A stretch of DNA of 64,000 nucleotides from contig NZ_JAMJXC010000003.1 in the NCBI RefSeq assembly GCF_023571765.1, positions 124,001 through 188,000 on the forward strand. The letters run 5' to 3'. How positions within the stretch are numbered: position 1 is the first letter of the stretch; every line of letters starts with the position of its first letter. Both the position numbers and the translations under genes were made by a program. The DNA comes from Xanthobacter aminoxidans. GTDB lineage: Bacteria > Pseudomonadota > Alphaproteobacteria > Rhizobiales > Xanthobacteraceae. The notes below the pieces were generated by a model. The model was given only the letters and a program-made list of their open reading frames with translations, had not been told where the DNA came from and did no database searches. This document shows, in pieces, positions 1 to 64,000 of this stretch.

Positions 1-170
1 TGCCTCCCTTCTGGCGCTGCGATAAGGCTCTCGCGTCGTTTCGAACTTCTCTAGCCGGACGGCGCGGTAACGCTTCAGGCGATCAGCCGTTTCAAGCTCC
101 TTTTGACCCTGATGGGTGAGCCAAGCGCGCTGCCCACGGCACCGACCGAGCGCTCCGAGGTGCGAGCAAG

Positions 171-536
171 ATGAACGCGTTGCTCATGGACTATCTGCCG
201 GTGGTGATCTTCATCGGCGTTTCCGCGGTGATCGGCCTGGCCCTGCTGGTGTCGCCCTTCATCGTCGCCTACCAGAATCCCGACCCGGAGAAGCTGTCCG
301 CGTACGAGTGCGGCTTCAACGCATTCGACGACGCGCGCATGACGTTCGACGTGCGCTTCTATCTGGTGTCCATCCTCTTCATCATCTTCGACCTCGAGGT
401 CGCCTTCCTCTTCCCGTGGGCGATCAGCTTCGGTGGCCTCGGCGACCTCGGCTTCTGGTCGATGATGATCTTCCTCGGCGTGCTCACCGTCGGGTTCATC
501 TACGAATGGCGCAAGGGAGCTCTGGAATGGGACTGA
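171..536 (+). CDS. nuoA: NADH-quinone oxidoreductase subunit A
   Basis: Small membrane subunit of respiratory complex I, part of the proton-pumping arm at the junction with the peripheral arm. The 121-residue product has three hydrophobic segments (about residues 8-30, 62-84 and 90-110). It carries the conserved loop around [12 protein letters not shown] (about 44-55) and the acidic FDLEVAF stretch in helix 2, both typical of NuoA/ND3. It is the first gene of a complete nuo operon and its stop overlaps the nuoB start. The ATG at 171 follows a GAGG-containing stretch. Length is normal for the family, so identification is secure. Confidence 0.97.
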
Positions 537-1111
537 CCCCTTCGGCCACCAAGCCCGAGATCGCACGCGCCTCCACCGGCATCGTCGATCCCTCCACCGG
601 CCGTCCCGTCGGCGCTGATGATCCCTTCTTCAAGGAGATCAACAACGAACTGGCGGACAAGGGCTTCCTCCTCACCACCGCCGACGACCTCATCACCTGG
701 GCGCGCACCGGCTCGCTCATGTGGATGACCTTCGGTCTCGCCTGCTGCGCGGTGGAGATGATGCAGGCCTCCATGCCGCGCTACGACGTGGAGCGCTTCG
801 GCTTCGCGCCGCGCGCCTCGCCACGCCAGTCGGACGTGATGATCGTCGCCGGCACGCTGACCAACAAGATGGCCCCGGCCCTGCGCAAGGTCTACGACCA
901 GATGCCGGAGCCGCGCTACGTCATCTCCATGGGCTCCTGCGCCAATGGCGGCGGCTACTACCACTTCTCCTATTCGGTGGTGCGCGGCTGCGATCGCATC
1001 GTGCCGGTGGACATCTACGTGCCGGGCTGCCCGCCCACCGCGGAGGCGCTGCTCTACGGCATCCTGCTGCTGCAGAAGAAGATCCGCCGCATCGGCACCA
1101 TCGAGCGCTGA
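527..1111 (+). CDS. nuoB: NADH-quinone oxidoreductase subunit B
   Basis: Peripheral-arm subunit that holds the terminal [4Fe-4S] cluster N2, which passes electrons to quinone. The 194-residue product has the diagnostic cysteines C73-C74 (LACCAVE), C138 (MGSCANGG) and C168 (VPGCPPT). The ATG at 527 overlaps the end of nuoA by 10 bases, implying translational coupling. The reading frame is open further upstream, but NuoB homology begins only near this ATG, so the internal start is preferred. Confidence 0.97.
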
Positions 1112-1126
1112 TCGGGAGCCGGTGTG

Positions 1127-1756
1127 ATGGACGAGACCCTCAACGACCTCGCCGCCCACGTATCGGGCGCCCTGCCGGGCGTGGTGACCGGCACCGAGAT
1201 CGCCTATGGCGAGCTGGCGCTCTTCATCGAGCCGTCGCAGATCGTCAAGGCCGTGACTTTCCTCCGGGATGACCCGGCCTGCCAGTTCACCTGCATCGTG
1301 GACGTGTGCGGCGTGGACTATCCGGCCCGCGAGAAGCGGTTCGACGTGGTCTATCACCTGCTCTCCGTGAAGCAGAACGCGCGCATCCGCCTCAAGGTGG
1401 CCACCGACGAGGACACCCCGGTGCCCTCCATCACCGGTGTCTTCCCCGGGGCCAACTGGTTCGAGCGGGAGGCCTACGACATGTACGGCATCCTGTTCAC
1501 CGGCCACCCGGAGCTGCGCCGCCTGCTGACGGACTACGGCTTCGACGGCCACCCCCTGCGCAAGGACTTCCCGACCACGGGCTTCGTGGAGGTGCGCTAC
1601 GACGACGCCCAGAAGCGCGTTGTCTACGAGCCGGTCCGCCTGCCGCAGGAGTTCCGGAACTTCGACTTCCTCTCGCCGTGGGAGGGCGTCGAATACGTCC
1701 TGCCCGGTGACGAGAAGGCCTCGGGCCAGCCGCCCGCGCCGCCCAAGGCCGGGTGA
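1127..1756 (+). CDS. nuoC: NADH-quinone oxidoreductase subunit C
   Basis: 30-kDa-type peripheral subunit of complex I, about 209 residues. It contains the family signature [13 protein letters not shown] (about residues 113-125), followed by the typical [15 protein letters not shown] segment. It is a stand-alone NuoC, not the fused NuoCD of enterobacteria, as expected for an alphaproteobacterium. An in-frame GTG at 1124 directly precedes the ATG; the ATG at 1127 is preferred. The tail is proline/alanine rich. The stop lies 11 bases before the chosen nuoD ATG. Confidence 0.96.
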
Positions 1757-1767
1757 GGGAGCGTCTC

Positions 1768-2976
1768 ATGGTTGATGTCGCCGACGAGATGAAGCCCGCG
1801 GACAAGGTCCGCAACTTCCAGATCAATTTCGGCCCGCAGCATCCTGCGGCGCACGGCGTGCTGCGCCTTGTGCTGGAGCTGGACGGCGAGGTGGTGGAGC
1901 GGGTGGACCCGCACATCGGCCTGCTGCACCGCGGCACCGAGAAGCTGATCGAGGCCAAGACCTATCTTCAGGCCGTGCCCTATTTCGACCGGCTCGACTA
2001 TTGCGCGCCGATGAACCAGGAGCACGCCTACTGCCTCGCGGTGGAGAAGTTGCTGGGCATCGAGGTGCCCAAGCGCGGCCAGCTCATCCGCGTGCTCTAT
2101 TCCGAGATCGGGCGTCTGCTTTCCCACCTCCTCAACGTGACCACGTTCGCCATGGACGTGGGCGCGCTGACCCCGCCGCTGTGGGGCTTCGAGGAGCGCG
2201 AGAAGCTCATGATCTTCTATGAGCGCGCCTCCGGCAGCCGCATGCATGCCGCCTTCTTCCGGCCCGGCGGCGTCCATCAGGACCTGCCGCGCGCTCTGGT
2301 GGAAGACATCGGCGCCTTCTGCGACCCGTTCCTGAAGCTGGTGGCGGACCTCGACGCCCTCGTCACCAACAACCGCATCTTCAAGCAGCGCACCGTGGAC
2401 ATCGGTATCGTCTCGGTGGACGAGGCGCTGTCCTGGGGCTTCTCCGGCCCGGTGCTGCGCGGCTCCGGCGCGGCGTGGGACCTGCGCCGCGCGCAGCCCT
2501 ACGAGTGCTACTCGGAACTCGATTTCGACATTCCGGTGGGCAAGCACGGCGACTGCTACGACCGCTATCTCGTCCGCATGGAGGAGATGCGCCAGTCCAC
2601 CGCCATCATGAAGCAGTGCGTCGAGCGCCTGCTGAAGGAGAGCGGCCCGGTCCACACCCAGGACCACAAGGTCGCGCCGCCGAAGCGGGCCGAGATGAAG
2701 CGCTCCATGGAAGCGCTCATCCACCACTTCAAGCTCTATACCGAGGGCTTCCACGTGCCGGAAGGCGACGTGTATGCCGCGGTGGAAGCGCCCAAGGGCG
2801 AGTTCGGCGTCTATCTCGTCTCGGACGGCACCAACAAGCCGTACCGTTGCAAGATCCGCGCTCCGGGCTTCGCGCACCTTCAGGCGATGGACTTCCTCAA
2901 TCGCGGCCACATGCTGGCCGACGTCTCCGCGGTGCTCGGCTCGCTCGACATCGTGTTCGGGGAGGTGGACCGCTGA
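1768..2976 (+). CDS. nuoD: NADH-quinone oxidoreductase subunit D
   Basis: 49-kDa-type subunit that forms the quinone-binding cavity with NuoB. It is related to the large subunit of [NiFe] hydrogenases but lacks the metal ligands. The 402-residue product starts with the [15 protein letters not shown] signature near the N-terminus, has [12 protein letters not shown], and ends with the conserved FGEVDR. The ATG at 1768 has a GAGGGA ribosome site seven bases upstream. An in-frame GTG at 1753 overlaps the nuoC stop and is an alternative start. Confidence 0.97.
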
Positions 2977-3050
2977 TGGCCCGCCTTCCTCTCGCCCTTT
3001 GCCCGATGCTTGCGCGCGGCCCGCGCGCGGCTTCTTCCGGGATCTGAACC

Positions 3051-3740
3051 ATGTCCGTCCGCCGCCTCGCCGCCGAGCAGCCCGAGAGCTTCAGCTTCAC
3101 GCCGGAGCTGGAGGCCATCGCGCAGAAGCTGATCGCCAAGTATCCGGAAGGCCGGCAGGCCAGCGCCGTGGTGCCCTTGCTGTGGGAAACCCAGAAGGCC
3201 GCCGGCGGCTGGCTGCCCGAGCCCGCGATCCGCGCGGTCGCCGAGCGCCTCGGCATGGCGAACATTCGCGTGCTGGAGATCGCCACCTTCTACACCATGT
3301 TCAACCTTGAGCCGGTGGGGAAGTATTTCGTTCAGCTGTGCGGCACCACGCCCTGCATGCTGCGCGGCGCGGAAGCCATCAGGCATGTCTGCGAGAAGAA
3401 GATCGGCCACGAGCGGCATGTTTCCGCCGACGGCACCTTTTCCTGGCTTGAGGTGGAATGCCTCGGTGCCTGCACCAATGCGCCTATGGTGCAGATCAAC
3501 GACGATTATTACGAAGACCTGACCCCCGAGAACTTCGAGAAGCTGCTCGACGATCTCGCCGCCGGCCGTCCGGTGAAGGTGGGTCCGCAGAATTCGCGCA
3601 AGGGCTCGGAGCCCGAGGGCGGCCCGCGTGTGCTGCTCGATCCCGCGCTGTATGCGCACGACGTGAAGATCGGCCAGGAAGCGGCACCCGCGGACGAGGC
3701 CCCCACATCCGGCGCGCCCGCGCCGACTTCCGGGGAGTGA
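3051..3740 (+). CDS. nuoE: NADH-quinone oxidoreductase subunit E
   Basis: 24-kDa-type subunit that carries the [2Fe-2S] cluster N1a next to the flavin subunit in the NADH-oxidising tip. The thioredoxin-like domain shows the four cluster cysteines in LCGTTPCML and CLGACTNAP, with the N-terminal helical part before them. At 229 residues it is longer than the shortest homologues because of an Ala/Pro/Thr-rich C-terminal tail from about residue 180, a common alphaproteobacterial feature. It lies 74 bases after nuoD and 5 bases before nuoF. Confidence 0.96.
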
Positions 3741-3745
3741 CGCCC

Positions 3746-5050
<1,305 letters not shown>

Positions 5051-5167
5051 AGAGCACCCCGCCGGGCGCGCCGACGCGACGGGCGGGGAGGGGAGTTGTC
5101 CTAGGGAGCGGGCGCCGAGCGTCCGGCTCCGGCCGCGCCCGGCGCGGTTCAAGGTGAGGTGGAAGTG

Positions 5168-7246
5168 ATGGCGAAGATCGTCGTCGACGGAACCGAGGTC
5201 GATGTACCTGCCGAATACACGCTGCTTCAGGCGTGCGAGGCGGCGGGCGTCGAGATTCCGCGCTTCTGCTTCCATGAGCGGCTGTCCATCGCCGGCAACT
5301 GCCGCATGTGCCTTGTGGAAGTGAAGGGCGGTCCGCCCAAGCCCACGGCGTCCTGCGCCATGGCGGTGAAGGACCTGCGCCCCGGCCCCAACGGCGAGCC
5401 GCCCGTGGTGCTCACCAAGAGCCCCATGGTGAAGAAGGCGCGCGAAGGGGTGATGGAGTTCCTGCTCATCAACCACCCGCTGGATTGCCCGATCTGCGAT
5501 CAGGGCGGCGAGTGCGACCTGCAGGACCAGGCCATGGCCTATGGCGCGGATACCTCGCGCTTCGCCGAGAACAAGCGCGCCGTCGAAGACAAGTACATCG
5601 GCCCGCTGGTCAAGACCTCCATGAACCGGTGCATCCAGTGCACTCGCTGCGTGCGCTTCTCCACGGAAGTGGCTGGCGTGCCGGACCTCGGCGCCATCGG
5701 CCGCGGCGAGGACATGGAGATCACCACCTATCTTGAGCACGCCATGCGCTCCGAGATGCAGGGCAACGTGGCGGATCTCTGCCCGGTGGGGGCGCTGACC
5801 CACAAGCCCTACCAGTTCCACGCCCGGCCGTGGGAGCTGATCAAGACCGAGTCCATTGATGTCATGGACGCGGTGGGTTCCAACATCCGCATCGACACCC
5901 GCGGCCGCGAGGTCATGCGTTTCCTGCCGCGCAACAACGACGCGGTGAACGAGGAGTGGATCTCCGACAAGTCCCGTTATGTCTGGGACGGCCTGAAGGT
6001 CCAGCGCCTGGATCGCCCCTATGTGCGCAAGGACGGCCGGCTCGTGCCCGCCACCTGGAGCGAGGCGTTCGCCGCCATCGCCGCCAAGGTGAAGGGCACC
6101 GCCCCCACGAAGATCGGAGCGATCATCGGCGACCTCGCCAGCGTGGAAGAGGTGTTCGCCCTCAAGACGCTGATGGGTAAGCTCGGTTCCGCCAACATCG
6201 ACGCGCGCCAGGATGGTGCCAAGCTCGATCCGGCGCTCGGCCGCGCAACTTATGTGTTCAACCCCACCATCGCCGGCATCGAGCAGGCCGACGCCATCCT
6301 CCTCGTGGGCACCGACCCCCGGCATGAGGCGTCCGTCATCAATGCGCGCATCCGCAAGCGCTGGCGCCAGGGCGGGCTGAAGATCGGCCTCATCGGCGCC
6401 AAGGTGGATCTCACCTACGCCTATGACTATCTCGGCGCCGGCCCCGACAGCCTCGCCGACCTCGCCGGCTCCTCCGCGTTTGGGGACATCCTGCGCAAGG
6501 CTGAGCGGCCGCTGGTCATCGTCGGCCAGGGCGCGCTGGCGCGGCCGGACGGCGCGGCGGTGCTCTCGCTGGCCGCTCGCGTGGCGGTGGCGGTGGGCGC
6601 GGTGAAGGATGGCTGGAACGGCTTCGGCGTGCTGCATACGGCGGCGGCCCGCGTCGGCGCCCTCGATGTGGGCGCGGTTCCCGGCCCCGGCGGGCTGGAC
6701 GTGGCTGGAATGACCGCCCCCGGCGCGCTGGACGTGACCTTCCTGATGGGCGCGGACGAGGTTGAAGTCGCCCCTGGCGCCTTCGTCGTCTATCTCGGCA
6801 CCCATGGTGATCGCGGCGCCCACCGGGCGGACGTGATCCTGCCCGGTGCCGCCTATCCCGAGAAGAGCGGCATCTATGTGAACACGGAAGGCCGGGTGCA
6901 GTTCGCCAACCGCGCCGCCTTCCCGCCCGGCGAGGCGCGCGAGGATTGGGCGATCCTGCGGGCGCTCTCCGAGGTGCTGGGCCAGACGCTGCCGTTCGAC
7001 AACATGCAGGCGCTGCGCGCCCAGCTCGTCTCCGGCTATCCCCACCTCGGCCATATCGACGAGGCGGCGGCGGCGGACGCGGGCGCCGTGTCGACCCTCG
7101 CGGGGGTGGGCGGCAGCGTGGACAAGGCGGCGTTCGCGCCGGTGATCGAGGACTTCTTCCTCACCAACCCCATCGCGCGGGCTTCCGCCGTGATGGCCGA
7201 ATGCTCCGCGCTGCGCCTTGCGGCGGCGGCGGAAGCGGCGGAGTAG
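5168..7246 (+). CDS. nuoG: NADH-quinone oxidoreductase subunit G
   Basis: 75-kDa-type subunit that relays electrons through several Fe-S clusters. The 692-residue product has an N-terminal [2Fe-2S] ferredoxin domain ([15 protein letters not shown]), the [14 protein letters not shown] region, a further cluster motif [13 protein letters not shown] (about residue 153), then the molybdopterin-oxidoreductase-like fold without cofactor function. The ATG at 5168 follows a long purine-rich ribosome site (5152-5163). GTG codons at 5159 and 5165 are in frame but less likely. It is preceded by a 108-base non-coding GC-rich spacer after nuoF. Confidence 0.96.
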
Positions 7247-7296
7247 GCGATGGGCACGGTGAACCGGACGGCTGCGAGCTTCACGGAAACGCGGAC

Positions 7297-8316
7297 ATGA
7301 ACTGGCAGGACACCCTCATCCAGGTGCTCATCATCCTCGGGCAGAGCCTTGCTCTGCTCGTGGCGCTGTTGATCTTCATCGCCTTCATCCTGCTGGCGGA
7401 CCGCAAGATCTGGGCGGCGGTGCAGTTGCGCCGCGGCCCCAACGTGGTGGGGCCGTTCGGCCTCTTCCAGTCCTTCGCCGACCTTCTGAAGTTCGTGCTG
7501 AAGGAGCCGACCATTCCGTCGGGCTCCAACAAGGCGATCTTCCTGCTCGCGCCGCTGGTCACCTGCGTGCTGGCGCTCGCCGCCTGGGCGGTGGTGCCTA
7601 TCGCGCAGGGCTGGGTCATCGCCGATCTCAACGTCGGCGTGCTCTACATCTTCGCCATCTCGTCGCTCGGCGTGTACGGCATCATCATGGGCGGCTGGGC
7701 TTCGAACTCGAAGTATCCCTTCCTCGCCGCGCTCCGTTCGGCGGCGCAGATGGTGTCCTACGAAGTCTCCATCGGCTTCGTCATCATCACCGTGCTGATG
7801 TGCGCGGGCTCGCTGAACCTCTCCGAGATCGTCGAGGCGCAGAACGGCCGCTTCGGCTTCCTCGGCTGGTACTGGCTGCCGCTGCTGCCCATGTTCGTCA
7901 TCTTCTTCGTGTCGGCGCTCGCCGAGACGAACCGCCCGCCCTTCGACCTCGTGGAAGCGGAATCGGAGCTGGTGGCGGGCTTCATGACCGAATACGGCTC
8001 GACGCCCTATCTGCTGTTCATGCTCGGCGAGTACGTGGCGATCATGACCATGTGCGCCATGGGAACCATCCTGTTCCTCGGCGGCTGGCTCTCGCCCATC
8101 CCGTTCGCGCCCTTCACCTGGGTGCCGGGGCTGGTGTGGTTCGTCATCAAGCTCTGCTTCATGTTCTTCCTGTTCGCGATGGCCAAGGCCATGGTGCCCC
8201 GCTATCGCTACGACCAGCTCATGCGGCTCGGCTGGAAGGTGTTCCTGCCGATCTCCCTCGTCGCCGTCGTGGTGGTCGCGGGCGTGCTGCACTTCACCGG
8301 GACGGCGCCGCAATGA
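7297..8316 (+). CDS. nuoH: NADH-quinone oxidoreductase subunit H
   Basis: ND1-type membrane subunit that forms the entrance of the quinone tunnel and links the two arms. The 339-residue product has about eight hydrophobic helices and the family markers [22 protein letters not shown] near the N-terminus and [21 protein letters not shown] in the middle. Those acidic residues are the conserved quinone-site/proton-channel set. The start at 7297 (MNWQDTL) is 50 bases after nuoG; the open frame upstream is only an extension through nuoG. Confidence 0.97.
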
Positions 8317-8359
8317 CCGTTCCTTCCGCCCTTTCGCACAGCCTTCGGGGAGAGCGCCT

Positions 8360-8848
8360 GTGAAGCTCGATCAGGCCGCGCGCGCCATCTTTCTCACCGA
8401 GCTCGTCTCGGGCTTCTTCCTCGCCATGCGCTACTTCTTCAAGCCCAAGGCGACGCTGAACTATCCTTTCGAGAAGGGCCCGCTCTCGCCGCGCTTCCGC
8501 GGCGAACATGCCCTGCGCCGCTATCCCAATGGGGAAGAGCGCTGCATCGCCTGCAAGCTGTGCGAGGCCATCTGCCCGGCGCAGGCCATCACCATCGAGG
8601 CCGGCCCACGCCGCAATGACGGCACGCGCCGCACGACGCGTTACGACATCGACATGGTGAAGTGCATCTATTGCGGCTTCTGCCAGGAGGCGTGCCCGGT
8701 GGATGCCATCGTCGAGGGACCGAACTTCGAGTTCGCCACCGAGACGCGCGAAGAACTCTACTACGACAAGGAAAAGCTGCTCGCGAACGGCGACCGGTGG
8801 GAGCGCGAGATCGCGCGGTCCATCGCGCTCGATGCGCCGTACCGCTGA
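8360..8848 (+). CDS. nuoI: NADH-quinone oxidoreductase subunit I
   Basis: TYKY-type ferredoxin subunit that carries clusters N6a and N6b between NuoG and NuoB. The 162-residue product has two classic CxxCxxCxxxCP motifs: [12 protein letters not shown] (about residues 62-73) and [12 protein letters not shown] (about 101-112). Translation uses a GTG start at 8360 with a GGGGAGAG ribosome site just upstream. Length and spacing of the motifs are standard. Confidence 0.97.
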
Positions 8849-8863
8849 GGGGCGTGAGACATC

Positions 8864-8882
8864 GGCCGGCATCCTGCCGGCC
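8864..8882 (+). terminator. Hairpin in the nuoI-nuoJ spacer
   Basis: A perfect 7-bp inverted repeat (GGCCGGC, 5-base loop, GCCGGCC) lies 15 bases after the nuoI stop. No T-run follows, so it may be a partial attenuator or an RNA-stability element inside the operon and not a strong terminator. Confidence 0.35.
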
Positions 8883-8933
8883 TTCTGAAACGGGACCGGC
8901 GACGCGCCATGCGCGCGGCGCCATAGATCGGAC

Positions 8934-8965
8934 TTTCGGGATGCGTCGGGTTTTCGGGATGCGTC
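8934..8965. repeat. Short tandem direct repeat, nuoI-nuoJ spacer
   Basis: TTTCGGGATGCGTC occurs at 8934-8947 and again at 8952-8965 (period 18). It lies in the 196-base spacer between nuoI and nuoJ, the longest gap within the nuo operon. Function is unknown; it is probably a local duplication. Confidence 0.6.
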
Positions 8966-9044
8966 AGGACATCAGAGGGGCCGGCCGCCTTGCGGGGCCG
9001 GACATGACCGGCGCGGACGCGCCGCGGGCAGGGGGGCTACGCGC

Positions 9045-9653
9045 ATGAGCGTCGCGGCAGCGTTTTTCTATCTCTTCGCCTTCGTGCTGGTGGCGTCCGC
9101 CTTCATGGTGATCTCCTCCCGCAACCCGGTGCAGTCGGTTCTGTTCCTCATCCTCGCGTTCGTGAACGCGGCGGGCCTCTTCATCCTCATCGGCGCCGAG
9201 TTCCTCGCGCTGATCCTGGTGGTGGTCTATGTGGGCGCGGTGGCGGTGCTCTTCCTCTTCGTCGTGATGATGCTCGACGTGGACTTCGTGGAGCTGCGCC
9301 AGGGCTTCCTGCAATACCTGCCGGTGGGCGTGGTGGTCGGCATGATCTTCCTCGCCGAGCTGGTGCTGGTGGTCGGCGCCTGGGCGACCGGTCCCGGGGT
9401 CGCCTCCGCGGTGCAGTCGGCGCCGGGCGGCATCGCCACCGAGAGCAACGTGCGCGCCATCGCGGCCGTGCTCTACACGGACTACATCTACTTCTTCCAG
9501 GCCGCCGGCTTCGTGCTGCTCGTCGCCATGATCGGCGCCATCGTGCTCACGCTGCGCCACAAGGTGAACGTGCGCCGGCAGAACATCACGGCTCAGGTGA
9601 CGCGCTCCTCCACCATCGAGGTGGTGAAGGTGCGTCCCGGCCAGGGCCTCTGA
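9045..9653 (+). CDS. nuoJ: NADH-quinone oxidoreductase subunit J
   Basis: ND6-type membrane subunit of complex I. The 202-residue product has five hydrophobic segments and the conserved [20 protein letters not shown] and [24 protein letters not shown] stretches. The second contains the pi-bulge helix implicated in coupling. It follows a 196-base spacer containing a hairpin and a direct repeat, and lies close to nuoK. Confidence 0.96.
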
Positions 9654-9664
9654 GGGGGATGGGC

Positions 9665-9973
9665 ATGGACATCGGTCTCTCCCACTATCTGACCGTCGCG
9701 GCGATCCTGTTCACGCTCGGGACGCTCGGCATCTTCCTCAACCGGAAGAACGTCATCGTCATCCTCATGTCGGTGGAGCTGATCCTGCTCGCCGTGAACA
9801 TCAACCTCGTCTCGTTCTCCGCCTTCCTCGGGAACCTGACGGGACAGGTGTTCGCGCTGCTCGTGCTCACCGTCGCCGCAGCCGAGGCGGCCATCGGCCT
9901 CGCCATCCTCGTGGTGTTCTACCGCAACCGCGGTTCGATCGCCGTCGAGGACATCAACGCCATGAAGGGCTGA
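9665..9973 (+). CDS. nuoK: NADH-quinone oxidoreductase subunit K
   Basis: ND4L-type membrane subunit, 102 residues, three transmembrane helices. The conserved glutamates of the proton path are seen in [10 protein letters not shown] (helix 2) and [11 protein letters not shown] (helix 3). An ATG at 9659 is in frame two codons upstream, but it abuts the GAGGGGG ribosome site; the ATG at 9665 has proper spacing and matches the usual 102-residue length. Confidence 0.96.
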
Positions 9974-9977
9974 GGCC

Positions 9978-11903
9978 ATGTATCAGGCGATTGTCTTCCT
10001 CCCCCTTCTCGGCTTCCTCATCGCCGGCCTGTTCGGCAAGAAGATCGGTGACCGCGCCAGCGAGGTGGTGACCACCTCGTTCCTGTTCGTCGCGTGCCTG
10101 CTCTCATGGATCGCGTTCTTCTCGGTCGGCTTCGGCGACCACGACACGCGCGTGCAGGTGATGAAGTGGATCTACGTGGGCGACCTCAAGGTCGACTGGG
10201 CGTTCCGCATCGACACCATGACGGTGATCATGCTGATCGTCGTCACCACCGTGTCCTCGCTGGTCCATCTCTACTCCATCGGCTACATGCACGAGGACCC
10301 GAGCCGGCCGCGCTTCTTCGCCTATCTCTCGCTGTTCACCTTCGCCATGCTCATGCTGGTGACGGCGGACAATCTGCTCCAGCTGTTCTTCGGCTGGGAG
10401 GGCGTGGGCCTCGCCTCCTACCTGCTCATCGGCTTCTGGTACGAGAAGCCTTCGGCGAACGCGGCGGCCATGAAGGCCTTCGTGGTGAACCGCGTGGGCG
10501 ACTTCGGCTTCATGCTGGGCATCTTCGCCCTCTTCGTGATGACCAACTCGGTGAGCTTCGAGCAGGTGTTCGCGGCCGCACCGGGCCTTGCCGGCAAGAC
10601 CATTCCCTTCCTCGGCCACCACTGGGATGCGCCGACCGTGATCGCCCTGCTGCTGTTCGTCGGCGCGTGCGGCAAGTCGGCCCAGTTCCTGCTGCACACC
10701 TGGCTGCCGGACGCGATGGAAGGCCCGACCCCGGTCTCGGCCCTCATCCACGCCGCCACCATGGTGACCGCCGGCGTGTTCATGGTGGCGCGCATGTCGC
10801 CCATCTTCGAGCTGTCGCAGACCGCGCTCAACGTGGTGATGCTGGTGGGCGCGACCACCGCCTTCTTCGCCGCCACGGTCGGTCTGGTGCAGAACGACAT
10901 CAAGAAGGTGATCGCCTACTCCACCTGTTCCCAGCTCGGCTACATGTTCGTGGCGATGGGCGCGGGCGCCTATTCCATCGGCATGTTCCACCTGCTTACG
11001 CACGCCTTCTTCAAGGCGCTGCTCTTCCTCGGTGCCGGCTCGGTCATCCACGCCATGCACCACGAGCAGGACATGCGGCACATGGGCGGCCTTCGGAAGA
11101 AGATCCCCTACACCTACTGGACCATGGTGATCGGCACGCTGGCCATCACCGGCTTCCCGTTCCTCGCCGGCTATTACTCGAAGGACGCCATCATCGAGGC
11201 GGCCTATGCGAGCCACAACTACTTCCGCACCTACGGCTACTGGATGACCGTGATCGCCGCGGCGCTCACCGCCTTCTATTCCTGGCGCCTCATCTTCCTC
11301 ACCTTCTGGGGTCACCCGCACGACCATCACCACTATGAGGCCGCGCACGAAAGCCCGCTGGTGATGACCATCCCCCTCGGCGTGCTGTCCCTCGGCGCGA
11401 TCTTTGCCGGCTGGGCCTTCCACGGCATCTTCGTGGGCGAGGGCGTGCACGACTTCTTCCGCCATTCCATCTTCATGGGCGCGGAGAACCACATTCTCCA
11501 CGCCATGCATGACATCCCCGGCTGGGCGGCCTTCGCCCCCACGGTGATGATGGTGGTGGGATCGCTGATCGCCATCTGGTTCTATCTCGTGAACCCGAAG
11601 ATCCCGCCGGCCCTCGCGAAGTCGCAGGACGCGCTGTATCAGTTCCTCCTGAACAAGTGGTACTTCGACGAGATCTACAACTTCCTCTTTGTGCGCCCGG
11701 CCCTCTGGCTCGGCCGCACTCTGTGGAAGCGCGGTGACGGCACCATCATCGATGGGCTGGGACCGGATGGTGTCTCCGCCCGCGTGCTTGACATCACCCG
11801 CGGGGTGGTGCGGCTGCAGACCGGCTACCTCTACCACTACGCCTTCGTGATGCTGATCGGCGTCGCGGCCCTCATCACTTGGTTCATGTTCGCCGGAGTG
11901 TGA
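9978..11903 (+). CDS. nuoL: NADH-quinone oxidoreductase subunit L
   Basis: ND5-type antiporter-like subunit at the distal end of the membrane arm, one of three proton-pumping units. The 641-residue product has the expected many helices, the [19 protein letters not shown] motif with the key glutamate, the [32 protein letters not shown] signature, and the long C-terminal region with the lateral helix. It lies four bases after nuoK and its stop precedes nuoM by two bases. Confidence 0.97.
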
Positions 11904-11905
11904 CG

Positions 11906-13417
11906 ATGACCGACTGGCCCATCCTCTCCGTCGTCACCTTCCTGCCGCTGGTCGGGGCGCTCTTCATCCTCGTGGTGCGGGGCGACGACGACGTCTCCGC
12001 GCGCAACGCCCGCTGGGTGGCGCTGTGGACCACGCTCGTCACCTTCCTGGTGTCGCTGCTGCTGCTGCCGGGCTTCGACGCCTCGGCTCCCGGCTTCCAG
12101 TTCGTAGAAAAGAAGGCGTGGCTCGGCGATCTCGCCTCCTACCACATGGGCGTGGACGGCATCTCGCTGCCCTTCGTCATCCTCACCACCTTCCTCATGC
12201 CCTTCTGCATCCTCGCCTCCTGGGAGAGCGTGCATAAGCGGGTGAAGGAATACATGATCGCCTTCCTGGTGCTCGAGACCATGATGCTCGGCACCTTCAC
12301 GGCCCTCGACCTCGTCCTCTTCTACTTCTTCTTCGAGGGCGGCCTCATCCCGATGTTCCTCATCATCGGCGTGTGGGGCGGGCCGCGCCGCATCTACGCG
12401 GCCTTCAAGTTCTTCCTCTACACGCTGGCCGGCTCCGTGCTGATGATGCTCGCCATCATGGCCATGTACTGGAAGGCCGGCACCACCGACGTGCCCACCC
12501 TGATGCAGTTCGGCTTCCCGTCGGGCATGCAGTACTGGCTCTGGTTGGCCTTCTTCGCCTCCTTCGCGGTGAAGATGCCCATGTGGCCGGTGCACACCTG
12601 GCTGCCCGACGCGCACGTGGAGGCACCCACCGCCGGCTCCGTCATCCTGGCCGGCGTGCTCCTGAAGATGGGCGGCTACGGCTTCCTGCGCTTCTCGCTG
12701 CCCATGTTCCCGGAGGCGAGCCACTATTTCGCGCCTCTGGTGTTCACCCTTTCCGTGGTGGCCATCATCTACACCTCGCTCGTCGCGCTGGTGCAGGAGG
12801 ACATCAAGAAGCTGATCGCCTACTCGTCCATCGCCCACATGGGCTTTGTGACCATGGGCATCTTCGCGATGAACGAGGCGGGCCTGCAGGGCGCCATGTT
12901 CCTCATGATCTCCCACGGCTTCGTCTCGGCCGCGCTGTTCCTGTGTGTCGGCGTGATCTACGACCGGCTGCACACCCGCGAGATCGCCGCCTATGGCGGC
13001 CTCGTGAAGCGCATGCCGCTCTACGCGACGGTGCTGATGGTGTTCACCATGGCGAATGTGGGCCTGCCGGGCACGTCGGGCTTCATCGGCGAGTTCCTCA
13101 CCATGCTCGCCGCCTTCGAGCGCAACACCTGGGTCGCCTTCTTCGCGGCCACCGGTGTCATCCTCTCCGCGGCCTACGCCCTGTGGCTCTACTGGCGCGT
13201 GGTGTTCGGCCCGCTGGAGAAGGAGAAGCTGAAGTCCATGATGGATCTCTCGCCCCGCGAGATCGCCATCATGGTCCCGCTGGTGATCCTCACCATCCTG
13301 TTCGGCGTGTGGCCCGCGCCCATCCTCAACATGACATCCCATGCGGTGAACGCGGTCGTCGCGCGCACCGATTCCGTGGCCGGCGCGGTGAAGACCGCCC
13401 TGCTGCTGAGCTTCTGA
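11906..13417 (+). CDS. nuoM: NADH-quinone oxidoreductase subunit M
   Basis: ND4-type antiporter-like proton-pumping subunit, 503 residues. The signature [37 protein letters not shown] is present, with the conserved lysine and glutamate residues of the proton channel. The ATG at 11906 follows the nuoL stop directly. The frame is open a few codons earlier within nuoL but that extension is not family-like. Confidence 0.97.
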
Positions 13418-13433
13418 TTTTCGAGGACGCCTC

Positions 13434-14864
13434 ATGTCGCAGCTCCTGCCTCCCCTCGGCGCGGTCCTGCCGGAACTGGTGCTCGCCGTCTCGGCCATCG
13501 CGCTGATCCTCATCGGCGCGTTCCGCGGGGAGGGCTCGGCCAATCTGGTCACGGGCCTTGCCATCGCGGTGCTCGCCGCGGCGGGCGTGCTGGTGCTGCT
13601 TCAGCCGGGCGCCGAAATCTCGGCCTTCAACGGCTCCCTGGTGATCGATCCCTTCGGCCGCTTCATGAAGGTGCTGGTCTCCATCGGCGCGCTGGTCTCC
13701 CTCATCATGTCGGTGGACTGGCAGGCACGGGAGAAGCAGGCGAAGTTCGAATATGCGGTGCTGGTGGTGATCGCCACGCTCGGCATGTTCATGCTGGTGT
13801 CGGCCGGCGACCTCATCGCCCTCTATCTCGGCCTCGAGCTGATGAGCCTCTCGCTCTATGTGGTGGCCGCCATCAACCGCGACTCGGTGCGCTCCACCGA
13901 GGCGGGCCTGAAGTATTTCGTCCTCGGCGCGCTCTCCTCGGGCATGCTGCTCTACGGCGCCTCGCTGATCTACGGCTTCACCGGCTCGGTGAATTTCCTG
14001 CAGATCGCGTCGATCGCGAAGGAGCCGAGCATCGGCCTCATCTTCGGCCTCGTCTTCCTGGTGGCGGGCCTGTGCTTCAAGGTGTCGGCGGTGCCCTTCC
14101 ACATGTGGACGCCGGACGTCTATGAAGGCGCGCCCACGCCTGTCACCGCCTTCTTCGCCTCCGCCCCGAAGGTCGCCGGCATGGCCATCTTCGTGCGCGT
14201 GCTGATCGAGGCGTTCCCGCACGTCTCGCATCAGTGGCAGCAGATCGTCGCCTTCGTCTCGCTCGCCTCCATGGTGCTCGGCGCCTTCGCCGCCATCGGC
14301 CAGCGCAACATCAAGCGACTGCTCGCCTACTCCTCCATCGGCCACATGGGCTTCGCCCTCGTAGGCCTCGCCGCCGGCACCGCCGAGGGTGTGCGCGGCG
14401 TGCTGTTGTACATGGCCATCTACCTGATGATGACGCTCGGCACCTTCGCCTGCGTGCTCACCATGCGCCGCAAGGGTCAGGCGGTGGAGACGGTGGATGA
14501 TCTCGCCGGCCTTGCCCGCCGCAATCCGCTGATGGCGCTGATGCTGGGCGCGCTCATGTTCTCGCTGGCCGGCATCCCGCCGCTCGCGGGCTTCCTCGCC
14601 AAGTACTACGTCTTCGTCGCCGCCATCCAGGCGGGCCTCTATGGCCTCTCCGTGGTGGGCGTGCTCGCCTCCGTCGTGGGCGCCTTCTACTACCTGCGCG
14701 TCGTCAAGATCATGTATTTCGACGAGCCGGTGGACGCCTTCGACCCCATGCCGACCGAGCTGAAGGCGGTGCTGGCGGTGAGCGGGCTTTTCACCATCTT
14801 CTATTTCGTCTATCCCGCTCCTCTCATTGAGGCAGCGAGTGTCGCCGCCCGTTCGCTTTTCTGA
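13434..14864 (+). CDS. nuoN: NADH-quinone oxidoreductase subunit N
   Basis: ND2-type antiporter-like subunit, 476 residues, nearest the quinone module of the three pumps. It has the conserved [20 protein letters not shown] stretch and the [28 protein letters not shown] signature, followed by [14 protein letters not shown]. It is the last nuo gene; birA starts only three bases after its stop, so the two are likely cotranscribed. Confidence 0.97.
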
Positions 14865-14867
14865 ACG

Positions 14868-15635
14868 ATGGCTCATTACGAATTCCAGGGTTCCACGGTT
14901 CCCATCGTCCGCTTCACCCAGATCGGCTCCACCAACGCCGAGGGGATGGCGCGCCTGCAGCGGGGCGAGACCTTCCCGGTGTGGCTGGTCGCCGACATCC
15001 AGACGGCCGGGCGAGGACGCCGTGGCCGTCCGTGGACGTCTGAGCTCGGCAATCTCTTTGCCACCCTCGTGCTGCCCAATCCGGCGCCTGTGGCGAACCT
15101 TGCACAGCTCTGCTTCGTCGCCGGCCTTGCGCTGCGGGACGCGGTGATCTCCGCCGCGCCGCAGATCGCGACGGACAACATGAAGCTCAAGTGGCCGAAC
15201 GACCTCCTGATCGACGGCGGCAAGGTGGCCGGCATCCTGGTGGAGGGTGGCACCGATCCGCACGGCCGCCCCGCCGCGGTCATCGGCTTCGGCGTCAACT
15301 GCCTGCACCATCCCGAGGACCTGCCCTACAAGGCGACCAGCCTTGAGGCGCTGGGCGCGCCCACCGCGCCCGACCGGATGCTGGAAGCGCTGGACCTCGC
15401 CATGGCGGTTCGCCTCAACCAGTGGAACGCCGGCGCCGGCTTTCCCGCCATCCGCTCCGACTGGATGCGCCATGCCCTGGGCATGGGCGATCAGGTGAGC
15501 GTCAAGATCGGCGAGCGCGAGGTGGTGGGCCGCTTCGAGAATATCGACACCCGCGGCGCCATGATGCTGCGGCGTCGCGACGGCGTGGCCGAGATCATCA
15601 CCGCGGGCGATGTCTCCCTCGGCAAGCCGGACTGA
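14868..15635 (+). CDS. birA: Biotin--[acetyl-CoA-carboxylase] ligase
   Basis: Attaches biotin to the carrier lysine of biotin-dependent carboxylases via biotinyl-5'-AMP. The 255-residue product has the biotin/ATP loop AGRGRRGRPWTS (about residues 47-58), the KWPNDLL motif and a small C-terminal domain with the GREV-like strand. There is no N-terminal winged helix, so it is a mono-functional ligase without the repressor role of E. coli BirA. Placement right after nuoN is a conserved alphaproteobacterial arrangement. Confidence 0.93.
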   Translation: MAHYEFQGSTVPIVRFTQIGSTNAEGMARLQRGETFPVWLVADIQTAGRGRRGRPWTSELGNLFATLVLPNPAPVANLAQLCFVAGLALRDAVISAAPQIATDNMKLKWPNDLLIDGGKVAGILVEGGTDPHGRPAAVIGFGVNCLHHPEDLPYKATSLEALGAPTAPDRMLEALDLAMAVRLNQWNAGAGFPAIRSDWMRHALGMGDQVSVKIGEREVVGRFENIDTRGAMMLRRRDGVAEIITAGDVSLGKPD

Positions 15636-15846
15636 CTTGCCCGCACACGTGCGTATCGTCGCGCGCGCGTGCTGAAGGCTTGCATTGCGGCGGCGCGCCT
15701 CCATCATGCGGCCGCCCGCCTTTTCATGAGCCCCGCGCCGTGGGGCTGTTTGTGTTTGGCGCGCCACGCGCTGTCGGTGCGTCCCGGGGCAGACGCGCTC
15801 CGGGGCAGCCGGCATTGCGGGCGCCGCGTTTGGAAGTGACCCTTTG

Positions 15847-17517
15847 ATGGCACCCTCGGAAGAACTGGTCTTCGCGCCTCTCGGCGGCGTGGGCGAGATC
15901 GGAATGAACCTCGGCCTCTACGGCTTCGGCCCGAAGAAGGCGCGGGAATGGCTTATTGTCGACCTCGGCATGAGCTTCGCCGGGGATGAGGCGCCCGGCG
16001 TCGACCTTGTGCTGCCCGACATCCGCTTCCTGGAATCCGAGCGCAAGAAGATCGCCGGCCTCGTGCTGACCCATGGTCACGAGGACCATATCGGCGCGGT
16101 GCTGGACCTCTGGCCGCGCCTCAAGTGCCCCATCTACACCACCCGCTTCACCGCCGGCCTCCTGGAAGCGAAGCGGGCAGGGGAGCCGGGCGCCCCCTCC
16201 GAACTGCCCATCGAGGTGGTGCGCGCGCGCCAGCCGGTGCAGATCGGCCCGTTCAGCGTCGAATTCGTGCCGGTGTCGCACTCCATCCCCGACAGCCATG
16301 CACTCGCCATCCGCACCAGGGCCGGGCTGGTGGTTCATACCGGCGACTGGAAGCTCGACCCGACGCCCCTCGTGGGCGAGGCCACCGACATCGCGCGGCT
16401 GAAGGCGCTGGGCGATGAGGGCGTGCGCGCCATCATCTGCGATTCCACCAATGCCATCCGCGACGGCATCTCTCCGTCCGAGGCGGACGTGGCGGCCTCG
16501 CTGAAGGCCATCGTCGCCAAGGCGAAGCACCGCATCGCCTTCACCACCTTTTCCTCCAACGTGGCCCGCATCCGCGGCATCGCCGAGGCGGCCTATGCCA
16601 ATGGCCGCGAGGTGGTGCTGGTGGGCCGGGCGCTGGAGCGCGTCATCGGCGTCGCCCGCGAGCAGGGGCTCTTGGACGGCATTCCCGCCTTTCGCGGCGC
16701 GGACGCCTACGGATATCTGCCGCGCGAGCGGGTGGTGGCCATCCTCACCGGCAGCCAGGGCGAGCCGCGCGCCGCGCTGCGCCGCATCGCCGATGACGAC
16801 CATCCCGAGATCGCCCTGTCGCCCGGCGATCAGGTGGTGTTCTCCTCGCGCACCATTCCAGGCAACGAGAAGGTGGTGAACCACATCGTCAACGCGCTCA
16901 TCAAGCGCGGGGTGGAGGTCATCACCGATCGCACCGCCCTCGTCCACGTCTCCGGCCATCCCCGGCGCGGCGAGCTGGAGGAGATGTACCGCATGATCCG
17001 CCCGCAGGTGGCGATCCCGGTGCATGGCGAGGCGCTGCACCTGCACGAGCACGCTCTGCTCGCCCGCCGTCTCGGCGTGCCGGAGGTGCTGAACTGCTAC
17101 GACGGCAACGTCATCCGCCTCGCGCCCGGCCCGGCCGAGCGGGTGGACGACGTGCCCTTCGGCCGCCTCTACAAGGACGGCCGCCTGCTGCTGGCCGAAG
17201 GCGCGCGTGCCATTCCCGAGCGGCGCAAGCTGAGCTTCGTGGGCGCCATCTCCATCGCCGTCGCGGTGAACAAGCAGGGCGGCCTTGCCGGCGACCCCTC
17301 CGTCGAGATCACCGGCGTGCCGGAGCGCGGGGAGGGGGGCGTGGACATGCTCGACCACGTGCTCGACACGGTGGTCGCCACCCTCGACAATCTGCCCAAG
17401 GCCCGCCGCCGCGATCCCGAGGCGCTGGCGGAGAGCCTGGAGCGGGCCGTGCGCTCGGCGGTCAATGCGGTGTGGGGCAAGAAGCCGGTCTGCCACGTCC
17501 ACGTGCTGGAGGTGTGA
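15847..17517 (+). CDS. rnj: Ribonuclease J
   Basis: Metallo-beta-lactamase/beta-CASP nuclease with 5'-to-3' exonuclease and endonuclease activity in mRNA turnover and rRNA maturation. The 556-residue product shows the zinc motif LTHGHEDHIGA (about residues 73-83), the later metal-binding VPVSHSIPDSHA, HTGDWKLD and HVSGHP, and the C-terminal domain. The ATG at 15847 is preferred to the in-frame TTG at 15844. It follows birA after about 210 non-coding bases, the common alphaproteobacterial order. Confidence 0.93.
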   Translation: MAPSEELVFAPLGGVGEIGMNLGLYGFGPKKAREWLIVDLGMSFAGDEAPGVDLVLPDIRFLESERKKIAGLVLTHGHEDHIGAVLDLWPRLKCPIYTTRFTAGLLEAKRAGEPGAPSELPIEVVRARQPVQIGPFSVEFVPVSHSIPDSHALAIRTRAGLVVHTGDWKLDPTPLVGEATDIARLKALGDEGVRAIICDSTNAIRDGISPSEADVAASLKAIVAKAKHRIAFTTFSSNVARIRGIAEAAYANGREVVLVGRALERVIGVAREQGLLDGIPAFRGADAYGYLPRERVVAILTGSQGEPRAALRRIADDDHPEIALSPGDQVVFSSRTIPGNEKVVNHIVNALIKRGVEVITDRTALVHVSGHPRRGELEEMYRMIRPQVAIPVHGEALHLHEHALLARRLGVPEVLNCYDGNVIRLAPGPAERVDDVPFGRLYKDGRLLLAEGARAIPERRKLSFVGAISIAVAVNKQGGLAGDPSVEITGVPERGEGGVDMLDHVLDTVVATLDNLPKARRRDPEALAESLERAVRSAVNAVWGKKPVCHVHVLEV

Positions 17518-17602
17518 GTTCTCTCCACCTTCTCTCCTGCGGAGGTCGTGTTTCTCGGCCCGCCCCGTTGCGCTATGGATCGGTGACGAACCGGAGGGAA
17601 AC

Positions 17603-18007
17603 ATGATCGGACGGCTCAACCACGTGGCCATCGCGGTGCGCGACATCGCGGCCGCCTCGGCGCTCTATCGCGACACGCTCGGCGCGGAGGTCTCCGCCGC
17701 CGTGCCCCAGGTGGAGCACGGCGTGACCACGGTGTTCGTGACCCTGCCCAACACCAAGATCGAGTTCCTGGAGCCGCTCGGCGCGGATTCGCCCATCGCC
17801 AAATTCCTGGAGCGCAATCCGGACGGCGGCATCCACCATCTGTGCTACGAGGTGGACGACATCATCGTCGCCCGCGACCAGCTCAAGGCCAGGGGCGCGC
17901 GCGTGCTCGGCTCCGGCGAGCCGAAGATCGGCGCCCACGGCAAGCCGGTGCTGTTCCTTCATCCGAAGGACTTCAACGGCACGCTTGTCGAGCTGGAGCA
18001 GGCCTGA
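17603..18007 (+). CDS. mce: Methylmalonyl-CoA epimerase
   Basis: Interconverts (R)- and (S)-methylmalonyl-CoA, between propionyl-CoA carboxylase and methylmalonyl-CoA mutase. The 134-residue product is a paired vicinal-oxygen-chelate (glyoxalase-like) fold. It begins LNHVAIAVRD with the first metal His, has GGIHHLCYEVDD, and ends GTLVELEQ with the metal Glu. The GGAGGG ribosome site is placed correctly before the ATG at 17603. Length is typical. Confidence 0.92.
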   Translation: MIGRLNHVAIAVRDIAAASALYRDTLGAEVSAAVPQVEHGVTTVFVTLPNTKIEFLEPLGADSPIAKFLERNPDGGIHHLCYEVDDIIVARDQLKARGARVLGSGEPKIGAHGKPVLFLHPKDFNGTLVELEQA

Positions 18008-18057
18008 TCCCCCCTCGCGGCGCCGGGACCCCGGCGCCGCCAGTCAAGGAAGACGCC

Positions 18058-18327
18058 GTGTCGATCGGTGCCGTCGTCGCCATCTATTTCATCGTGTGGT
18101 GGACCAGCCTCTTCGCCGTGCTGCCGTGGGGCGTGCGCTCCCAGGCCGAGAGCGCGGACGTCACGCCGGGCACCGATCCCGGCGCGCCGGTGCGGCCGCT
18201 CATGCTCTACAAGGTGATCGCCACCAGCCTCATCGCGCTCGTGGTCACCGCCGGCATCGTCTACATCATGACCAGCGGCATCATCGCGCTGGAAGACATT
18301 CCGCTGCCCTTCAAGACCGCGGAATAA
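18058..18327 (+). CDS. DUF1467 family membrane protein
   Basis: Small membrane protein of 89 residues with two hydrophobic helices (about 4-22 and 55-77). It belongs to the DUF1467 family commonly found after mce in alphaproteobacteria. Function is unknown. It contains the family-like FIVWWTSLFAVLPWGVRSQ stretch. Start is a GTG at 18058, 50 bases after mce. It converges on the GGDEF/EAL gene with only 15 bases between the stops. Confidence 0.82.
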   Translation: MSIGAVVAIYFIVWWTSLFAVLPWGVRSQAESADVTPGTDPGAPVRPLMLYKVIATSLIALVVTAGIVYIMTSGIIALEDIPLPFKTAE

Positions 18328-18342
18328 GCCCACCTACCGGCA

Positions 18343-21300
18343 TCAGTGCAGGGAGGTGCTGCTGATCGGGCCCGCGCCGCGCGGTGCGCCCGGGGCAGGC
18401 CCCGGCGCCAGAGGGCCGCTCAGCGCAAGGCGCAGCAGGCGGTCGCCCGTGACCGCGCGGCTGAACAGGTGGCCCTGGCCGAAGTCGCAGCCCCGCGCCT
18501 TCAGGAAGTCGTGCTGCCGCGGGTCCTCGATCCCCTCCGCCACCACCGAGAAGCCCAGCGCGCGGGCGATGGAGATGATCGCCGTGGCGATCTCCGCGTC
18601 GGCGGCGCGCGGCAGGTCGCGTACGAAGCTGCGGTCGATCTTCAGCTTGGAGATGGGGAAGCGCTTGAGATAGGCGAGCGAGGAATAGCCGGTGCCGAAA
18701 TCGTCCAGGGCGATGCGCACGCCGGTGTCCTTCAGCTGGCGCAGCTTGCGCTCGGCTGCCGCGCGGGCGTCGAACAGCAGGCTCTCGGTGATCTCCACCT
18801 CCAGCTTGTGCGCCGGCAGGCCGGTGCGGCGCAGAACGTCGTCCACGAACTCGCACAGGGCGCCGCGCTGGAACTGGCGCGGGGACAGGTTCACCGCGAT
18901 GAAGTCGAGGTCGGCGCCCTTGTCGAGCCATTCGGCCATCTGCCGGCAGGCGGCCTCCATCACCCAATTGCCGAGCGGCTCGATGAGGCCGGTTTCCTCG
19001 GCGAGCGGGATGAAGCGGTTGGGGGTCACGAGGCCGTGGGTCGGGCTCTGCCAGCGCACCAGCGCCTCGGTGCCGGTGATGCGGCCGGTGGCGAGGTTCA
19101 CCACCGGCTGGAAGTTCAGGATGAACTCGTCGCGGGCGAGGGCGCGCCGCAGGTCCGCTTCCATCTCCATCCGCACGCGGGCGCCGCGGGTGAGCGCCTG
19201 GGTATAGAAGGCGTAGCCGCCACGGCCGTGGGACTTCGCCTCCGCCAGCGCTGAATCCGCGTGCTGGAGCAGGCTCGCCGGCGTCTCGGCATCCTCCGGG
19301 AACAGGCTGATGCCGACGCTGGCGCCAAGATAGATTTCCCCGCCTTCGGGCATGGAGAAGGGGCGCCCCATCTCCTGGATGACGTGGTTGGCGAGGGTGG
19401 CGGCATCCTCCGGCCCGGAGATGCCTTCGAGGATGATGACGAACTCGTCGCCGCCATGGCGCCCGAGCGTGGCGCCGGCCTCCAGCTCATCCTGAATGCG
19501 CCGGGCGGCCATCTGCAGCACGGCGTCGCCGGCCATGTGGCCGAGGCTGTCATTGACGGTCTTGAAGCGGTCGAGGTCCACGAACAGCACCGCGCAGCGC
19601 GATCCGGGCCGGCTCAGCGCGAGGTCGAGCAGCGAGGCGAGGAGGGTGCGGTTCGGCAGATCGGTGAGCGGGTCGTAGTGGGCGATACGGTCCAGCTCGA
19701 ACTCGGAATGCTTGGCCTGGGTGATGTCCTGGAAGGCGCCGACGAAATTCTGGGCCGCGCCGCTGTCGTCATACACCGTGGTGATGTTGAGCTGCTGGAG
19801 GAAGATCTCGCCGTTCTTGCGGCGGTTCCAGATCTCGCCCTGCCAGGAGCCGGCGGTGGTCAGCTCGCTCCACAGGCTGCGGTAGAAGTCGCGGTCGTGC
19901 CGGCCGGAATGAAGGAGGCGCATGTTCTGGCCGAGGATTTCCTCCTCGCTGTAGCCGGTGATGCGCGAGAAGGCCGGATTGACGGCGGACACCTCGGACT
20001 TGAGATTCGTCACCACCAGCCCGTCATAGGAATTGGCGAACACGGCCGCGGCGAGCCGCAGGTGGCGCTCGGTGTGCTTCGATCTGGTGATGTCGGCGAG
20101 GAGGCCGACGGCGCGGCTGAGGGCGCCGGCGGCGTCGCGGGCGGCGAGGCCGTGCCAGCGGAAGTCGTGATAGCTGCCGTCCGGCCGGCGCAGGCGGATG
20201 TCCAGCTCCAGCGTGGGCGCCCCGCCGCGCAGGAAGGCCTTCCACGCAGCCGCGACCTTGCGGCGGTCGTCCGGGTGGAGCAATTCGTGCCACGGCCGCC
20301 TGATGTCCACGGCCTCGTCGGCGCCCACGCCGAGCATCTCCCGCGCCCGCTGCGAGAGATAGAGGCTGCCGGTGCGGATGTTGAGATCCCACACGCCCTG
20401 GTCCGAGCCCTTCACCGCGAGGCCGAAGCGCTCCTCGCTCTCGCGCAGGGCGGCCTCGGCGGCGCGACGGGCGGAGATGTCCTGCGCCACCAGCAGGAGG
20501 TGGTCTGCCGCGCCATCCGCGTTGCGCACCAGAGAGAAGGTGAAGGCCAGCCAGACGGCCGAGCCGTCCGGGCGCACGAGGCTTTCCTCCGTCTCGATCT
20601 CGGCCGACCGGCCGTCGAGGAGCGGGCCGATCACATCGGCGCCGCCGGAGGCGGGGTCCGGCTCCCGCAAGTGCCACATGCGTTCGCCGATCAGCGCGCT
20701 CGCCGGCCGGCCGAGCATGCGGCAGGCCTTGCCGTTGGCCCGCAGGATGGTGCCGTCGAGGTCGAGGTGGAGGATGCCGGTCGCGGCCTGGTCGAAGGCG
20801 GCGCGGAAGCGCGCTTCGGCCTCGCCCACCGCGCGGGCGGCCGAAAGCTCGCGCGCCGCCTCGCGCATCCGCGATTTCTGCAGCAGGCCACGCCCCACCG
20901 CCACCGCGAGCAGCAGCAGCACGCAGGCGAGCGCCGCCGAGAAGAAGGCGGAGGTGCGGGCGCCGCCCAGAACCTCGTCGCGGTCCACCTTCAGCACGAG
21001 GGAGGATTGGTCGCCGGGGATGGGCGCGCGCACCGCCAGAACGGCGCGGCCGGAGGGATCGGCGCCGGCGCCGGTCGCGCCGGGGCTGTCGGTGCCGGCG
21101 GCGAAGGGATAGGGGTCGGCCACGAAGGTCCGTGGCAGCGGGGCGGCCTGATCGCGCGAGACCGCCGAGGCGACGCGCACGCCGCCGCGCGGGTCCGGCG
21201 CCACCAGCAGCGCCTCGGCGCTGCGGGCGGTGCGGAACACGGCCGAGAGCATGGGATGGGCTTCCGGCCGCACCGCCGACTGCAGGAACAGGACGCAGCA

Positions 21301-22125
21301 GGGATCATGCTCGGCCCCGCGTACCGGCACGTTGACGAGGAAGGCGAAGCCCCCTGTGCGCGTGGTGTCGCGCGGCGGCGGGGCTTCCGCCATCTGGCCA
21401 GTGGCCGCGACCTCCCGCACCATCTCCGCCATGTCGGGCCGGCCCGGCTCCGGTCCGGAGGACAAGATGAAAGCGCCGTTGTTGGCCCACAGCTCGGCGC
21501 CGGTGAAGCCGAAGGCGCGCGCGCTCTCGCCCAGCAAAAGGCGCAGGCGCTCGCGGCGCTCGGAGGAAGGCTCGGCGTGCCAGCCGGCCACGTCGTCGGC
21601 CAGGAAGCGGCTCGATCCCAGCGCCAGCGCGCCCGTCTCCAGCCGCTGGCGCTCCTGGGCGAGGTTGCGCACCTGCACTTCCGCAAGGGTGCCGAGGAGC
21701 CTTCGCGTGTCGGAGATCGCCGACTGCACGCTCGCCTGATAGACGAGCACCGTCACCACGAGAAGGATGGCGCCGAGGCCCAGCAGCAGGAGCACGGCGC
21801 GCATGGCGCCGATGGAGTTCGGCACAGTGGAGGCCACACCGACCGTGCCGGTCCTGCGCGGGGCGGGAGCCACGTCGGTGGTGGTCCGAGCCATCGTTGC
21901 GGCCGCCGCACGGCGCCGGGCGACGAAGAGCGTCGCCATGAACGCAGCGGTGCCGATCACGGCTGCGGCGACGAGGGCGATGAGGGTGGTCTTGAGCGTC
22001 GGCGCACCACCGAAGCCGCCGGTAGCGAGGGAGGGCTGCGCTTCGGCCGCACGGCTCCACAGCGCCGCCACCGCCGTGAACACGGTCGCCGCGCGGAACC
22101 GCCCTTTGGCCGGTTGCGCCCTCAT
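18343..22125 (-). CDS. Membrane PAS-PAS-PAS-GGDEF-EAL protein
   Basis: Predicted cyclic-di-GMP signalling protein of about 1260 residues. Visible order: N-terminal hydrophobic segments near 45-68 and 108-130, a periplasmic sensor region, another helix near 393-415, three PAS domains (about 435-550, 563-680, 690-805), a GGDEF domain with intact GGDEF near 891, and an EAL domain (about 985-1235). The EAL domain has TEALVRW, NLSPRQF, EITES, DDFGTGYSS and KIDRSFV. Both catalytic signatures look intact, so synthesis, degradation or both are possible. No RxxD inhibitory site is seen before GGDEF. ATG at 22125 is preferred over an upstream TTG at 22161. Confidence 0.9.
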   Translation of the reverse strand: MRAQPAKGRFRAATVFTAVAALWSRAAEAQPSLATGGFGGAPTLKTTLIALVAAAVIGTAAFMATLFVARRRAAAATMARTTTDVAPAPRRTGTVGVASTVPNSIGAMRAVLLLLGLGAILLVVTVLVYQASVQSAISDTRRLLGTLAEVQVRNLAQERQRLETGALALGSSRFLADDVAGWHAEPSSERRERLRLLLGESARAFGFTGAELWANNGAFILSSGPEPGRPDMAEMVREVAATGQMAEAPPPRDTTRTGGFAFLVNVPVRGAEHDPCCVLFLQSAVRPEAHPMLSAVFRTARSAEALLVAPDPRGGVRVASAVSRDQAAPLPRTFVADPYPFAAGTDSPGATGAGADPSGRAVLAVRAPIPGDQSSLVLKVDRDEVLGGARTSAFFSAALACVLLLLAVAVGRGLLQKSRMREAARELSAARAVGEAEARFRAAFDQAATGILHLDLDGTILRANGKACRMLGRPASALIGERMWHLREPDPASGGADVIGPLLDGRSAEIETEESLVRPDGSAVWLAFTFSLVRNADGAADHLLLVAQDISARRAAEAALRESEERFGLAVKGSDQGVWDLNIRTGSLYLSQRAREMLGVGADEAVDIRRPWHELLHPDDRRKVAAAWKAFLRGGAPTLELDIRLRRPDGSYHDFRWHGLAARDAAGALSRAVGLLADITRSKHTERHLRLAAAVFANSYDGLVVTNLKSEVSAVNPAFSRITGYSEEEILGQNMRLLHSGRHDRDFYRSLWSELTTAGSWQGEIWNRRKNGEIFLQQLNITTVYDDSGAAQNFVGAFQDITQAKHSEFELDRIAHYDPLTDLPNRTLLASLLDLALSRPGSRCAVLFVDLDRFKTVNDSLGHMAGDAVLQMAARRIQDELEAGATLGRHGGDEFVIILEGISGPEDAATLANHVIQEMGRPFSMPEGGEIYLGASVGISLFPEDAETPASLLQHADSALAEAKSHGRGGYAFYTQALTRGARVRMEMEADLRRALARDEFILNFQPVVNLATGRITGTEALVRWQSPTHGLVTPNRFIPLAEETGLIEPLGNWVMEAACRQMAEWLDKGADLDFIAVNLSPRQFQRGALCEFVDDVLRRTGLPAHKLEVEITESLLFDARAAAERKLRQLKDTGVRIALDDFGTGYSSLAYLKRFPISKLKIDRSFVRDLPRAADAEIATAIISIARALGFSVVAEGIEDPRQHDFLKARGCDFGQGHLFSRAVTGDRLLRLALSGPLAPGPAPGAPRGAGPISSTSLH

Positions 22126-22405
22126 GATGCCTCGTCCTGCTGCCCTCGATCCGGCAGTCAAGCCGCCGCCGCTTCGAGACCTATATCTTCGCCGTTGGTG
22201 GGAAAAAGCGAAATCGCGGAATTTCCCTTCGATAAGGTTTTAAAATACCTGCCAAATGCCTGCAAAGCCACTGCCCGGCGGCCAGGGCCTTCCGCCGATA
22301 CCTTATCGCGAGACTCGATCCTGAGACTTGCTCCTGCCGCGATCATCCACCATTTGTAGGGAGCTGGCCCGCCGACCTTGAATCGGCCGGGTCTGGAGGT
22401 CTGCC

Positions 22406-22804
22406 ATGAGTGTCGCTGAAACACCCCCCGTGCGCCCCGCCCGGCGCAGCCCGCCGCCGGTCATCCGCATCACCGACATCGCCGCCGAGCGCCTGCGCGA
22501 GATTCTCGCCGAGGCCGAGCCGGGCACTGCGGTTCGGGTGGGCATCGAGAACGGCGGTTGCGCCGGCATGTCCTACAAGCTCGATTTCACCACCGATGTG
22601 GCCCCGCTCGACTCCGTCGTCGAGGACAAGGGCGTGAAGGTCGTGGTGGATTCCAAGGCGGTGCTCTTCCTCATCGGCACCGAGATGGATTTCAAGACGG
22701 ACAAGGTCTCGTCCCAGTTCGTCTTCAACAATCCCAATCAGACATCCTCCTGCGGCTGCGGCGAATCCGTCGCCATCACGCCGGCGGCTGCCGACGCGTC
22801 CTGA
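22406..22804 (+). CDS. A-type iron-sulfur carrier (HesB/IscA/ErpA family)
   Basis: Delivers or scaffolds Fe-S clusters to apoproteins. The 132-residue product has the three A-type cysteines: one in NGGCAGMSY (about residue 51) and two in SCGCGES near the C-terminus. A good GGAGG ribosome site precedes the ATG. It stands alone, not in a suf or isc operon, so ErpA- or SufA-like roles cannot be separated by sequence alone. An N-terminal Pro/Arg-rich extension of about 18 residues precedes the fold. Confidence 0.88.
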   Translation: MSVAETPPVRPARRSPPPVIRITDIAAERLREILAEAEPGTAVRVGIENGGCAGMSYKLDFTTDVAPLDSVVEDKGVKVVVDSKAVLFLIGTEMDFKTDKVSSQFVFNNPNQTSSCGCGESVAITPAAADAS

Positions 22805-22938
22805 GGGGCGCTTCGGCGCCGAACGGGGCAGGGCGGTTCAGCCGCCGTTCAGTTTGGCCGCGGCAAGAGTGGCACATCGCGCGTATGCCGGCTCGGGCCG
22901 GCGGTCGCGCGCCGCCATAACTGCCCACAGGTGCCATC

Positions 22939-23364
22939 TTGACCCCTCGTCCCATCGCCGCCCTCCTGTCGAGCCCCGCATTCGGCATCGTCGCCCGTGC
23001 CTTGCTCACCTTCATCTTCTGGGGCGCGGGCCTGGACAAGCTGTTCAACTTCGGCGAGGCGCTGGCGCTGTTCGACTTCTTCGGCGTGAAACCGGCCCTG
23101 TTCTTCGTGCCGCTCGCCATCGTCGTGCTGCTCGGCGGCTCGGCCATGGTCATCGCCAACCGCATGGCCTGGCTCGGCTTCGGGATGCTGGCGGTGTTCA
23201 CCGCGCTGACCATTCCCATCGCCCACCCCTTCTGGACCATGCAGGGCGAGCAGCGCCTGTTCGAGTTCCACGTGGTGGTGGAGCACATCAGCCTGATCGG
23301 CGGCCTGATGATTGGCGCCATCCTGTGCTGGCGCCTGGAGCGCGAAGCGCGCCCCCGCGCCTGA
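22939..23364 (+). CDS. DoxX family membrane protein
   Basis: Polytopic membrane protein of 141 residues with four predicted helices. The early motif FIFWGAGLDKLFNF is typical of DoxX proteins, some of which associate with redox or thiosulfate enzymes; the substrate here is unknown. The start appears to be a TTG at 22939, as no ATG lies at a suitable place upstream. The last codons fall inside a 26-bp sequence that is repeated after the stop. Confidence 0.8.
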   Translation: MTPRPIAALLSSPAFGIVARALLTFIFWGAGLDKLFNFGEALALFDFFGVKPALFFVPLAIVVLLGGSAMVIANRMAWLGFGMLAVFTALTIPIAHPFWTMQGEQRLFEFHVVVEHISLIGGLMIGAILCWRLEREARPRA

Positions 23365-23393
23365 GACAGCGCGAAGCGCGCCCCCGCGCCTGA
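23339..23393. repeat. 26-bp direct repeat across the doxX stop
   Basis: The 26 bases 23339-23364 (end of the DoxX gene including TGA) recur exactly at 23368-23393 after a 3-base spacer. The period of 29 is not a multiple of three, so the second copy is out of frame and non-coding. Looks like a recent local duplication. Confidence 0.85.
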
Positions 23394-23508
23394 CGGCACG
23401 AGCCCGTCGGCACGCGCCGAGCCGCGGTGGAAGCCGGCGCGGCAGGAGGTACACTCCCGCCGCGAAACATGCTCTAAGACACGTCCGCCGGGCCCCGCGC
23501 CCGGTCCC

Positions 23509-23593
23509 GCGGACGTGGCGAAACCGGTAGACGCACGAGACTTAAAATCTTGCGCCGCAAGGCGTGCGGGTTCGAGTCCCGCCGTCCGCACCA
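23509..23593 (+). tRNA. tRNA-Leu (anticodon UAA)
   Basis: An 85-base class II tRNA. The acceptor GCGGACG (23509-23515) pairs with CGTCCGC (23583-23589), with discriminator A and encoded CCA. The anticodon loop 23541-23547 reads CTTAAAA with UAA at 23543-23545. The long variable arm is GC rich, and the T-arm GGTTCGAGTCC is standard. It decodes UUA/UUG leucine codons. Confidence 0.96.
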
Positions 23594-23751
23594 GCCGTAA
23601 AGTCCCGCACCAGACGTTCCGTTCCCGCATGGCCGGCGCCAGCGCCCTGCGGCGGGATCACTCCCCGGCTTCGGGCGAAGCTGCTATTTGGAGGCATTCG
23701 CCCTCTGGGCGACCCGTGCGCCCATCTGCCCCTCGCCCCGGATCCTCCCTC

Positions 23752-24489
23752 GTGAACGCCCCGCCTTCCCTTCACCATGCGCATCATGCGTCGCCGGTGT
23801 ATTTCCTCCAGGGCATGCGCAAGGCCGTGTCGGTGCCTGCGCTGGTGCTGTTCGCGAGCTATCTGGGCTTCGGCGCGGTGCTGCATGGGGTGGGATTTCC
23901 CCTCGGGGCCGGTATCGCCTCGACCTTGCTCGTGTGGGCCCTGCCGGCACAATTGATCCTCATCGGCGGCCTTGCGGCGGGCACGGCGCTGCCGGCCATC
24001 GCGCTCGCCGTCGGGCTCTCCTCCATGCGCCTCCTGCCCATGGTGGTTTCGGTGGCGCCCTACATGCGCGGGCCGCGCCGCAGTCTGTTCTGGGAGTTGG
24101 TCTGCGCCCATTTCGTGGCGATGACGGTCTGGCTCGAAGGGCTCCGCATGCTGCCGCACCTGCCCGGTGAGGCGCGCGTGCCCTTCACCCTCGGGCTCGG
24201 CCTCTCGCTGATCGGCGTGAGCTGCCTCGGCACGGTGACGGGCTACACCATGGCCGGCGAGGTGCCGGGCTGGATCGCAGCCGGGCTGCTTCTGCTCACG
24301 CCCCTGTCCTTCACCGTGCTGATGGTGCGCAACGCCGTCTCCGCCACCGATTGGCTGGCGCTCGCCGCCGGCCTCATCCTGATGCCGCTGACGCTGAACC
24401 TTGGGGGCGGGCTCGATCTGATGATCTCCGGCATCGGCGGCGGCACGCTCGCCTTCATCGCCGGCCGCCTGCTGGAGCGACGCCGATGA
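23752..24489 (+). CDS. azlC: Branched-chain amino acid exporter, large subunit (AzlC)
   Basis: Membrane component of the two-subunit AzlCD exporter of branched-chain amino acids. The product is about 245 residues with several hydrophobic helices and the family-like FGAVLHGVGFPLGAGIASTLLVWALPAQ region. The chosen GTG at 23752 gives a plausible N-terminus; an ATG at 23815 is an alternative, and the frame runs back into the tRNA gene. azlD follows with an ATGA overlap. Confidence 0.85.
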   Translation: MNAPPSLHHAHHASPVYFLQGMRKAVSVPALVLFASYLGFGAVLHGVGFPLGAGIASTLLVWALPAQLILIGGLAAGTALPAIALAVGLSSMRLLPMVVSVAPYMRGPRRSLFWELVCAHFVAMTVWLEGLRMLPHLPGEARVPFTLGLGLSLIGVSCLGTVTGYTMAGEVPGWIAAGLLLLTPLSFTVLMVRNAVSATDWLALAAGLILMPLTLNLGGGLDLMISGIGGGTLAFIAGRLLERRR

Positions 24490-24833
24490 TCGCCCCGATG
24501 AGCGAGGGCACCGCCCTGCTGCTGGTGATTCTCCTCGGCTTCCTGCCGACGGAGGTGTGGCGTACCCTCGCGGTCATTGCCGGTCGCCGCGTGGAGGAGG
24601 GCAGCGCCGTCTTCCACTGGGTGCGGGCGGTGGCCACCGCCCTCCTGGCTGCGGTGATCGCGCGGCTCCTGTTCGCGCCGGCCGGCGTCCTCGCCGAGGT
24701 TCCGCTGGCGCTGCGCCTCGGGGCCGTGCTCGCAGGGGTGGCGGGCTTCCTCGTGGTGCGCCGCTCGGTGTTCGCCGGGGTGGTGGTGGGCGAGATCGTG
24801 CTCATGGGCGGCGCTTATTTTCTCCACGGCTGA
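24486..24833 (+). CDS. azlD: Branched-chain amino acid exporter, small subunit (AzlD)
   Basis: Small partner of AzlC, 115 residues with three to four hydrophobic helices. The sequence LLLVILLGFLPTEVWR is typical of the AzlD family. Its ATG overlaps the azlC stop (ATGA at 24486-24489), indicating coupled translation. Identification relies on both the hydrophobic pattern and the pairing with azlC. Confidence 0.84.
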   Translation: MIAPMSEGTALLLVILLGFLPTEVWRTLAVIAGRRVEEGSAVFHWVRAVATALLAAVIARLLFAPAGVLAEVPLALRLGAVLAGVAGFLVVRRSVFAGVVVGEIVLMGGAYFLHG

Positions 24834-25026
24834 AACGCGGCGATCTCCGCACTGCACGTTGCGGGGCAAGGCTTTGACGCGGGACGAGTGGTATTGCGAG
24901 GCATGCGTCGTCCACAGGGCAGGGGGGCGGGACCACAAATTATCGCCCGTGCCCTTTCCATCGGGGGCGGGGGTTGCTACATACGCCTCGCCGACAGCCG
25001 GTTCGCCGGCAAACTCTCGGTTCTGA

Positions 25027-25104
<78 letters not shown>

Positions 25105-25123
25105 ACCTTGGTTTCAAGGTCTC

Positions 25124-25151
25124 AAAAGGGTCGCCGCAAGGCGGCCCTTTT
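25124..25151 (+). terminator. Rho-independent terminator after tRNA-fMet
   Basis: Arms 25124-25135 (AAAAGGGTCGCC) and 25140-25151 (GGCGGCCCTTTT) form a strong stem with a GCAA tetraloop and one G-U pair. It ends in a T-run 20 bases after the tRNA. Classic terminator shape. Confidence 0.85.
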
Positions 25152-25270
25152 GCGTTTTGGCTCTGAGGGCGGGAGCCGGGTAGGCACACGGTTCCGCATC
25201 AATCCGGAGACGGCTCAGGACACCCCTTGCTCGCGTTCAAGGTCGCATCGTGCTACTTTGAGGCGAATAA

Positions 25271-27205
25271 ATGCCCGATTTCGCTTGGCCTAAGCTGCTG
25301 ACGAAAGGGGGAAAAGGGATGAAGTGCCCTCCAATACCTCCGCACGAGAAAGATCGTCTCGCGGCGCTCGATAGCTATGTGCTTGCCGGCCAGGGGGCCG
25401 TCGCCGACCTCACGCCATTGGTCGAGATAGCCCTGCGCATCTTCAACGTGCCGATGGCGGCCGTGAACATGATCGGCACCGACAGCGTGTTCTTCGCGGC
25501 GAGCGCCGGGTTCGGCGATGATGTTGACAAGCGCCGGGAAGTCTCTTTCTGCGCCCACACCATCCTTCAGGGCGCCACCATGGTCGTGCCGGACGCGACG
25601 CACGACGAGCGCTTCCACGACAATCCGCTGGTTTCCGGCGCCACCAACATCCGCTTCTATGCCGGCGCACCGCTGCTCTCGGCGGACGGCCACGCCATCG
25701 GCGTGCTCTGCATCCTCGATACGGTGCCCTATGACGGCTTCGGCGCCGAGGATCGTGTCCGCCTGAGCGATCTGGCCCACATGGTGATGGATCGGCTGGA
25801 GATCCGCCGCCTCGCCATGGCCGCGTCGGCGGGCCGAACGGCGGTGCCCAAGCGGGTGGTGGGGCCGGAGCACCTCGCGCACCTCGCCCAGATCGACGCC
25901 TTGACCGGTCTGCCCAATCGCCGCCAGTTCTACCGGGCGGTCGAGGCGGCGCTTCTCACCGGCCGGGCCTGCGGACTGCTGATGGTGGACGTGGACGGCT
26001 TCAAGGACATCAACAACATCCTCGGCCCTGCCGCGGGCGACGATGTGTTGAGAGCGATCGGCCAGCTTCTGGTCGCCGAGGCATCGAGCGGCACCGCCGT
26101 CGCGCGCATCGGCGGAGACGAGTTCGCCATGCGGGTCTGCGGGCTGACGGCCGAGGCGGCAAAGCCTTTCGCCCGCCAACTCCTCGCCAAGATATCCGAG
26201 CTCGCCCCCATGGGGCACGAAGACATGCGGATCAGTGCAAGCTGCGGCATCGCGCTGTTCCCTCGTGACGCGCAGGAACCGGTGGAACTGATCGGCGATG
26301 CCGACCTCGCGCTCCACGCCGCCAAGGCCGAGGCGACGGCGAACGTCGCGCTCTATTCTCCGGCGCTGCGCAATGATGCGCTGGACCGTCGCCTCTCCAG
26401 CATCGATCTGCACCGGGCAGTGGCGAACGGGGAGTTCGTGCTTTTCTATCAGCCGCAGGTGCGCCTGTCGGACGGGGCGCTGGTCGGCGCGGAAGCGCTC
26501 ATCCGATGGATGCATCCCAGCCGCGGCCTGTTGTCTCCGGCCGCCTTTCTGCCGGCGCTGGAGGGGAGCGCGCTGGCGCCCCAGGTCGGGCGTTGGGTCA
26601 TCGAGCAGGGGTGCGCCCAGGCGGCCCGCTGGCGACGGCAGGGCGCCGCCGATTTCCGCATGGCCGTCAATCTCTTCGCCTCGCAGTTTCGCACCGGCGA
26701 TCTGCCCCGCGAGGTGGAGGAGTCGCTGGCGCGGCACGGGTTGCCGCCGGAGGCGCTGGAGCTTGAGATCACCGAGAATATCGTGCTCTCGGACCATTCC
26801 ACCTCCATCGACGCGTTGACGCGGCTGCGGCAGATGGGTGTCCACATCGCCTTCGACGATTTCGGCACCGGCTATGCGTCGCTCAGCCTGCTGACCCGGT
26901 TTCCGGTGAGCTGCATCAAGCTCGATCGCAGCTTCGTTCAGGCCATGCTGCAGGCGCCGCGCGAGGCGGCGGTCATCGCCGCCATCCTGGAGATGGGCCG
27001 GGCTCTCGACATGGATGTGATCGCCGAGGGCATCGAGACCGAAGCCGAGCGTGCCTATCTCGCTGCGCGCCATTGTCCGGAAGGGCAGGGCTATCTGTTC
27101 GGCCGGCCGATGCCTGCGGAGGAGTTCGAGGCGCGCCTTGGCCAGGCGGCAGCCTTCGTGCCGCAGGGGGCGGCAGAACGGGACGCCGGCCCGCGGGCCT
27201 GCTGA
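25271..27205 (+). CDS. GAF-GGDEF-EAL cyclic-di-GMP protein
   Basis: Soluble signalling protein of 644 residues. An N-terminal GAF-like sensor (about 25-180; RREVSFCAHTILQ, APLLSADGHAIGVLCILD) is followed by GGDEF (about 200-365, GGDEF motif intact in RIGGDEFAM) and EAL (about 385-625, with AEALIRW, EITEN, DDFGTGYAS, KLDRSFV). The usual NLSPRQF is NLFASQF here. No RxxD inhibitory site is seen. Either or both activities may be active. The ATG at 25319 has a purine-rich site upstream and is an alternative start that removes 16 residues outside the GAF fold. Confidence 0.9.
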   Translation: MPDFAWPKLLTKGGKGMKCPPIPPHEKDRLAALDSYVLAGQGAVADLTPLVEIALRIFNVPMAAVNMIGTDSVFFAASAGFGDDVDKRREVSFCAHTILQGATMVVPDATHDERFHDNPLVSGATNIRFYAGAPLLSADGHAIGVLCILDTVPYDGFGAEDRVRLSDLAHMVMDRLEIRRLAMAASAGRTAVPKRVVGPEHLAHLAQIDALTGLPNRRQFYRAVEAALLTGRACGLLMVDVDGFKDINNILGPAAGDDVLRAIGQLLVAEASSGTAVARIGGDEFAMRVCGLTAEAAKPFARQLLAKISELAPMGHEDMRISASCGIALFPRDAQEPVELIGDADLALHAAKAEATANVALYSPALRNDALDRRLSSIDLHRAVANGEFVLFYQPQVRLSDGALVGAEALIRWMHPSRGLLSPAAFLPALEGSALAPQVGRWVIEQGCAQAARWRRQGAADFRMAVNLFASQFRTGDLPREVEESLARHGLPPEALELEITENIVLSDHSTSIDALTRLRQMGVHIAFDDFGTGYASLSLLTRFPVSCIKLDRSFVQAMLQAPREAAVIAAILEMGRALDMDVIAEGIETEAERAYLAARHCPEGQGYLFGRPMPAEEFEARLGQAAAFVPQGAAERDAGPRAC

Positions 27206-27212
27206 GCGGGGC

Positions 27213-27788
27213 CTATCCCTCAGTGACCGCCGAAGCGCGCAAGCGGTGGCTGCGCACCTTGCTGCGATTGCCGCAGGCGGCCATGGAGCACCAGCGACGG
27301 GTGCCGTTGCGGGCGGTGTCGTAGAAGACGAGGCTGCACTCGGGATTGGCGCAATGCCGGAGCCGCGCCGACTCGTGGCGGGCGGCGAAATCGGCAAAAT
27401 CTGCGGCGATGGCGGGGAGGGGACCCGCGCTTTCGGGCGGGTGCTCCTCCACCACAAGCGCGCCGCCCCGCCACGCAAGGTGCGGCTGGGGTGCGCCCGC
27501 CGCCAGCAGGGCGTTGACCAAATCAAGGTCGGCCGGCTTGGGCTTGCTGCCGGTCCTGAGGCATTCGAACAGGCGGGCGAGCGCCTCACGCAATGCGAGG
27601 GCCTGCGGCCGCAATGCGGGGGCGGCGTCGGCATCAAGCCCCGCCGCCTTGAGCCAGCGTTGCCAGCCATCCTCGGTGGCCAGGAAATCCCCCAGCGCAG
27701 CGGGGGCGGAATTGACGAGATCGATCCACAGGCGACTGCCGAGGAAGGGCATCCCGTCGCGGAAGTCGCTCTCCTGCGGTGTGTTCAC
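27213..27788 (-). CDS. CGNR zinc-finger transcriptional regulator
   Basis: ABATE/CGNR-type protein of about 191 residues. The C-terminal zinc finger has the cysteines in HCANPECSLVFYD and RRWCSMAACGNRSKVRSHR, the second giving the family name CGNR. The GTG at 27788 follows a GAAGAGG ribosome site and begins the conserved FLGSRLWIDLVNS region. The longer frame upstream is not family-like. It is divergent from the alpha/beta hydrolase at 27982, so regulation of the hydrolase pair is a reasonable guess. Confidence 0.85.
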   Translation of the reverse strand: MNTPQESDFRDGMPFLGSRLWIDLVNSAPAALGDFLATEDGWQRWLKAAGLDADAAPALRPQALALREALARLFECLRTGSKPKPADLDLVNALLAAGAPQPHLAWRGGALVVEEHPPESAGPLPAIAADFADFAARHESARLRHCANPECSLVFYDTARNGTRRWCSMAACGNRSKVRSHRLRASAVTEG

Positions 27789-27845
27789 ACGAACCTCTTC
27801 TCTGTCTGCCGCCTGATCCTGCCCGCTGCCGGCGCAGCGTCGGCT

Positions 27846-27968
27846 GTAACCGGAAAGATAGGCGATTACCGGGAGGGCACAAGCGCGCACCGCCAACGTA
27901 ACCACTTAAAATGATATTGACAGGTTATTTGCGGTATGTAACCCCATAAGCGGCATTAAGCCAGTTAC
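27846..27968. promoter_or_regulatory. Cluster of GTAAC/GTTAC half-sites, divergent spacer
   Basis: The spacer between the CGNR regulator and the hydrolase holds GTAACC at 27846-27851, GATTACC at 27864-27870, GTAACC at 27898-27903, GGTTA at 27923-27927, TAACC at 27939-27943 and GTTAC at 27964-27968. The 27923/27939 pair makes a GGTTA-N11-TAACC inverted repeat. Likely an operator region, possibly for the CGNR protein. Confidence 0.4.
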
Positions 27969-27981
27969 GTGGAGACATCCC

Positions 27982-28884
27982 ATGCATGCCGTCAACACCG
28001 CCGCGCGCTCCGGCGCCGGGACCGAGGTCGCCTATCACCGTGCCGCCATCCGGGGGCTCGACATCTTCTACCGGGAGGCCGGCCCGGCCGACGCGCCGGT
28101 GGTCGTGCTGCTGCACGGCTTTCCCTCCTCCTCGCACATGTTCCGCAACCTCATTCCCGCGCTCGCCGACCGCTACCGGGTGATCGCCCCCGACTATCCC
28201 GGCTTCGGCCAGTCCAGCGCGCCGGCGCCCGAGGCGTTCGCCTACAGCTTCGACACGCTCGCCGACGTGGTTGAGGCGCTGCTCGAAGGGCTCGGCATCC
28301 GCCGCTATGCGCTCTACATGCAGGATTACGGCGGTCCGGTGGGCTTCCGGCTCGCGGCCCGGCATCCCGAGCGGGTGACGGGGCTCATCGTGCAGAATGC
28401 GGTGGCGAACCTCGAAGGCTTCCACGCCAATGCCGCCGCCGCCTTCGGCCCCTACTGGACCGACCGCAACGCGGAGACGGAAAAGCCGGTCCGCAGCTTC
28501 CTGGCCGCCGAGACCACGCGCTTCCAGTACGAGCATGGCTCGTCCACCCGCGCCGACCGCCTCTCGCCCGATACGTGGACCCACGACCAGGCGCTGCTCG
28601 ACCGCCCCGGCAACGACCGCATCCAGCTGGAACTGCTTTATCGCTACCAAGACAACGTGGGCGCCTATCCCGCCTTCCAGGCCTATCTGAAAGACCGCCA
28701 GCCCAACATTCTGGTGGTGTGGGGCGACAACGATCCCTTCTTCACCGCCGAGGGCCGCGACCTGTTCAAGGCGCTGGTGCCCGCGACCGAGGTGCACACC
28801 TACGACGCCGGCCATTTTGCGCTGGAAACCCACCTGCCGGAGATTGCCGGCGCCATCCGCGGCTTCCTCGCCCGCGTCGCCTGA
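27982..28884 (+). CDS. Alpha/beta hydrolase, cytoplasmic (dehalogenase/epoxide-hydrolase-like)
   Basis: 300-residue alpha/beta hydrolase. The oxyanion motif [20 protein letters not shown] and a nucleophile elbow [10 protein letters not shown] with Asp in place of Ser are seen. With the later WGDNDPFF acid and DAGHFALE histidine, this gives the Asp-Asp-His set used by haloalkane dehalogenases and epoxide hydrolases. The substrate is unknown. No signal peptide. The neighbour at 28949 is a close paralogue. A GGAG ribosome site lies 7 bases before the ATG. Confidence 0.85.
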
Positions 28885-28948
28885 CATCGTTCCCGACAGC
28901 GCCGCGCCGGACCATCCGGCGCGGCCGCCCTCCAATGGAGCCAGCCTC

Positions 28949-29989
28949 GTGCCCCTGACGCTTTCCCCAACTTCGGTCTCGGGACGGATTTCGCTCGCCG
29001 CGATGGCCGTCCTTGTCGCCCTGTCGCTGCCGACCCCCACCTCTGCCGCTTCGCCGCCCGCGCCCGCTGCCACGGCGACGGTGCCGGTCGCTCTCTCGCC
29101 CACGGTGCATTACCGCTCGAAGAGCATCGCCGGCGTCGAGATCTTCTATCGCGAGGCGGGGCCGGTGGACGCGCCGGTGCTCCTGCTGCTGCACGGCTTT
29201 CCCTCGTCCTCGCACATGTTCCGAAACCTCATCCCGCTGCTCGCCGACCGCTACCACGTGATCGCGCCGGACTATCCCGGCTTCGGCCACAGCGGCGTGC
29301 CGGAGCGCGCGCAGTTCACCTACGGGTTCGCCGCCTTCGCCGATCTCGTGGACAGCCTCATGGGCACCCTCGGGGCCGAGCATTACGCGCTCTACGTGAT
29401 GGATTACGGCGCGCCGGTGGGCTACCGGCTGGCCCTCAAGCATCCCGAGCGGGTGACGGCCCTGGTGGTGCAGAACGGCAATGCCTATGAGGACGGCCTG
29501 AGCTCCTTCTGGTCGCCGCTCAAGGCCTATTGGGCGGACGGATCACAGGCCAACCGGGAGGCGCTGCGCGCGGGCCTCACGCCTGAGGCGACCCGCTCGC
29601 AATATGTGAACGGGGTTGCCGATGTCTCGCGCATCGATCCCGACACCTGGCTGGTGGATCAGGCACTGCTCGACCGGCCCGGCGTGGATGAGATCATGCT
29701 CGATCTGTTCAAGGATTATGCGAGCAACATCGCCCTCTACCCGCAGTTCCACGCCTTCTTCTGGGAGAAAAAGCCGCCGACGCTCATCGTCTGGGGCGCC
29801 AATGACGAGATCTTCCCGGCCGCCGGGGCGCGGGCCTATCTCAGGGATCTGCCGAAGGCGGAGCTTCACCTGCTGAACAGCGGCCACTTCGCCCTGGAAG
29901 ACAAGGGCGCCGAAATCGCCGTCCTGATGCGCGACTTCCTCGCCCGCTCGCTCCCCGCCACCGCGCCCGGCAAGCCTGCCGCGCGTTGA
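28949..29989 (+). CDS. Alpha/beta hydrolase, exported paralogue
   Basis: 346-residue paralogue of the preceding hydrolase with the same [20 protein letters not shown] and Asp nucleophile ([10 protein letters not shown]), plus WGANDEIF and NSGHFALE. It differs by an N-terminal signal peptide (hydrophobic [11 protein letters not shown], then PTSA-A) and so should act in the periplasm. The GTG at 28949 has a TGGAG ribosome site eight bases upstream. The shared blocks suggest tandem duplication followed by gain of an export signal, or the reverse. Confidence 0.84.
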
Positions 29990-30004
29990 GTTTGGTATGA
30001 CCCA

Positions 30005-30037
30005 GCCGCTGTCCGCCTTTTCCGCGCGGGCAGCGGC
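30005..30037. terminator. Convergent hairpin between hydrolase and nrsF
   Basis: Inverted repeat GCCGCTGTCCGC / GCGGGCAGCGGC with one G-U pair and a 9-base loop, in the 59-base gap between two converging genes. Could end transcription from both sides. Confidence 0.5.
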
Positions 30038-30048
30038 CGGGGCCGGGC

Positions 30049-30687
30049 TCACCACTTGAGGAAACGCGGTCCCGTCAGCCAGCCGAAGCCGGTGACGATG
30101 GCGAGGCCCGCCGCGTACCAGATGCCCACATAGACCGGCGCATCATTCACGCAGAAGGACGCATAGGCGAGGGCGCCGATGCCGCCGGCCACGAGGCCGA
30201 GCAGCGCCCCGCAATAGTGCAGGTCCGTCGGCGCCGTCTCGCGCAGCACCAGCGTGAGCACCACGAGCGGAATGACCGACAGGAGCGGGATGGCGAGCAC
30301 GCAGACGAACCAGTCGTTGAACATGGTCGCCATGCCGCTGGTCGCGGGCGTGGCGACGATCTGCATCACCGCGGCGAACCACACCAGCGCCAGCGGAAGG
30401 AGGGCTAGGCGGAGCAGCTTGCCGCTCGCCCGTCCGGCCCGCGCCGCCCGGCGCAGGCCGTGCGCGGCGATGGCGACCATCGCGGCGAGGAAGCCGACCT
30501 TCAGCACGAAATCGAACGTGCCCATCGCCCGCAACAGGTCCGGCCGCACCCCGAGCGCGAAGATGCAGGCGAGAGCCGCAAGGCAGAGGGAGCCGGCCAT
30601 GGCGAGCGTCAGCAGGCGATCCTGCCGGCCCGGGTCCACCGCCTCGACGCGGGTGGCGAGGAAATCGATGAGGTCGTCGGTGTTCAT
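30049..30687 (-). CDS. nrsF: NrsF-type membrane anti-sigma factor (DUF1109)
   Basis: 212-residue membrane protein with six predicted helices, matching the NrsF/DUF1109 family that holds a SigF-type ECF sigma factor inactive at the membrane. It starts MNTDDLIDFLATRVEAVDPG, typical of the family's cytoplasmic N-terminus. Cysteines fall in the helical part (for example SFCVNDAP), as in family members that sense oxidants or heavy metals. Its start overlaps the sigma gene stop by four bases. Confidence 0.87.
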   Translation of the reverse strand: MNTDDLIDFLATRVEAVDPGRQDRLLTLAMAGSLCLAALACIFALGVRPDLLRAMGTFDFVLKVGFLAAMVAIAAHGLRRAARAGRASGKLLRLALLPLALVWFAAVMQIVATPATSGMATMFNDWFVCVLAIPLLSVIPLVVLTLVLRETAPTDLHYCGALLGLVAGGIGALAYASFCVNDAPVYVGIWYAAGLAIVTGFGWLTGPRFLKW

Positions 30688-31235
30688 GGGCGTGCCTCCG
30701 ACAAAAGGGCAGCAAGCTTCTTCATGCCGCGATGGATTCCGATTTTCACCGCGGCATCGGTCATGCCGATGCGGGCTGCGGCCTCGGCGATGCTGAGGCC
30801 TTCGATTTTCACGTATTCGATGGGCAGCCGGAAATGCCGGGGCAGCGTATCCAGTGCCCGGTGCAGTTCCCGCGATGTATCCACCGCTTCATATCTGTCC
30901 ACGTCGGCGAGATCGTCCATCTCGTCGATCTGCACGTTGCGCAGCGCCCGCGCGTTGAGGCGCAGGTGGTCGATGAGCTTGTAGCGGGCGATGCCGTAGG
31001 TCCAGGCGAGGACGGGCGAGGAGCCATCATAGGTGTGGCGCTTGGTGTGCAGCACCAGAAGGGTGTCCTGCACCAGATCCTCCGCATCGTCCGTCCCGGC
31101 ACCGCTGCGGCGCAGGCGGTTGCGGAAATAGCTGCGCAGTCGCACGGACACATGCTGCAGAAGCGCCCGGTGCGCCTCGGCATCGCCGGACTGGCTCGCG
31201 CGCATCAGCGCTTCCAGATCGGGTTCTCGGCTCAT
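30684..31235 (-). CDS. ECF RNA polymerase sigma factor, SigF-like
   Basis: 183-residue ECF sigma factor. Region 2 shows DAEDLVQDTLLVLHTKRHTYD and the TYGIARYKLIDHLR segment. Region 4 shows LPRHFRLPIEYVKIEGLSIAEAAARIGMTDAAVKIGIHRG. Coupling to nrsF by an overlapping start identifies it as the SigF group known from Caulobacter. The ATG at 31235 has a GAGGGGGA ribosome site; an upstream in-frame start is less likely. A matching promoter precedes it, so it is probably autoregulated. Confidence 0.9.
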   Translation of the reverse strand: MSREPDLEALMRASQSGDAEAHRALLQHVSVRLRSYFRNRLRRSGAGTDDAEDLVQDTLLVLHTKRHTYDGSSPVLAWTYGIARYKLIDHLRLNARALRNVQIDEMDDLADVDRYEAVDTSRELHRALDTLPRHFRLPIEYVKIEGLSIAEAAARIGMTDAAVKIGIHRGMKKLAALLSEARP

Positions 31236-31259
31236 GAAATTCCCCCTCATGAGCACGAA

Positions 31260-31285
31260 TTCGCGGGGCGGTGCTGAAAGGTTAC
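31260..31285 (-). promoter_or_regulatory. SigF-type promoter of the sigma/nrsF operon
   Basis: On the minus strand, GTAACC (31285-31280), a 16-base spacer, then CGAA (31263-31260). This is the GTAACC-N16-CGAA pattern known for Caulobacter SigF promoters. Transcription would begin near 31251, just before the ribosome site of the sigma gene. Confidence 0.72.
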
Positions 31286-31419
31286 ACGCGGCGCGATCAC
31301 GAGGATGCGAGGGTGCCGGGACGTGCCGCGGAGACCTTGGTCCTGACAGTGTTTCGGCAGCGTTGCGCGGAGGATTATCGTGATCTCAAAATCTGTTGAA
31401 CAGGTCTTTCGAACTGATT

Positions 31420-31447
31420 GTAACCTGAGAGGTTCGACTTGCGGAAT
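31420..31447 (+). promoter_or_regulatory. SigF-type promoter of the small secreted protein
   Basis: GTAACC at 31420-31425, a 16-base spacer, then CGGAAT at 31442-31447. One base more than the CGAA consensus, but spacing is exact. It lies 35 bases before the ATG at 31483 and makes that gene a likely target of the neighbouring sigma factor. Confidence 0.62.
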
Positions 31448-31482
31448 ATCCAGCATCAACGCTTCGATACTGGAGAAAATAC

Positions 31483-31749
31483 ATGCGTAAGTCGATCCTC
31501 TCCCTCGCCGTCCTCGCCTCTGCTCTGGCCCTCGGCACTGCCGCCTTCGCGGACGAGACCGAGACCGCCGTGAACCGCGAGAGCGTGCGCGTCGCCGCCG
31601 GCATCACCCACACCGATCCCGCGCCGCTCGGTTATGGTGCGGATACCGGGGTGCACCACGGCTTTGCCGGGGCGCAGCCCGAGCACACCCTCTCCGATGC
31701 CGACCGCGCGCTGTTCAAGCTCGGTGATCGCGGCCTCGGCAACAGCTGA
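31483..31749 (+). CDS. Small secreted protein, unknown function
   Basis: 88-residue protein with a clear signal peptide (RKSILSLAVLASALALGTAAFA, cleavage near 23/24). The mature part is short and soluble, with no cysteines and no recognised domain. A GGAG ribosome site precedes the ATG. It is divergent from the sigF-nrsF operon and has its own SigF-type promoter. A role in the same stress response, for example in the periplasm, is inferred only from this. Confidence 0.75.
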   Translation: MRKSILSLAVLASALALGTAAFADETETAVNRESVRVAAGITHTDPAPLGYGADTGVHHGFAGAQPEHTLSDADRALFKLGDRGLGNS

Positions 31750-31760
31750 TCGGGCCTCAC

Positions 31761-31800
31761 AAAAGCCGGCCGCGGTGGTTCTCCATCGCGGCCGGCTTTT
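31761..31800. terminator. Strong bidirectional terminator
   Basis: Perfect 14-bp outer arms AAAAGCCGGCCGCG / CGCGGCCGGCTTTT extend inward by four more pairs to a TTCT loop. A-run and T-run on either side suit termination of both converging genes. Confidence 0.85.
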
Positions 31801-31815
31801 CGCGTTTCAGAGGGA

Positions 31816-33828
31816 TCAGCGGGCGACCGTGCTCGCCACATAGATCCGCCACCGCCCGTCCTCTTCCTCTGCCAGCCGATAGAGTGCGCTGGACGCAAAG
31901 GGATCGGGACTCCAGGCGCCATCCTGCGCGGTGACGACGATGGCGCCGCAGCCGAAGGTCCAGCGCAGGGTCGCCACGTCCTCCGCCGTTCCGGTGCCGG
32001 CAAAAACCCGGTCGAAGAGCATTGCCGCGTCCACACGCTTGGATGCGGAGAGGGGCGCGAAGGCGAGCGCCATCTCCTGCCCGCCGAAGCAGGAGCGGCG
32101 GCGCGAAAGGAGCGCCCATGACAGGTTGATGGGCCAAGGCGTCAGCTTCTCCAGCCGCGCCGGATTGCTGGCGATCCGCACCTCCGGCCCGACCGCCCGC
32201 CGCACTGCTCGCCACAGCGCCGGATCATCGGCGAAGACGGGGCCGTCCGCGCTCGGTTCGCCCGTGATGTTGCGGTGGGCGAGGGCGATTGTGTCCGGCA
32301 GTCCGAGGGCGACAAGAGCGAGGCCCGCGGCGAGAAGGGCGCGGCCCTCCCGAGCGCGCCGTGTCTGCATGGCCCAGAACAGCGCCATCGACAGCGCCGT
32401 GCCCGCGAAGGCTGCCAGCACCAGAACGGCGGGCAGCACCGCGCGCCAGCCCAGATCGTTGTTCTCCCCCGCCGTGCTTTGCAGGGTGGCGCTCACCGCC
32501 AGCGCCACGACGGCCAGCGCCGCCAGCGGGCGCGCGATCTGCCGGGCCGACCGACCGCCCATGCGCCCGGCGAACACCAACGCAAGCCCCGCGACGCCAG
32601 CGAAGAGGATGCCCGGAAATTCCACCGGCAGCAGCACCAGCCAGTAGGCGAGCGGATCGAGCACCGCGCGTGCCGCATCCGGCCATCCCGGCCCCAACAC
32701 GGGCAGCGGCGTGAGCTGGAGGGGAGTTCCACCGCCCCGCGTTGCCGCCGCATGGATTTGCGCCATCAGCAGTGGCGCGACGAGCGCCAGCGCCACCAGC
32801 GCCGCGCCGGCCAGCGCCGCGAGGAAGCGCAGGCGGCCCTTTGTGGGCCCGGAGAAGACCACAACCAGCGCCGCCGCCGTTCCAGCCAGCGCGAAGGTGA
32901 TGCCGCCCACCCACAGGGAGCTGCCAAAGGCCGCTGCTGCGGAGAGCCCGATCAGCCCCGCGAGCACCGCCCCTTGCCCGCCACCGGACCCCGCGCGCAA
33001 CCGCGCCATCAGCAGCACCGCGATCACGCAGGCCGTGGCGGACGCGACATGATGCGGGCTCCAGCTCGTCTGGTAGAGGAGGCCAGCGAGACCCGACGCG
33101 GGTTCGAGCGCAAGATCCACCCGCGCCCCGCCGAAGAGCGCCGCCAATACCGGCCGCAGCGAGCCCGCCGATGCGGCGAGGAGCGCGAGGAGTGGGGCAG
33201 ATGAACCGGGGCGCAGGCGGAAGGCGAGCCCCGCGACGAGCGCGAGCGCCGCGAAGCCGGTGAACCAGGTGGCGGCCGCATCCGCCGCCCAGCCGTGCGC
33301 GCCGGAGAGGAGGGCGAGTTCCGCCGCGCCGAAGTGCCAAAGATAATAATAGGCCACCGTCCCCGCCGCGCCGCCCGCCCCGAACACGGGATTGGCGGGC
33401 GGAATGGTGCCGTTCTGCGCGATCTCGTCGATGAGGATGATCTTGGCGTGGTCGTAGATGGGGGAGGCGAGCGCGATGGCGCCATCCGGCATCATCTTCG
33501 GCAGCACGCCCAGCATCGGCACCAGCGCTAGAAGCCCGGCGACCACGAGCGCGAGGAGCGGAAAGCGACCACCGGCCGGCGCGCGCGGAAGGGCGAGCGC
33601 GCACAGGCTTACCAGCGCCGCCGATCCGATGATGACGACCGGCGAGAGGCCGAACAGATGGGCCACGGCGAGAGCCGCCGGCGTCTGCGTGGCCCATCCG
33701 AGCGCAGGCGCCAACGCCAGCGCCGCCGTCCGGCCTTGCCCCAGTCCGCGCGCCAGAAACCAGCCGGGTATTCCCCACAGGACGAGCGCCAGCGGAAGGC
33801 ACAGGAGAAGGCTCGGGAGGGACACCAT
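31816..33828 (-). CDS. Large polytopic membrane protein, possible GT-C-like
   Basis: 670-residue protein, very rich in Ala/Leu/Gly, with more than twelve hydrophobic helices and a soluble C-terminal part of about 120 residues. The loop after the early helices (YDHAKIILIDEIAQNGTIPPANP, then YYYLWHFGAAELA) resembles loops of lipid-linked GT-C glycosyltransferases, but no family is recognised with confidence. It stands apart from envelope gene clusters. The C-terminal part contains two conserved-looking cysteines. Function not assigned. Confidence 0.65.
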   Translation of the reverse strand: MVSLPSLLLCLPLALVLWGIPGWFLARGLGQGRTAALALAPALGWATQTPAALAVAHLFGLSPVVIIGSAALVSLCALALPRAPAGGRFPLLALVVAGLLALVPMLGVLPKMMPDGAIALASPIYDHAKIILIDEIAQNGTIPPANPVFGAGGAAGTVAYYYLWHFGAAELALLSGAHGWAADAAATWFTGFAALALVAGLAFRLRPGSSAPLLALLAASAGSLRPVLAALFGGARVDLALEPASGLAGLLYQTSWSPHHVASATACVIAVLLMARLRAGSGGGQGAVLAGLIGLSAAAAFGSSLWVGGITFALAGTAAALVVVFSGPTKGRLRFLAALAGAALVALALVAPLLMAQIHAAATRGGGTPLQLTPLPVLGPGWPDAARAVLDPLAYWLVLLPVEFPGILFAGVAGLALVFAGRMGGRSARQIARPLAALAVVALAVSATLQSTAGENNDLGWRAVLPAVLVLAAFAGTALSMALFWAMQTRRAREGRALLAAGLALVALGLPDTIALAHRNITGEPSADGPVFADDPALWRAVRRAVGPEVRIASNPARLEKLTPWPINLSWALLSRRRSCFGGQEMALAFAPLSASKRVDAAMLFDRVFAGTGTAEDVATLRWTFGCGAIVVTAQDGAWSPDPFASSALYRLAEEEDGRWRIYVASTVAR

Positions 33829-33847
33829 CAGCGGGCGGCGCCGGCCG

Positions 33848-34639
33848 TCACAGGCCGGCGAACCAGTTGAAGCCCTGCTTCTCCCAGAAGCCGAGGGGGT
33901 AGGTGTTGGTCACCTCGATGGCGCGGATCCATTTGGGATTCTTGAAGCCGAGCTTCACCGCCGTGCGCAGCCGCATGGGTGCGCCGAACGGGTCCGTGAT
34001 GGGCTCGCCCGCATAGTGCGTGGCGAGGATCGTCTGCGGGTGGAGCGCCGAGGCCATGTCGATGCTCTCCATGTAATCGTCATTGCCGTAGAAGGCGATG
34101 TACTTCGCCGTGAGGTCCGCGCCGATGCGGGTGAGAAAGTCCCTGAGGTTCGGGCCGGACCACTGGCCGATATAGTCCCAGCCTTCCACGCAGATGTGGC
34201 GGATGATCACTTCCTGCTGCGGCAGGGCATTGACGCGGTCCAGCGTCCACGGCCGTTTGTCCTTGACGAGGCCGGAGAGTTCCAGCTGCCAGGTGGAGAG
34301 GTCCACCGGCTTCACCTCGTCGATCTCGTAATAGGCGTTGAAGCGCGGCGGCTTCACCACGAGGTCACGGGAATAGGTGGGGGCGAGCCGCTTCGGGTCG
34401 AACAGGGCCGCCTGCACGCCGTCGTTGAAGTCGGAGACGGTTCGAAGAACCCCTTGAACCTCTTCGCGATTGGAGATGTCGCAGCCGGCGAGGAGCGACA
34501 TTGCGCCCAGACTCAGCGAACCGCGCAGCAATTTGCGGCGGTCGATGCGCTCGAGGAGGGCACGGTTCTCGACCATGAGGCTCTGGTCGGGCCGCGTGAT
34601 GGAGGCCCGGTTTGGCCGGAAGAAGGAGCGGAGGGACAT
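33848..34639 (-). CDS. Molybdopterin-dependent oxidoreductase (sulfite oxidase/MsrP fold)
   Basis: 263-residue protein of the oxidoreductase molybdopterin-binding family. The N-terminus has a twin-arginine signal (RRKLLRGSLSLGAMSLLAGC), so it folds with cofactor before Tat export; the Cys could be a lipobox. The active-site Cys ligand of Mo is seen in RHICVEGWDYIGQW. It is shorter than typical MsrP. The cytochrome b gene just upstream probably supplies or takes electrons. The natural substrate is unknown. Confidence 0.85.
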   Translation of the reverse strand: MSLRSFFRPNRASITRPDQSLMVENRALLERIDRRKLLRGSLSLGAMSLLAGCDISNREEVQGVLRTVSDFNDGVQAALFDPKRLAPTYSRDLVVKPPRFNAYYEIDEVKPVDLSTWQLELSGLVKDKRPWTLDRVNALPQQEVIIRHICVEGWDYIGQWSGPNLRDFLTRIGADLTAKYIAFYGNDDYMESIDMASALHPQTILATHYAGEPITDPFGAPMRLRTAVKLGFKNPKWIRAIEVTNTYPLGFWEKQGFNWFAGL

Positions 34640-34653
34640 GGGCTTGCCTCAGG

Positions 34654-35325
34654 TCAGCGCGAGGGATCGGGCGCGGGCGCGCCATCGGCGGGGAGGGTGT
34701 CGGGATCGGGCAGGCGAGGGCCGCCGGTGAACATGGCGAAGAGCGTCTTCGGCACCAACAGCGCCAGGGCCACGTGCACCACCATGAACAGCACGATGGC
34801 CGCCATGCCGAGGAAGTGGATCAGCCGCGCCGACTGGAAGCCGCCGAACATCGAGACGAGCCCGGAAAACTGCACCGGCTTCCAGATGGCGAGGCCGGAG
34901 GCCACCTGCACCACGATGATGGTGATGACGCCCACATAGAGCAGCTTCTGCACCGCGTTGTAGTGAGTGAGATCCTGGTGCTTCAGCCGAAAGGTCAAGG
35001 CGGCGACGGCCTCGGCGATCACCTCGCGGGGGCGGATGGGGAAGAGCAGGCGGGCAAAGCGGCCGGTGGCGATGCCGTAGGCGAGATAGGCGAGGCCGTT
35101 CAGCACCAGCACCCACATGCCGAAGAAGTGCCATTGCAAGGCGTGCTGCGCCCACACGCCGAGCACGATCGCCTGCGGGAAGTGCAGGAAGCCGAAGATC
35201 ACCTCGTCATTGTAGATCTTCCAGCCGCTGCCGATCATGACGATCATGGCGATGGCGTTGGTCCAGTGCATGATCCGCAAGGCAAGCGGATGCATGCGTC
35301 TTGATGTGTGTTCTTTCATGTGCAT
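34654..35325 (-). CDS. Cytochrome b (b561/hydrogenase b-type family)
   Basis: 223-residue membrane cytochrome with four predicted helices and histidines placed as haem b ligands (RIMHWTNAIA, WHFFGMW, RLIHFLGM, VVHVALALL). It belongs to the cytochrome b/b6-like family used as membrane partner of periplasmic oxidoreductases. It is followed 14 bases later by the molybdoenzyme gene, so the two form an operon linking quinol to the periplasm. ATG at 35325; an in-frame ATG at 35319 is also possible. Confidence 0.85.
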   Translation of the reverse strand: MHMKEHTSRRMHPLALRIMHWTNAIAMIVMIGSGWKIYNDEVIFGFLHFPQAIVLGVWAQHALQWHFFGMWVLVLNGLAYLAYGIATGRFARLLFPIRPREVIAEAVAALTFRLKHQDLTHYNAVQKLLYVGVITIIVVQVASGLAIWKPVQFSGLVSMFGGFQSARLIHFLGMAAIVLFMVVHVALALLVPKTLFAMFTGGPRLPDPDTLPADGAPAPDPSR

Positions 35326-35386
35326 CGCTTTCGTTCCGGATTTTGCGTATTTATTTTTGTATCTTGTAATAAATATTGACCGAGAT

Positions 35387-35411
35387 TCGTATATGACGAT
35401 GTATATCGTCA
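35387..35411. promoter_or_regulatory. Operator-like inverted repeat, divergent AT-rich spacer
   Basis: TGACGAT (35394-35400), four bases, ATCGTCA (35405-35411): a perfect 7-bp inverted repeat. An overlapping TCGT-N5-ACGA repeat lies at 35387-35399. It sits in the AT-rich 110-base gap between the cytochrome b gene and the PRC-barrel gene and could control both. No cognate regulator is adjacent. Confidence 0.5.
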
Positions 35412-35435
35412 GATAAAAACTCTTGGAGTCTTTGC

Positions 35436-35906
35436 ATGAACCCCATTCGTCCTGTTCTGGCGCTCGCCCTCGTCCTCGGTGCGACCGGCATCGGCGCGCC
35501 GGCCTTCGCGGGCGGTCCGCCCCACGCCAACACCCAGACCGCGCCGGGGGACGATGACCTCACCCCCGCCGAGCGGATGGCCGAGCGCTTTCCCCAGAAG
35601 GTGCGGGTGGGCGATCTCGTGGGCCTGCCGTTGCTCGATTTCGACGACCGCACGCTGGGGTTCGTCACCGAGGTGGCGCGCACGCCCGAGGGCGGCATCG
35701 TGCTCGTGGTGCCGGTGGGCGGCTGGTTCGGCCATGGCGGCCGGCCGGTGCCGGTGCCCCTTGAGACGGTGGCGATCCTCGGCCGGCAGATCGCGCTTCT
35801 GGACATCCCCCGCGACGACCTGCCGAAGCTCGTGTCCTGGACGCCTGCTGCCGGCCAGAGCGTGCCGCCAGACGACATCATCCGCATCGCCATCACCCGG
35901 CGCTGA
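35436..35906 (+). CDS. Secreted PRC-barrel protein
   Basis: 156 residues with a signal peptide (PVLALALVLGATGIGAPAFA, cleavage near residue 25) and a PRC-barrel-like beta domain (about 55-125; KVRVGDLVGLPLLDFDDRTLGFVTEV). PRC-barrels mediate protein or RNA contacts; in a secreted protein the role is unclear. It is divergent from the molybdoenzyme operon with a shared operator-like palindrome, so it may serve the same process. Confidence 0.75.
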   Translation: MNPIRPVLALALVLGATGIGAPAFAGGPPHANTQTAPGDDDLTPAERMAERFPQKVRVGDLVGLPLLDFDDRTLGFVTEVARTPEGGIVLVVPVGGWFGHGGRPVPVPLETVAILGRQIALLDIPRDDLPKLVSWTPAAGQSVPPDDIIRIAITRR

Positions 35907-35911
35907 TTGGG

Positions 35912-35939
35912 AAGGGGCGCGGTCATGGCCGCGCCCTTT
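35912..35939. terminator. Bidirectional terminator, PRC-barrel/mtnK
   Basis: Hairpin AAGGGGCGCGG / CCGCGCCCTTT with a six-base loop, between the converging PRC-barrel and mtnK genes and overlapping the mtnK 3' end. T-run on both sides. Confidence 0.6.
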
Positions 35940-37185
35940 GCGTTTCCGCCAGCAGGTTCGCCGCCTCGATGGACGGGATCTGCCGCCGGTTCAGCGCCAA
36001 ATGCCGGCCGAAGGCGAGGGCGCGGCGCTCCAGCCGCGCGCGCAGGCCGATGTCCGTGATGGTCTCGAACTCGGCGATATGGGCAAGGCCCAGAATGCGG
36101 CGGCTGATTTCCATGCCGGCAAAGCCCAGTGCATCCTGCCAGACGGAAGCCAGATGGGTCGCAAGCGCCACCTTCGCGCCGGCCTCGTCCCCCTGAGCAT
36201 CGAACAGGTCGGAGCCGCCGAGGATGCCGGTGCGCTCGTGCGTCCAGAGGCGGGAGAATTCCGCCTCGAAGGTCCGCCACAGGATGCCGGCGGTGGCCAG
36301 CAGGAATTCGCAATAGGCGCCAGCCGCCCGCGCATCGGCGCGGTGGCCCTCCTGCGCGAAGGCGGCCATCCAGAGGTTGGCGAGGCACACGCCCACATCG
36401 AAGCCCATGGGGCCGTAGAGGGCGAACTCGGCGTCGATCACCCGCGTGTCGGTGGGCGTCGCCATCACCGATCCGGTGTGCAGGTCGCCGTGCAGCAGGG
36501 TCTCGGCGCAGGTCGCAAAGCGCGCCTTCATCTCCACAGCCGCGAGCTTCAACGGGCGGTCGGCGCGGAAGGCGCTCGCTATGTCGTCGAGCCCCGGCGT
36601 GTGCCGGTTGAGGGGGGCGGCTTTGAACGGGTCGGAGAAGACCAGTTCCTCGGTAATGCCGGCGAGTTCCGCATTGCCCGCGAACAGGGCGAGGTCGGCC
36701 TTGCGCGCCGTCGTGGGCATGGACCAGTCCGAGCCCCGGAAGAGCGTGCGGGCGAGGTAGAGCCCGAGGTGGGTGCCGAGCAGAGGCAGTTCCTCCCCCG
36801 CCATGAAGGCGCGGCGGGCCACCTTGTGCGGGGTCAGGTGCTCCATGGCGAGCATTGCCTGGGCGGGATCGAAGAAGAGGAGTTCCGGCGTCCGGCCGGG
36901 ATCGCGCGCGCCAAGACGCGACAGCGCTTCATGCTCGAAGAAGGCGCGGTCGAGGGACATAGGCCAGCTCTCGCCCACCACGCGGGCATAGGGCAGCGCC
37001 TGCTTCACCACGACGGAGCCCTTCAGCCCCTCGACGATGAAGACGAGGTTCAGGTTGCCGTCCCCCACTTCCCGCACCTGCCAGGCCTCGGCCGGGCCGA
37101 GCCGGTCCAGAAGCTCCGGCCGTCCGCCGAGGCGGCGCGGCAGGCTCGATGCGTCGAGGGCGAGATAGGCGGTGCGGTCGAGCAT
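35923..37185 (-). CDS. mtnK: S-methyl-5-thioribose kinase
   Basis: Phosphorylates the 1-position of 5-methylthioribose, and in some bacteria 5-deoxyribose, during salvage of methylthioadenosine or 5'-deoxyadenosine. The 420-residue product has an aminoglycoside-kinase-like fold with GDGNLNLVF, the invariant VVVKQALPY lysine strand, and the catalytic LLHGDLHTGSV. The ATG at 37185 (MLDRTAYLALD) matches the family start. It is the last gene of a five-gene operon. No mtnA or other methionine-salvage gene is adjacent in this window. Confidence 0.9.
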   Translation of the reverse strand: MLDRTAYLALDASSLPRRLGGRPELLDRLGPAEAWQVREVGDGNLNLVFIVEGLKGSVVVKQALPYARVVGESWPMSLDRAFFEHEALSRLGARDPGRTPELLFFDPAQAMLAMEHLTPHKVARRAFMAGEELPLLGTHLGLYLARTLFRGSDWSMPTTARKADLALFAGNAELAGITEELVFSDPFKAAPLNRHTPGLDDIASAFRADRPLKLAAVEMKARFATCAETLLHGDLHTGSVMATPTDTRVIDAEFALYGPMGFDVGVCLANLWMAAFAQEGHRADARAAGAYCEFLLATAGILWRTFEAEFSRLWTHERTGILGGSDLFDAQGDEAGAKVALATHLASVWQDALGFAGMEISRRILGLAHIAEFETITDIGLRARLERRALAFGRHLALNRRQIPSIEAANLLAETQRARP

Positions 37186-37198
37186 CGGGGCCGGCCTC

Positions 37199-38089
37199 TC
37201 AGCGGGGGTGAACGGTTTGGGCGCAGTGCGCCATCCAGGCGGCGGCGAAGCCGGCGGCGAGGGCGATGGAGCGGGAGGCGCCGTTGTGGTCGCCCTTCTC
37301 GAAGTCGCCATGTACCCGCCCGAGCTGGTTGGTGACGTGGGCGAGGCACAGCACCGGCTTGGCCTGCGCATGGGCGAAGGCGTAGAGCGCGGCCGCCTCC
37401 ATCTCCACCGCCAGCAGGCCCTCGGCCTTGCGGCGGGAGATGGCCGCCTCGGTCTCGCGGAAGGGGGCGTCGGTGGTCCAGGTGGCGCCGGTCAGCACCG
37501 GTCCCACCGCCTCGCTACAGGCGGCGCGGGCGATGGTGATCACCTCCGGGTTCGCCGGGGCGAAGGGCGCGGGCGGCAGATAGTGGTAGCTCGTGCCCTC
37601 GTCGCGCAGCGCCCGGTCGATGATGATGTGGTAGGAGGGCGGCGCGTGCTCGGCGATCTGCCCGGCGGAGGCCACCGAGATCAAAAGCTCGCAGCCGCAG
37701 ACGAACGCCTGCTCCGCCACCAGCACGGAGAAGGACGCCCCCACCGCATAGCCGACGATGCCGAAGGAGAGGCCCTCCGCCTCCCACGTCCACATGTCCG
37801 TGTGGTAACAGGCCCAGTAGGGCGAGCGGACGGCGCCGAAATGCGCGCGCACATAGTCCACCATGTCGCCGTCGGGATCGAGCAGCACCACGCGCGGCAC
37901 CGGGCCGGCGTCGAGCCCTTTCTGGCGGCGCGCCTCGCGCATCATGTTCTCGGGCCGGAACACCGATGGCGCGCGATGGTCCGCCCGCTCGATCAGCGGC
38001 AGGAAACCGGAGGGCAGAAAGCCGGAGGGTACAGGCACGGCGCGCATGCGCGAGATGTCGTCGGCTTCGTCGAGAGGCTGCAGCAGCAT
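37199..38089 (-). CDS. Nucleoside phosphorylase family protein
   Basis: About 296 residues. The C-terminal part has the PNP/UDP-family pattern, with VEMEAAALYAFA near residue 231 and a glycine-rich core (GIVGYAVGASFSVLVAEQ, ISVASAGQI). It would cleave or phosphorolyse a nucleoside. The N-terminal 60 residues are less typical. Position between a GT2 gene and mtnK suggests a methylthio- or deoxyadenosine-type substrate, but this is inference. Start is ATG at 38089; a GTG at 38098 is in frame. Confidence 0.8.
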   Translation of the reverse strand: MLLQPLDEADDISRMRAVPVPSGFLPSGFLPLIERADHRAPSVFRPENMMREARRQKGLDAGPVPRVVLLDPDGDMVDYVRAHFGAVRSPYWACYHTDMWTWEAEGLSFGIVGYAVGASFSVLVAEQAFVCGCELLISVASAGQIAEHAPPSYHIIIDRALRDEGTSYHYLPPAPFAPANPEVITIARAACSEAVGPVLTGATWTTDAPFRETEAAISRRKAEGLLAVEMEAAALYAFAHAQAKPVLCLAHVTNQLGRVHGDFEKGDHNGASRSIALAAGFAAAWMAHCAQTVHPR

Positions 38090-38098
38090 GGCGATCAC

Positions 38099-38827
38099 TC
38101 ACATCTTGTTCGGCGCGACGGCGGGCGCGGCGTTTTGGGTCGCGACCCGCAGGAAGGTGGAGACGATGCGGGTGCCGGCGGTCAGGGTGGTGGAGAGGTT
38201 GCCGGCGACCTTGGAGACGCCGCCTCTGCGGCGGCGGTAGGCGACGGGAATCTCGACGATGGCGAGCCCGGCGCGGGCGGCGCGCATCTGCATCTCGATG
38301 TTCCAGCCGTAGGTCAGTTCCCGCATGCCGAGCCCGACCAGCGCGTCGCGGCGGATGGCGCGGAAGGTGCACATGTCCGAATAGGCGACGCCGTAGAGCG
38401 CGCGGATGCCGAGGCCCGCCGCGCGCCCCGCCGCCACCTGATGCCAGGCCATGGCGCCGGGCTCGCGCACGCCGCGGGTGCGGGAGGCAATGGCGAAGTC
38501 GGCCTTGCCCTCGGCGAGCGGCCTGAGCAGCGCGGGAAGGAAAGCCGGATCATCCGCGCCGTCCGCATCCATGAAGGCGATGATGTCGGCGTCGCGGGCC
38601 TCGCACACGCCTTCGAGGCAGGCGCGGCCGAAGCCGCGGCCGGAAGCGAGCACGGTGGCCCCTGCCGCCGCCGCGATTTCCTGCGTGCCGTCGGTGGAGC
38701 CGCCATCGGCGACCACCACGAGATCAACGACGCCGGTGGGAATCTCCGCGAGCGTCGCGGCGATGGCCTCGGCCTCGTTCAGCGTCGGGATGACGAGGGC
38801 GACCCTCGGAGCGCCTGCGCGGGCCAT
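38099..38827 (-). CDS. Family 2 glycosyltransferase (DPM1-like)
   Basis: 242-residue GT-A fold glycosyltransferase. It has VALVIPTLNEAEAIAATL, the VVVADGGSTDGT nucleotide-binding strand, FMDADGADDP as the metal site and YGWNIEMQMRAARAG at the C-terminal side. It resembles dolichol-phosphate-mannose synthase-like enzymes without membrane helices. The acceptor is unknown. Its ATG directly abuts the stop of the radical SAM gene, and it is followed at once by the nucleoside phosphorylase. Confidence 0.87.
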   Translation of the reverse strand: MARAGAPRVALVIPTLNEAEAIAATLAEIPTGVVDLVVVADGGSTDGTQEIAAAAGATVLASGRGFGRACLEGVCEARDADIIAFMDADGADDPAFLPALLRPLAEGKADFAIASRTRGVREPGAMAWHQVAAGRAAGLGIRALYGVAYSDMCTFRAIRRDALVGLGMRELTYGWNIEMQMRAARAGLAIVEIPVAYRRRRGGVSKVAGNLSTTLTAGTRIVSTFLRVATQNAAPAVAPNKM

Positions 38828-39895
38828 CTACAGGCTCCAGCGCAGGCCGCAATTGGCACAGGCGGCCGGCGGCGTTTCGGAGAGGAGGCCGGCGCGGAAC
38901 GCCTTGTAGGCGTCGCCGTGCCAGATGTCGGACAGGGACTGGGATGTCGCGTCGCCCAGCGTGTAATTCTCGTAGCCGCGCTGGGAAAAGGGCGCGATGC
39001 AGCAGGGCAGGGCGCGCCCGTTGGCGGCGAAGTACATCACGGTCCACGGCCGCCGGCACATGGACCAGGGCGAGCCCTCCTCCGGCCGTTTCAGGCTCAT
39101 GCCCGGCTCGGAGGCCGCGCCGGAGGCGGAGAAGACCATCCCCAGCTCCGCCGCCACCCGCGCCGCCTCGGCGATATAGGCGGCTTCATCGGTGTTGATC
39201 TGCTCGTAGAGCGCCTGATCCGGGCGGGCGCGGCCGATGGCTTCCTGTTCGAAGAAGACGAGGCGTTGGAGATAGACTTCCCGCACCCCCAGCTCCGCCG
39301 CCACGCGGACGAAGTCCGGTAGTTCGGAGATGGTCTCCTTGAGGCCCGTCAGCCAGGCGGAGACGCGGGGATTGGTGTGGCCCTCGCGCTCCTGAAGGTC
39401 GCGGAAGGCGCGGACGTTCTTCAGGATGCGGTCGAAATAGTTCTTGCCGCGGATGGCGCGGTAGGAATGGGCGTTGGCGGCATCGAGGGAAACGCGCAGT
39501 TCGTCGAGGCCGGCGGCGATCATGGCGCGGCCGTTCTTCTCGGTCAGCACCGTGCCGTTGGTGTTGAACAGCACATAGGTGCCGCGATCCTTGAGGTAGC
39601 GGACCATGCGGTCGAGGTCGGGCACCAGCATGGGCTCGCCGACGCCGTGCAGCACGCAGCGTTCGAGATCGGGGATCTGGTCCACGATGGAGGTGAACAG
39701 CTCCCAGCTCATGTCCGCCGGCGGCTCAAGCTCCTCATAGGTGCGCGGGCAGGTGGTGCAGAGCAGGTTGCAGCGGTTCGTGGTCTCCAGATAGAGGCAC
39801 ACCGGCTTTCGGACCGGCACGCTGGTGCGGTCCGTTTCCGCCCGCTCGAAATAGCGGCGGGAGACGGCGGGCGCGCCGGGGGTGAGAGCGTTCAT
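38828..39895 (-). CDS. Radical SAM/SPASM domain protein
   Basis: 355-residue radical SAM enzyme. The cluster motif is CNLLCTTC (CxxxCxxC, about residues 42-49), followed by the GVGEPML glycine-rich SAM site. A C-terminal SPASM-like region has cysteines in SMCRRPW, LPCCIAPF and AACANCGLRW for an auxiliary cluster. Such proteins modify peptides or small molecules; no precursor peptide gene is visible. The ATG at 39895 is preferred over a TTG at 39901. It is second in the five-gene operon. Confidence 0.88.
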   Translation of the reverse strand: MNALTPGAPAVSRRYFERAETDRTSVPVRKPVCLYLETTNRCNLLCTTCPRTYEELEPPADMSWELFTSIVDQIPDLERCVLHGVGEPMLVPDLDRMVRYLKDRGTYVLFNTNGTVLTEKNGRAMIAAGLDELRVSLDAANAHSYRAIRGKNYFDRILKNVRAFRDLQEREGHTNPRVSAWLTGLKETISELPDFVRVAAELGVREVYLQRLVFFEQEAIGRARPDQALYEQINTDEAAYIAEAARVAAELGMVFSASGAASEPGMSLKRPEEGSPWSMCRRPWTVMYFAANGRALPCCIAPFSQRGYENYTLGDATSQSLSDIWHGDAYKAFRAGLLSETPPAACANCGLRWSL

Positions 39896-39933
39896 CGTCA
39901 AGATCCGTTGCTGGAAGGGGGAGGCGGCCGCGA

Positions 39934-40752
39934 TCAGGACGCGCGGCGGCAGGGAGGATCGATGTCGGCCACGGGCAGGCCGAGCCGTTCCGCGAGGTGT
40001 TCGTGGCTGAGAAGGCGCCGGAGCAGCTCCGCGCTGTTGCGCGCCGCGCCGCGGGCGAGGGGCACATTGCCGAAGGGCACGCCGGCGATCAGTTCGCCAT
40101 GGAGCAGGCGCAGCGCGTGGGCATCGTCCACGTCATACCAGGGCGGCAGTACATGGACGGGAAGGTCGATCTCGGCGGCGCGCGCCAGCGTCTGCTCGAA
40201 GACGCGCTCGGTACTCCAGTCGATGTCCGCGAACAGGTGCCAGTGCGGCGCCTTCAGGCCGAGCACGTAATAGCCGCCGTCCGTGGACGGGCCGAGCACG
40301 GCGCGGTCGCCGGGCTGGGCGAGCACGTCGGCAAGTTCCGCGAGAAGGGCAGGGGGCAGCGTCGGGCTGTCAGCATTCAACACCGCTGCCGCCGGATGTC
40401 CGAGGGCGAAGAGGTGGGCGAGGGTCATCGTGAGGCAGGCGCCGAAGCCGGGGGCTACCGCCTCCATCCGCCCGACGCCCGGCGGCAGCACGGCATCAAA
40501 GAAATGCGCGGCTCCTGCGGGCCCATAGGCGACATAGGCCGAGACCGGCGCCATTCGTCCGGCGGCGAGGATGTTGCCCACGATGTCCTGGATGAAGGCG
40601 GTGTTGAACGCCGCCGCCTCCGTGGGATCGAGCGGCGGGCAGAGCCGCGTCTTGGTGCGTCCGGGCGCCGACGCCTTCGCCATCACGGCGATGGCGCACA
40701 GGTCTCCAGACCCCGGGGCGCGTGTGCGCACGCCCTCGCGCAGGTCGATCAT
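39934..40752 (-). CDS. DUF2064/TIGR04282 family glycosyltransferase
   Basis: 272-residue protein of the DUF2064 family, a nucleotide-sugar transferase-like fold often annotated as arsenosugar-type glycosyltransferase. Seen: VMAKASAPGRTKTRLCPPL near the N-terminus, LNADSPTLPPALL and GPSTDGGYYVLGL, all family hallmarks. The ATG at 40752 (MIDLREGV) follows a GGGGACGAG ribosome site. The open frame further upstream is not family-like. It is the first gene of the operon running to mtnK. Confidence 0.84.
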   Translation of the reverse strand: MIDLREGVRTRAPGSGDLCAIAVMAKASAPGRTKTRLCPPLDPTEAAAFNTAFIQDIVGNILAAGRMAPVSAYVAYGPAGAAHFFDAVLPPGVGRMEAVAPGFGACLTMTLAHLFALGHPAAAVLNADSPTLPPALLAELADVLAQPGDRAVLGPSTDGGYYVLGLKAPHWHLFADIDWSTERVFEQTLARAAEIDLPVHVLPPWYDVDDAHALRLLHGELIAGVPFGNVPLARGAARNSAELLRRLLSHEHLAERLGLPVADIDPPCRRAS

Positions 40753-40850
40753 GGCTCGTCCCCGTTCCGGTTTTGCTTGTCTGTGAGTGAATTCGCGGCG
40801 GAAGCGGCCCCCGTTACGCCGTTCACGAACGAGTGAACGGGGGATTTGCT

Positions 40851-41498
40851 TCACACGCCTGCGGCGTCGCCCGCGCCGACAAGGCCGCGCAGGCGCGTGA
40901 CCTCCATCTCCAGCGCGGCGATGCGCGCCTCACGCTCCTGCAGGGCGGCTGCGACGAGCGCGGCGTCGATCTTCTGCGGGATGTGCTGCGGGCAGTTGAT
41001 GTCCCACGCGGTTACGTGGAACAGCAGGGCGCGCTCGGGAATGGCGCCGTAGTCCTCCGGCATCAGGCGCGCCACGAGGTCCGCATCTCCCTCCACCATG
41101 GAGAGTTCGCCCCACACCTTGATGCGGCGGCGGTGGGTGTAATCCATCAGGAACAGGAAGGCCTTCGGGTTTTCCGAGACATTGCCGACCGTGATGTACT
41201 GCCGGTTGCCGCTGAAATCCGCCATGCCGAGGGTGCGCGCGTCCAGCACGCGGATGAAGCCCTTCGGCCCGCCGCGATGCTGCACATAGGGCTGGCCGGC
41301 GGCGTTCGCGGTGGCGAGGAAGGCGGTGTCGATCCCGCCGAGGAACTGCACGAAATCCGGCGTCAGCTCCGTGCGGAAGCCGCCGCGCGCCTCTACGCGG
41401 GCATAGGCTTGGCGCGAGCCGCGCGCCTGCTGCGCCGCCTTCACCGCCGCCGTGAAGGCGACATCGCTGGAGGGCGTGATTGCGAGGGGTTCGGACAT
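40851..41498 (-). CDS. Pyridoxamine 5'-phosphate oxidase-like flavoprotein
   Basis: 215-residue split-barrel flavin/haem-binding family protein. The core has FLATANAAGQPYVQHRGGPKGFIRVLD and a later SENPKAFLFLMDYTHRRRIKVWGEL block, typical of PNPOx-like enzymes. The C-terminal 40 residues form a likely coiled coil (LQEREARIAALEMEVTRLRG). A perfect AAGGAGG ribosome site precedes the ATG. The true substrate is unknown; FMN-dependent reductase or stress roles are common. Confidence 0.82.
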   Translation of the reverse strand: MSEPLAITPSSDVAFTAAVKAAQQARGSRQAYARVEARGGFRTELTPDFVQFLGGIDTAFLATANAAGQPYVQHRGGPKGFIRVLDARTLGMADFSGNRQYITVGNVSENPKAFLFLMDYTHRRRIKVWGELSMVEGDADLVARLMPEDYGAIPERALLFHVTAWDINCPQHIPQKIDAALVAAALQEREARIAALEMEVTRLRGLVGAGDAAGV

Positions 41499-41637
41499 GG
41501 CAGCCTCCTTCGGAAAACACGAGGTGCCGGGCCCCCGGAGGGGCCCGGCTGTGAGGCTTCGGCTGGCACTCGCCTGCGCTCCGCCGTTTGAGGGGCGGTT
41601 CGTCCGGCGGAGCGCGTTCGGATGCCGGCCGCAGGCC

Positions 41638-42201
41638 TCAGGCGGCCCGCGGCGTGCCGGAGCGCACCACGGGAAAGTCGATCTCGGTGCCGGCGACGTT
41701 GTTGAGGTAGTTGGTGAAGATGTTCACGGCGACATGCGCCACCACTTCCACCAGCGCGCCTTCGTCAAGGCCGGCAGCGCGGGCGGCGGCAAGGTCCGCA
41801 TCGCTCACCTGGCCACGCTTGGCGACCACCGCGCGGGCGAAGGCCAGAGCGCCTTCCGCCTTGCTGTCCGCCGCGCGGCCGGCGCGGGCGAGGGTGATAT
41901 CGGCGTCGGAGAGGCCGGCGCCCTTGCCAATGAGGCTGTGGGCGGAGAGGCAATAGTCGCAGCCGTTCACCTCGGCGACGGCGATCGCGAGGCTTTCGCG
42001 CGTCTTCGCCGGCAGTGCGCCAGAGCCCAGCGCGCCGGACAGGCCGATGAGGCCCTCCAGAGCGGCGGGCGCGTTGGCGGCGACCTTGAACAGGTTCGGC
42101 GTGGCGCCGAACTTCGCCTGGACGGCGGAGAGCAGGTCCTTCGCCTTGCCGGTGGTGGAGGCGGGGTCGAGGGCCGGGATGCGGCTGGAAGAGTGGTTCA
42201 C
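41638..42201 (-). CDS. Carboxymuconolactone decarboxylase/AhpD-like protein
   Basis: 187-residue all-helical protein with the redox CxxC plus His motif of AhpD (VNGCDYCLSAHS, about residues 79-90), suggesting peroxidase activity, not decarboxylation. GTG start at 42201. It is divergent from the LysR gene at 42333 and shares a 131-base promoter region with it, so LysR control is likely. The flavoprotein gene downstream may be in the same unit. Confidence 0.85.
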   Translation of the reverse strand: MNHSSSRIPALDPASTTGKAKDLLSAVQAKFGATPNLFKVAANAPAALEGLIGLSGALGSGALPAKTRESLAIAVAEVNGCDYCLSAHSLIGKGAGLSDADITLARAGRAADSKAEGALAFARAVVAKRGQVSDADLAAARAAGLDEGALVEVVAHVAVNIFTNYLNNVAGTEIDFPVVRSGTPRAA

Positions 42202-42332
42202 GGGGGCGCCTTTCGCGTTTCGCTTCGGGCCGGCGTTTGTTCGCGGCTCGGTGAGGAATAGCTAGGGCTTCCCGCTCTTGTGCAGAATGGCTATAATCTG
42301 AAAGCTATTGTTTCACTTTTTGAAATTGGGCT

Positions 42333-43280
42333 ATGGACCGCATCGACGCCATGACCGCCTTCGTCGCCGCGCTGGACGAAGGGAGCCTTGCCGGCGCGGC
42401 GCGGCGCCTCGGGCGCTCGCCGGCGGCCATCACGCGGGCCGTGGCGCTGCTGGAGGAGCGGCTGGGCACCCGCCTCCTCCACCGCACCACGCGCGCGCTG
42501 CACCTCACCAAGGCGGGCGAGCGCTATCTCGCCGCCTGCCGCGCCATCCTCGCCGAGCTCGCCGAGGCGGATCAGCTCGCAGCGGGGGAGCGCACCGATC
42601 CGCGCGGCCTCCTCTCCATCACAGCGCCCGTCACCTTCGGCCGGCTGCATGTGGCGCCGCTGGTGGAGGACCTCCTGGAGGCGAACCCGAAGCTGGAGGC
42701 TCGGCTGCTGCTGGTGGATCGTGTGGTGAGCCTGATCGACGAAGGCCACGACGCGGCGGTGCGCATCGGCCATCTGCCGGATTCCAGCCTCGTCGCGACA
42801 CGGGTGGGGGAGGTGCGCCGCGTGGTCTGCGCGAGCCCCGCCTATCTCGCCGCCCATGGCGTGCCGCAGGTGCCGGCGGACCTCGCCGGCCACCGGATCG
42901 TCTCCTTCTCCCAGATCACCGACAATTCCATCTGGAGCTTCGCGCCCGGTCCCGGCGGCGGCTCGCGCAAGCAGGTGACGGTGCGCCCGCATTATGTGGT
43001 GAACGGCGCCGAGGCGGCCATCGATGCCGCCGTGCGCGGCCGCGGCATCACGCGGGTGCTCTCCTATCAGGTGGAGGAGGCGGTGGCGGCCGGGCGCCTC
43101 GCCTTGCTGCTGGAGGAGTATGAAGGTCCGCCCTTGCCGGTGGCCATCGTCTATCCCGAGGCGCGCCTGCCGGCCGCGAAGCTGCGGGCCTTCGTGACGT
43201 TCACCGTGCCCCGGCTGCGAAACCGGCTCGCCGCTTTGCCGGTGTCGTCAGCCGCAAAAAATCTCTCCGGTCGGGAATAA
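42333..43280 (+). CDS. LysR family transcriptional regulator
   Basis: 315-residue LysR protein. The N-terminal winged helix has MTAFVAALDEGSLAGAARRLGRSPAAITRAVALLEERLGTRLLHRTTR; the effector domain follows from about residue 90. It likely controls the divergent AhpD-like gene, in line with the usual LysR arrangement. The C-terminal tail runs about 15 residues beyond the effector domain. The effector cannot be told from sequence. Confidence 0.92.
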   Translation: MDRIDAMTAFVAALDEGSLAGAARRLGRSPAAITRAVALLEERLGTRLLHRTTRALHLTKAGERYLAACRAILAELAEADQLAAGERTDPRGLLSITAPVTFGRLHVAPLVEDLLEANPKLEARLLLVDRVVSLIDEGHDAAVRIGHLPDSSLVATRVGEVRRVVCASPAYLAAHGVPQVPADLAGHRIVSFSQITDNSIWSFAPGPGGGSRKQVTVRPHYVVNGAEAAIDAAVRGRGITRVLSYQVEEAVAAGRLALLLEEYEGPPLPVAIVYPEARLPAAKLRAFVTFTVPRLRNRLAALPVSSAAKNLSGRE

Positions 43281-43300
43281 ACCGGCTCGCTCCCCGGTCT
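43273..43300 (+). promoter_or_regulatory. Candidate ECF promoter before the metallophosphatase operon
   Basis: GGGAATAAACC at 43273-43283 overlaps the LysR stop and looks like an ECF -35 element. CGGTCT at 43295-43300 could be the -10. It lies about 110 bases before the metallophosphatase, which is the first gene of a group ending in an ECF sigma/anti-sigma pair. Confidence 0.3.
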
Positions 43301-43408
43301 TGGCCCATGTGGGACGCCCTGAGGCGACGCCCACGCCTCGGCCGGCGCCGCCCCTAACGGGCGCGCGGTCGCAGCGCCGGCAGCGCCCGGCGCCATGCGG
43401 AGAGATCC

Positions 43409-44377
43409 ATGAGCAGACACGAACGGCCGTCTTCCGAGACCGCCCCTCGCCCTGACGCCGACGGTATCGACCGGCGCGGCTTTCTTGAGTGCATGACCTG
43501 GGCCGGCACCGGAATCCTGTGGTCCATGTCCGGCGGCGTCGCGAGCGGCGTCGGCCTCGGGCGCGCGCTCGCCGCCGAGCCGGTGAAGGCGCTGACCTTC
43601 CTGCAGATTTCCGACAGCCACGTGGGCTTCGACAAAGCCGCCAATCCGGATGCGCTGGGCACGCTGCGGGAAGCGGTGGCCCGTATCCGGACGCTGAAGG
43701 AGAAACCAGCCTTCATGATCCACACCGGCGACATCAGCCACCTGTCCAAGGACAAGGAATTCGACGACGCCGACCAGATCATCAAGGAGGCCGGCATCCC
43801 CGTCTTCTACGTGCCGGGCGAGCACGACCTCCTCGACGACGGCCAAGGCAAGGCCTATCTCGACCGCTACGGCAAGGGTGCGAAGGGTGCCGGCTGGTAC
43901 AGCTACGACCATGGCGGCGTGCATTTCATCGCGCTCGTGAACGTGGTGAACCTGAAGGCCGGCGGCCTTGGCAATCTCGGCGTCGAGCAGCTGGAATGGC
44001 TGGAGAATGACGTCGCCGGCCTGCCGTCCTCGACCCCCCTGGTGGTGTTCGCCCACATCCCGCTCTGGACCGTCTATCCCGAATGGGGCTGGGGCACTGC
44101 CGATGGGTTGGAGGCCCTGTCCTACCTGAAAAGGTTCGGCTCCGTGACGGTGCTCAACGGGCACATCCATCAGGTGATGCAGAAGGTGGAGGGCAACGTC
44201 TCCTTCCACACCGCACGCTCCACGGCCTTCCCGCAGCCCGCCCCCGGCACCGCGCCTTCGCCTGGGCCGCTGAAGCTGCCGGCCGGCGAGCTGAAGAAGA
44301 ATCTCGGCATCGCGACGGTCAACTTCGTCCGCGGCTCCGAACCACTCGCCATCATCGACACGCCGCTCGAAGGCTGA
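43409..44377 (+). CDS. Tat-exported metallophosphoesterase
   Basis: 322-residue calcineurin-like phosphoesterase. It has a twin-arginine signal (DRRGFLECMTWAGTG) and metal-binding motifs QISDSHVGF, HTGDISH, PGEHD (in place of the usual GNHD), AHIPLW and NGHIHQ. It is likely periplasmic with a dinuclear metal site. It is grouped with a cupredoxin and an ECF sigma/anti-sigma pair, suggesting a redox or metal stress unit. The substrate is unknown. Confidence 0.88.
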   Translation: MSRHERPSSETAPRPDADGIDRRGFLECMTWAGTGILWSMSGGVASGVGLGRALAAEPVKALTFLQISDSHVGFDKAANPDALGTLREAVARIRTLKEKPAFMIHTGDISHLSKDKEFDDADQIIKEAGIPVFYVPGEHDLLDDGQGKAYLDRYGKGAKGAGWYSYDHGGVHFIALVNVVNLKAGGLGNLGVEQLEWLENDVAGLPSSTPLVVFAHIPLWTVYPEWGWGTADGLEALSYLKRFGSVTVLNGHIHQVMQKVEGNVSFHTARSTAFPQPAPGTAPSPGPLKLPAGELKKNLGIATVNFVRGSEPLAIIDTPLEG

Positions 44378-44445
44378 GCCGCCCCCGTCGCCCTTCATTC
44401 GTCATGGTCGGCTGCGGCCGGCGTCATCCGACAGGAGCTTCATCC

Positions 44446-44793
44446 GTGAAACGATCGCGTCTTCCCCTTCCGCCGCAGGTTGCGGCGCTCGCCATCTGTC
44501 TTGCCCTCGGCGCCCTCGCGACGCCGGCCGCTGCCGAGGAGGTCGCAGTCAGCATCGACAATTTTACCTTCACGCCGGCCGAAGTCACCGTCACGCCGGG
44601 CACCACTGTGACCTGGATCAACAATGACGATATTCCCCACACGGTGGTGGATAAAAAGCAGGCCTTCCGGTCGAAGGCTCTCGATACGGAAGGAAAATTC
44701 TCCTTCACCTTCACGAATGCGGGAGATTACTCGTATTTCTGTTCCCTTCATCCGCACATGGTCGGAAAGGTCATCGTGAAGGCGGGCGGCTGA
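44446..44793 (+). CDS. Cupredoxin, amicyanin/plastocyanin-like
   Basis: 115-residue periplasmic blue-copper protein. A signal peptide (ALAICLALGALATPAAA) precedes a cupredoxin fold. Type 1 copper ligands are seen as His in DIPHTVV, then Cys, His and Met in YFCSLHPHM. The GTG at 44446 follows an AGGAG ribosome site. It would carry single electrons in the periplasm. It sits between the metallophosphatase and the sigma gene. Confidence 0.92.
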   Translation: MKRSRLPLPPQVAALAICLALGALATPAAAEEVAVSIDNFTFTPAEVTVTPGTTVTWINNDDIPHTVVDKKQAFRSKALDTEGKFSFTFTNAGDYSYFCSLHPHMVGKVIVKAGG

Positions 44794-44803
44794 TGCCCGG
44801 TCC

Positions 44804-44823
44804 GGGGCGGCTACGGCCGCCCC
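44804..44823 (+). terminator. Hairpin between cupredoxin and sigma gene
   Basis: GGGGCGG, six-base loop, CCGCCCC. No T-run follows, so it may only attenuate readthrough into the sigma gene. Confidence 0.35.
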
Positions 44824-44845
44824 CTCCATCCGGAACGGACATGGA

Positions 44846-45589
44846 ATGATCTCGATTGCGACCTTCCCGCTTGCAGGCGGGCGGCGGTGGCGGGTCCCCG
44901 TCGCGGGCGGCAGGCGCGGCGTCTTCGGCGCCGTCGCCGACGCTGTGCGCGCGCTCTTCGCCGTGGCCGCGGCATCGGTGGAGGGCGCCGCCGGGCGCAC
45001 CGAGGAGGCGCGGCCCGGTCGTCCGCTGACCGCCACGGAGGCGGCGCACTTCCGCGCCAGCATGCTGCCCCATCTCGACGCCGCCTATACCCTCGCCCGC
45101 TATCTCACACGCGATGCGGATGCCGCGCAGGATATCGTGCAGGACGCCTATCTGCGCGCCTATCGCGCCTTCGCCGATTTCAAGGGCGGCAGCGCCCGGG
45201 CCTGGCTGCTTGCCATCGTGCGCAACTGCCACCTCACCTGGCGCGACCACCGACGCCGCGAGATGCAGCGCCGCGCGCCGGACGCGGTGGCCGCAGAAGA
45301 GGGCGGCGACCCGGAAGATGCGATCGATCTGCTGGTGGACGGCGAGACGCCGGAAACCATCCTGCTGCGCCGTTCTCAGGCCGACCGGGTGCGCGGCACG
45401 CTTGAGCTGTTGCCCGAACCCCTGCGCGAGGTGCTGGTGCTGCGCGAGCTGGATGAACTCTCCTATCGCGAGATCGCCGACGTCGCGGGCGTGCCGGTGG
45501 GCACCGTCATGTCGCGCCTGTCCCGCGCGCGGCGCCATTTCGCCGATTTGTGGGAGCGCGTCGCCACCGGGCCGGAGGCGGTGCTATGA
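44846..45589 (+). CDS. ECF RNA polymerase sigma factor
   Basis: 247-residue ECF sigma factor. Region 2: [35 protein letters not shown] and [17 protein letters not shown]. Region 4: [43 protein letters not shown]. An extra N-terminal stretch of about 60 residues, rich in Gly/Ala/Arg, precedes region 2 and may reflect an upstream start choice. The anti-sigma gene overlaps its stop by four bases. Confidence 0.9.
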
Positions 45590-46416
45590 GCGAAGGTCCG
45601 GATCGCACACCGGAGCCCTGCGCCGACTGGGACACGCGGCTCAATTCTTACCTCGACGGGGAACTCGACGCCGTTCACGTCCTGGAGGTGGAGCGGCATC
45701 TGGCATCCTGTCCGGCCTGCGCCGCGCACCTGCGGGGGCTGGAAAACACGCACACGCTCCTCGCCTCCGGGCAGGCCCGCTGGCCGGTGCCGGAGGGGCT
45801 GCGCGAGAGCGTGGTCGCTGCCCTCGCGGCGGAGGCGGCCAATGCCGCGCCGGCGGCGGGCTGGAGCCCGGCGGCGCTGTGGCGCCGCCTGTGGGGCGAT
45901 GCGGGGCGCACCGTGATACGCGAACGGGTCGCGCGGTGGAGCCTCGTGCCCTCCCTCGCGGTGCTGGCCGTGGCTCTCGTCATCGCCGTGCTGCCGCCGC
46001 GCGGGGGCGCCCTGGAGGACGAACTGGTCGCAGGCCATGTCCGGTCCCTGCTCGCCGATCATCTCACCGACGTGGCCTCGTCCAACCAGCACACGGTGAA
46101 GCCGTGGTTCGGCGGCCGCATCGACTTCTCGCCGCCGGTGTTGGACCTCGCTGCGCGCGGGTTTCCGCTGGTGGGCGGGCGGCTCGATTATGTGGGGGGA
46201 CGGGTGGTCGCGGCGCTCGTCTATCGCCGCAATGGCCATGTCATCAACGTCTTCGTCTGGCCGGGCGCATCCGGCGCGCACACGGTGAAGGGCCGCGACG
46301 GCTACACGCTCATGGGCTGGAGCGAGGCGGGGCTGTCCTATTGGGCGGTGTCCGACCTCAATCCGGTGGAGCTGAAGGAGTTTCAGGAGGACTTCACCGA
46401 GGCGCTGCCGAAATAG
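45586..46416 (+). CDS. Transmembrane zinc-binding anti-sigma factor
   Basis: 276 residues. The N-terminal zinc anti-sigma motif with Hx3Cx2C is seen in [17 protein letters not shown] (about residues 36-52). One transmembrane helix lies near 117-140 ([19 protein letters not shown]), followed by a periplasmic domain of about 135 residues. It would bind and restrain the sigma factor encoded immediately upstream. ATGA overlap at 45586 indicates coupled translation. Confidence 0.9.
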
Positions 46417-46428
46417 CGCGGTGCGTCC

Positions 46429-47016
46429 TCACGGATCGAGGGCGGCGAGGGCGGGTTTCACCACCCCTTCCAGCAGCTCACGACCGGGCCGCAGGCGCGC
46501 CAGCACCCGGAGGCCAAGGTGGACGCCGAGGAGCATCCGCGCCAGTTCCTGCGCGGTCTCCCGGCTCTGGATCGTGCCGTCCGTGCGGCCGGCCTCGATG
46601 CGGCGGGTGAGGAAGGCCTCCACCTCGCCGAGGGAGGCGAGCGCGGCGGCGCGCAGCTCAGGGTCGTGTGGCCCCATCTCCACCGCCGCGTTCACCACGA
46701 AGCAGCCCTTCATCTCGGGGTCGTCCAGCGCCCGCTCCAGCGTCTCCCGGAAGAAGGTGGCGATGGCGTCGCGCGGGGCCATGCCGGGCGCTTCCAGCCG
46801 GCGGATGCGTTCCGCCATGCTGTGGCTCGCATAGCGGTCCAGCGCCTTCTCATAGAGCGTGCGCTTGTCGCCGAAGGCGTTGTAGAGGCTGGCGCCGGTG
46901 AGGCCCATGGAGGAGGCGAGATCGCGCACGGAGGTCGCCTCGTAGCCGCGGGTCCAGAAGCAGCGCAGCGCCGCGTCCAATACCTCGCCCTCGTTGAACG
47001 CCCTCGGCCGCGCCAT
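46429..47016 (-). CDS. TetR family transcriptional regulator
   Basis: 195-residue TetR repressor. The N-terminal HTH has ALRCFWTRGYEATSVRDLASSMGLTGASLYNAFGDKRTLYEKAL. The C-terminal ligand domain resembles the YxaF/AcrR_C-type group. It lies 66 bases after the GST gene in the same orientation, so it may regulate the GSTs. It converges with the anti-sigma gene. Confidence 0.9.
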   Translation of the reverse strand: MARPRAFNEGEVLDAALRCFWTRGYEATSVRDLASSMGLTGASLYNAFGDKRTLYEKALDRYASHSMAERIRRLEAPGMAPRDAIATFFRETLERALDDPEMKGCFVVNAAVEMGPHDPELRAAALASLGEVEAFLTRRIEAGRTDGTIQSRETAQELARMLLGVHLGLRVLARLRPGRELLEGVVKPALAALDP

Positions 47017-47082
47017 AATACCCCGTCTTTCCCGCGTCTTTCCGCGACACCCGGCGCAGCGTAACCCGCGCCGGGCGTTGCG

Positions 47083-47781
47083 TCATCCGGCCTGCCGTGC
47101 GGTCTGGCCGAACAGGATCTTCTTGCCTTCCTCGGTCACCGTCGGTCGCTTGGTGAAGGGCTCGCCCTTCGCGTAGGCCGCGATGGTCGCCGGGCGCGCC
47201 GCCACCGCCTCGAACCAGCGCTTCAGGTGCGGGAAGGTGTCGAGATCCTGCTGCTGGCGCTGGTGCGGCACGATCCAGGGGTAGATGGCCATGTCGGCGA
47301 TGGAATAATCCTCCCCGGCCACGTTCGCGCTCTTGCCGAGGCGCGTGTTGAGCACGCCGTAGAGACGGTTCGTCTCCTTCACGTAGCGCTCCATGGCGTA
47401 GGGAATGCGCTCCGGCGCGTACTGGACGAAATGGTGGTTCTGCCCGGCCATGGGACCGAGCCCGCCCACCTGCCAGAACAGCCATTCCAGCACGCTCTTG
47501 CGCCCGCGCACGTCGGCGGGAATGAAGCGGCCCGTCTTCTCCGCGAGATAGAGCAGGATGGCGCCGGATTCGAACACCGGGATGGGCGCGCCACCATCGG
47601 CAGGGGCATGATCGACGATGGCCGGCATGCGGTTGTTGGGGGCGATGGCCAGAAAATCCGGCTTGAACTGGTCGCCTGCGCTGATGTCCACGGGGACGAT
47701 GTTGTAATCTATGCCCGCTTCTTCGAGAAACATCGTGATCTTGTGACCGTTCGGGGTCGGCCAATAATGCAGGTCGATCAT
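47083..47781 (-). CDS. Glutathione S-transferase family protein (YfcG/YghU-like)
   Basis: 232-residue GST. The N-terminal thioredoxin-like domain has YWPTPNGHKITMFLEEAG and ESGAILLYLAEKTGRF with the glutathione-binding ES pair. The C-terminal helical domain has EDYSIADMAIYPWI. The TPNGHK motif is that of the disulfide-bond oxidoreductase-like GSTs. It is divergent from a paralogue at 47945. Downstream is a TetR gene. Confidence 0.9.
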   Translation of the reverse strand: MIDLHYWPTPNGHKITMFLEEAGIDYNIVPVDISAGDQFKPDFLAIAPNNRMPAIVDHAPADGGAPIPVFESGAILLYLAEKTGRFIPADVRGRKSVLEWLFWQVGGLGPMAGQNHHFVQYAPERIPYAMERYVKETNRLYGVLNTRLGKSANVAGEDYSIADMAIYPWIVPHQRQQQDLDTFPHLKRWFEAVAARPATIAAYAKGEPFTKRPTVTEEGKKILFGQTARQAG

Positions 47782-47944
47782 TCGGGATCATCCATGACAT
47801 GTCGTGCCGCCGCCGAGATCTGGCATGCGGCAGTATTTTGCGATGCGGACAGCTTGCGCAGGTGTCCGATGCGTGCATTCTATATCAGTCGTTCTAAAAC
47901 GCAAACGCGCCCGCTTCGGCGGCTGCCAGCGAAGGGTGATCCCG

Positions 47945-48652
47945 TTGATCCGCTTATATTTCCATCCCACGCCCAACCCGGCCAAGGTCGCGCTCTTCCT
48001 GGAAGAGACGGGCCTTCCCTACGAGGTGATCCCCGTGGACACCGCCAAGGGCGAGCAGCACCTGCCGGCGTTCCGCGCCATCAATCCCAACGGCAAGGTG
48101 CCGGCCATTGTCGATACGGACGGGCCGGGCGGCGGCGAGGCGCGGGTGTTCGATTCCACCGCGATCCTCATTTATCTCGCGGAGAAGACCGGCCGTTTTG
48201 GCGGTGATCCCAAGGACCGGCCGGAGCTGCTCTCCTGGCTGCTGTTCCTCGCCAGCGGCCTCGGGCCGTTCTCCGGTCAGGCGGTGCACTTCCAGCACGC
48301 CGCGCCCGAGGGGCTCGGCTATGCCGTGAACCGGTACCGGCGCGAGGCGGAACGGCACTATCAGGTGCTCGACGACCTGCTCGCCACCCGCCCCTACATC
48401 ACCGGCAAGGACTACACCATCGCCGACATGTCGGCCTGGGGGTGGATCCTTCGTGCGGCGCGTGTGCTGAAGGGCGAGGACGATCCCCTGGCGCGCTTCC
48501 CGCACATCAAGCGCTGGTTCGCCGAGATCGACGCCCGCCCCGCCGCCGCCCGCGCCCGCGCGGTGGGCACCGATCACGCCTTCAAGCCCATGGGCGATGA
48601 GGAATCCCGCAAGGCACTCTTCCCCTCCAACTATCCCCCGGCTGCGGAGTGA
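47945..48652 (+). CDS. Glutathione S-transferase family protein, paralogue
   Basis: 235-residue GST paralogous to the divergent one at 47083-47781. It has YFHPTPNPAKVALFLEETG, FDSTAILIYLAEKTGRF and KDYTIADMSAWGWI. The start is taken as TTG at 47945 because a GAAGGG ribosome site lies eight bases upstream and the N-terminus then aligns with its paralogue. A GTG at 47936 is the alternative. The shared 163-base divergent spacer may be controlled by the nearby TetR. Confidence 0.88.
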   Translation: MIRLYFHPTPNPAKVALFLEETGLPYEVIPVDTAKGEQHLPAFRAINPNGKVPAIVDTDGPGGGEARVFDSTAILIYLAEKTGRFGGDPKDRPELLSWLLFLASGLGPFSGQAVHFQHAAPEGLGYAVNRYRREAERHYQVLDDLLATRPYITGKDYTIADMSAWGWILRAARVLKGEDDPLARFPHIKRWFAEIDARPAAARARAVGTDHAFKPMGDEESRKALFPSNYPPAAE

Positions 48653-48668
48653 AGGGGCAGGCAACGCC

Positions 48669-49475
48669 ATGAAGATCAAGGGAAAGCGAATCCTCCTCAC
48701 CGGCGGATCGAGCGGCATCGGCCGTGCCATCGCCACCGCTCTGGCGGCAGACGGCGCACGCCTCGTGCTCACCGGCCGCCGGCCAGAGGTGCTGGCGGAG
48801 GCGGTGGGCGCGCTCAAGGCGTCCGGCGCCGAGGTCCACGGCATCCCTGGCGACGTGACCGATCCTGCGGACCGTGCGGCCATGCTGGACGGCGCGGTGG
48901 CGGCTCTGGGCGGCCTCGACATTCTCATAAACAATGCCGGCGGCGTGCGCGCCGGCCGGCTGGAGGAGACGAGCGAGGCCGACATCCGCGCCATGATCGA
49001 GGTGGACCTGATCGCGCCCATCCTCCTCACCCGCGTTGCGCTGCCGGCGCTGCGGGCGAGCGGCGAGGGGCTGATCGTGGACATCACCTCCGCCATCGCG
49101 CTCATCGGCATGCCGTTCTACGCCACCTATGCGGCGGCGAAGGCTGGCCTCGCGCGCTTCGACGAGGCGCTTCGGCGGGAACTGGCGGGAGAAGGCGTGC
49201 GCGTCCTCACCGTCTATCCCGGCGCCACCGACACGCCCATGATGCGCAGCAGCCGCGCCGGACCGGAGGTCGGTTTCAGCCGCGAACCTGCCGAGGCGGT
49301 GGCCGAAGCGGTTGTCGCCGGCATCGCGGCCGATGCCTTCGAGGTGGTGCGGGGCGGCGAGGCGCGGGCGCAGATGATCGCGCTCAACCGCACCGACCCG
49401 CTCGCCCTCGATGCCCGCTTCGCCACCCTCAAGGACGCCCTCGGCGAAGCCGTGCGCGACCACGCAGCCCTCTAG
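48669..49475 (+). CDS. Short-chain dehydrogenase/reductase
   Basis: 268-residue SDR. The cofactor site TGGSSGIGRA (about residues 11-20), NNAG (about 91-94), catalytic Ser in DITSAIA and YATYAAAK with Tyr-x3-Lys are all present. The arginine pair after the second strand (TGRRPE) points to NADP(H). Substrate unknown. It follows the GST gene by 16 bases and may be co-transcribed. It is the last host gene before the Mu-like element. Confidence 0.9.
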   Translation: MKIKGKRILLTGGSSGIGRAIATALAADGARLVLTGRRPEVLAEAVGALKASGAEVHGIPGDVTDPADRAAMLDGAVAALGGLDILINNAGGVRAGRLEETSEADIRAMIEVDLIAPILLTRVALPALRASGEGLIVDITSAIALIGMPFYATYAAAKAGLARFDEALRRELAGEGVRVLTVYPGATDTPMMRSSRAGPEVGFSREPAEAVAEAVVAGIAADAFEVVRGGEARAQMIALNRTDPLALDARFATLKDALGEAVRDHAAL

Positions 49476-49505
49476 GCGCTCACGCCTCCACGCCGATGCC
49501 ACGTC

Positions 49506-49532
49506 GCCCTGCCGGTCGATCACCGACAGGGC
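49506..49532 (+). terminator. Hairpin after the SDR gene
   Basis: GCCCTG-c-CGGT, five-base loop, ACCG-a-CAGGGC. One mismatch and no clear T-run. Probable weak terminator of the GST-SDR unit. The rest of 49476-49648 shows no gene. Confidence 0.45.
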
Positions 49533-49644
49533 GGCGGCGGTGCCGACCCGCTCCGGTTATGAGCGTATCGAGGTCGTTCAGCGCCCGGCGTCAGCGACAT
49601 TTAATTCCGGAATCCTGTTGGTGCTCCAGCGACAAAGAGCGATC

Positions 49645-49649
49645 GCGCT
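49645..49649. repeat. Putative target-site duplication, left (GCGCT)
   Basis: GCGCT at the left border matches GCGCT at 58178-58182 outside the right border. It overlaps the terminal T of the TG dinucleotide by one base, so the exact boundary is uncertain by one position. Confidence 0.5.
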
Positions 49650-49699
49650 GACTCTGTAGACACTCTTTGACGATCTCCGGCGGTCCCTGTCGATCTTTT
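49649..49699 (+). repeat. Element end with MuA-type binding repeats (left in window)
   Basis: TG at 49649, CTCTTTGACGATCT from 49663 and CTGTCGATCTTTT at 49687-49699. The same motifs occur in inverted orientation at the other end, as expected for transposase-binding sites. By gene order this corresponds to the Mu right end. Confidence 0.65.
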
Positions 49700-49755
49700 G
49701 CGGGATTTCGCGACATTGAGCGGGATTCCGTGGGATGGGGCTGTGCGCGCGATCG

Positions 49756-50088
49756 TCACCGGCGCGAGCGCAGCCGCTTCCAATAGGCGTAAGCGGCAGT
49801 TCGGGACGGGGTGCGGTTCGAGCCGAACTGGATGCGGCACGCCTCAAGCGCTTCCACCAAGCGACCGCGACCAAAGCTTTCGGCCAAGAAGGTGGTAACC
49901 TCCATATCTCGCTCCACCGGAGACCTCGACGGCACGGCGGGGACCGCTGGGGCAGGACTATCGTGAGCTTCTCGCCGCTGACATTCGAGAAGCGCGGCGT
50001 AGTCGGTAATGGGGATCGTCACCACGGCCACGCCCGCGATGGTCGCATAGAGAGGAAATGGCTCGGGTTCGTTGGCGTGGTCTTTCAT
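49756..50088 (-). CDS. Hypothetical protein in the Mu-like element
   Basis: 110-residue protein, no recognised domain. The C-terminal half (SRSPVERDMEVTTFLAESFGRGRLVEALEACRIQFG, then RTPSRTAAYAYWKRLR) looks like a compact helical module ending in a basic tail, as in small phage proteins with a recognition helix. ATG at 50088 is chosen because the longer frame adds an unlikely leader. No strong ribosome site. It occupies the cargo position near the Mu right end, divergent from the next small gene. Confidence 0.55.
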   Translation of the reverse strand: MKDHANEPEPFPLYATIAGVAVVTIPITDYAALLECQRREAHDSPAPAVPAVPSRSPVERDMEVTTFLAESFGRGRLVEALEACRIQFGSNRTPSRTAAYAYWKRLRSRR

Positions 50089-50179
50089 GGGGTCGATGAC
50101 CTCAGCGGAACAGGTGATCGTCGCCGCAGCTCGCGCTATATTCGACGGGTAGAGGAACACACTCAGGGGATTTGCAGAC

Positions 50180-50398
50180 GTGAGCGCGGCGCTTCAGGAA
50201 TGGGAAGTCAAGGTAGCGCTCTCCCGCCGCTATTACGATCGGTTCGGCGAGCAGTCCCTTGGGCACTTCAATGACTTCGCACAGGCCGCGGACGAGATGA
50301 TTCTCGTGATGGAGCGCTCTCTGGAGCGCGGCACTCCGATGACAGAGGGCGAGCTGGCTTGGCTCAACCGGCATGTTCGTGCGGACGTGATCTACTGA
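50180..50398 (+). CDS. Small hypothetical protein in the Mu-like element
   Basis: 72 residues, GTG start at 50180, acidic and helical in appearance (QEWEVKVALSRRYYDRFGEQ, DEMILVMERSLERG). Residue composition is protein-like, but no family is recognised. It is one of only two plus-strand genes in the element (the other is the repressor) and is divergent from the gene at 49756-50088. Possibly an accessory cargo gene. Confidence 0.5.
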   Translation: MSAALQEWEVKVALSRRYYDRFGEQSLGHFNDFAQAADEMILVMERSLERGTPMTEGELAWLNRHVRADVIY

Positions 50399-50492
50399 TC
50401 GGGACACCGTGCTTGCCGACGCGCCTTCTCAGGGTGCCGCATTTCCCGATTTACCGTTGAACCGTTCGGTTCCGACTTCGTCGGAGTGGAAA

Positions 50493-50554
50493 GCCGGCCG
50501 CCGTCTGCGTCGCGCTCTTGCCGCAGCGCTACGCGTTCAGTGACGGCGGCCGGC
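50493..50554. repeat. 13-bp inverted repeat
   Basis: GCCGGCCGCCGTC at 50493-50505 and its exact complement at 50542-50554, with a 36-base loop. It lies in the 204-base gene-free gap downstream of the head protein gene; no coding sequence is seen there. Confidence 0.6.
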
Positions 50555-50561
50555 CGCCTCG

Positions 50562-50595
50562 GCCGCACTCCCCATGGAACCGGAAGGAGTGCGGC
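50562..50595 (-). terminator. Hairpin after the head protein gene
   Basis: GCCGCACTCC (50562-50571) pairs with GGAGTGCGGC (50586-50595). It begins 8 bases beyond the minus-strand head gene stop, in the right place to end that transcript, though without a T-run. Confidence 0.45.
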
Positions 50596-50602
50596 GAGCC
50601 GG

Positions 50603-51517
50603 TTAGGACAGCCAGGCAGACACGATGGGCTTGGCTGTGCCCGCCCATTCGTTCTGCACCGCCACGGAGGTGCCACCCACCGTGACAATGCGCGTGCCAT
50701 TGTTGAGCAGGCGCATGGCCGCGCCTTCAAGCGCGGTCGGCACGACGATGATGTTCGGTTTCACACCCAGCGGGCGGCCGCCGTCGCCGCGCAGGTTCAT
50801 CATCGCGGCGCGCGCCGCCTCGTAGTTCTCGGCCGTGAGTTCTGCCTTTGAGGCATAGGCGAGCTGCCACAGGCCAAAGCCGGCATTGGATCGGGCACGC
50901 ACGCCATAGACGTACTCGTCCTTCCAGAACACGTTGGCGTCGCCATCGTCATTCAGCGGCGTGAGCCGGTAGGGAATGCGCTCCTGATAGACCATCGGCT
51001 TGATAGCCCGGCTGCAATCCAGCAGGAACCAAGCCGGCCCGGAGCCGGCCTGCATGTTGCTGGCGGACACCACCTCGCCGGCCGCGTTCTGCACCGGATG
51101 GTCGGTGTCGAAGAAGTATTGCTTGTCGTAGCAGGTGGTGGTGAAGCCCTGCGAAAGCAGAGAAAAGACAAGCTCATCGGGATGCTCGGCCGCGCTCTTT
51201 CCCATCTCCTCCATTATGGGCGAGAAGACCCCGTAGCGATCATCTTCGATGTAAGTCCGGCCAACGCTGACCGTGCTTTCGAACTTCTTGTTCGTGATCG
51301 CATAGGAGTGGGCGGCGAGGTTGTGCACCACCCTATCGCCCACCCACTCGCGCATCTTGGGAAACTGGCCGAGCCACCCATAGGTCTCAGCCGAGGCCGA
51401 AGACGGCACCACCATCGCAACGTCGCGATAGGCGCTGTCCGCGCCGCCATAACCCTTGGTGAAGGCGGCGTTGAAGGCATTGAAAAGGCTGTCGAGATTG
51501 CCGCGATTGACAAGCAT
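50603..51517 (-). CDS. Mu-like major head subunit (gpT)
   Basis: 304-residue major capsid protein of the Mu gpT family. Seen: LFNAFNAAFTKGYGG near the N-terminus, YGWLGQFPKMREWVGDR, VSVGRTYIEDDRYGVFSPIMEEMG and YGVRARSNAGFGLWQLAY, all characteristic of Mu T. Length equals that of the phage protein, and the frame is intact. It follows the protease gene by three bases, as in Mu. No portal or terminase gene is present to use such a capsid. Confidence 0.9.
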   Translation of the reverse strand: MLVNRGNLDSLFNAFNAAFTKGYGGADSAYRDVAMVVPSSASAETYGWLGQFPKMREWVGDRVVHNLAAHSYAITNKKFESTVSVGRTYIEDDRYGVFSPIMEEMGKSAAEHPDELVFSLLSQGFTTTCYDKQYFFDTDHPVQNAAGEVVSASNMQAGSGPAWFLLDCSRAIKPMVYQERIPYRLTPLNDDGDANVFWKDEYVYGVRARSNAGFGLWQLAYASKAELTAENYEAARAAMMNLRGDGGRPLGVKPNIIVVPTALEGAAMRLLNNGTRIVTVGGTSVAVQNEWAGTAKPIVSAWLS

Positions 51518-51520
51518 GGC

Positions 51521-52498
51521 TCACGCTCCAGTTTCAGTGAAGGCGCGGGCCTTCGCATAGTCTTCGGCGGTGACGCCCATGCGTTCGCAGATAACGCGCT
51601 CCTCTTCAGAGAGGTGCGTCGCTCTGTGCTGCGCCGCGATCTGGCGGCCCGTCGCCTTCGGATCGACAATCCGGTTGAAGGCGCCACGGGTGCGCTCAAC
51701 GAAGGCATCGAAGGCGGGCTTGTTCACTGTGCAGAGGGCGACCCCCCAGGTGCGCAGCGCGGGCGGCAAGTTGCCGTGCCCGATCTGGCGGGACACGTGG
51801 TCTTCCGCCGCCTGCCGCGAGATGCCGCAATTCAGCCGGTTGACTTCGGCGACGGCATTTTCGAGCACCCCTATGGGCACAAACTGGCTGGGATCGGGCT
51901 GGGAGGCGTGGGCGGAAGCGGTCAGGTCGCCCACCTTCGCGAGGATGTCGGCGGCGGTAGCATCGGCGGCGAGCCCGAGAAGGGTTCGCAAGTTGTTGAG
52001 CAAGGCGTCGACTTCGGTCGGGTCCATGGGTGTCTCCGCACGCGCAAGGGCGGTCAGTTCAAGGTTTGGATGGTTGGTGAGGGCGGCGCGAAGGAGGCAC
52101 GTCACGGTGCCATCCGTCGTGTGGTGGAAGACCGGCGAGAGATAGCGATACTCACGTTTGGCGAGGAAGGCGGAAGCCGTCTCTGTCCATTTCACCCGGC
52201 CCCAGATGCCGTTGGCGCGGGTTTGCAGCGCATCGATCCATCCAGCGGCAGGAGCGGGTTGACCGTTCTTCGGTGCAAGGTCGGTCTGATGCTCGTAGTC
52301 CACCACCATGGCGCGAGAGCCGGCCATCAGCTGGGTTTGCCGAAGCACCGGAGCCGCGTCGCCGAGGCGATAAGGCCCCCGACCGTCGCGGCCGGAGAAG
52401 GTGCCGAGCGGCAGGAGATGGATCCATGTTTCCGCAGCACCTGTCGCCTCGGTGCAAAGCGCGATGCTGGTGCGGGAGGGGGCGGACGGCGCGGCCAT
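51521..52498 (-). CDS. Mu-like head protease/scaffold (gpI)
   Basis: 325-residue phage protease of the Mu I family. The N-terminal protease part has HLLPLGTFSGRDGRGPY, AMVVDYEHQTDL, AAGWIDAL and FLAKREYRYLSPVF. The rest, from about residue 150, is the scaffold-like region. In Mu it processes the procapsid and its C-terminal product (Z) scaffolds assembly. Frame intact. It overlaps the start of the upstream Mor-type gene's stop by one base, and the head gene follows at once. Confidence 0.88.
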   Translation of the reverse strand: MAAPSAPSRTSIALCTEATGAAETWIHLLPLGTFSGRDGRGPYRLGDAAPVLRQTQLMAGSRAMVVDYEHQTDLAPKNGQPAPAAGWIDALQTRANGIWGRVKWTETASAFLAKREYRYLSPVFHHTTDGTVTCLLRAALTNHPNLELTALARAETPMDPTEVDALLNNLRTLLGLAADATAADILAKVGDLTASAHASQPDPSQFVPIGVLENAVAEVNRLNCGISRQAAEDHVSRQIGHGNLPPALRTWGVALCTVNKPAFDAFVERTRGAFNRIVDPKATGRQIAAQHRATHLSEEERVICERMGVTAEDYAKARAFTETGA

Positions 52499-52875
52499 CA
52501 GGCTCCCTCTCTGTCTTTGCCGGTCCGGCCGTACTCAAAAAGTATCCGGTGGACCGTCGCAGCGGAGCAGCCCGCCGCGCGGCAAATCTCATCGTAAGAC
52601 AGGCCACGGTCCCGATAGGCGAGAACACGCCAAGTCCGTGCGACCGGGACCTTAAGGTACTCACCGCCCTTTGCTGCCGAAAGTCGTTCTAGGGCGTCAT
52701 TCCCGAGGATGGGAAACAAAACGCTGGTGTCGATGGATTTTCTTACGCCGGTTGGAACATAAATGCGGCTTCCGGATGCGTACTCTATCAATTTTAGCGT
52801 CATATCCGGGCCAATGGAAGATATTAGCTCTTCCAATTCGCGCGGATGTGGCGGAAGTGTTGCTTGGTCGTACAT
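52498..52875 (-). CDS. Mor-family transcriptional activator, copy 2
   Basis: 125-residue protein matching the Mor/C activator family of Mu: a dimerisation part (MTLKLIEYASGSRIYVPTG) and a C-terminal HTH (RVLAYRDRGLSYDEICRAAGCSAATVHRILFEYG). Mor or C would switch on middle or late genes. It is preceded by a palindrome CTTCGCGAAG at 52899-52908 and by a hairpin that ends the other Mor-type gene. It immediately precedes the protease and head genes. Confidence 0.82.
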   Translation of the reverse strand: MYDQATLPPHPRELEELISSIGPDMTLKLIEYASGSRIYVPTGVRKSIDTSVLFPILGNDALERLSAAKGGEYLKVPVARTWRVLAYRDRGLSYDEICRAAGCSAATVHRILFEYGRTGKDREGA

Positions 52876-52958
52876 CAGGTTCGCATCTCGTGTTCGACCT
52901 TCGCGAAGTTTCGTACTTCTCTCGTTTGATGATTACGTCATGCCCCAGCATTGAGGTA

Positions 52959-52978
52959 ATGCCCCTAAGCGGGGGCAT
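52959..52978 (-). terminator. Hairpin between the two Mor-type genes
   Basis: ATGCCCC, six-base loop, GGGGCAT, beginning 15 bases after the stop of the first Mor-type gene. It may separate the transcription of the two activators. Confidence 0.45.
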
Positions 52979-52992
52979 ATCGAGCGATACGA

Positions 52993-53385
52993 TCAGGTCC
53001 GAGGCGCTCCGACGATTCCTTTGCCCCTTATCCGCTTCGCACCGAAATCGCCTAATATCCGGTAGACCGTTCGTTCAGTGGTCCCAGCGCGGCGAGCAAT
53101 TTCGGCGACGGACAGACCTTTTGCTCGGTAGATGAGAATTCGCCAGCTGAGGGCACGGGGCACCATGAATGCAAGGCCCCCAAATTTTCCGGCCAACTTC
53201 TCGCAGGCATTCGCGCCTATCAGGTCCGATATTTTTGACTGATGAAAATCGCGCGAGCTTACATAAATTCTGGTTCCGCCGAATGCCTCGATAAGTACTA
53301 ATGCAGCATGTGGACCAATGAGTGCGACGAGCTTTTCTTCGCCGCCAGTCGGAAGTGGGAGGCCGCTATTTTGGTCCAAGCGCAT
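52993..53385 (-). CDS. Mor-family transcriptional activator, copy 1
   Basis: 130-residue Mor-family protein with ALVLIEAFGGTRIYVSS, then ACEKLAGKFGGLAFMVPRALSWRI and the HTH LSVAEIARRAGTTERTVYRILGDFG. It is closer to textbook Mor than the second copy. The two are clearly related but diverged. In Mu, Mor controls the middle promoter and the related C protein controls late promoters, so this pair may be Mor and C. Start ATG at 53385. Confidence 0.85.
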   Translation of the reverse strand: MRLDQNSGLPLPTGGEEKLVALIGPHAALVLIEAFGGTRIYVSSRDFHQSKISDLIGANACEKLAGKFGGLAFMVPRALSWRILIYRAKGLSVAEIARRAGTTERTVYRILGDFGAKRIRGKGIVGAPRT

Positions 53386-53826
53386 CTCGAATTTGAACGG
53401 GGGCTGATATCCGCTACCGGACGATGCGCTATAGAAAGCTCATGCTCGCACCTGACAGCAATGATGACAGGTGCAGGCTGAGAGGTTCGGTTTCGGGAGG
53501 GCGATATCTGTGCAGCGCAGGACGATCCCGGCCCGTGGCTCTCAGGCGTGGCCGCCAAGGGGGTACGCCATCCTCCCCGTAGCGCAGGCCCGCAGCCAAG
53601 GCGGGATCAACGAACCGGACCGGCGAATTTCCCGGTTGTCAGGGCGGCCACGATCACAGCGTGCCATCAGTTTCGGGAGGGCGCAAATTCAGGGCTTGGA
53701 TGGGCCAACCGCCGCGCTGTGCCTGAGCGGAGCCGTTGAGAGGCGAATAAGAGGCCTAAGATGCCACTTGGAGCGGCGACGGCTCGGCGGGTAGGGAATG
53801 TGTGCGCAACGGAAGGAAAAGGGGCG
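53386..53826. other. Gene-free 440-base region inside the element
   Basis: No convincing gene on either strand; open frames here have low-complexity, Arg/Gly-rich translations. It holds a 14-base direct repeat GTTTCGGGAGGGCG at 53490-53503 and 53670-53683. In full-length Mu-like phages, the interval around Mor carries further early genes, so this may mark lost sequence. It also likely holds the promoter of the Mor-type gene. Confidence 0.5.
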
Positions 53827-54264
53827 TCACCGCGCCCCGGATGCGTTTTCGGCTACGCGGGCCAATTTCCGCCGGATCATCGCCCGAAGGCCATTGATGG
53901 CTTTGGCGGCCGTCTTGCGATCCGCGAAGCGCAGGGCGCTGATTTGATAGCTGCGTTCCAGCCAGGAGTTCAGCGCCGCCTCGTTGTCGTTCTCCGCCCA
54001 CTGTTGCCAGAGCTGGCGAAGCAGTTCCACCTGACTCGGTGTTGCCATGCCCGGGCGCTCGCCATAGGTGCGTTTGGTCCAGTCGGACCGGAAGCCGAGC
54101 GAGGCGAAATAGATCATCGCGGCATCGAAGCCGCGCTGATCGAGGTCGCGGGCGCTCATGGCGCCGCCGCACTTATAGAGAATGGCGCGGTATGTGATTT
54201 CGTCGAGCTTCAACCGCGCCTTGGCGACATGGAGCAGCCCGATCTGCTTGCTATTCAGCGGCAT
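53827..54264 (-). CDS. GemA/gp16-like regulatory protein (DUF1018)
   Basis: 145-residue protein of the Mu gp16/GemA family. It begins MPLNSKQIGLLHVAKARLKLDEITYRAIL and has LGFRSDWTKRTYGERPGMATPSQVELLRQLW, the family core, ending with a basic stretch. In Mu it modulates host gene expression and early/late events. ATG at 54264 is chosen because it starts the conserved domain; the frame is open further upstream. It overlaps the end of the next upstream gene by 14 bases. Confidence 0.85.
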   Translation of the reverse strand: MPLNSKQIGLLHVAKARLKLDEITYRAILYKCGGAMSARDLDQRGFDAAMIYFASLGFRSDWTKRTYGERPGMATPSQVELLRQLWQQWAENDNEAALNSWLERSYQISALRFADRKTAAKAINGLRAMIRRKLARVAENASGAR

Positions 54265-54526
54265 GGGCGGTGCCCTTGACGCCCGAGTTTCGGAGCGAAT
54301 GAAGAAGTTGATGATGTCGGTGCGCGATCTCGCCGATGTTTTCCAAGCTGCTTGCAACTGCGCCAGCGATAAGGCCGGCACCGATCATGGCCTTGGGACT
54401 CCAATCTGTATTTTCGGAGAGGAGTGATTCGCTAATGAAGTGGGAAATATGTGCAAGGTTGTCCGCTATGCAGGATATTTCTTCGTGTCCGCTCTCAAAC
54501 AAATTCGGATCTATGAGGTGAAACAT
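54251..54526 (-). CDS. Small hypothetical phage protein
   Basis: 91 residues, no known family. It starts MFHLIDPNLFESGHEEISCIADNLAHISHFISESLL and has a hydrophobic short stretch AMIGAGLIAGAVASSLENIGEIAH. A textbook AAAGGAGA ribosome site lies six bases before the ATG at 54526. Position between the B gene and gemA matches the small early orfs of Mu-like phages. Function not assigned. Confidence 0.7.
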   Translation of the reverse strand: MFHLIDPNLFESGHEEISCIADNLAHISHFISESLLSENTDWSPKAMIGAGLIAGAVASSLENIGEIAHRHHQLLHSLRNSGVKGTAHAAE

Positions 54527-54539
54527 TGGCGTCTCCTTT

Positions 54540-55295
54540 TTAGGCGTATTGCCGGATTGCAGAACGGAACTGCGGAAGAATTTCGATAGCGTCGAGTATG
54601 TGGGATGCGCGAATGACCTTTTCGGCTCCAAGCTGACGAGCCATTTTGAGGACGCGCACAACGCCATCGGCATGGAATTTGGCGCCTATGGCCCTCAAAA
54701 GGCGGTAGGCATCCATGCCCTCCGTCCCGAAGGCGCTGGCGAGAAGGTCTGCGTCATCCTCAAGAATGGATTCGATCGGCTCTCGGAAAGTGACGCGGCG
54801 ACTGATTTGGGCGAATGCCCCGTGATCGGTGTTAACTCGTTTCAGAACTTCGTTGTTTCCGCAGAAAACGAAGGAGATATTGCCGCCATCCTCGACGCTC
54901 ATATGCAGAAGCTGACGCAACGATTTGAGCGGAAGATTTTGAGCTTCATCGAGAATTACGATGTGGGGGCTCGATGGCGGCATTTCACTGTCTTGACTGC
55001 TCCAGAGTGGCACGTTGAACTTGAGCAGCCGGTGCTCAAGATCTGAGATGCTGCCGCCGCCGTAGAGCCCGACCTGCAGGCACATCTCTTCCAACAATGA
55101 CCGCAGCGACCCCGCGAGGATGGGCGTGATTGTGAACATCGCCGTCAGCGGATGGCTTTCCTTGTAGGCATTGAGCGCGACCGTCTTGCCGACCCCCGGC
55201 ACGCCGATGATGGCCGCGTTCGTTTCCATCCGGCGCGCGAGGTCGATCGTCCGGCTCACACGCTGGGCTACGGACGTTTCGACGAAGAACTTCAT
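54540..55295 (-). CDS. MuB-like AAA+ ATPase, transposition target protein
   Basis: 251-residue ATPase. Walker A GVPGVGKT (residues 31-38), Walker B IVILDEAQ (about 112-119), sensor-like FCGNNE. It is of the MuB/TniB/ExeA type, which binds target DNA, activates the transposase and gives target immunity. Shorter than Mu B (312 residues) because the N-terminal helix-turn-helix is missing. It overlaps the end of the transposase gene by four bases. Confidence 0.9.
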   Translation of the reverse strand: MKFFVETSVAQRVSRTIDLARRMETNAAIIGVPGVGKTVALNAYKESHPLTAMFTITPILAGSLRSLLEEMCLQVGLYGGGSISDLEHRLLKFNVPLWSSQDSEMPPSSPHIVILDEAQNLPLKSLRQLLHMSVEDGGNISFVFCGNNEVLKRVNTDHGAFAQISRRVTFREPIESILEDDADLLASAFGTEGMDAYRLLRAIGAKFHADGVVRVLKMARQLGAEKVIRASHILDAIEILPQFRSAIRQYA

Positions 55296-57301
55296 GCTCG
55301 GCCTCCCATGATCCTCTTGTGCGCCGCCTCCAACTGGGCCGTCCGCTCCCTGTGTTCGCGTTCCTTTTGCGAGTGAATGCGTGCTTGCCTCTCTTCCGGT
55401 AGCTCGGCGAGGCCTTGGGCGATCTCGGCGGCGGTGGTGGAAATAGACAGGGTGGCGGCGATCGGAGCCGGAGCGGCCGGCGGCAGTGTCGCCGCAAGGC
55501 GCATCACCTCGGCAGTTGTGTCCACGTCCGGCGCGATCTGATCGAGCTGACGAATGGCGCTCTTATGCAAGCGGTCTCGGCGCGAGGATTCGCGTGCGCC
55601 GGCACGGTCCAAAAGAGCATAATCCCGCTCCGGATGAGCGAAGCCGAAGACGTTACCCTTTTCGTCCAGGAGCGGCAGGATCGAGGGCGACTCGAATTTC
55701 GGAACCAGGATCGAAACGCGCGCTGACAGGTAGGTGGTGAGTTCGTCGCAGGTCCACCGTTGGCCGCCGAATGAGATGCAGCCCTGTCGAACCTCTCGGT
55801 TCTGGGTGGTGGCAAAGACGGTGTGGAGCTGGCGGGCATCCACGTCGATTCTCTGCCAGCCTCCGGCGAGGGCCTCATTGTAGGCCGCGCGGGGCGACCG
55901 CCCCTTCAGCGCACCTTTCTGGGGCAGGCTTTCGTAAACCGCCAGAGATCCCGCGATGATCGCGCGTAGATCGTCCAGCGTGCCGGAGAATGGCTCGGTA
56001 GGCCGGCCTACCTTGGCCGTCGTCTTGTTCATCCGGTCCCCGCCAACCCATCCTTGGATGGTTCGGAAATACCGTTGCTCCAAAACACCGAAGAGCCCCT
56101 CGATGGGCTTTGCCTGAGCGTTGTAGGGACGGGCCCTCGTAACGTGGGATGAATCATCTCCACCGATGACCATCACTCGCTCAACCAGCTTCATGGCGTC
56201 GTCCATGAAGTCGGCCCAGAGGTATTCTTTTCCATTATCAAAATAGAGCCCGCGTGGGACGCCCCATGCTGGATCCTGCGTCATCGCAACGAAGCTGCGA
56301 ATCAGGTCCGCGTTGCGGACGTTTTTCCCCTTTTCGAGAAGCACGAGGTCGAAGCGCACTCGGTTTGTCGCGGAATCTTGCCACGCGATGGCCTTAGGCC
56401 AAGCCTCGGTGCCATCTTCGCGTCGCATGACGATATCGAGGTGATGCACGTCTCCGAAGACGGTATCCATCGGGGCAAGGCCGTCGCGGGTGCGCCGCAC
56501 GCGCGGCCGCGCGTCCTCATGGGCTTTGCGGTCTTTGTTGAAGATCGCGACTTTTCGGAAGGTGGCTTCCGCTTCAATGAAGCGGCGTGGGACCGCGAGG
56601 GCGGCGGCGGGCGGCCGGTCCCATCCCGCCAGGGCGGAGAGGACGCGCAGCTTGTCGCTGGCGAGGGCGCCGATGATCTTGGCTGAGGCGCCGTCTTTAT
56701 AGAGCCCTCGGATGTGCTGGCGCAGTTCGTGGGCGATCCGCTCTTTCTGTGGCAGATCTAACGGTGCTGCCGTGTCCCACGGCTTGGATATGACGACGCG
56801 GCGGGTGTTTTTGTCGCGCCGGGCCTGAGGGCAGAGGCCGGCCGCCCCATGCAGCTCATAGGCCGCCAATTTCCGTTCGACCGTCTTGCGGGATGGCTGG
56901 AATGGCCGTCCCTGCCAATCCACGTGCGTGCGGCCAATGATATCGGCGACCGCAGCACCGCGCTCGCGGGAGAACTTGGGCTGGGCGGCGGCGGGCGCGA
57001 GCACGATGCTCCACCAGTTGCGTTCGTCCCGTGCCGTGGAGAGGTCGGAAAGAGGTCTCTCATAGGCCCCTGAGAGCACTCTCAGCCGCTCTTGAAGGTC
57101 AGGCGGCAGGGAGGAGACGAGAACCTCGTAGCAGAGGCCTGAGCGACCGCCCCGCCCCCGAACCGTGCGAACCACTAGGGTGGCACCGCGCCACAAGGAT
57201 ACCGGATCGCGATGGACACGTTGCAAAGCTCGATGAGCTTTTTGGCGCGAGATGCCGGCAATGGCTGCCAAGTCACAGGTATCCAGCCAAGCCATAATCA
57301 T
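55292..57301 (-). CDS. MuA-like DDE transposase
   Basis: 669-residue transposase. N-terminal winged-helix DNA-binding part (LDTCDLAAIAGISRQKAHRAL), a second end-binding domain, then the DDE catalytic core: Asp in GDVHHLDIV (about 284/289), Asp355 in LYFDNGKEY and Glu in KPIEGLFGVLEQ (about 401). The C-terminal Arg/Glu-rich helix would contact B. Length is close to Mu A (663). Frame intact, so the element may still be able to transpose. ATG at 57301; another ATG at 57295. Confidence 0.93.
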   Translation of the reverse strand: MIMAWLDTCDLAAIAGISRQKAHRALQRVHRDPVSLWRGATLVVRTVRGRGGRSGLCYEVLVSSLPPDLQERLRVLSGAYERPLSDLSTARDERNWWSIVLAPAAAQPKFSRERGAAVADIIGRTHVDWQGRPFQPSRKTVERKLAAYELHGAAGLCPQARRDKNTRRVVISKPWDTAAPLDLPQKERIAHELRQHIRGLYKDGASAKIIGALASDKLRVLSALAGWDRPPAAALAVPRRFIEAEATFRKVAIFNKDRKAHEDARPRVRRTRDGLAPMDTVFGDVHHLDIVMRREDGTEAWPKAIAWQDSATNRVRFDLVLLEKGKNVRNADLIRSFVAMTQDPAWGVPRGLYFDNGKEYLWADFMDDAMKLVERVMVIGGDDSSHVTRARPYNAQAKPIEGLFGVLEQRYFRTIQGWVGGDRMNKTTAKVGRPTEPFSGTLDDLRAIIAGSLAVYESLPQKGALKGRSPRAAYNEALAGGWQRIDVDARQLHTVFATTQNREVRQGCISFGGQRWTCDELTTYLSARVSILVPKFESPSILPLLDEKGNVFGFAHPERDYALLDRAGARESSRRDRLHKSAIRQLDQIAPDVDTTAEVMRLAATLPPAAPAPIAATLSISTTAAEIAQGLAELPEERQARIHSQKEREHRERTAQLEAAHKRIMGGRA

Positions 57302-57498
57302 GCGTCGCTGGATCGAAGTTCAGGCTTTATCCCGAGTGCCACAGCGATGCGATGTGACACCCCTCTCTTTGCTTTCAACTGGCCGTTGAGCACCGCATAG
57401 ACGGTCCGAGGTGAAAAGCCGCGGTCGCGTGCCCATTCTCTGACCGATATCCCCTCCGCCTCAAATCTTGCCTTGCGCTGTTCCAACGTGCTTCTCAT
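57298..57498 (-). CDS. Ner-like small DNA-binding protein
   Basis: 66-residue helix-turn-helix protein (ISVREWARDRGFSPRTVYAVLNGQLKAKRGVSHRIAVALGIKP). It corresponds in size and position to Mu Ner, which represses early and repressor promoters during lytic growth. It is followed by the transposase with an overlapping start and is divergent from the repressor at 57540. Confidence 0.8.
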   Translation of the reverse strand: MRSTLEQRKARFEAEGISVREWARDRGFSPRTVYAVLNGQLKAKRGVSHRIAVALGIKPELRSSDA

Positions 57499-57509
57499 TG
57501 GCTAAAGCC

Positions 57510-57527
57510 TGCGAATTTGTGTTCGCA
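57510..57527. promoter_or_regulatory. Operator-like palindrome between ner and repressor
   Basis: TGCGAA, six bases, TTCGCA: a perfect inverted repeat in the 41-base spacer between the divergent Ner-like and repressor genes. A natural binding site for either. Confidence 0.5.
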
Positions 57528-57539
57528 TTATGCCAACTT

Positions 57540-57935
57540 ATGGTGCGCGATTTGTCAACAGATAATGATATCGGATCGCCTGACGTCGCCCACGAGCTCG
57601 CCAGCCATGGGGTGACAGCGGATGTGGTTCTGAATCGCGTAGTTGAGCGTCTGTCTCTAAAGACGGACACCGATTTGGCGCGCGTGCTGGGTGTATCGAA
57701 AACGACTATATCGACTTGGCGAAGGCGCAATAAGATACCGTATGAAAATCTACTAGTGCTTCACTATCGCGGAGTAGTCGATTTCGTATATGCGATACTT
57801 GGTGTTTCGCTCGATAACCATCTAGATAACCTTTTGGTCGTCGAGGAGGCTGAAGCGGAGCAGCAGGCGGAGTTCTTTCGCAAGGTACGGCTGGGTATGG
57901 AGCGGCTGAAAAAGCAGCGGAAAGACCCGATGTAG
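57540..57935 (+). CDS. CI-type phage repressor
   Basis: 131-residue protein with an N-terminal helix-turn-helix of the phage CI-repressor kind (LKTDTDLARVLGVSKTTISTWRRRNKIPYENLL, about residues 39-71) and a C-terminal charged helix. It plays the part of the Mu c repressor: divergent from ner-A-B and close to the outer end. No peptidase domain is present. The ATG at 57540 is chosen since it is the first in-frame start beyond the Ner-like gene. Confidence 0.78.
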   Translation: MVRDLSTDNDIGSPDVAHELASHGVTADVVLNRVVERLSLKTDTDLARVLGVSKTTISTWRRRNKIPYENLLVLHYRGVVDFVYAILGVSLDNHLDNLLVVEEAEAEQQAEFFRKVRLGMERLKKQRKDPM

Positions 57936-57957
57936 GGTTACCAATTGGGTTACCAAT
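57935..57957. repeat. Tandem 11-base repeat after the repressor gene
   Basis: GGGTTACCAAT at 57935-57945 and 57947-57957 (period 12), directly after the repressor stop. ATTGGGTTACCAAT across the joint is also palindromic. The 242 bases from here to the right end contain no gene. Confidence 0.6.
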
Positions 57958-58111
57958 CTATTCAGCCGTCGTCACAGTTTGACAAACGGGTCCCCAAAAA
58001 GCTGAGCAAAATCATAATGCTCCGCATTTGGTTGTCGATCTTTGATCCCGTTGGTCCGCCGTTGCTGATTTGGGAACCCCAACTTTGATGCGTTTGCAAC
58101 GCTTTGCGGGG

Positions 58112-58177
58112 AAAAGATCGACAGAGAGTGGCGGGGAGCTGGAACCGCAAGAACGACAAAGAGCGTTTTCGCCCCCA
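58112..58177 (-). repeat. Element end with MuA-type binding repeats (right in window)
   Basis: Reading inward from the CA at 58176-58177: TG, then CTCTTTGTCGTTCT from 58163 and CTGTCGATCTTTT at 58124-58112. These mirror the left end. A further TGTCGATCTTT lies in the opposite orientation at 58033-58043. By gene order this is the Mu left end. Confidence 0.65.
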
Positions 58178-58182
58178 GCGCT
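58178..58182. repeat. Putative target-site duplication, right (GCGCT)
   Basis: GCGCT immediately after the terminal CA, identical to 49645-49649. See the left copy for the one-base ambiguity. Confidence 0.5.
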
Positions 58183-58207
58183 TCCACCACACGTCGGGGA
58201 CAAAAGA

Positions 58208-58222
58208 GAACATATTGCGAAC
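58208..58222. promoter_or_regulatory. LexA (SOS) box of recA
   Basis: GAAC-N7-GAAC, the alphaproteobacterial LexA site, 65 bases before the recA ATG. The element's right end lies only 30 bases upstream, so the box itself is intact and remains on the recA side. Confidence 0.85.
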
Positions 58223-58287
58223 GGAGAACAAAAAGGGTACAAGCATAACGTTCTTAATTCCCCTTGCACCCGCACCGGAGCGCGGCG

Positions 58288-59373
<1,086 letters not shown>

Positions 59374-59637
59374 TGCGCCGGGCGCGGACGTCGCCTTGAC
59401 GGATTTCGGTGCGGGCGGGGGCCGGATGGTCTCCGCCCGTTTCGTCTTGCGCCCTCGCGTTTCTGGACAAGCGGCGGGCCCATCGTTAAACGAACCCGGT
59501 TCCGCCGGCCGCGTCGGTCGAGGGAACCGCGCGACACCCGAGGGATGGCCCCAAGCTCGGCCCGAGGCGCTGGCGCGCGCAGCGATCACCAGAGCCGGCC
59601 GCCGCAAGGCCCGGCCTCCGAGGGACAGTGCCGGCAC

Positions 59638-62289
59638 ATGAGCGGCGTCAACGAGATCCGGTCGAGCTTCATCGACTACTTCGTCAAGGAGGGCCACGAG
59701 GCCGTCGCCTCGTCGCCCCTCGTGCCGCATAACGACCCCACGCTCATGTTCACCAATGCGGGCATGGTGCAGTTCAAGAACGTCTTCACCGGCGTCGAGA
59801 AGCGGCCCTATTCGCGGGCGGCGACGTCGCAGAAGTGCGTCAGGGCCGGCGGCAAGCACAACGACCTCGACAATGTGGGCTACACGGCGCGGCACCACAC
59901 CTTCTTCGAGATGCTCGGCAATTTCTCGTTCGGCGACTATTTCAAGGATCGCGCGATCGAGCTCGCCTGGAACCTCGTGACCCGCACCTTCGATTTGCCG
60001 AAGGACCGCCTGCTCGTCACCGTCTACAGCGAGGACGAGGAAGCCTACGGCCTGTGGAAGAAGATCGCCGGCCTGTCCGACGACCGCATCATCCGCATCG
60101 CGTCCTCGGACAATTTCTGGTCCATGGGCGACACTGGCCCGTGCGGCCCCTGCTCGGAAATCTTCTTCGACCACGGCCCGCACATTTTCGGTGGCCCGCC
60201 CGGCTCGGCGGACCAGGACGGCGACCGCTTCATCGAGATCTGGAATCTCGTGTTCATGCAGTACGAGCAGCTGCCGGGCGGCGAGCGCGTCGGCCTGCCG
60301 CGGCCGTCCATCGACACCGGCATGGGCCTCGAGCGCATCTCGGCCGTGCTGCAGGGCACGCATGACAATTACGAGACCGACCTCATGCGCGCCCTCATCG
60401 CCGAGGTCGCGGAATTCACCGGCGTCGATCCCGAAGGGCCGCAGAAGGCCAGCCACCGGGTGATCGCCGATCACCTGCGCGCGTCTGTCTTCCTCACCGC
60501 CGACGGCGTGCTGCCCTCCAACGAGGGGCGCGGCTACGTCCTGCGCCGCATCATGCGCCGCGCCATGCGCCACGCGCAGCTGCTCGGCGCCAAGGACCCG
60601 CTGATGCACCGCCTCGTGCCCATCCTGGTGCGCGAGATGGGCCGGGCCTATCCCGAGATCGTGCGCGCCGAGCCGCTGGCGGAAGAGACGCTGCTGCTGG
60701 AGGAGACGCGCTTCCGCCGCACGCTGGAGCGCGGGCTCTCCATCCTCGAGGAAGAGAGCCAGGGCCTCGTCTCCGGCGCGAGCTTCCCGGGTGAGGTGGC
60801 GTTCAAGCTCTACGACACCTACGGCTTCCCGCTCGATCTGACCCAGGACGCGCTGCGCGCCCGCGGCATCAGCGTCGACACCGACGCGTTCGACGCCGCC
60901 ATGGCCCGCCAGAAGGCGGAAGCCCGTGCCAATTGGGCCGGCTCCGGCGAGGCAGCGACCGACACGCTGTGGTTTTCTGTTCGCGACAAGGTGGGCGCCA
61001 CCGACTTCCTCGGCTACGACACCGAGAAGGCCGAAGGCGTTGTCACCGCGCTCGTGCGTGACGGCGCCGAGGTTGCGGCCCTCAATGCCGGCGAGACCGG
61101 CCTCGTGGTGCTCAACCAGACCCCCTTCTATGCCGAATCCGGCGGCCAGGTGGGCGACACCGGCCGCATGACCGGCGAGGGCGGTATCGTGGTGGAGGTC
61201 CGAGCCACCCAGAAGAAGCTGGGCGACCTGTTCCTGCACGATGTGAAGGTCGAGAGCGGCACGCTCAAGCCCGGCACCGTCCTCGTGCTGGAGGTCAATC
61301 ACGACCGCCGTGCCGCGGTGCGCGCCAACCATTCCGCCACCCATCTCCTGCACGAGGCGCTCCGCCGGGTGCTCGGCGAGCATGTGGCGCAGAAGGGATC
61401 GCTGGTCGCTCCCGACCGCCTGCGCTTCGATTTCTCCCACCCCAAGCCCCTCAGCGAGGCCGAGGTGGCGGAAGTGGAGGAGATCGCCAACCGCTTCGTG
61501 CTGCGCAACGAGCCGGTGGAGACCCGCATCCTCGCGGTGGACGACGCCATCAAGTCCGGCGCCCGCGCGCTGTTCGGCGAGAAGTATGGCGATGAGGTGC
61601 GCGTCGTCTCCATGGGCACCGACGACGGCAACGGCGCGCCCTATTCGGTGGAGCTGTGCGGCGGCACCCATGTGAAGCGCACCGGCGACATCGGCCTCAT
61701 CTCGGTGGTCTCTGAGGGCGCGGTGGCGTCCGGCGTCCGCCGCATCGAGGCGCTCACCGCCCGCTCGGCCCGCAAGCATCTCAACGGCGCCAACGCCGCG
61801 CTCATCGCCACCGCCTCCGCGCTCAAGGCGCCGGTGGCGGAGGTCGAGGCGCGTGTCGCCGCGCTGGTGGAGGAGCGGCGCAAGCTGGAGCGCGAGCTGG
61901 CCGAGACCCGCAAGAAGCTCGCCATGGGTGGCAACCAGGGCGCGGCCGACGCCGTGCGCACGGTCGGCGACATCAAGCTCCTGGCGCGGCAGGTGGAAGG
62001 CATCGAGATCAAGGATCTCAAGGGCCTCGTGGACGAGGGCAAGAAGCAGATCGGCTCGGGCGTGGTGGCCATCGTCGGCGTCACGTCCGATGGCAAGGCC
62101 GGCATCGTGGTGGGCGTCACCGCCGACCTCACCGCCCGCGTGGATGCCGTTGCGCTGGTGCGGCGGGGTGCGGAGGCGCTGGGCGGCAAGGGCGGCGGTG
62201 GCCGGCCCGACATGGCCCAGGCCGGCGGACCCGACGGCGACAAGGCGGACGCGGCCCTCTCCGCCATCGAGGCGGCCCTCGCGGGCTGA
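59638..62289 (+). CDS. alaS: Alanine--tRNA ligase
   Basis: 883-residue class II synthetase. It starts [43 protein letters not shown], the typical catalytic N-terminus, and has the editing-domain motifs [12 protein letters not shown] and the zinc-type CGGTHV. The C-terminal coiled coil and C-Ala domain are complete. It follows recA after a 264-base GC-rich gap with no gene and no obvious regulatory fold. The recA-alaS order is common in alphaproteobacteria. Confidence 0.96.
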
Positions 62290-62474
62290 ACGGCCGGGCG
62301 GTTCGCCGCCCCGCCGCAGCGCGGTGTCAAAGGACAGGACCGCCGACTAGCTGGGTTCCGAGACCATTCTCTGACGTATTGGGGGCTGATTTGATCCAGG
62401 CCTCTTGCGCAGCGTCAGTCATTCTTGCCACACAGGGAAGGGGCGCGGGCGAACGGTAGCGGAGTGGCGGGGCA

Positions 62475-64000
62475 TTGAACGACAGCTTCCTCAAGGATGC
62501 GTTCGTCTATCTCCTCGCCGCCGGGGTGCTGGTGCCGCTCTTCCACCGCGCCCGTATCGGTGCCGTGGTGGGCTTCATCGCGGTGGGTGCGCTCTTGGGT
62601 CCCCACGGGCTCGGGCGCCTCGCCGATACGCTGCCGCTTGTGCGCTTCGTCACCATTTCCAGTCCCGAACGGGCGGCGCCGTTCGGCGAACTGGGCATCG
62701 TCTTCCTGCTGTTTCTGCTGGGGCTTGAATTCTCCACCGCACGCCTGTGGGCGCTGCGGCGGGAGGTGTTCGGCGTCGGCTGCCTGCAGGTGGTGTTTTG
62801 CGGTGTCCCGCTGGCGCTGGGTGCGGTGCTCATCGGATACCCGCCGGGTGTGGCGCTGGTGCTGGGCTCGGCGCTCGCTTTGTCGTCCACGGCGGTCGTG
62901 AGCCAGCTGCTCATCGATCAGCATCGCGCCCTTGCCCCGCTCGGCCAGCTCGTCATCGCCGTGCTGCTGTTTCAGGACCTGATGGTGGTGCCCATCCTCC
63001 TGGCGGCCGAGCTTCTCACCGGCAATGCGCCGGACGTGCTGACGCTGGCCGCCCTTGCGCTCGTCAAGGCGGTGGGCGCCGTCGCGCTGATTCTGGTGGC
63101 AGGGCGCTTCGTGCTGGCGCCTCTGGTCGCGGCGGCGGCTTCCACCCGGTCGCGCGATCTCATCATGGCGATCACGCTGGTGGTGGTGGTGGGTTCGGCC
63201 GCGATCACCCATCGGGCGGGCCTGTCCAGCGCGCTCGGGGCCTTCCTCGCCGGGATGCTGCTGTCGGAGACGGCCTACCGGCACCAGATTGAGGTGGATC
63301 TCGAGCCGTTCAAGGGCCTGCTCATCGGCGTGTTCTTCGTCACCGTGGGCATGAGCATCGATTTCGCCGTGGTGCTGCCACGGCTCGGCTGGGTGCTGGG
63401 CGGTGTCGCCTGCATCCTCGCCGTGAAGATCGTCTTCACCTATGCCGCCGGCCGCCTGATGAAAGTCGCGCCACCGGCGGCGGCGGAGGCGGCCGTGCTG
63501 CTGGCGCAGACGGGGGAATTCGCCCTCGTGGTGCTGGCGCTCCTGGCGGCGAACGGGGCGCTGCCGAGGGCCGATGCCGGCGTCCTTATCGCCATGGTCG
63601 GCCTCAGCCTCGCGGCAACGCCGTTCCTCGCGCGGCTGGGCCGGCGGCTTGGGCGGACGCTGGATGCCCGCCTCAACGACAACCTCGCCGCGCCTGCGCA
63701 GAGCAGCGCCGAGGGCCACGTGGTCATTGGTGGCTTCGGGCGGGTGGGCCGCATGGTGGCGGACGCGCTGGAGGAAGAGGGCGTCGCCTATGTGGCGCTC
63801 GACAACGATCCCCGCCGGGTGGCCGAGGCGCGGGGTGCCGGCCTGCCGGTCTATTTCGGCGATGCCGGGCGCGCGGAGATGCTGGCGCGTCTGGGCGCCG
63901 AGCGCGCGACCGTGTTCGTGGTGACACTCGATGCGCCCAATGCGGCCGAACGCATGGCGAGCGCCGTGCGCCAGCACTGGCCGTCGGCCGCCATCATCGC
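62475..64000 (+). CDS. KefB/KefC-type cation/proton antiporter (partial, 3' end cut by window)
   Basis: At least 508 residues, running off the window end. The first part is a CPA2 membrane domain of about twelve helices with LGIVFLLFLLGLEFS, LSSTAVVSQLL and LLFQDLMVVPILL. A TrkA-N/RCK NAD-binding domain begins near residue 415 (HVVIGGFGRVGRMVADALEEEGV). The start is taken as TTG at 62475 with GGAG at 62461-62464. It should exchange K+ (or Na+) for H+ under control of nucleotide or glutathione adducts. Confidence 0.87.
   Translation, partial: MNDSFLKDAFVYLLAAGVLVPLFHRARIGAVVGFIAVGALLGPHGLGRLADTLPLVRFVTISSPERAAPFGELGIVFLLFLLGLEFSTARLWALRREVFGVGCLQVVFCGVPLALGAVLIGYPPGVALVLGSALALSSTAVVSQLLIDQHRALAPLGQLVIAVLLFQDLMVVPILLAAELLTGNAPDVLTLAALALVKAVGAVALILVAGRFVLAPLVAAAASTRSRDLIMAITLVVVVGSAAITHRAGLSSALGAFLAGMLLSETAYRHQIEVDLEPFKGLLIGVFFVTVGMSIDFAVVLPRLGWVLGGVACILAVKIVFTYAAGRLMKVAPPAAAEAAVLLAQTGEFALVVLALLAANGALPRADAGVLIAMVGLSLAATPFLARLGRRLGRTLDARLNDNLAAPAQSSAEGHVVIGGFGRVGRMVADALEEEGVAYVALDNDPRRVAEARGAGLPVYFGDAGRAEMLARLGAERATVFVVTLDAPNAAERMASAVRQHWPSAAII

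Follow-up and report, generated by a model that had tools for sequence, protein, structure and literature searches.

A compact Mu-type transposable element next to recA in Xanthobacter aminoxidans and its relatives upstream of recA and lexA

The phage satellites P4, PICI, PLE and PICMI are integrase-type islands, and cfPICI, which also integrate by an integrase-type route, carry packaging genes of their own. Tn7 has a DDE transposase, an AAA+ ATPase and a TnsD/TniQ target selector, and it uses a preferred site in a preferred orientation. Phage Mu is described as one of the least selective elements, recognising a degenerate 5-bp target, and has apparently discarded its Tn7-type targeting partners (PMC7350765). 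The capsids of cfPICI form three clades within phage capsids, and no Mu-type transposable satellite is named in the accessible portion of the satellite review that describes them (PMC11389934). In the titles and abstract beginnings of open-licence papers, preprints excluded, we recognised neither a transposable satellite nor a Mu-like element at recA or lexA, and we found no description of tape measures in satellites in the literature.

Here we describe a Mu-type element of 8,529 bp that occupies positions 49649-58177 of a 64,000-nucleotide stretch of X. aminoxidans DNA (the window), next to recA. The element and its relatives share the A/B/gemA/mor and I/T genes, the Mu-type transposase and the TG..CA ends with the phages Mu, RcapMu, RC1 and JBD25. 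However, members with both ends found measure only about 6.5-10.4 kb, compared to 36.7-39.6 kb for these phages, have no detected packaging, portal, tail tube or lysis genes, duplicate 4 bp of the target, and share a single site class and orientation. Like cfPICI, the elements are satellite-sized and have their own capsid genes (I and T in the window element), but they differ in having a Mu-type A instead of an integrase, no terminase or portal match and, often, a tape measure. P4, PICI, PLE and PICMI are of the same size class, and the elements would share their dependence on phage virion genes. Tn7-like transposons likewise combine a DDE transposase and an AAA+ ATPase with a preference for one site and one orientation, but the site of the elements is an SOS promoter, and the Pfam and PHROG family models detected no TnsA or TnsD/TniQ among ten window proteins.

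Borders and genes of the window element

A real Mu-type element with matched ends at 49649-58177 is confirmed: Mu-type A and B, TG..CA ends and a target duplication are all present. The left terminus L1 (58154-58177, minus strand) reads TGGGGGCGAAAACGCTCTTTGTCG and fits the pattern of the left termini of relatives (TGGAGGCG..CTTTTTGTCG). The right terminus (49649-49672, plus strand) reads TGACTCTGTAGACACTCTTTGACG; on the matrix of left termini its score is low (1.5) and not the best in the stretch. The border design described in the initial annotation was found at both ends, each starting with TG and carrying CTCTTTG at positions 15-21 inward from 58177 and from 49649, and the second motif that it considered common to both borders corresponds to a 26-nt inverted match (49674-49699 and 58112-58137, 81%). 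The GCGCT that it saw on both flanks holds for GCGC, a 4-bp target duplication with its distal copy at 49645-49648 and its recA-side copy at 58178-58181, but the left T belongs to the TG terminus. A strict search for 5-bp duplications missed these ends and the 4-bp solution found them. Four relatives have perfect 4-bp duplications at their best-scoring right end, which makes five members including the window element. The combined search for an end and a duplication gave no accepted right end in 10 of the 18 loci tried; elsewhere, G010 showed no match, G100 matched at three of four positions and G150 had a 5-bp duplication.

The window genome has a single copy of A, and the frames previously called intact (repressor, ner, A, B, gemA, two mor, protease and head) have stood up to closer inspection. 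The frames of A, B, I and T run through without interruption, and nine of the ten proteins scanned have a Pfam or PHROG family. The short HTH repressor gene rep (57540-57935, plus strand, with an inferred start codon) matches PF07022 (E 5e-11 on the longer ORF 57468-57935); a peptidase domain was found neither in its product nor in any other of the 11 repressors scanned from the window and relatives. The next genes are all on the minus strand: a ner-like HTH gene (57298-57498; phrog_925, E 2e-24), the Mu-type transposase gene A (55292-57301; 669 aa; phrog_310, E 6e-45; no Pfam match), the AAA+ target-delivery ATPase gene B (54540-55295; PF13401, E 2e-14; phrog_296, E 1e-28), a small ORF without a family between B and gemA (54251-54526), and gemA itself (53827-54381; PF06252, E 2e-21), the true start of which is probably further in. 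In the alignment of A, residues D284, D355 and E401, which we take from the MuA motif to be the candidate DDE triad, are invariant. Two Mor-type late activators follow (52993-53385, phrog_836, E 1e-22; 52498-52875, phrog_836, E 2e-18), the second of which gave HTH models only and no Mor match in Pfam. The head maturation protease I (51521-52498; PF10123, E 5e-69) is near full length, covering positions 5-335 of the 339 of phrog_328, and T (50603-51517; PF10124, E 1e-125) is the major head protein. Models of terL, portal, F, G, tube, sheath and lysis genes found no match in the element, in line with the earlier impression that it has almost no virion genes.

A plus-strand ORF of 72 aa (50180-50398) has no family and is of doubtful reality. 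The terminal gene (orf134 family; 49756-50088, minus strand), whose product is the tenth scanned protein and has no Pfam or PHROG family, encodes a small protein with a C-terminal HTH-like domain and an FG..RTPSRSA motif and has homologs in five of the first six relatives examined; the initial annotation did not mention it as a conserved part. Its structure model has a mean pLDDT of 78, with blocks of 87-96 from residue 61 on, and no significant fold match in the PDB or BFVD. The best-ranked PDB entry is a mariner transposase DNA-binding domain, but its E-value of 2.6 carries no weight. One idea is that this gene encodes a small terminase or a target selector.

A compact lineage upstream of recA and lexA

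The promoter of the host gene recA (58327-59373, plus strand) adjoins the element. Its LexA operator GTTC-N7-GTTC (58208-58222, minus strand) lies outside the element, 30 bp from the left terminus; the pattern occurs twice in the 64 kb, compared to 1.1 matches expected by chance. An identical 15-bp operator is found in 11 Xanthobacter recA sites without an element, so that empty sites upstream of recA exist within the genus. Beyond the right end lies a remnant of the left terminus of an older element (49623-49648, minus strand; all 26 bp identical to the G010 terminus), into which the window element was inserted at the same recA promoter, and an L2-like site near 49595-49610 agrees with one of L104 at 14 of 16 bp. 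The LexA box, the SOS-promoter site and the older end were not noted in the initial annotation.

The relatives were placed in a tree of 123 transposase A rows, built by a quick method, in which several rows have long branches. The rows derive from the best 80 of 274 and the best 80 of 119 matches, leaving out loci above L154, matches with an A E-value above 1e-40 and A proteins below 430 aa. The label "na" denotes a flank gene that is other, not identified or beyond the contig edge, the label "full" includes Mu, RcapMu and RC1, and loci with two names (G010 = L033, G100 = L024, G065 = L043) were counted once. Among the matches listed, a compact clade with a modest SH-aLRT of 89 comprises 57 of the 123 rows, including the window. 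None of these 57 has a terminase or portal in the stretch examined, and all 28 rows that do fall outside the clade. The stretch spans at least 11 kb in 35 of the 57 rows; as the first terminase or portal of full loci lies at a median of 9.1 kb and up to 11.5 kb after A, the absence is weak for the shorter rows. Wider sampling gave matches in 1 of 385 genomes of the class and in 4 of 397 of the order, but it adds no new statistics because these loci were already known; judging by contig number and position, G873 is apparently L025. The window A alone as a query retrieved nothing in the first scan of viral_contigs or in the phage collection search.

A family with gene sets of this kind, bounded by matching ends and 4-bp duplications, occurs in other hosts, and a simple one-off deletion, the outcome against which the initial annotation had weighed its reading, is refuted because the lineage recurs. 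An ordinary decaying or deleted Mu-like prophage that keeps intact frames by chance would explain why most virion genes are missing and why degenerate relatives exist (A is split in L040 and short in L065). Nevertheless, we regard it as very improbable: the compact layout and the site class recur across genera, no row of the compact clade bears a terminase or portal among the matches listed, several members have intact ends and duplications, and T is better conserved than A in most pairs (61-66% versus 35-45% identity in four of six pairs, a comparison made between elements). The window element is best described as an intact-looking member of a compact Mu-type transposable lineage.

Among the matches listed, 21 loci, mostly from different alphaproteobacterial genera, have the element directly upstream of recA (10) or lexA (11). 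The orientation is constant in all of them: the left end points towards the operator, and transcription of the A-B operon leads away from it. A LexA box is present in 21 of 21 recA/lexA loci and in none of the 19 terminase- or portal-bearing loci for which 1 kb or more of upstream sequence is available; since recA and lexA would be expected to have such boxes anyway, the box counts are not independent of the gene counts. In 16 loci the operator lies 6-65 bp (median 31.5) from the left terminus, and in 14 of them the gap is 27-48 bp. These termini were assigned by eye, and the count omits G181 and L027 (guessed left termini) and L040, L054 and L075 (none assigned). An inner clade of 31 rows contains 19 recA/lexA rows among the matches listed, and its starred branches require at least four changes of the recA label and at least three of the lexA label. 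The preference is not absolute, because eleven A+B-only Mesorhizobium/Chelativorans rows within this SOS clade are located elsewhere. In a related clade, nrdA recurs as the site in four loci (L062 identified by Pfam, L057 and L063 by an identical protein start, L118 by similar antisense frames), and related compact elements lie beside ftsK (L064) and groES (L049); the orientation at nrdA, ftsK and groES is again the same. These are residence sites rather than fresh insertions, and their single orientation at 21 recA/lexA loci is not that of near-random insertion. The recA/lexA site class is well supported, and it is the main surprise of this analysis because phage Mu is nearly indiscriminate.

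We think it probable that the transposition complex is guided to LexA-controlled promoters, via the operator or the bound LexA. Insertion sites can be shaped by selection alone, and random Mu-like insertion, with the recA/lexA copies persisting at a harmless site or through SOS coupling, could produce the observed pattern and would agree with the location of the A+B-only subclade elsewhere. Such an origin appears unlikely in view of the single orientation, the narrow gap, the case of one recA promoter in which the window element entered the left end of an older one, and the related clade with its own repeated site. Targeting of strong stress-gene promoters generally, as the elements beside nrdA, ftsK and groES might suggest, is conceivable but doubtful, as the two identified flank genes of the 31-row clade are both LexA-controlled, with switching between them.

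Structural genes and a possible helper

Structural genes, namely a protease, a major capsid and/or a tape measure, are present in 13 of the 21 recA/lexA loci (major capsid in 12, protease in 11, tape measure in 7), and the capsid genes of the elements belong to three families. Packaging or tail-assembly models matched none of the 21, whereas with these models 34 of the 45 loci retrieved with T as query gave a match to terL, portal or F. Eight loci have no structural gene. Counted from the start of A, the sequence extends for 4.2 kb in L025 and 3.1 kb in L054; in L040 and L065 the A gene itself is broken or short, and L027, L028, L075 and L077 run for about 12 kb without a structural gene. In the T tree, six of nine element T proteins form one clade (97/96) with L202 and L203, two loci labelled as elements because their I, T and tape-measure genes are neighbours; their examined stretch yielded no A.

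The tape measure of G181 has 595 aa, compared to 824 aa in the co-resident phage, and is collinear with it at both ends. For siphovirus-type elements our data suggest a shorter tape measure (590-660 aa in four elements versus 824-1231 aa in four phages), against which speaks the open frame of at least 1,216 aa in L203, if L203 is an element. A short tail as a general rule was rejected: the myovirus-type tape measures of 688 (G100), 701 (G085) and about 757 aa (G065) are not shorter than those of the compared phages (653, 672 and 710 aa).

A Mu portal gene was found in 4 of the 7 genomes that carry an element, compared to 23 of 193 others (p=0.007, uncorrected for relatedness). Rhodopseudomonas palustris JSC-3b, for example, has an element together with a portal-bearing Mu-like prophage. 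The best match of the protease is the co-resident phage in G100 and G181, but not in G085; the G010 fusion had no match in this comparison, and G000 has no Mu portal. No resident helper was found in the window genome, where gpT occurs in the element only and a Mu portal is absent.

Some of these genes could serve another purpose. If the protease, capsid and tape measure were decoys that poison phage assembly, the element itself would remain unpackaged; a precedent is Tab, which acts against the tape measure and so interferes with the assembly of tails (PMC10884400). The proteases of about 200 aa in G100, G181 and L031 and the protease plus tape measure of G085 fit poisoning as well as hijacking. 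We nonetheless find this explanation improbable: the window copy has a near-full-length protease and a full capsid protein, the retention of A, B and ends suggests that the elements move, and their spread between host species needs a vehicle. Like phage satellites, the elements are mobile, satellite-sized, devoid of an autonomous virion set and recurrent as a lineage, and as many members carry a few shell or tail-ruler genes, they may travel as parasites of larger phages. The satellite that uses a helper, a speculation of the initial annotation, is favoured by the conserved head genes, the more frequent Mu portals of carrier genomes and the one shortened tape measure, while the use of a helper itself is something we infer.

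A proposed link to the SOS response

Taken together, the observations are explained best, and with somewhat better than even confidence, by a compact SOS-site Mu-type lineage. That its members are satellites with their own A/B replication and head/tail set, which take the rest from a full Mu-like helper, seems rather likely. The element would replicate with its own A and B, and the Mor-type activators would turn on the small head/tail set (protease, major capsid and often tape measure). The helper would supply terminase, portal, connectors, tail and lysis, and the resulting particle would be built on the element's own shell or ruler. We more tentatively propose that the position at a LexA operator supplies the SOS signal to the element, because the repressor has no SOS-cleavable domain. 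LexA-controlled transcription would then come in through the left end, running antisense to rep but in the sense direction of A-B. It is a speculative possibility that a Mu-type lineage has regained Tn7-like, protein-guided targeting, with LexA bound at its strongest operators serving as the landing mark, and that insertion there in a constant orientation has wired into the SOS switch a transposable satellite whose particles combine helper parts with its own capsid or tail ruler.

The loss of Tn7-type targeting becomes testable with a Mu-type lineage that has a single site class and orientation. If the satellite reading is true, these elements would be phage satellites that move by transposition and carry selected virion genes, tape measures among them. 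The link to the LexA operator would let a mobile element plug into the SOS response by position alone.

Anatomy and recurrence of the element

The element occupies positions 49649-58177 of the window (8,529 bp) and reads from right to left in it. In its own direction it comprises a left terminus, a divergent rep gene, ner, the Mu-type transposase gene A, the AAA+ ATPase gene B, a small ORF, gemA, mor1, mor2, the head protease gene I, the major head protein gene T (gpT), a terminal HTH gene and a right terminus. The two termini are TGGGGGCGAAAACGCTCTTTGTCG and TGACTCTGTAGACACTCTTTGACG, with GCGC on both sides, and A is present as a single copy in the genome. That A and B mobilise the element is well supported by this anatomy.

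The initial annotation suggested looking for the same gene set in other genomes, and it does recur. Of 200 related genomes searched, seven contain A, the window genome included. In the six others, head or tail genes follow A within ~6-9 kb, together with gemA and a gene of mor type. Five of these six also have the terminal HTH gene (it is absent from G181), which is the last gene in four and lies ahead of the tape measure gene in G150. In two Acetobacteraceae elements (L046, 5792-6493; L047, 11734-12177), the HTH domain of this gene occurs as tandem repeats, which suggests that a longer DNA site is recognised.

An alignment of these A proteins was used to scan 84,980 species genomes and IMG/VR, from which the best 80 of 274 and the best 80 of 119 confirmed stretches were taken. 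For the annotation of 167 loci, HMMs were derived from the elements and from the phages Mu, RcapMu, RC1 and JBD25. The resulting tree comprises 123 A proteins from among the loci listed, and one of its clades, of 57 rows, includes the window element (SH-aLRT 89). HMM annotation found a terminase or portal in none of these 57 compact-clade rows within the stretch examined, and all 28 terminase- or portal-bearing rows fall outside the clade. In full loci the first terminase or portal lies at a median of 9.1 kb past the A start; 35 of the 57 rows cover at least 11 kb, and a phage whose early region is long would escape detection. The models do recover such genes where they exist: of 45 loci retrieved through T, 34 gave terL, portal or F. 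The window element belongs to a recurring lineage and is not a one-off.

Target duplications were sought at 18 loci. In four (G065, L104, G085 and L028), the right end that scores best on the left-end matrix is also followed by a perfect 4-bp duplication. The other duplications are GCGC in the window, the 5-bp TGTGT in G150 and 3 of 4 in G100; none was seen at the ends of G010, and no right end was accepted in 10 of the 18 loci tried. Besides the window element, both ends were found in G150 (8,968 bp) and in four further elements of 10,164, 9,814, 10,418 and 6,511 bp.

Insertion beside LexA operators

Among the loci listed, the gene directly beside the left end is recA in 10 and lexA in 11, and in these 21 loci the A operon points away from it. 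A GTTC-N7-GTTC LexA operator lies beside recA or lexA, at most 1.6 kb upstream of A, in 21 of 21. In the 16 loci whose left termini were assigned by eye, the distance from operator to terminus is 6-65 bp (median 31.5), and 27-48 bp in 14 of them. Where at least 1 kb of upstream sequence was available, 4 of 74 other loci had a LexA box, and it was absent from all 19 loci that bear a terminase or portal and from all 10 A+B-only loci of the Mesorhizobium type. One locus, L076, has a LexA-like box ~1083 bp upstream of A and a neighbour that by eye resembles an oxidoreductase gene; it is possibly another SOS-type site.

The 31-row inner (SOS) part of the compact clade consists of 19 rows at recA or lexA, 11 A+B-only rows elsewhere and L029, which has a LexA box near the contig edge and no recA or lexA match in the available sequence. 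Since the recA label changes at least four times and the lexA label at least three times on well-supported branches of the A tree, the elements seem to use these two LexA-controlled genes interchangeably. Compact-clade members that are more distant lie in the same orientation at nrdA (four loci), ftsK (one) and groES (one). The four elements upstream of nrdA, all in one orientation, are L057, L062, L063 and L118, from Zoogloea and viral contigs, and the other sites in that clade are ftsK (L064) and groES (L049); the flank is without assignment in 30 of the 57 compact-clade rows. In the Mesorhizobium/Chelativorans loci L034-L038, L048, L051, L053, L058, L061, L070 and L080, A and B alone were recognised. 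Eleven of them are placed in the SOS clade and L080 is outside the tree sample. This lineage seems to have lost the virion genes and the site together.

Within the genus, recA was detected in 13 of 14 genomes. Empty sites upstream of recA, which the initial annotation proposed to look for, do exist: besides the window genome, 11 recA upstream regions are without an element and one (G010) carries its own. The window element is nested in an older left terminus, the remnant of which spans 49595-49648 and 58178-58186. With the element and one GCGC removed, the remaining 9 + 22 bp give the reading of the G010 left terminus; in the alignment the distal 26 bp of the restored terminus are identical to it, and an L2-like site comes next. 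Because the window element splits this older terminus, the same recA promoter has been struck at least twice.

Cargo genes and co-resident phages

Models for terminase, portal, F, G, tube, sheath, baseplate, fibre and lysis gave no match within the available sequence of the 21 recA/lexA loci, 15 of which cover at least 11 kb past the A start. Structural genes are present in 13 of the 21: 12 loci encode a major capsid protein, 11 a protease and 7 a tape measure. None were found in L025, L027, L028, L040, L054, L065, L075 and L077. L104 has, in addition to the others, a phrog_1731 virion structural protein between T and the tape measure. At the Chelativorans locus L027, A and B of the lexA-adjacent element are followed by a CRISPR-like array (13627-19500), possibly inside the element, in which a 24-mer recurs 89 times over 6.1 kb at a spacing of 64-67 nt.

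Three capsid families occur: gpT, the phrog_1005 type and the protease-capsid fusion of G010. As gpT and the fusion are weakly similar (PF25209), the families are not all unrelated. In the T tree, the proteins of the window, G150, G181, L030, L039 and L104 (six of nine element T proteins) form one clade with L202 and L203 (97/96) among phage T proteins; those of L026, L105 and L032 stand apart from it. Window T is 61-66% identical to that of G150, G181, L030 and L039, and A 35-45%; the values are 50% for T and 49% for A with L104, and 49% and 40% with L026. The higher identity of T in the first four, a comparison made among elements only, suggests that the head protein may be under selection.

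Mu-type loci from Lachnospiraceae and viral contigs (L085, 7866-13937; L087, L090, L157, L159 and L162-L164) carry A, B, sometimes gemA, then I and T, with an opposite-strand terS-like gene in most. The terL and portal models are unmatched in L085 before other genes begin, and the T proteins of these loci form one clade in the T tree. They may form an independent Firmicutes family of compact elements. The genes ahead of A in L085 resemble, by eye, RAMP-type CRISPR genes.

A Mu portal gene was detected in 27 of the 200 related genomes: in 4 of the 7 carriers vs 23 of the 193 others (Fisher one-sided p=0.007, uncorrected for relatedness and with the 23 non-carriers counted as matched); none was found in the window genome. 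In the four co-resident phages, A, B, gemA, terL, portal, F and I are present along with a capsid gene. In G100 (65%, vs 58% to G010's) and in G181 (60%), the element protease is most similar to the protease of the co-resident phage; that of G085 is 36% identical to its co-resident's vs 58% to G100's. The tape measures of the G181 element and its co-resident match at both ends, the middle being shortened in the element (595 vs 824 aa).

From the missing packaging genes, the conserved head genes and this co-occurrence we infer a satellite life. The main rival explanation for the cargo is interference with phage assembly, of the kind reported for Tab, which targets the tape measure (PMC10884400). 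A survey of satellite families describes three clades of cfPICI capsids, and a Mu-type transposable satellite is not among the families in the accessible part of that survey (PMC11389934).

Proposed target choice and SOS control

According to PMC7350765, Mu ranks among the most indiscriminate elements: its 5-bp target is degenerate, and it has apparently discarded Tn7-type partners. In contrast, members of the window lineage lie beside the LexA operators of recA and lexA in a fixed orientation in 21 loci. For a Pseudomonas transposable phage, a wide distribution with hotspots is reported (PMC5977238). The site, spacing and orientation point to guidance to LexA operators; alternatively, selection rather than guided insertion would explain these sites.

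An HTH match was obtained in 10 of 11 repressors scanned (none in L077), and a peptidase domain in none of the 11. In some sister phages the upstream gene is matched by the lexA model and probably encodes a LexA-like repressor. Because the element repressors scanned are without a peptidase domain, unlike the LexA-like gene of those sister phages, these domain matches suggest that the position beside a LexA operator would itself supply SOS control to the element.
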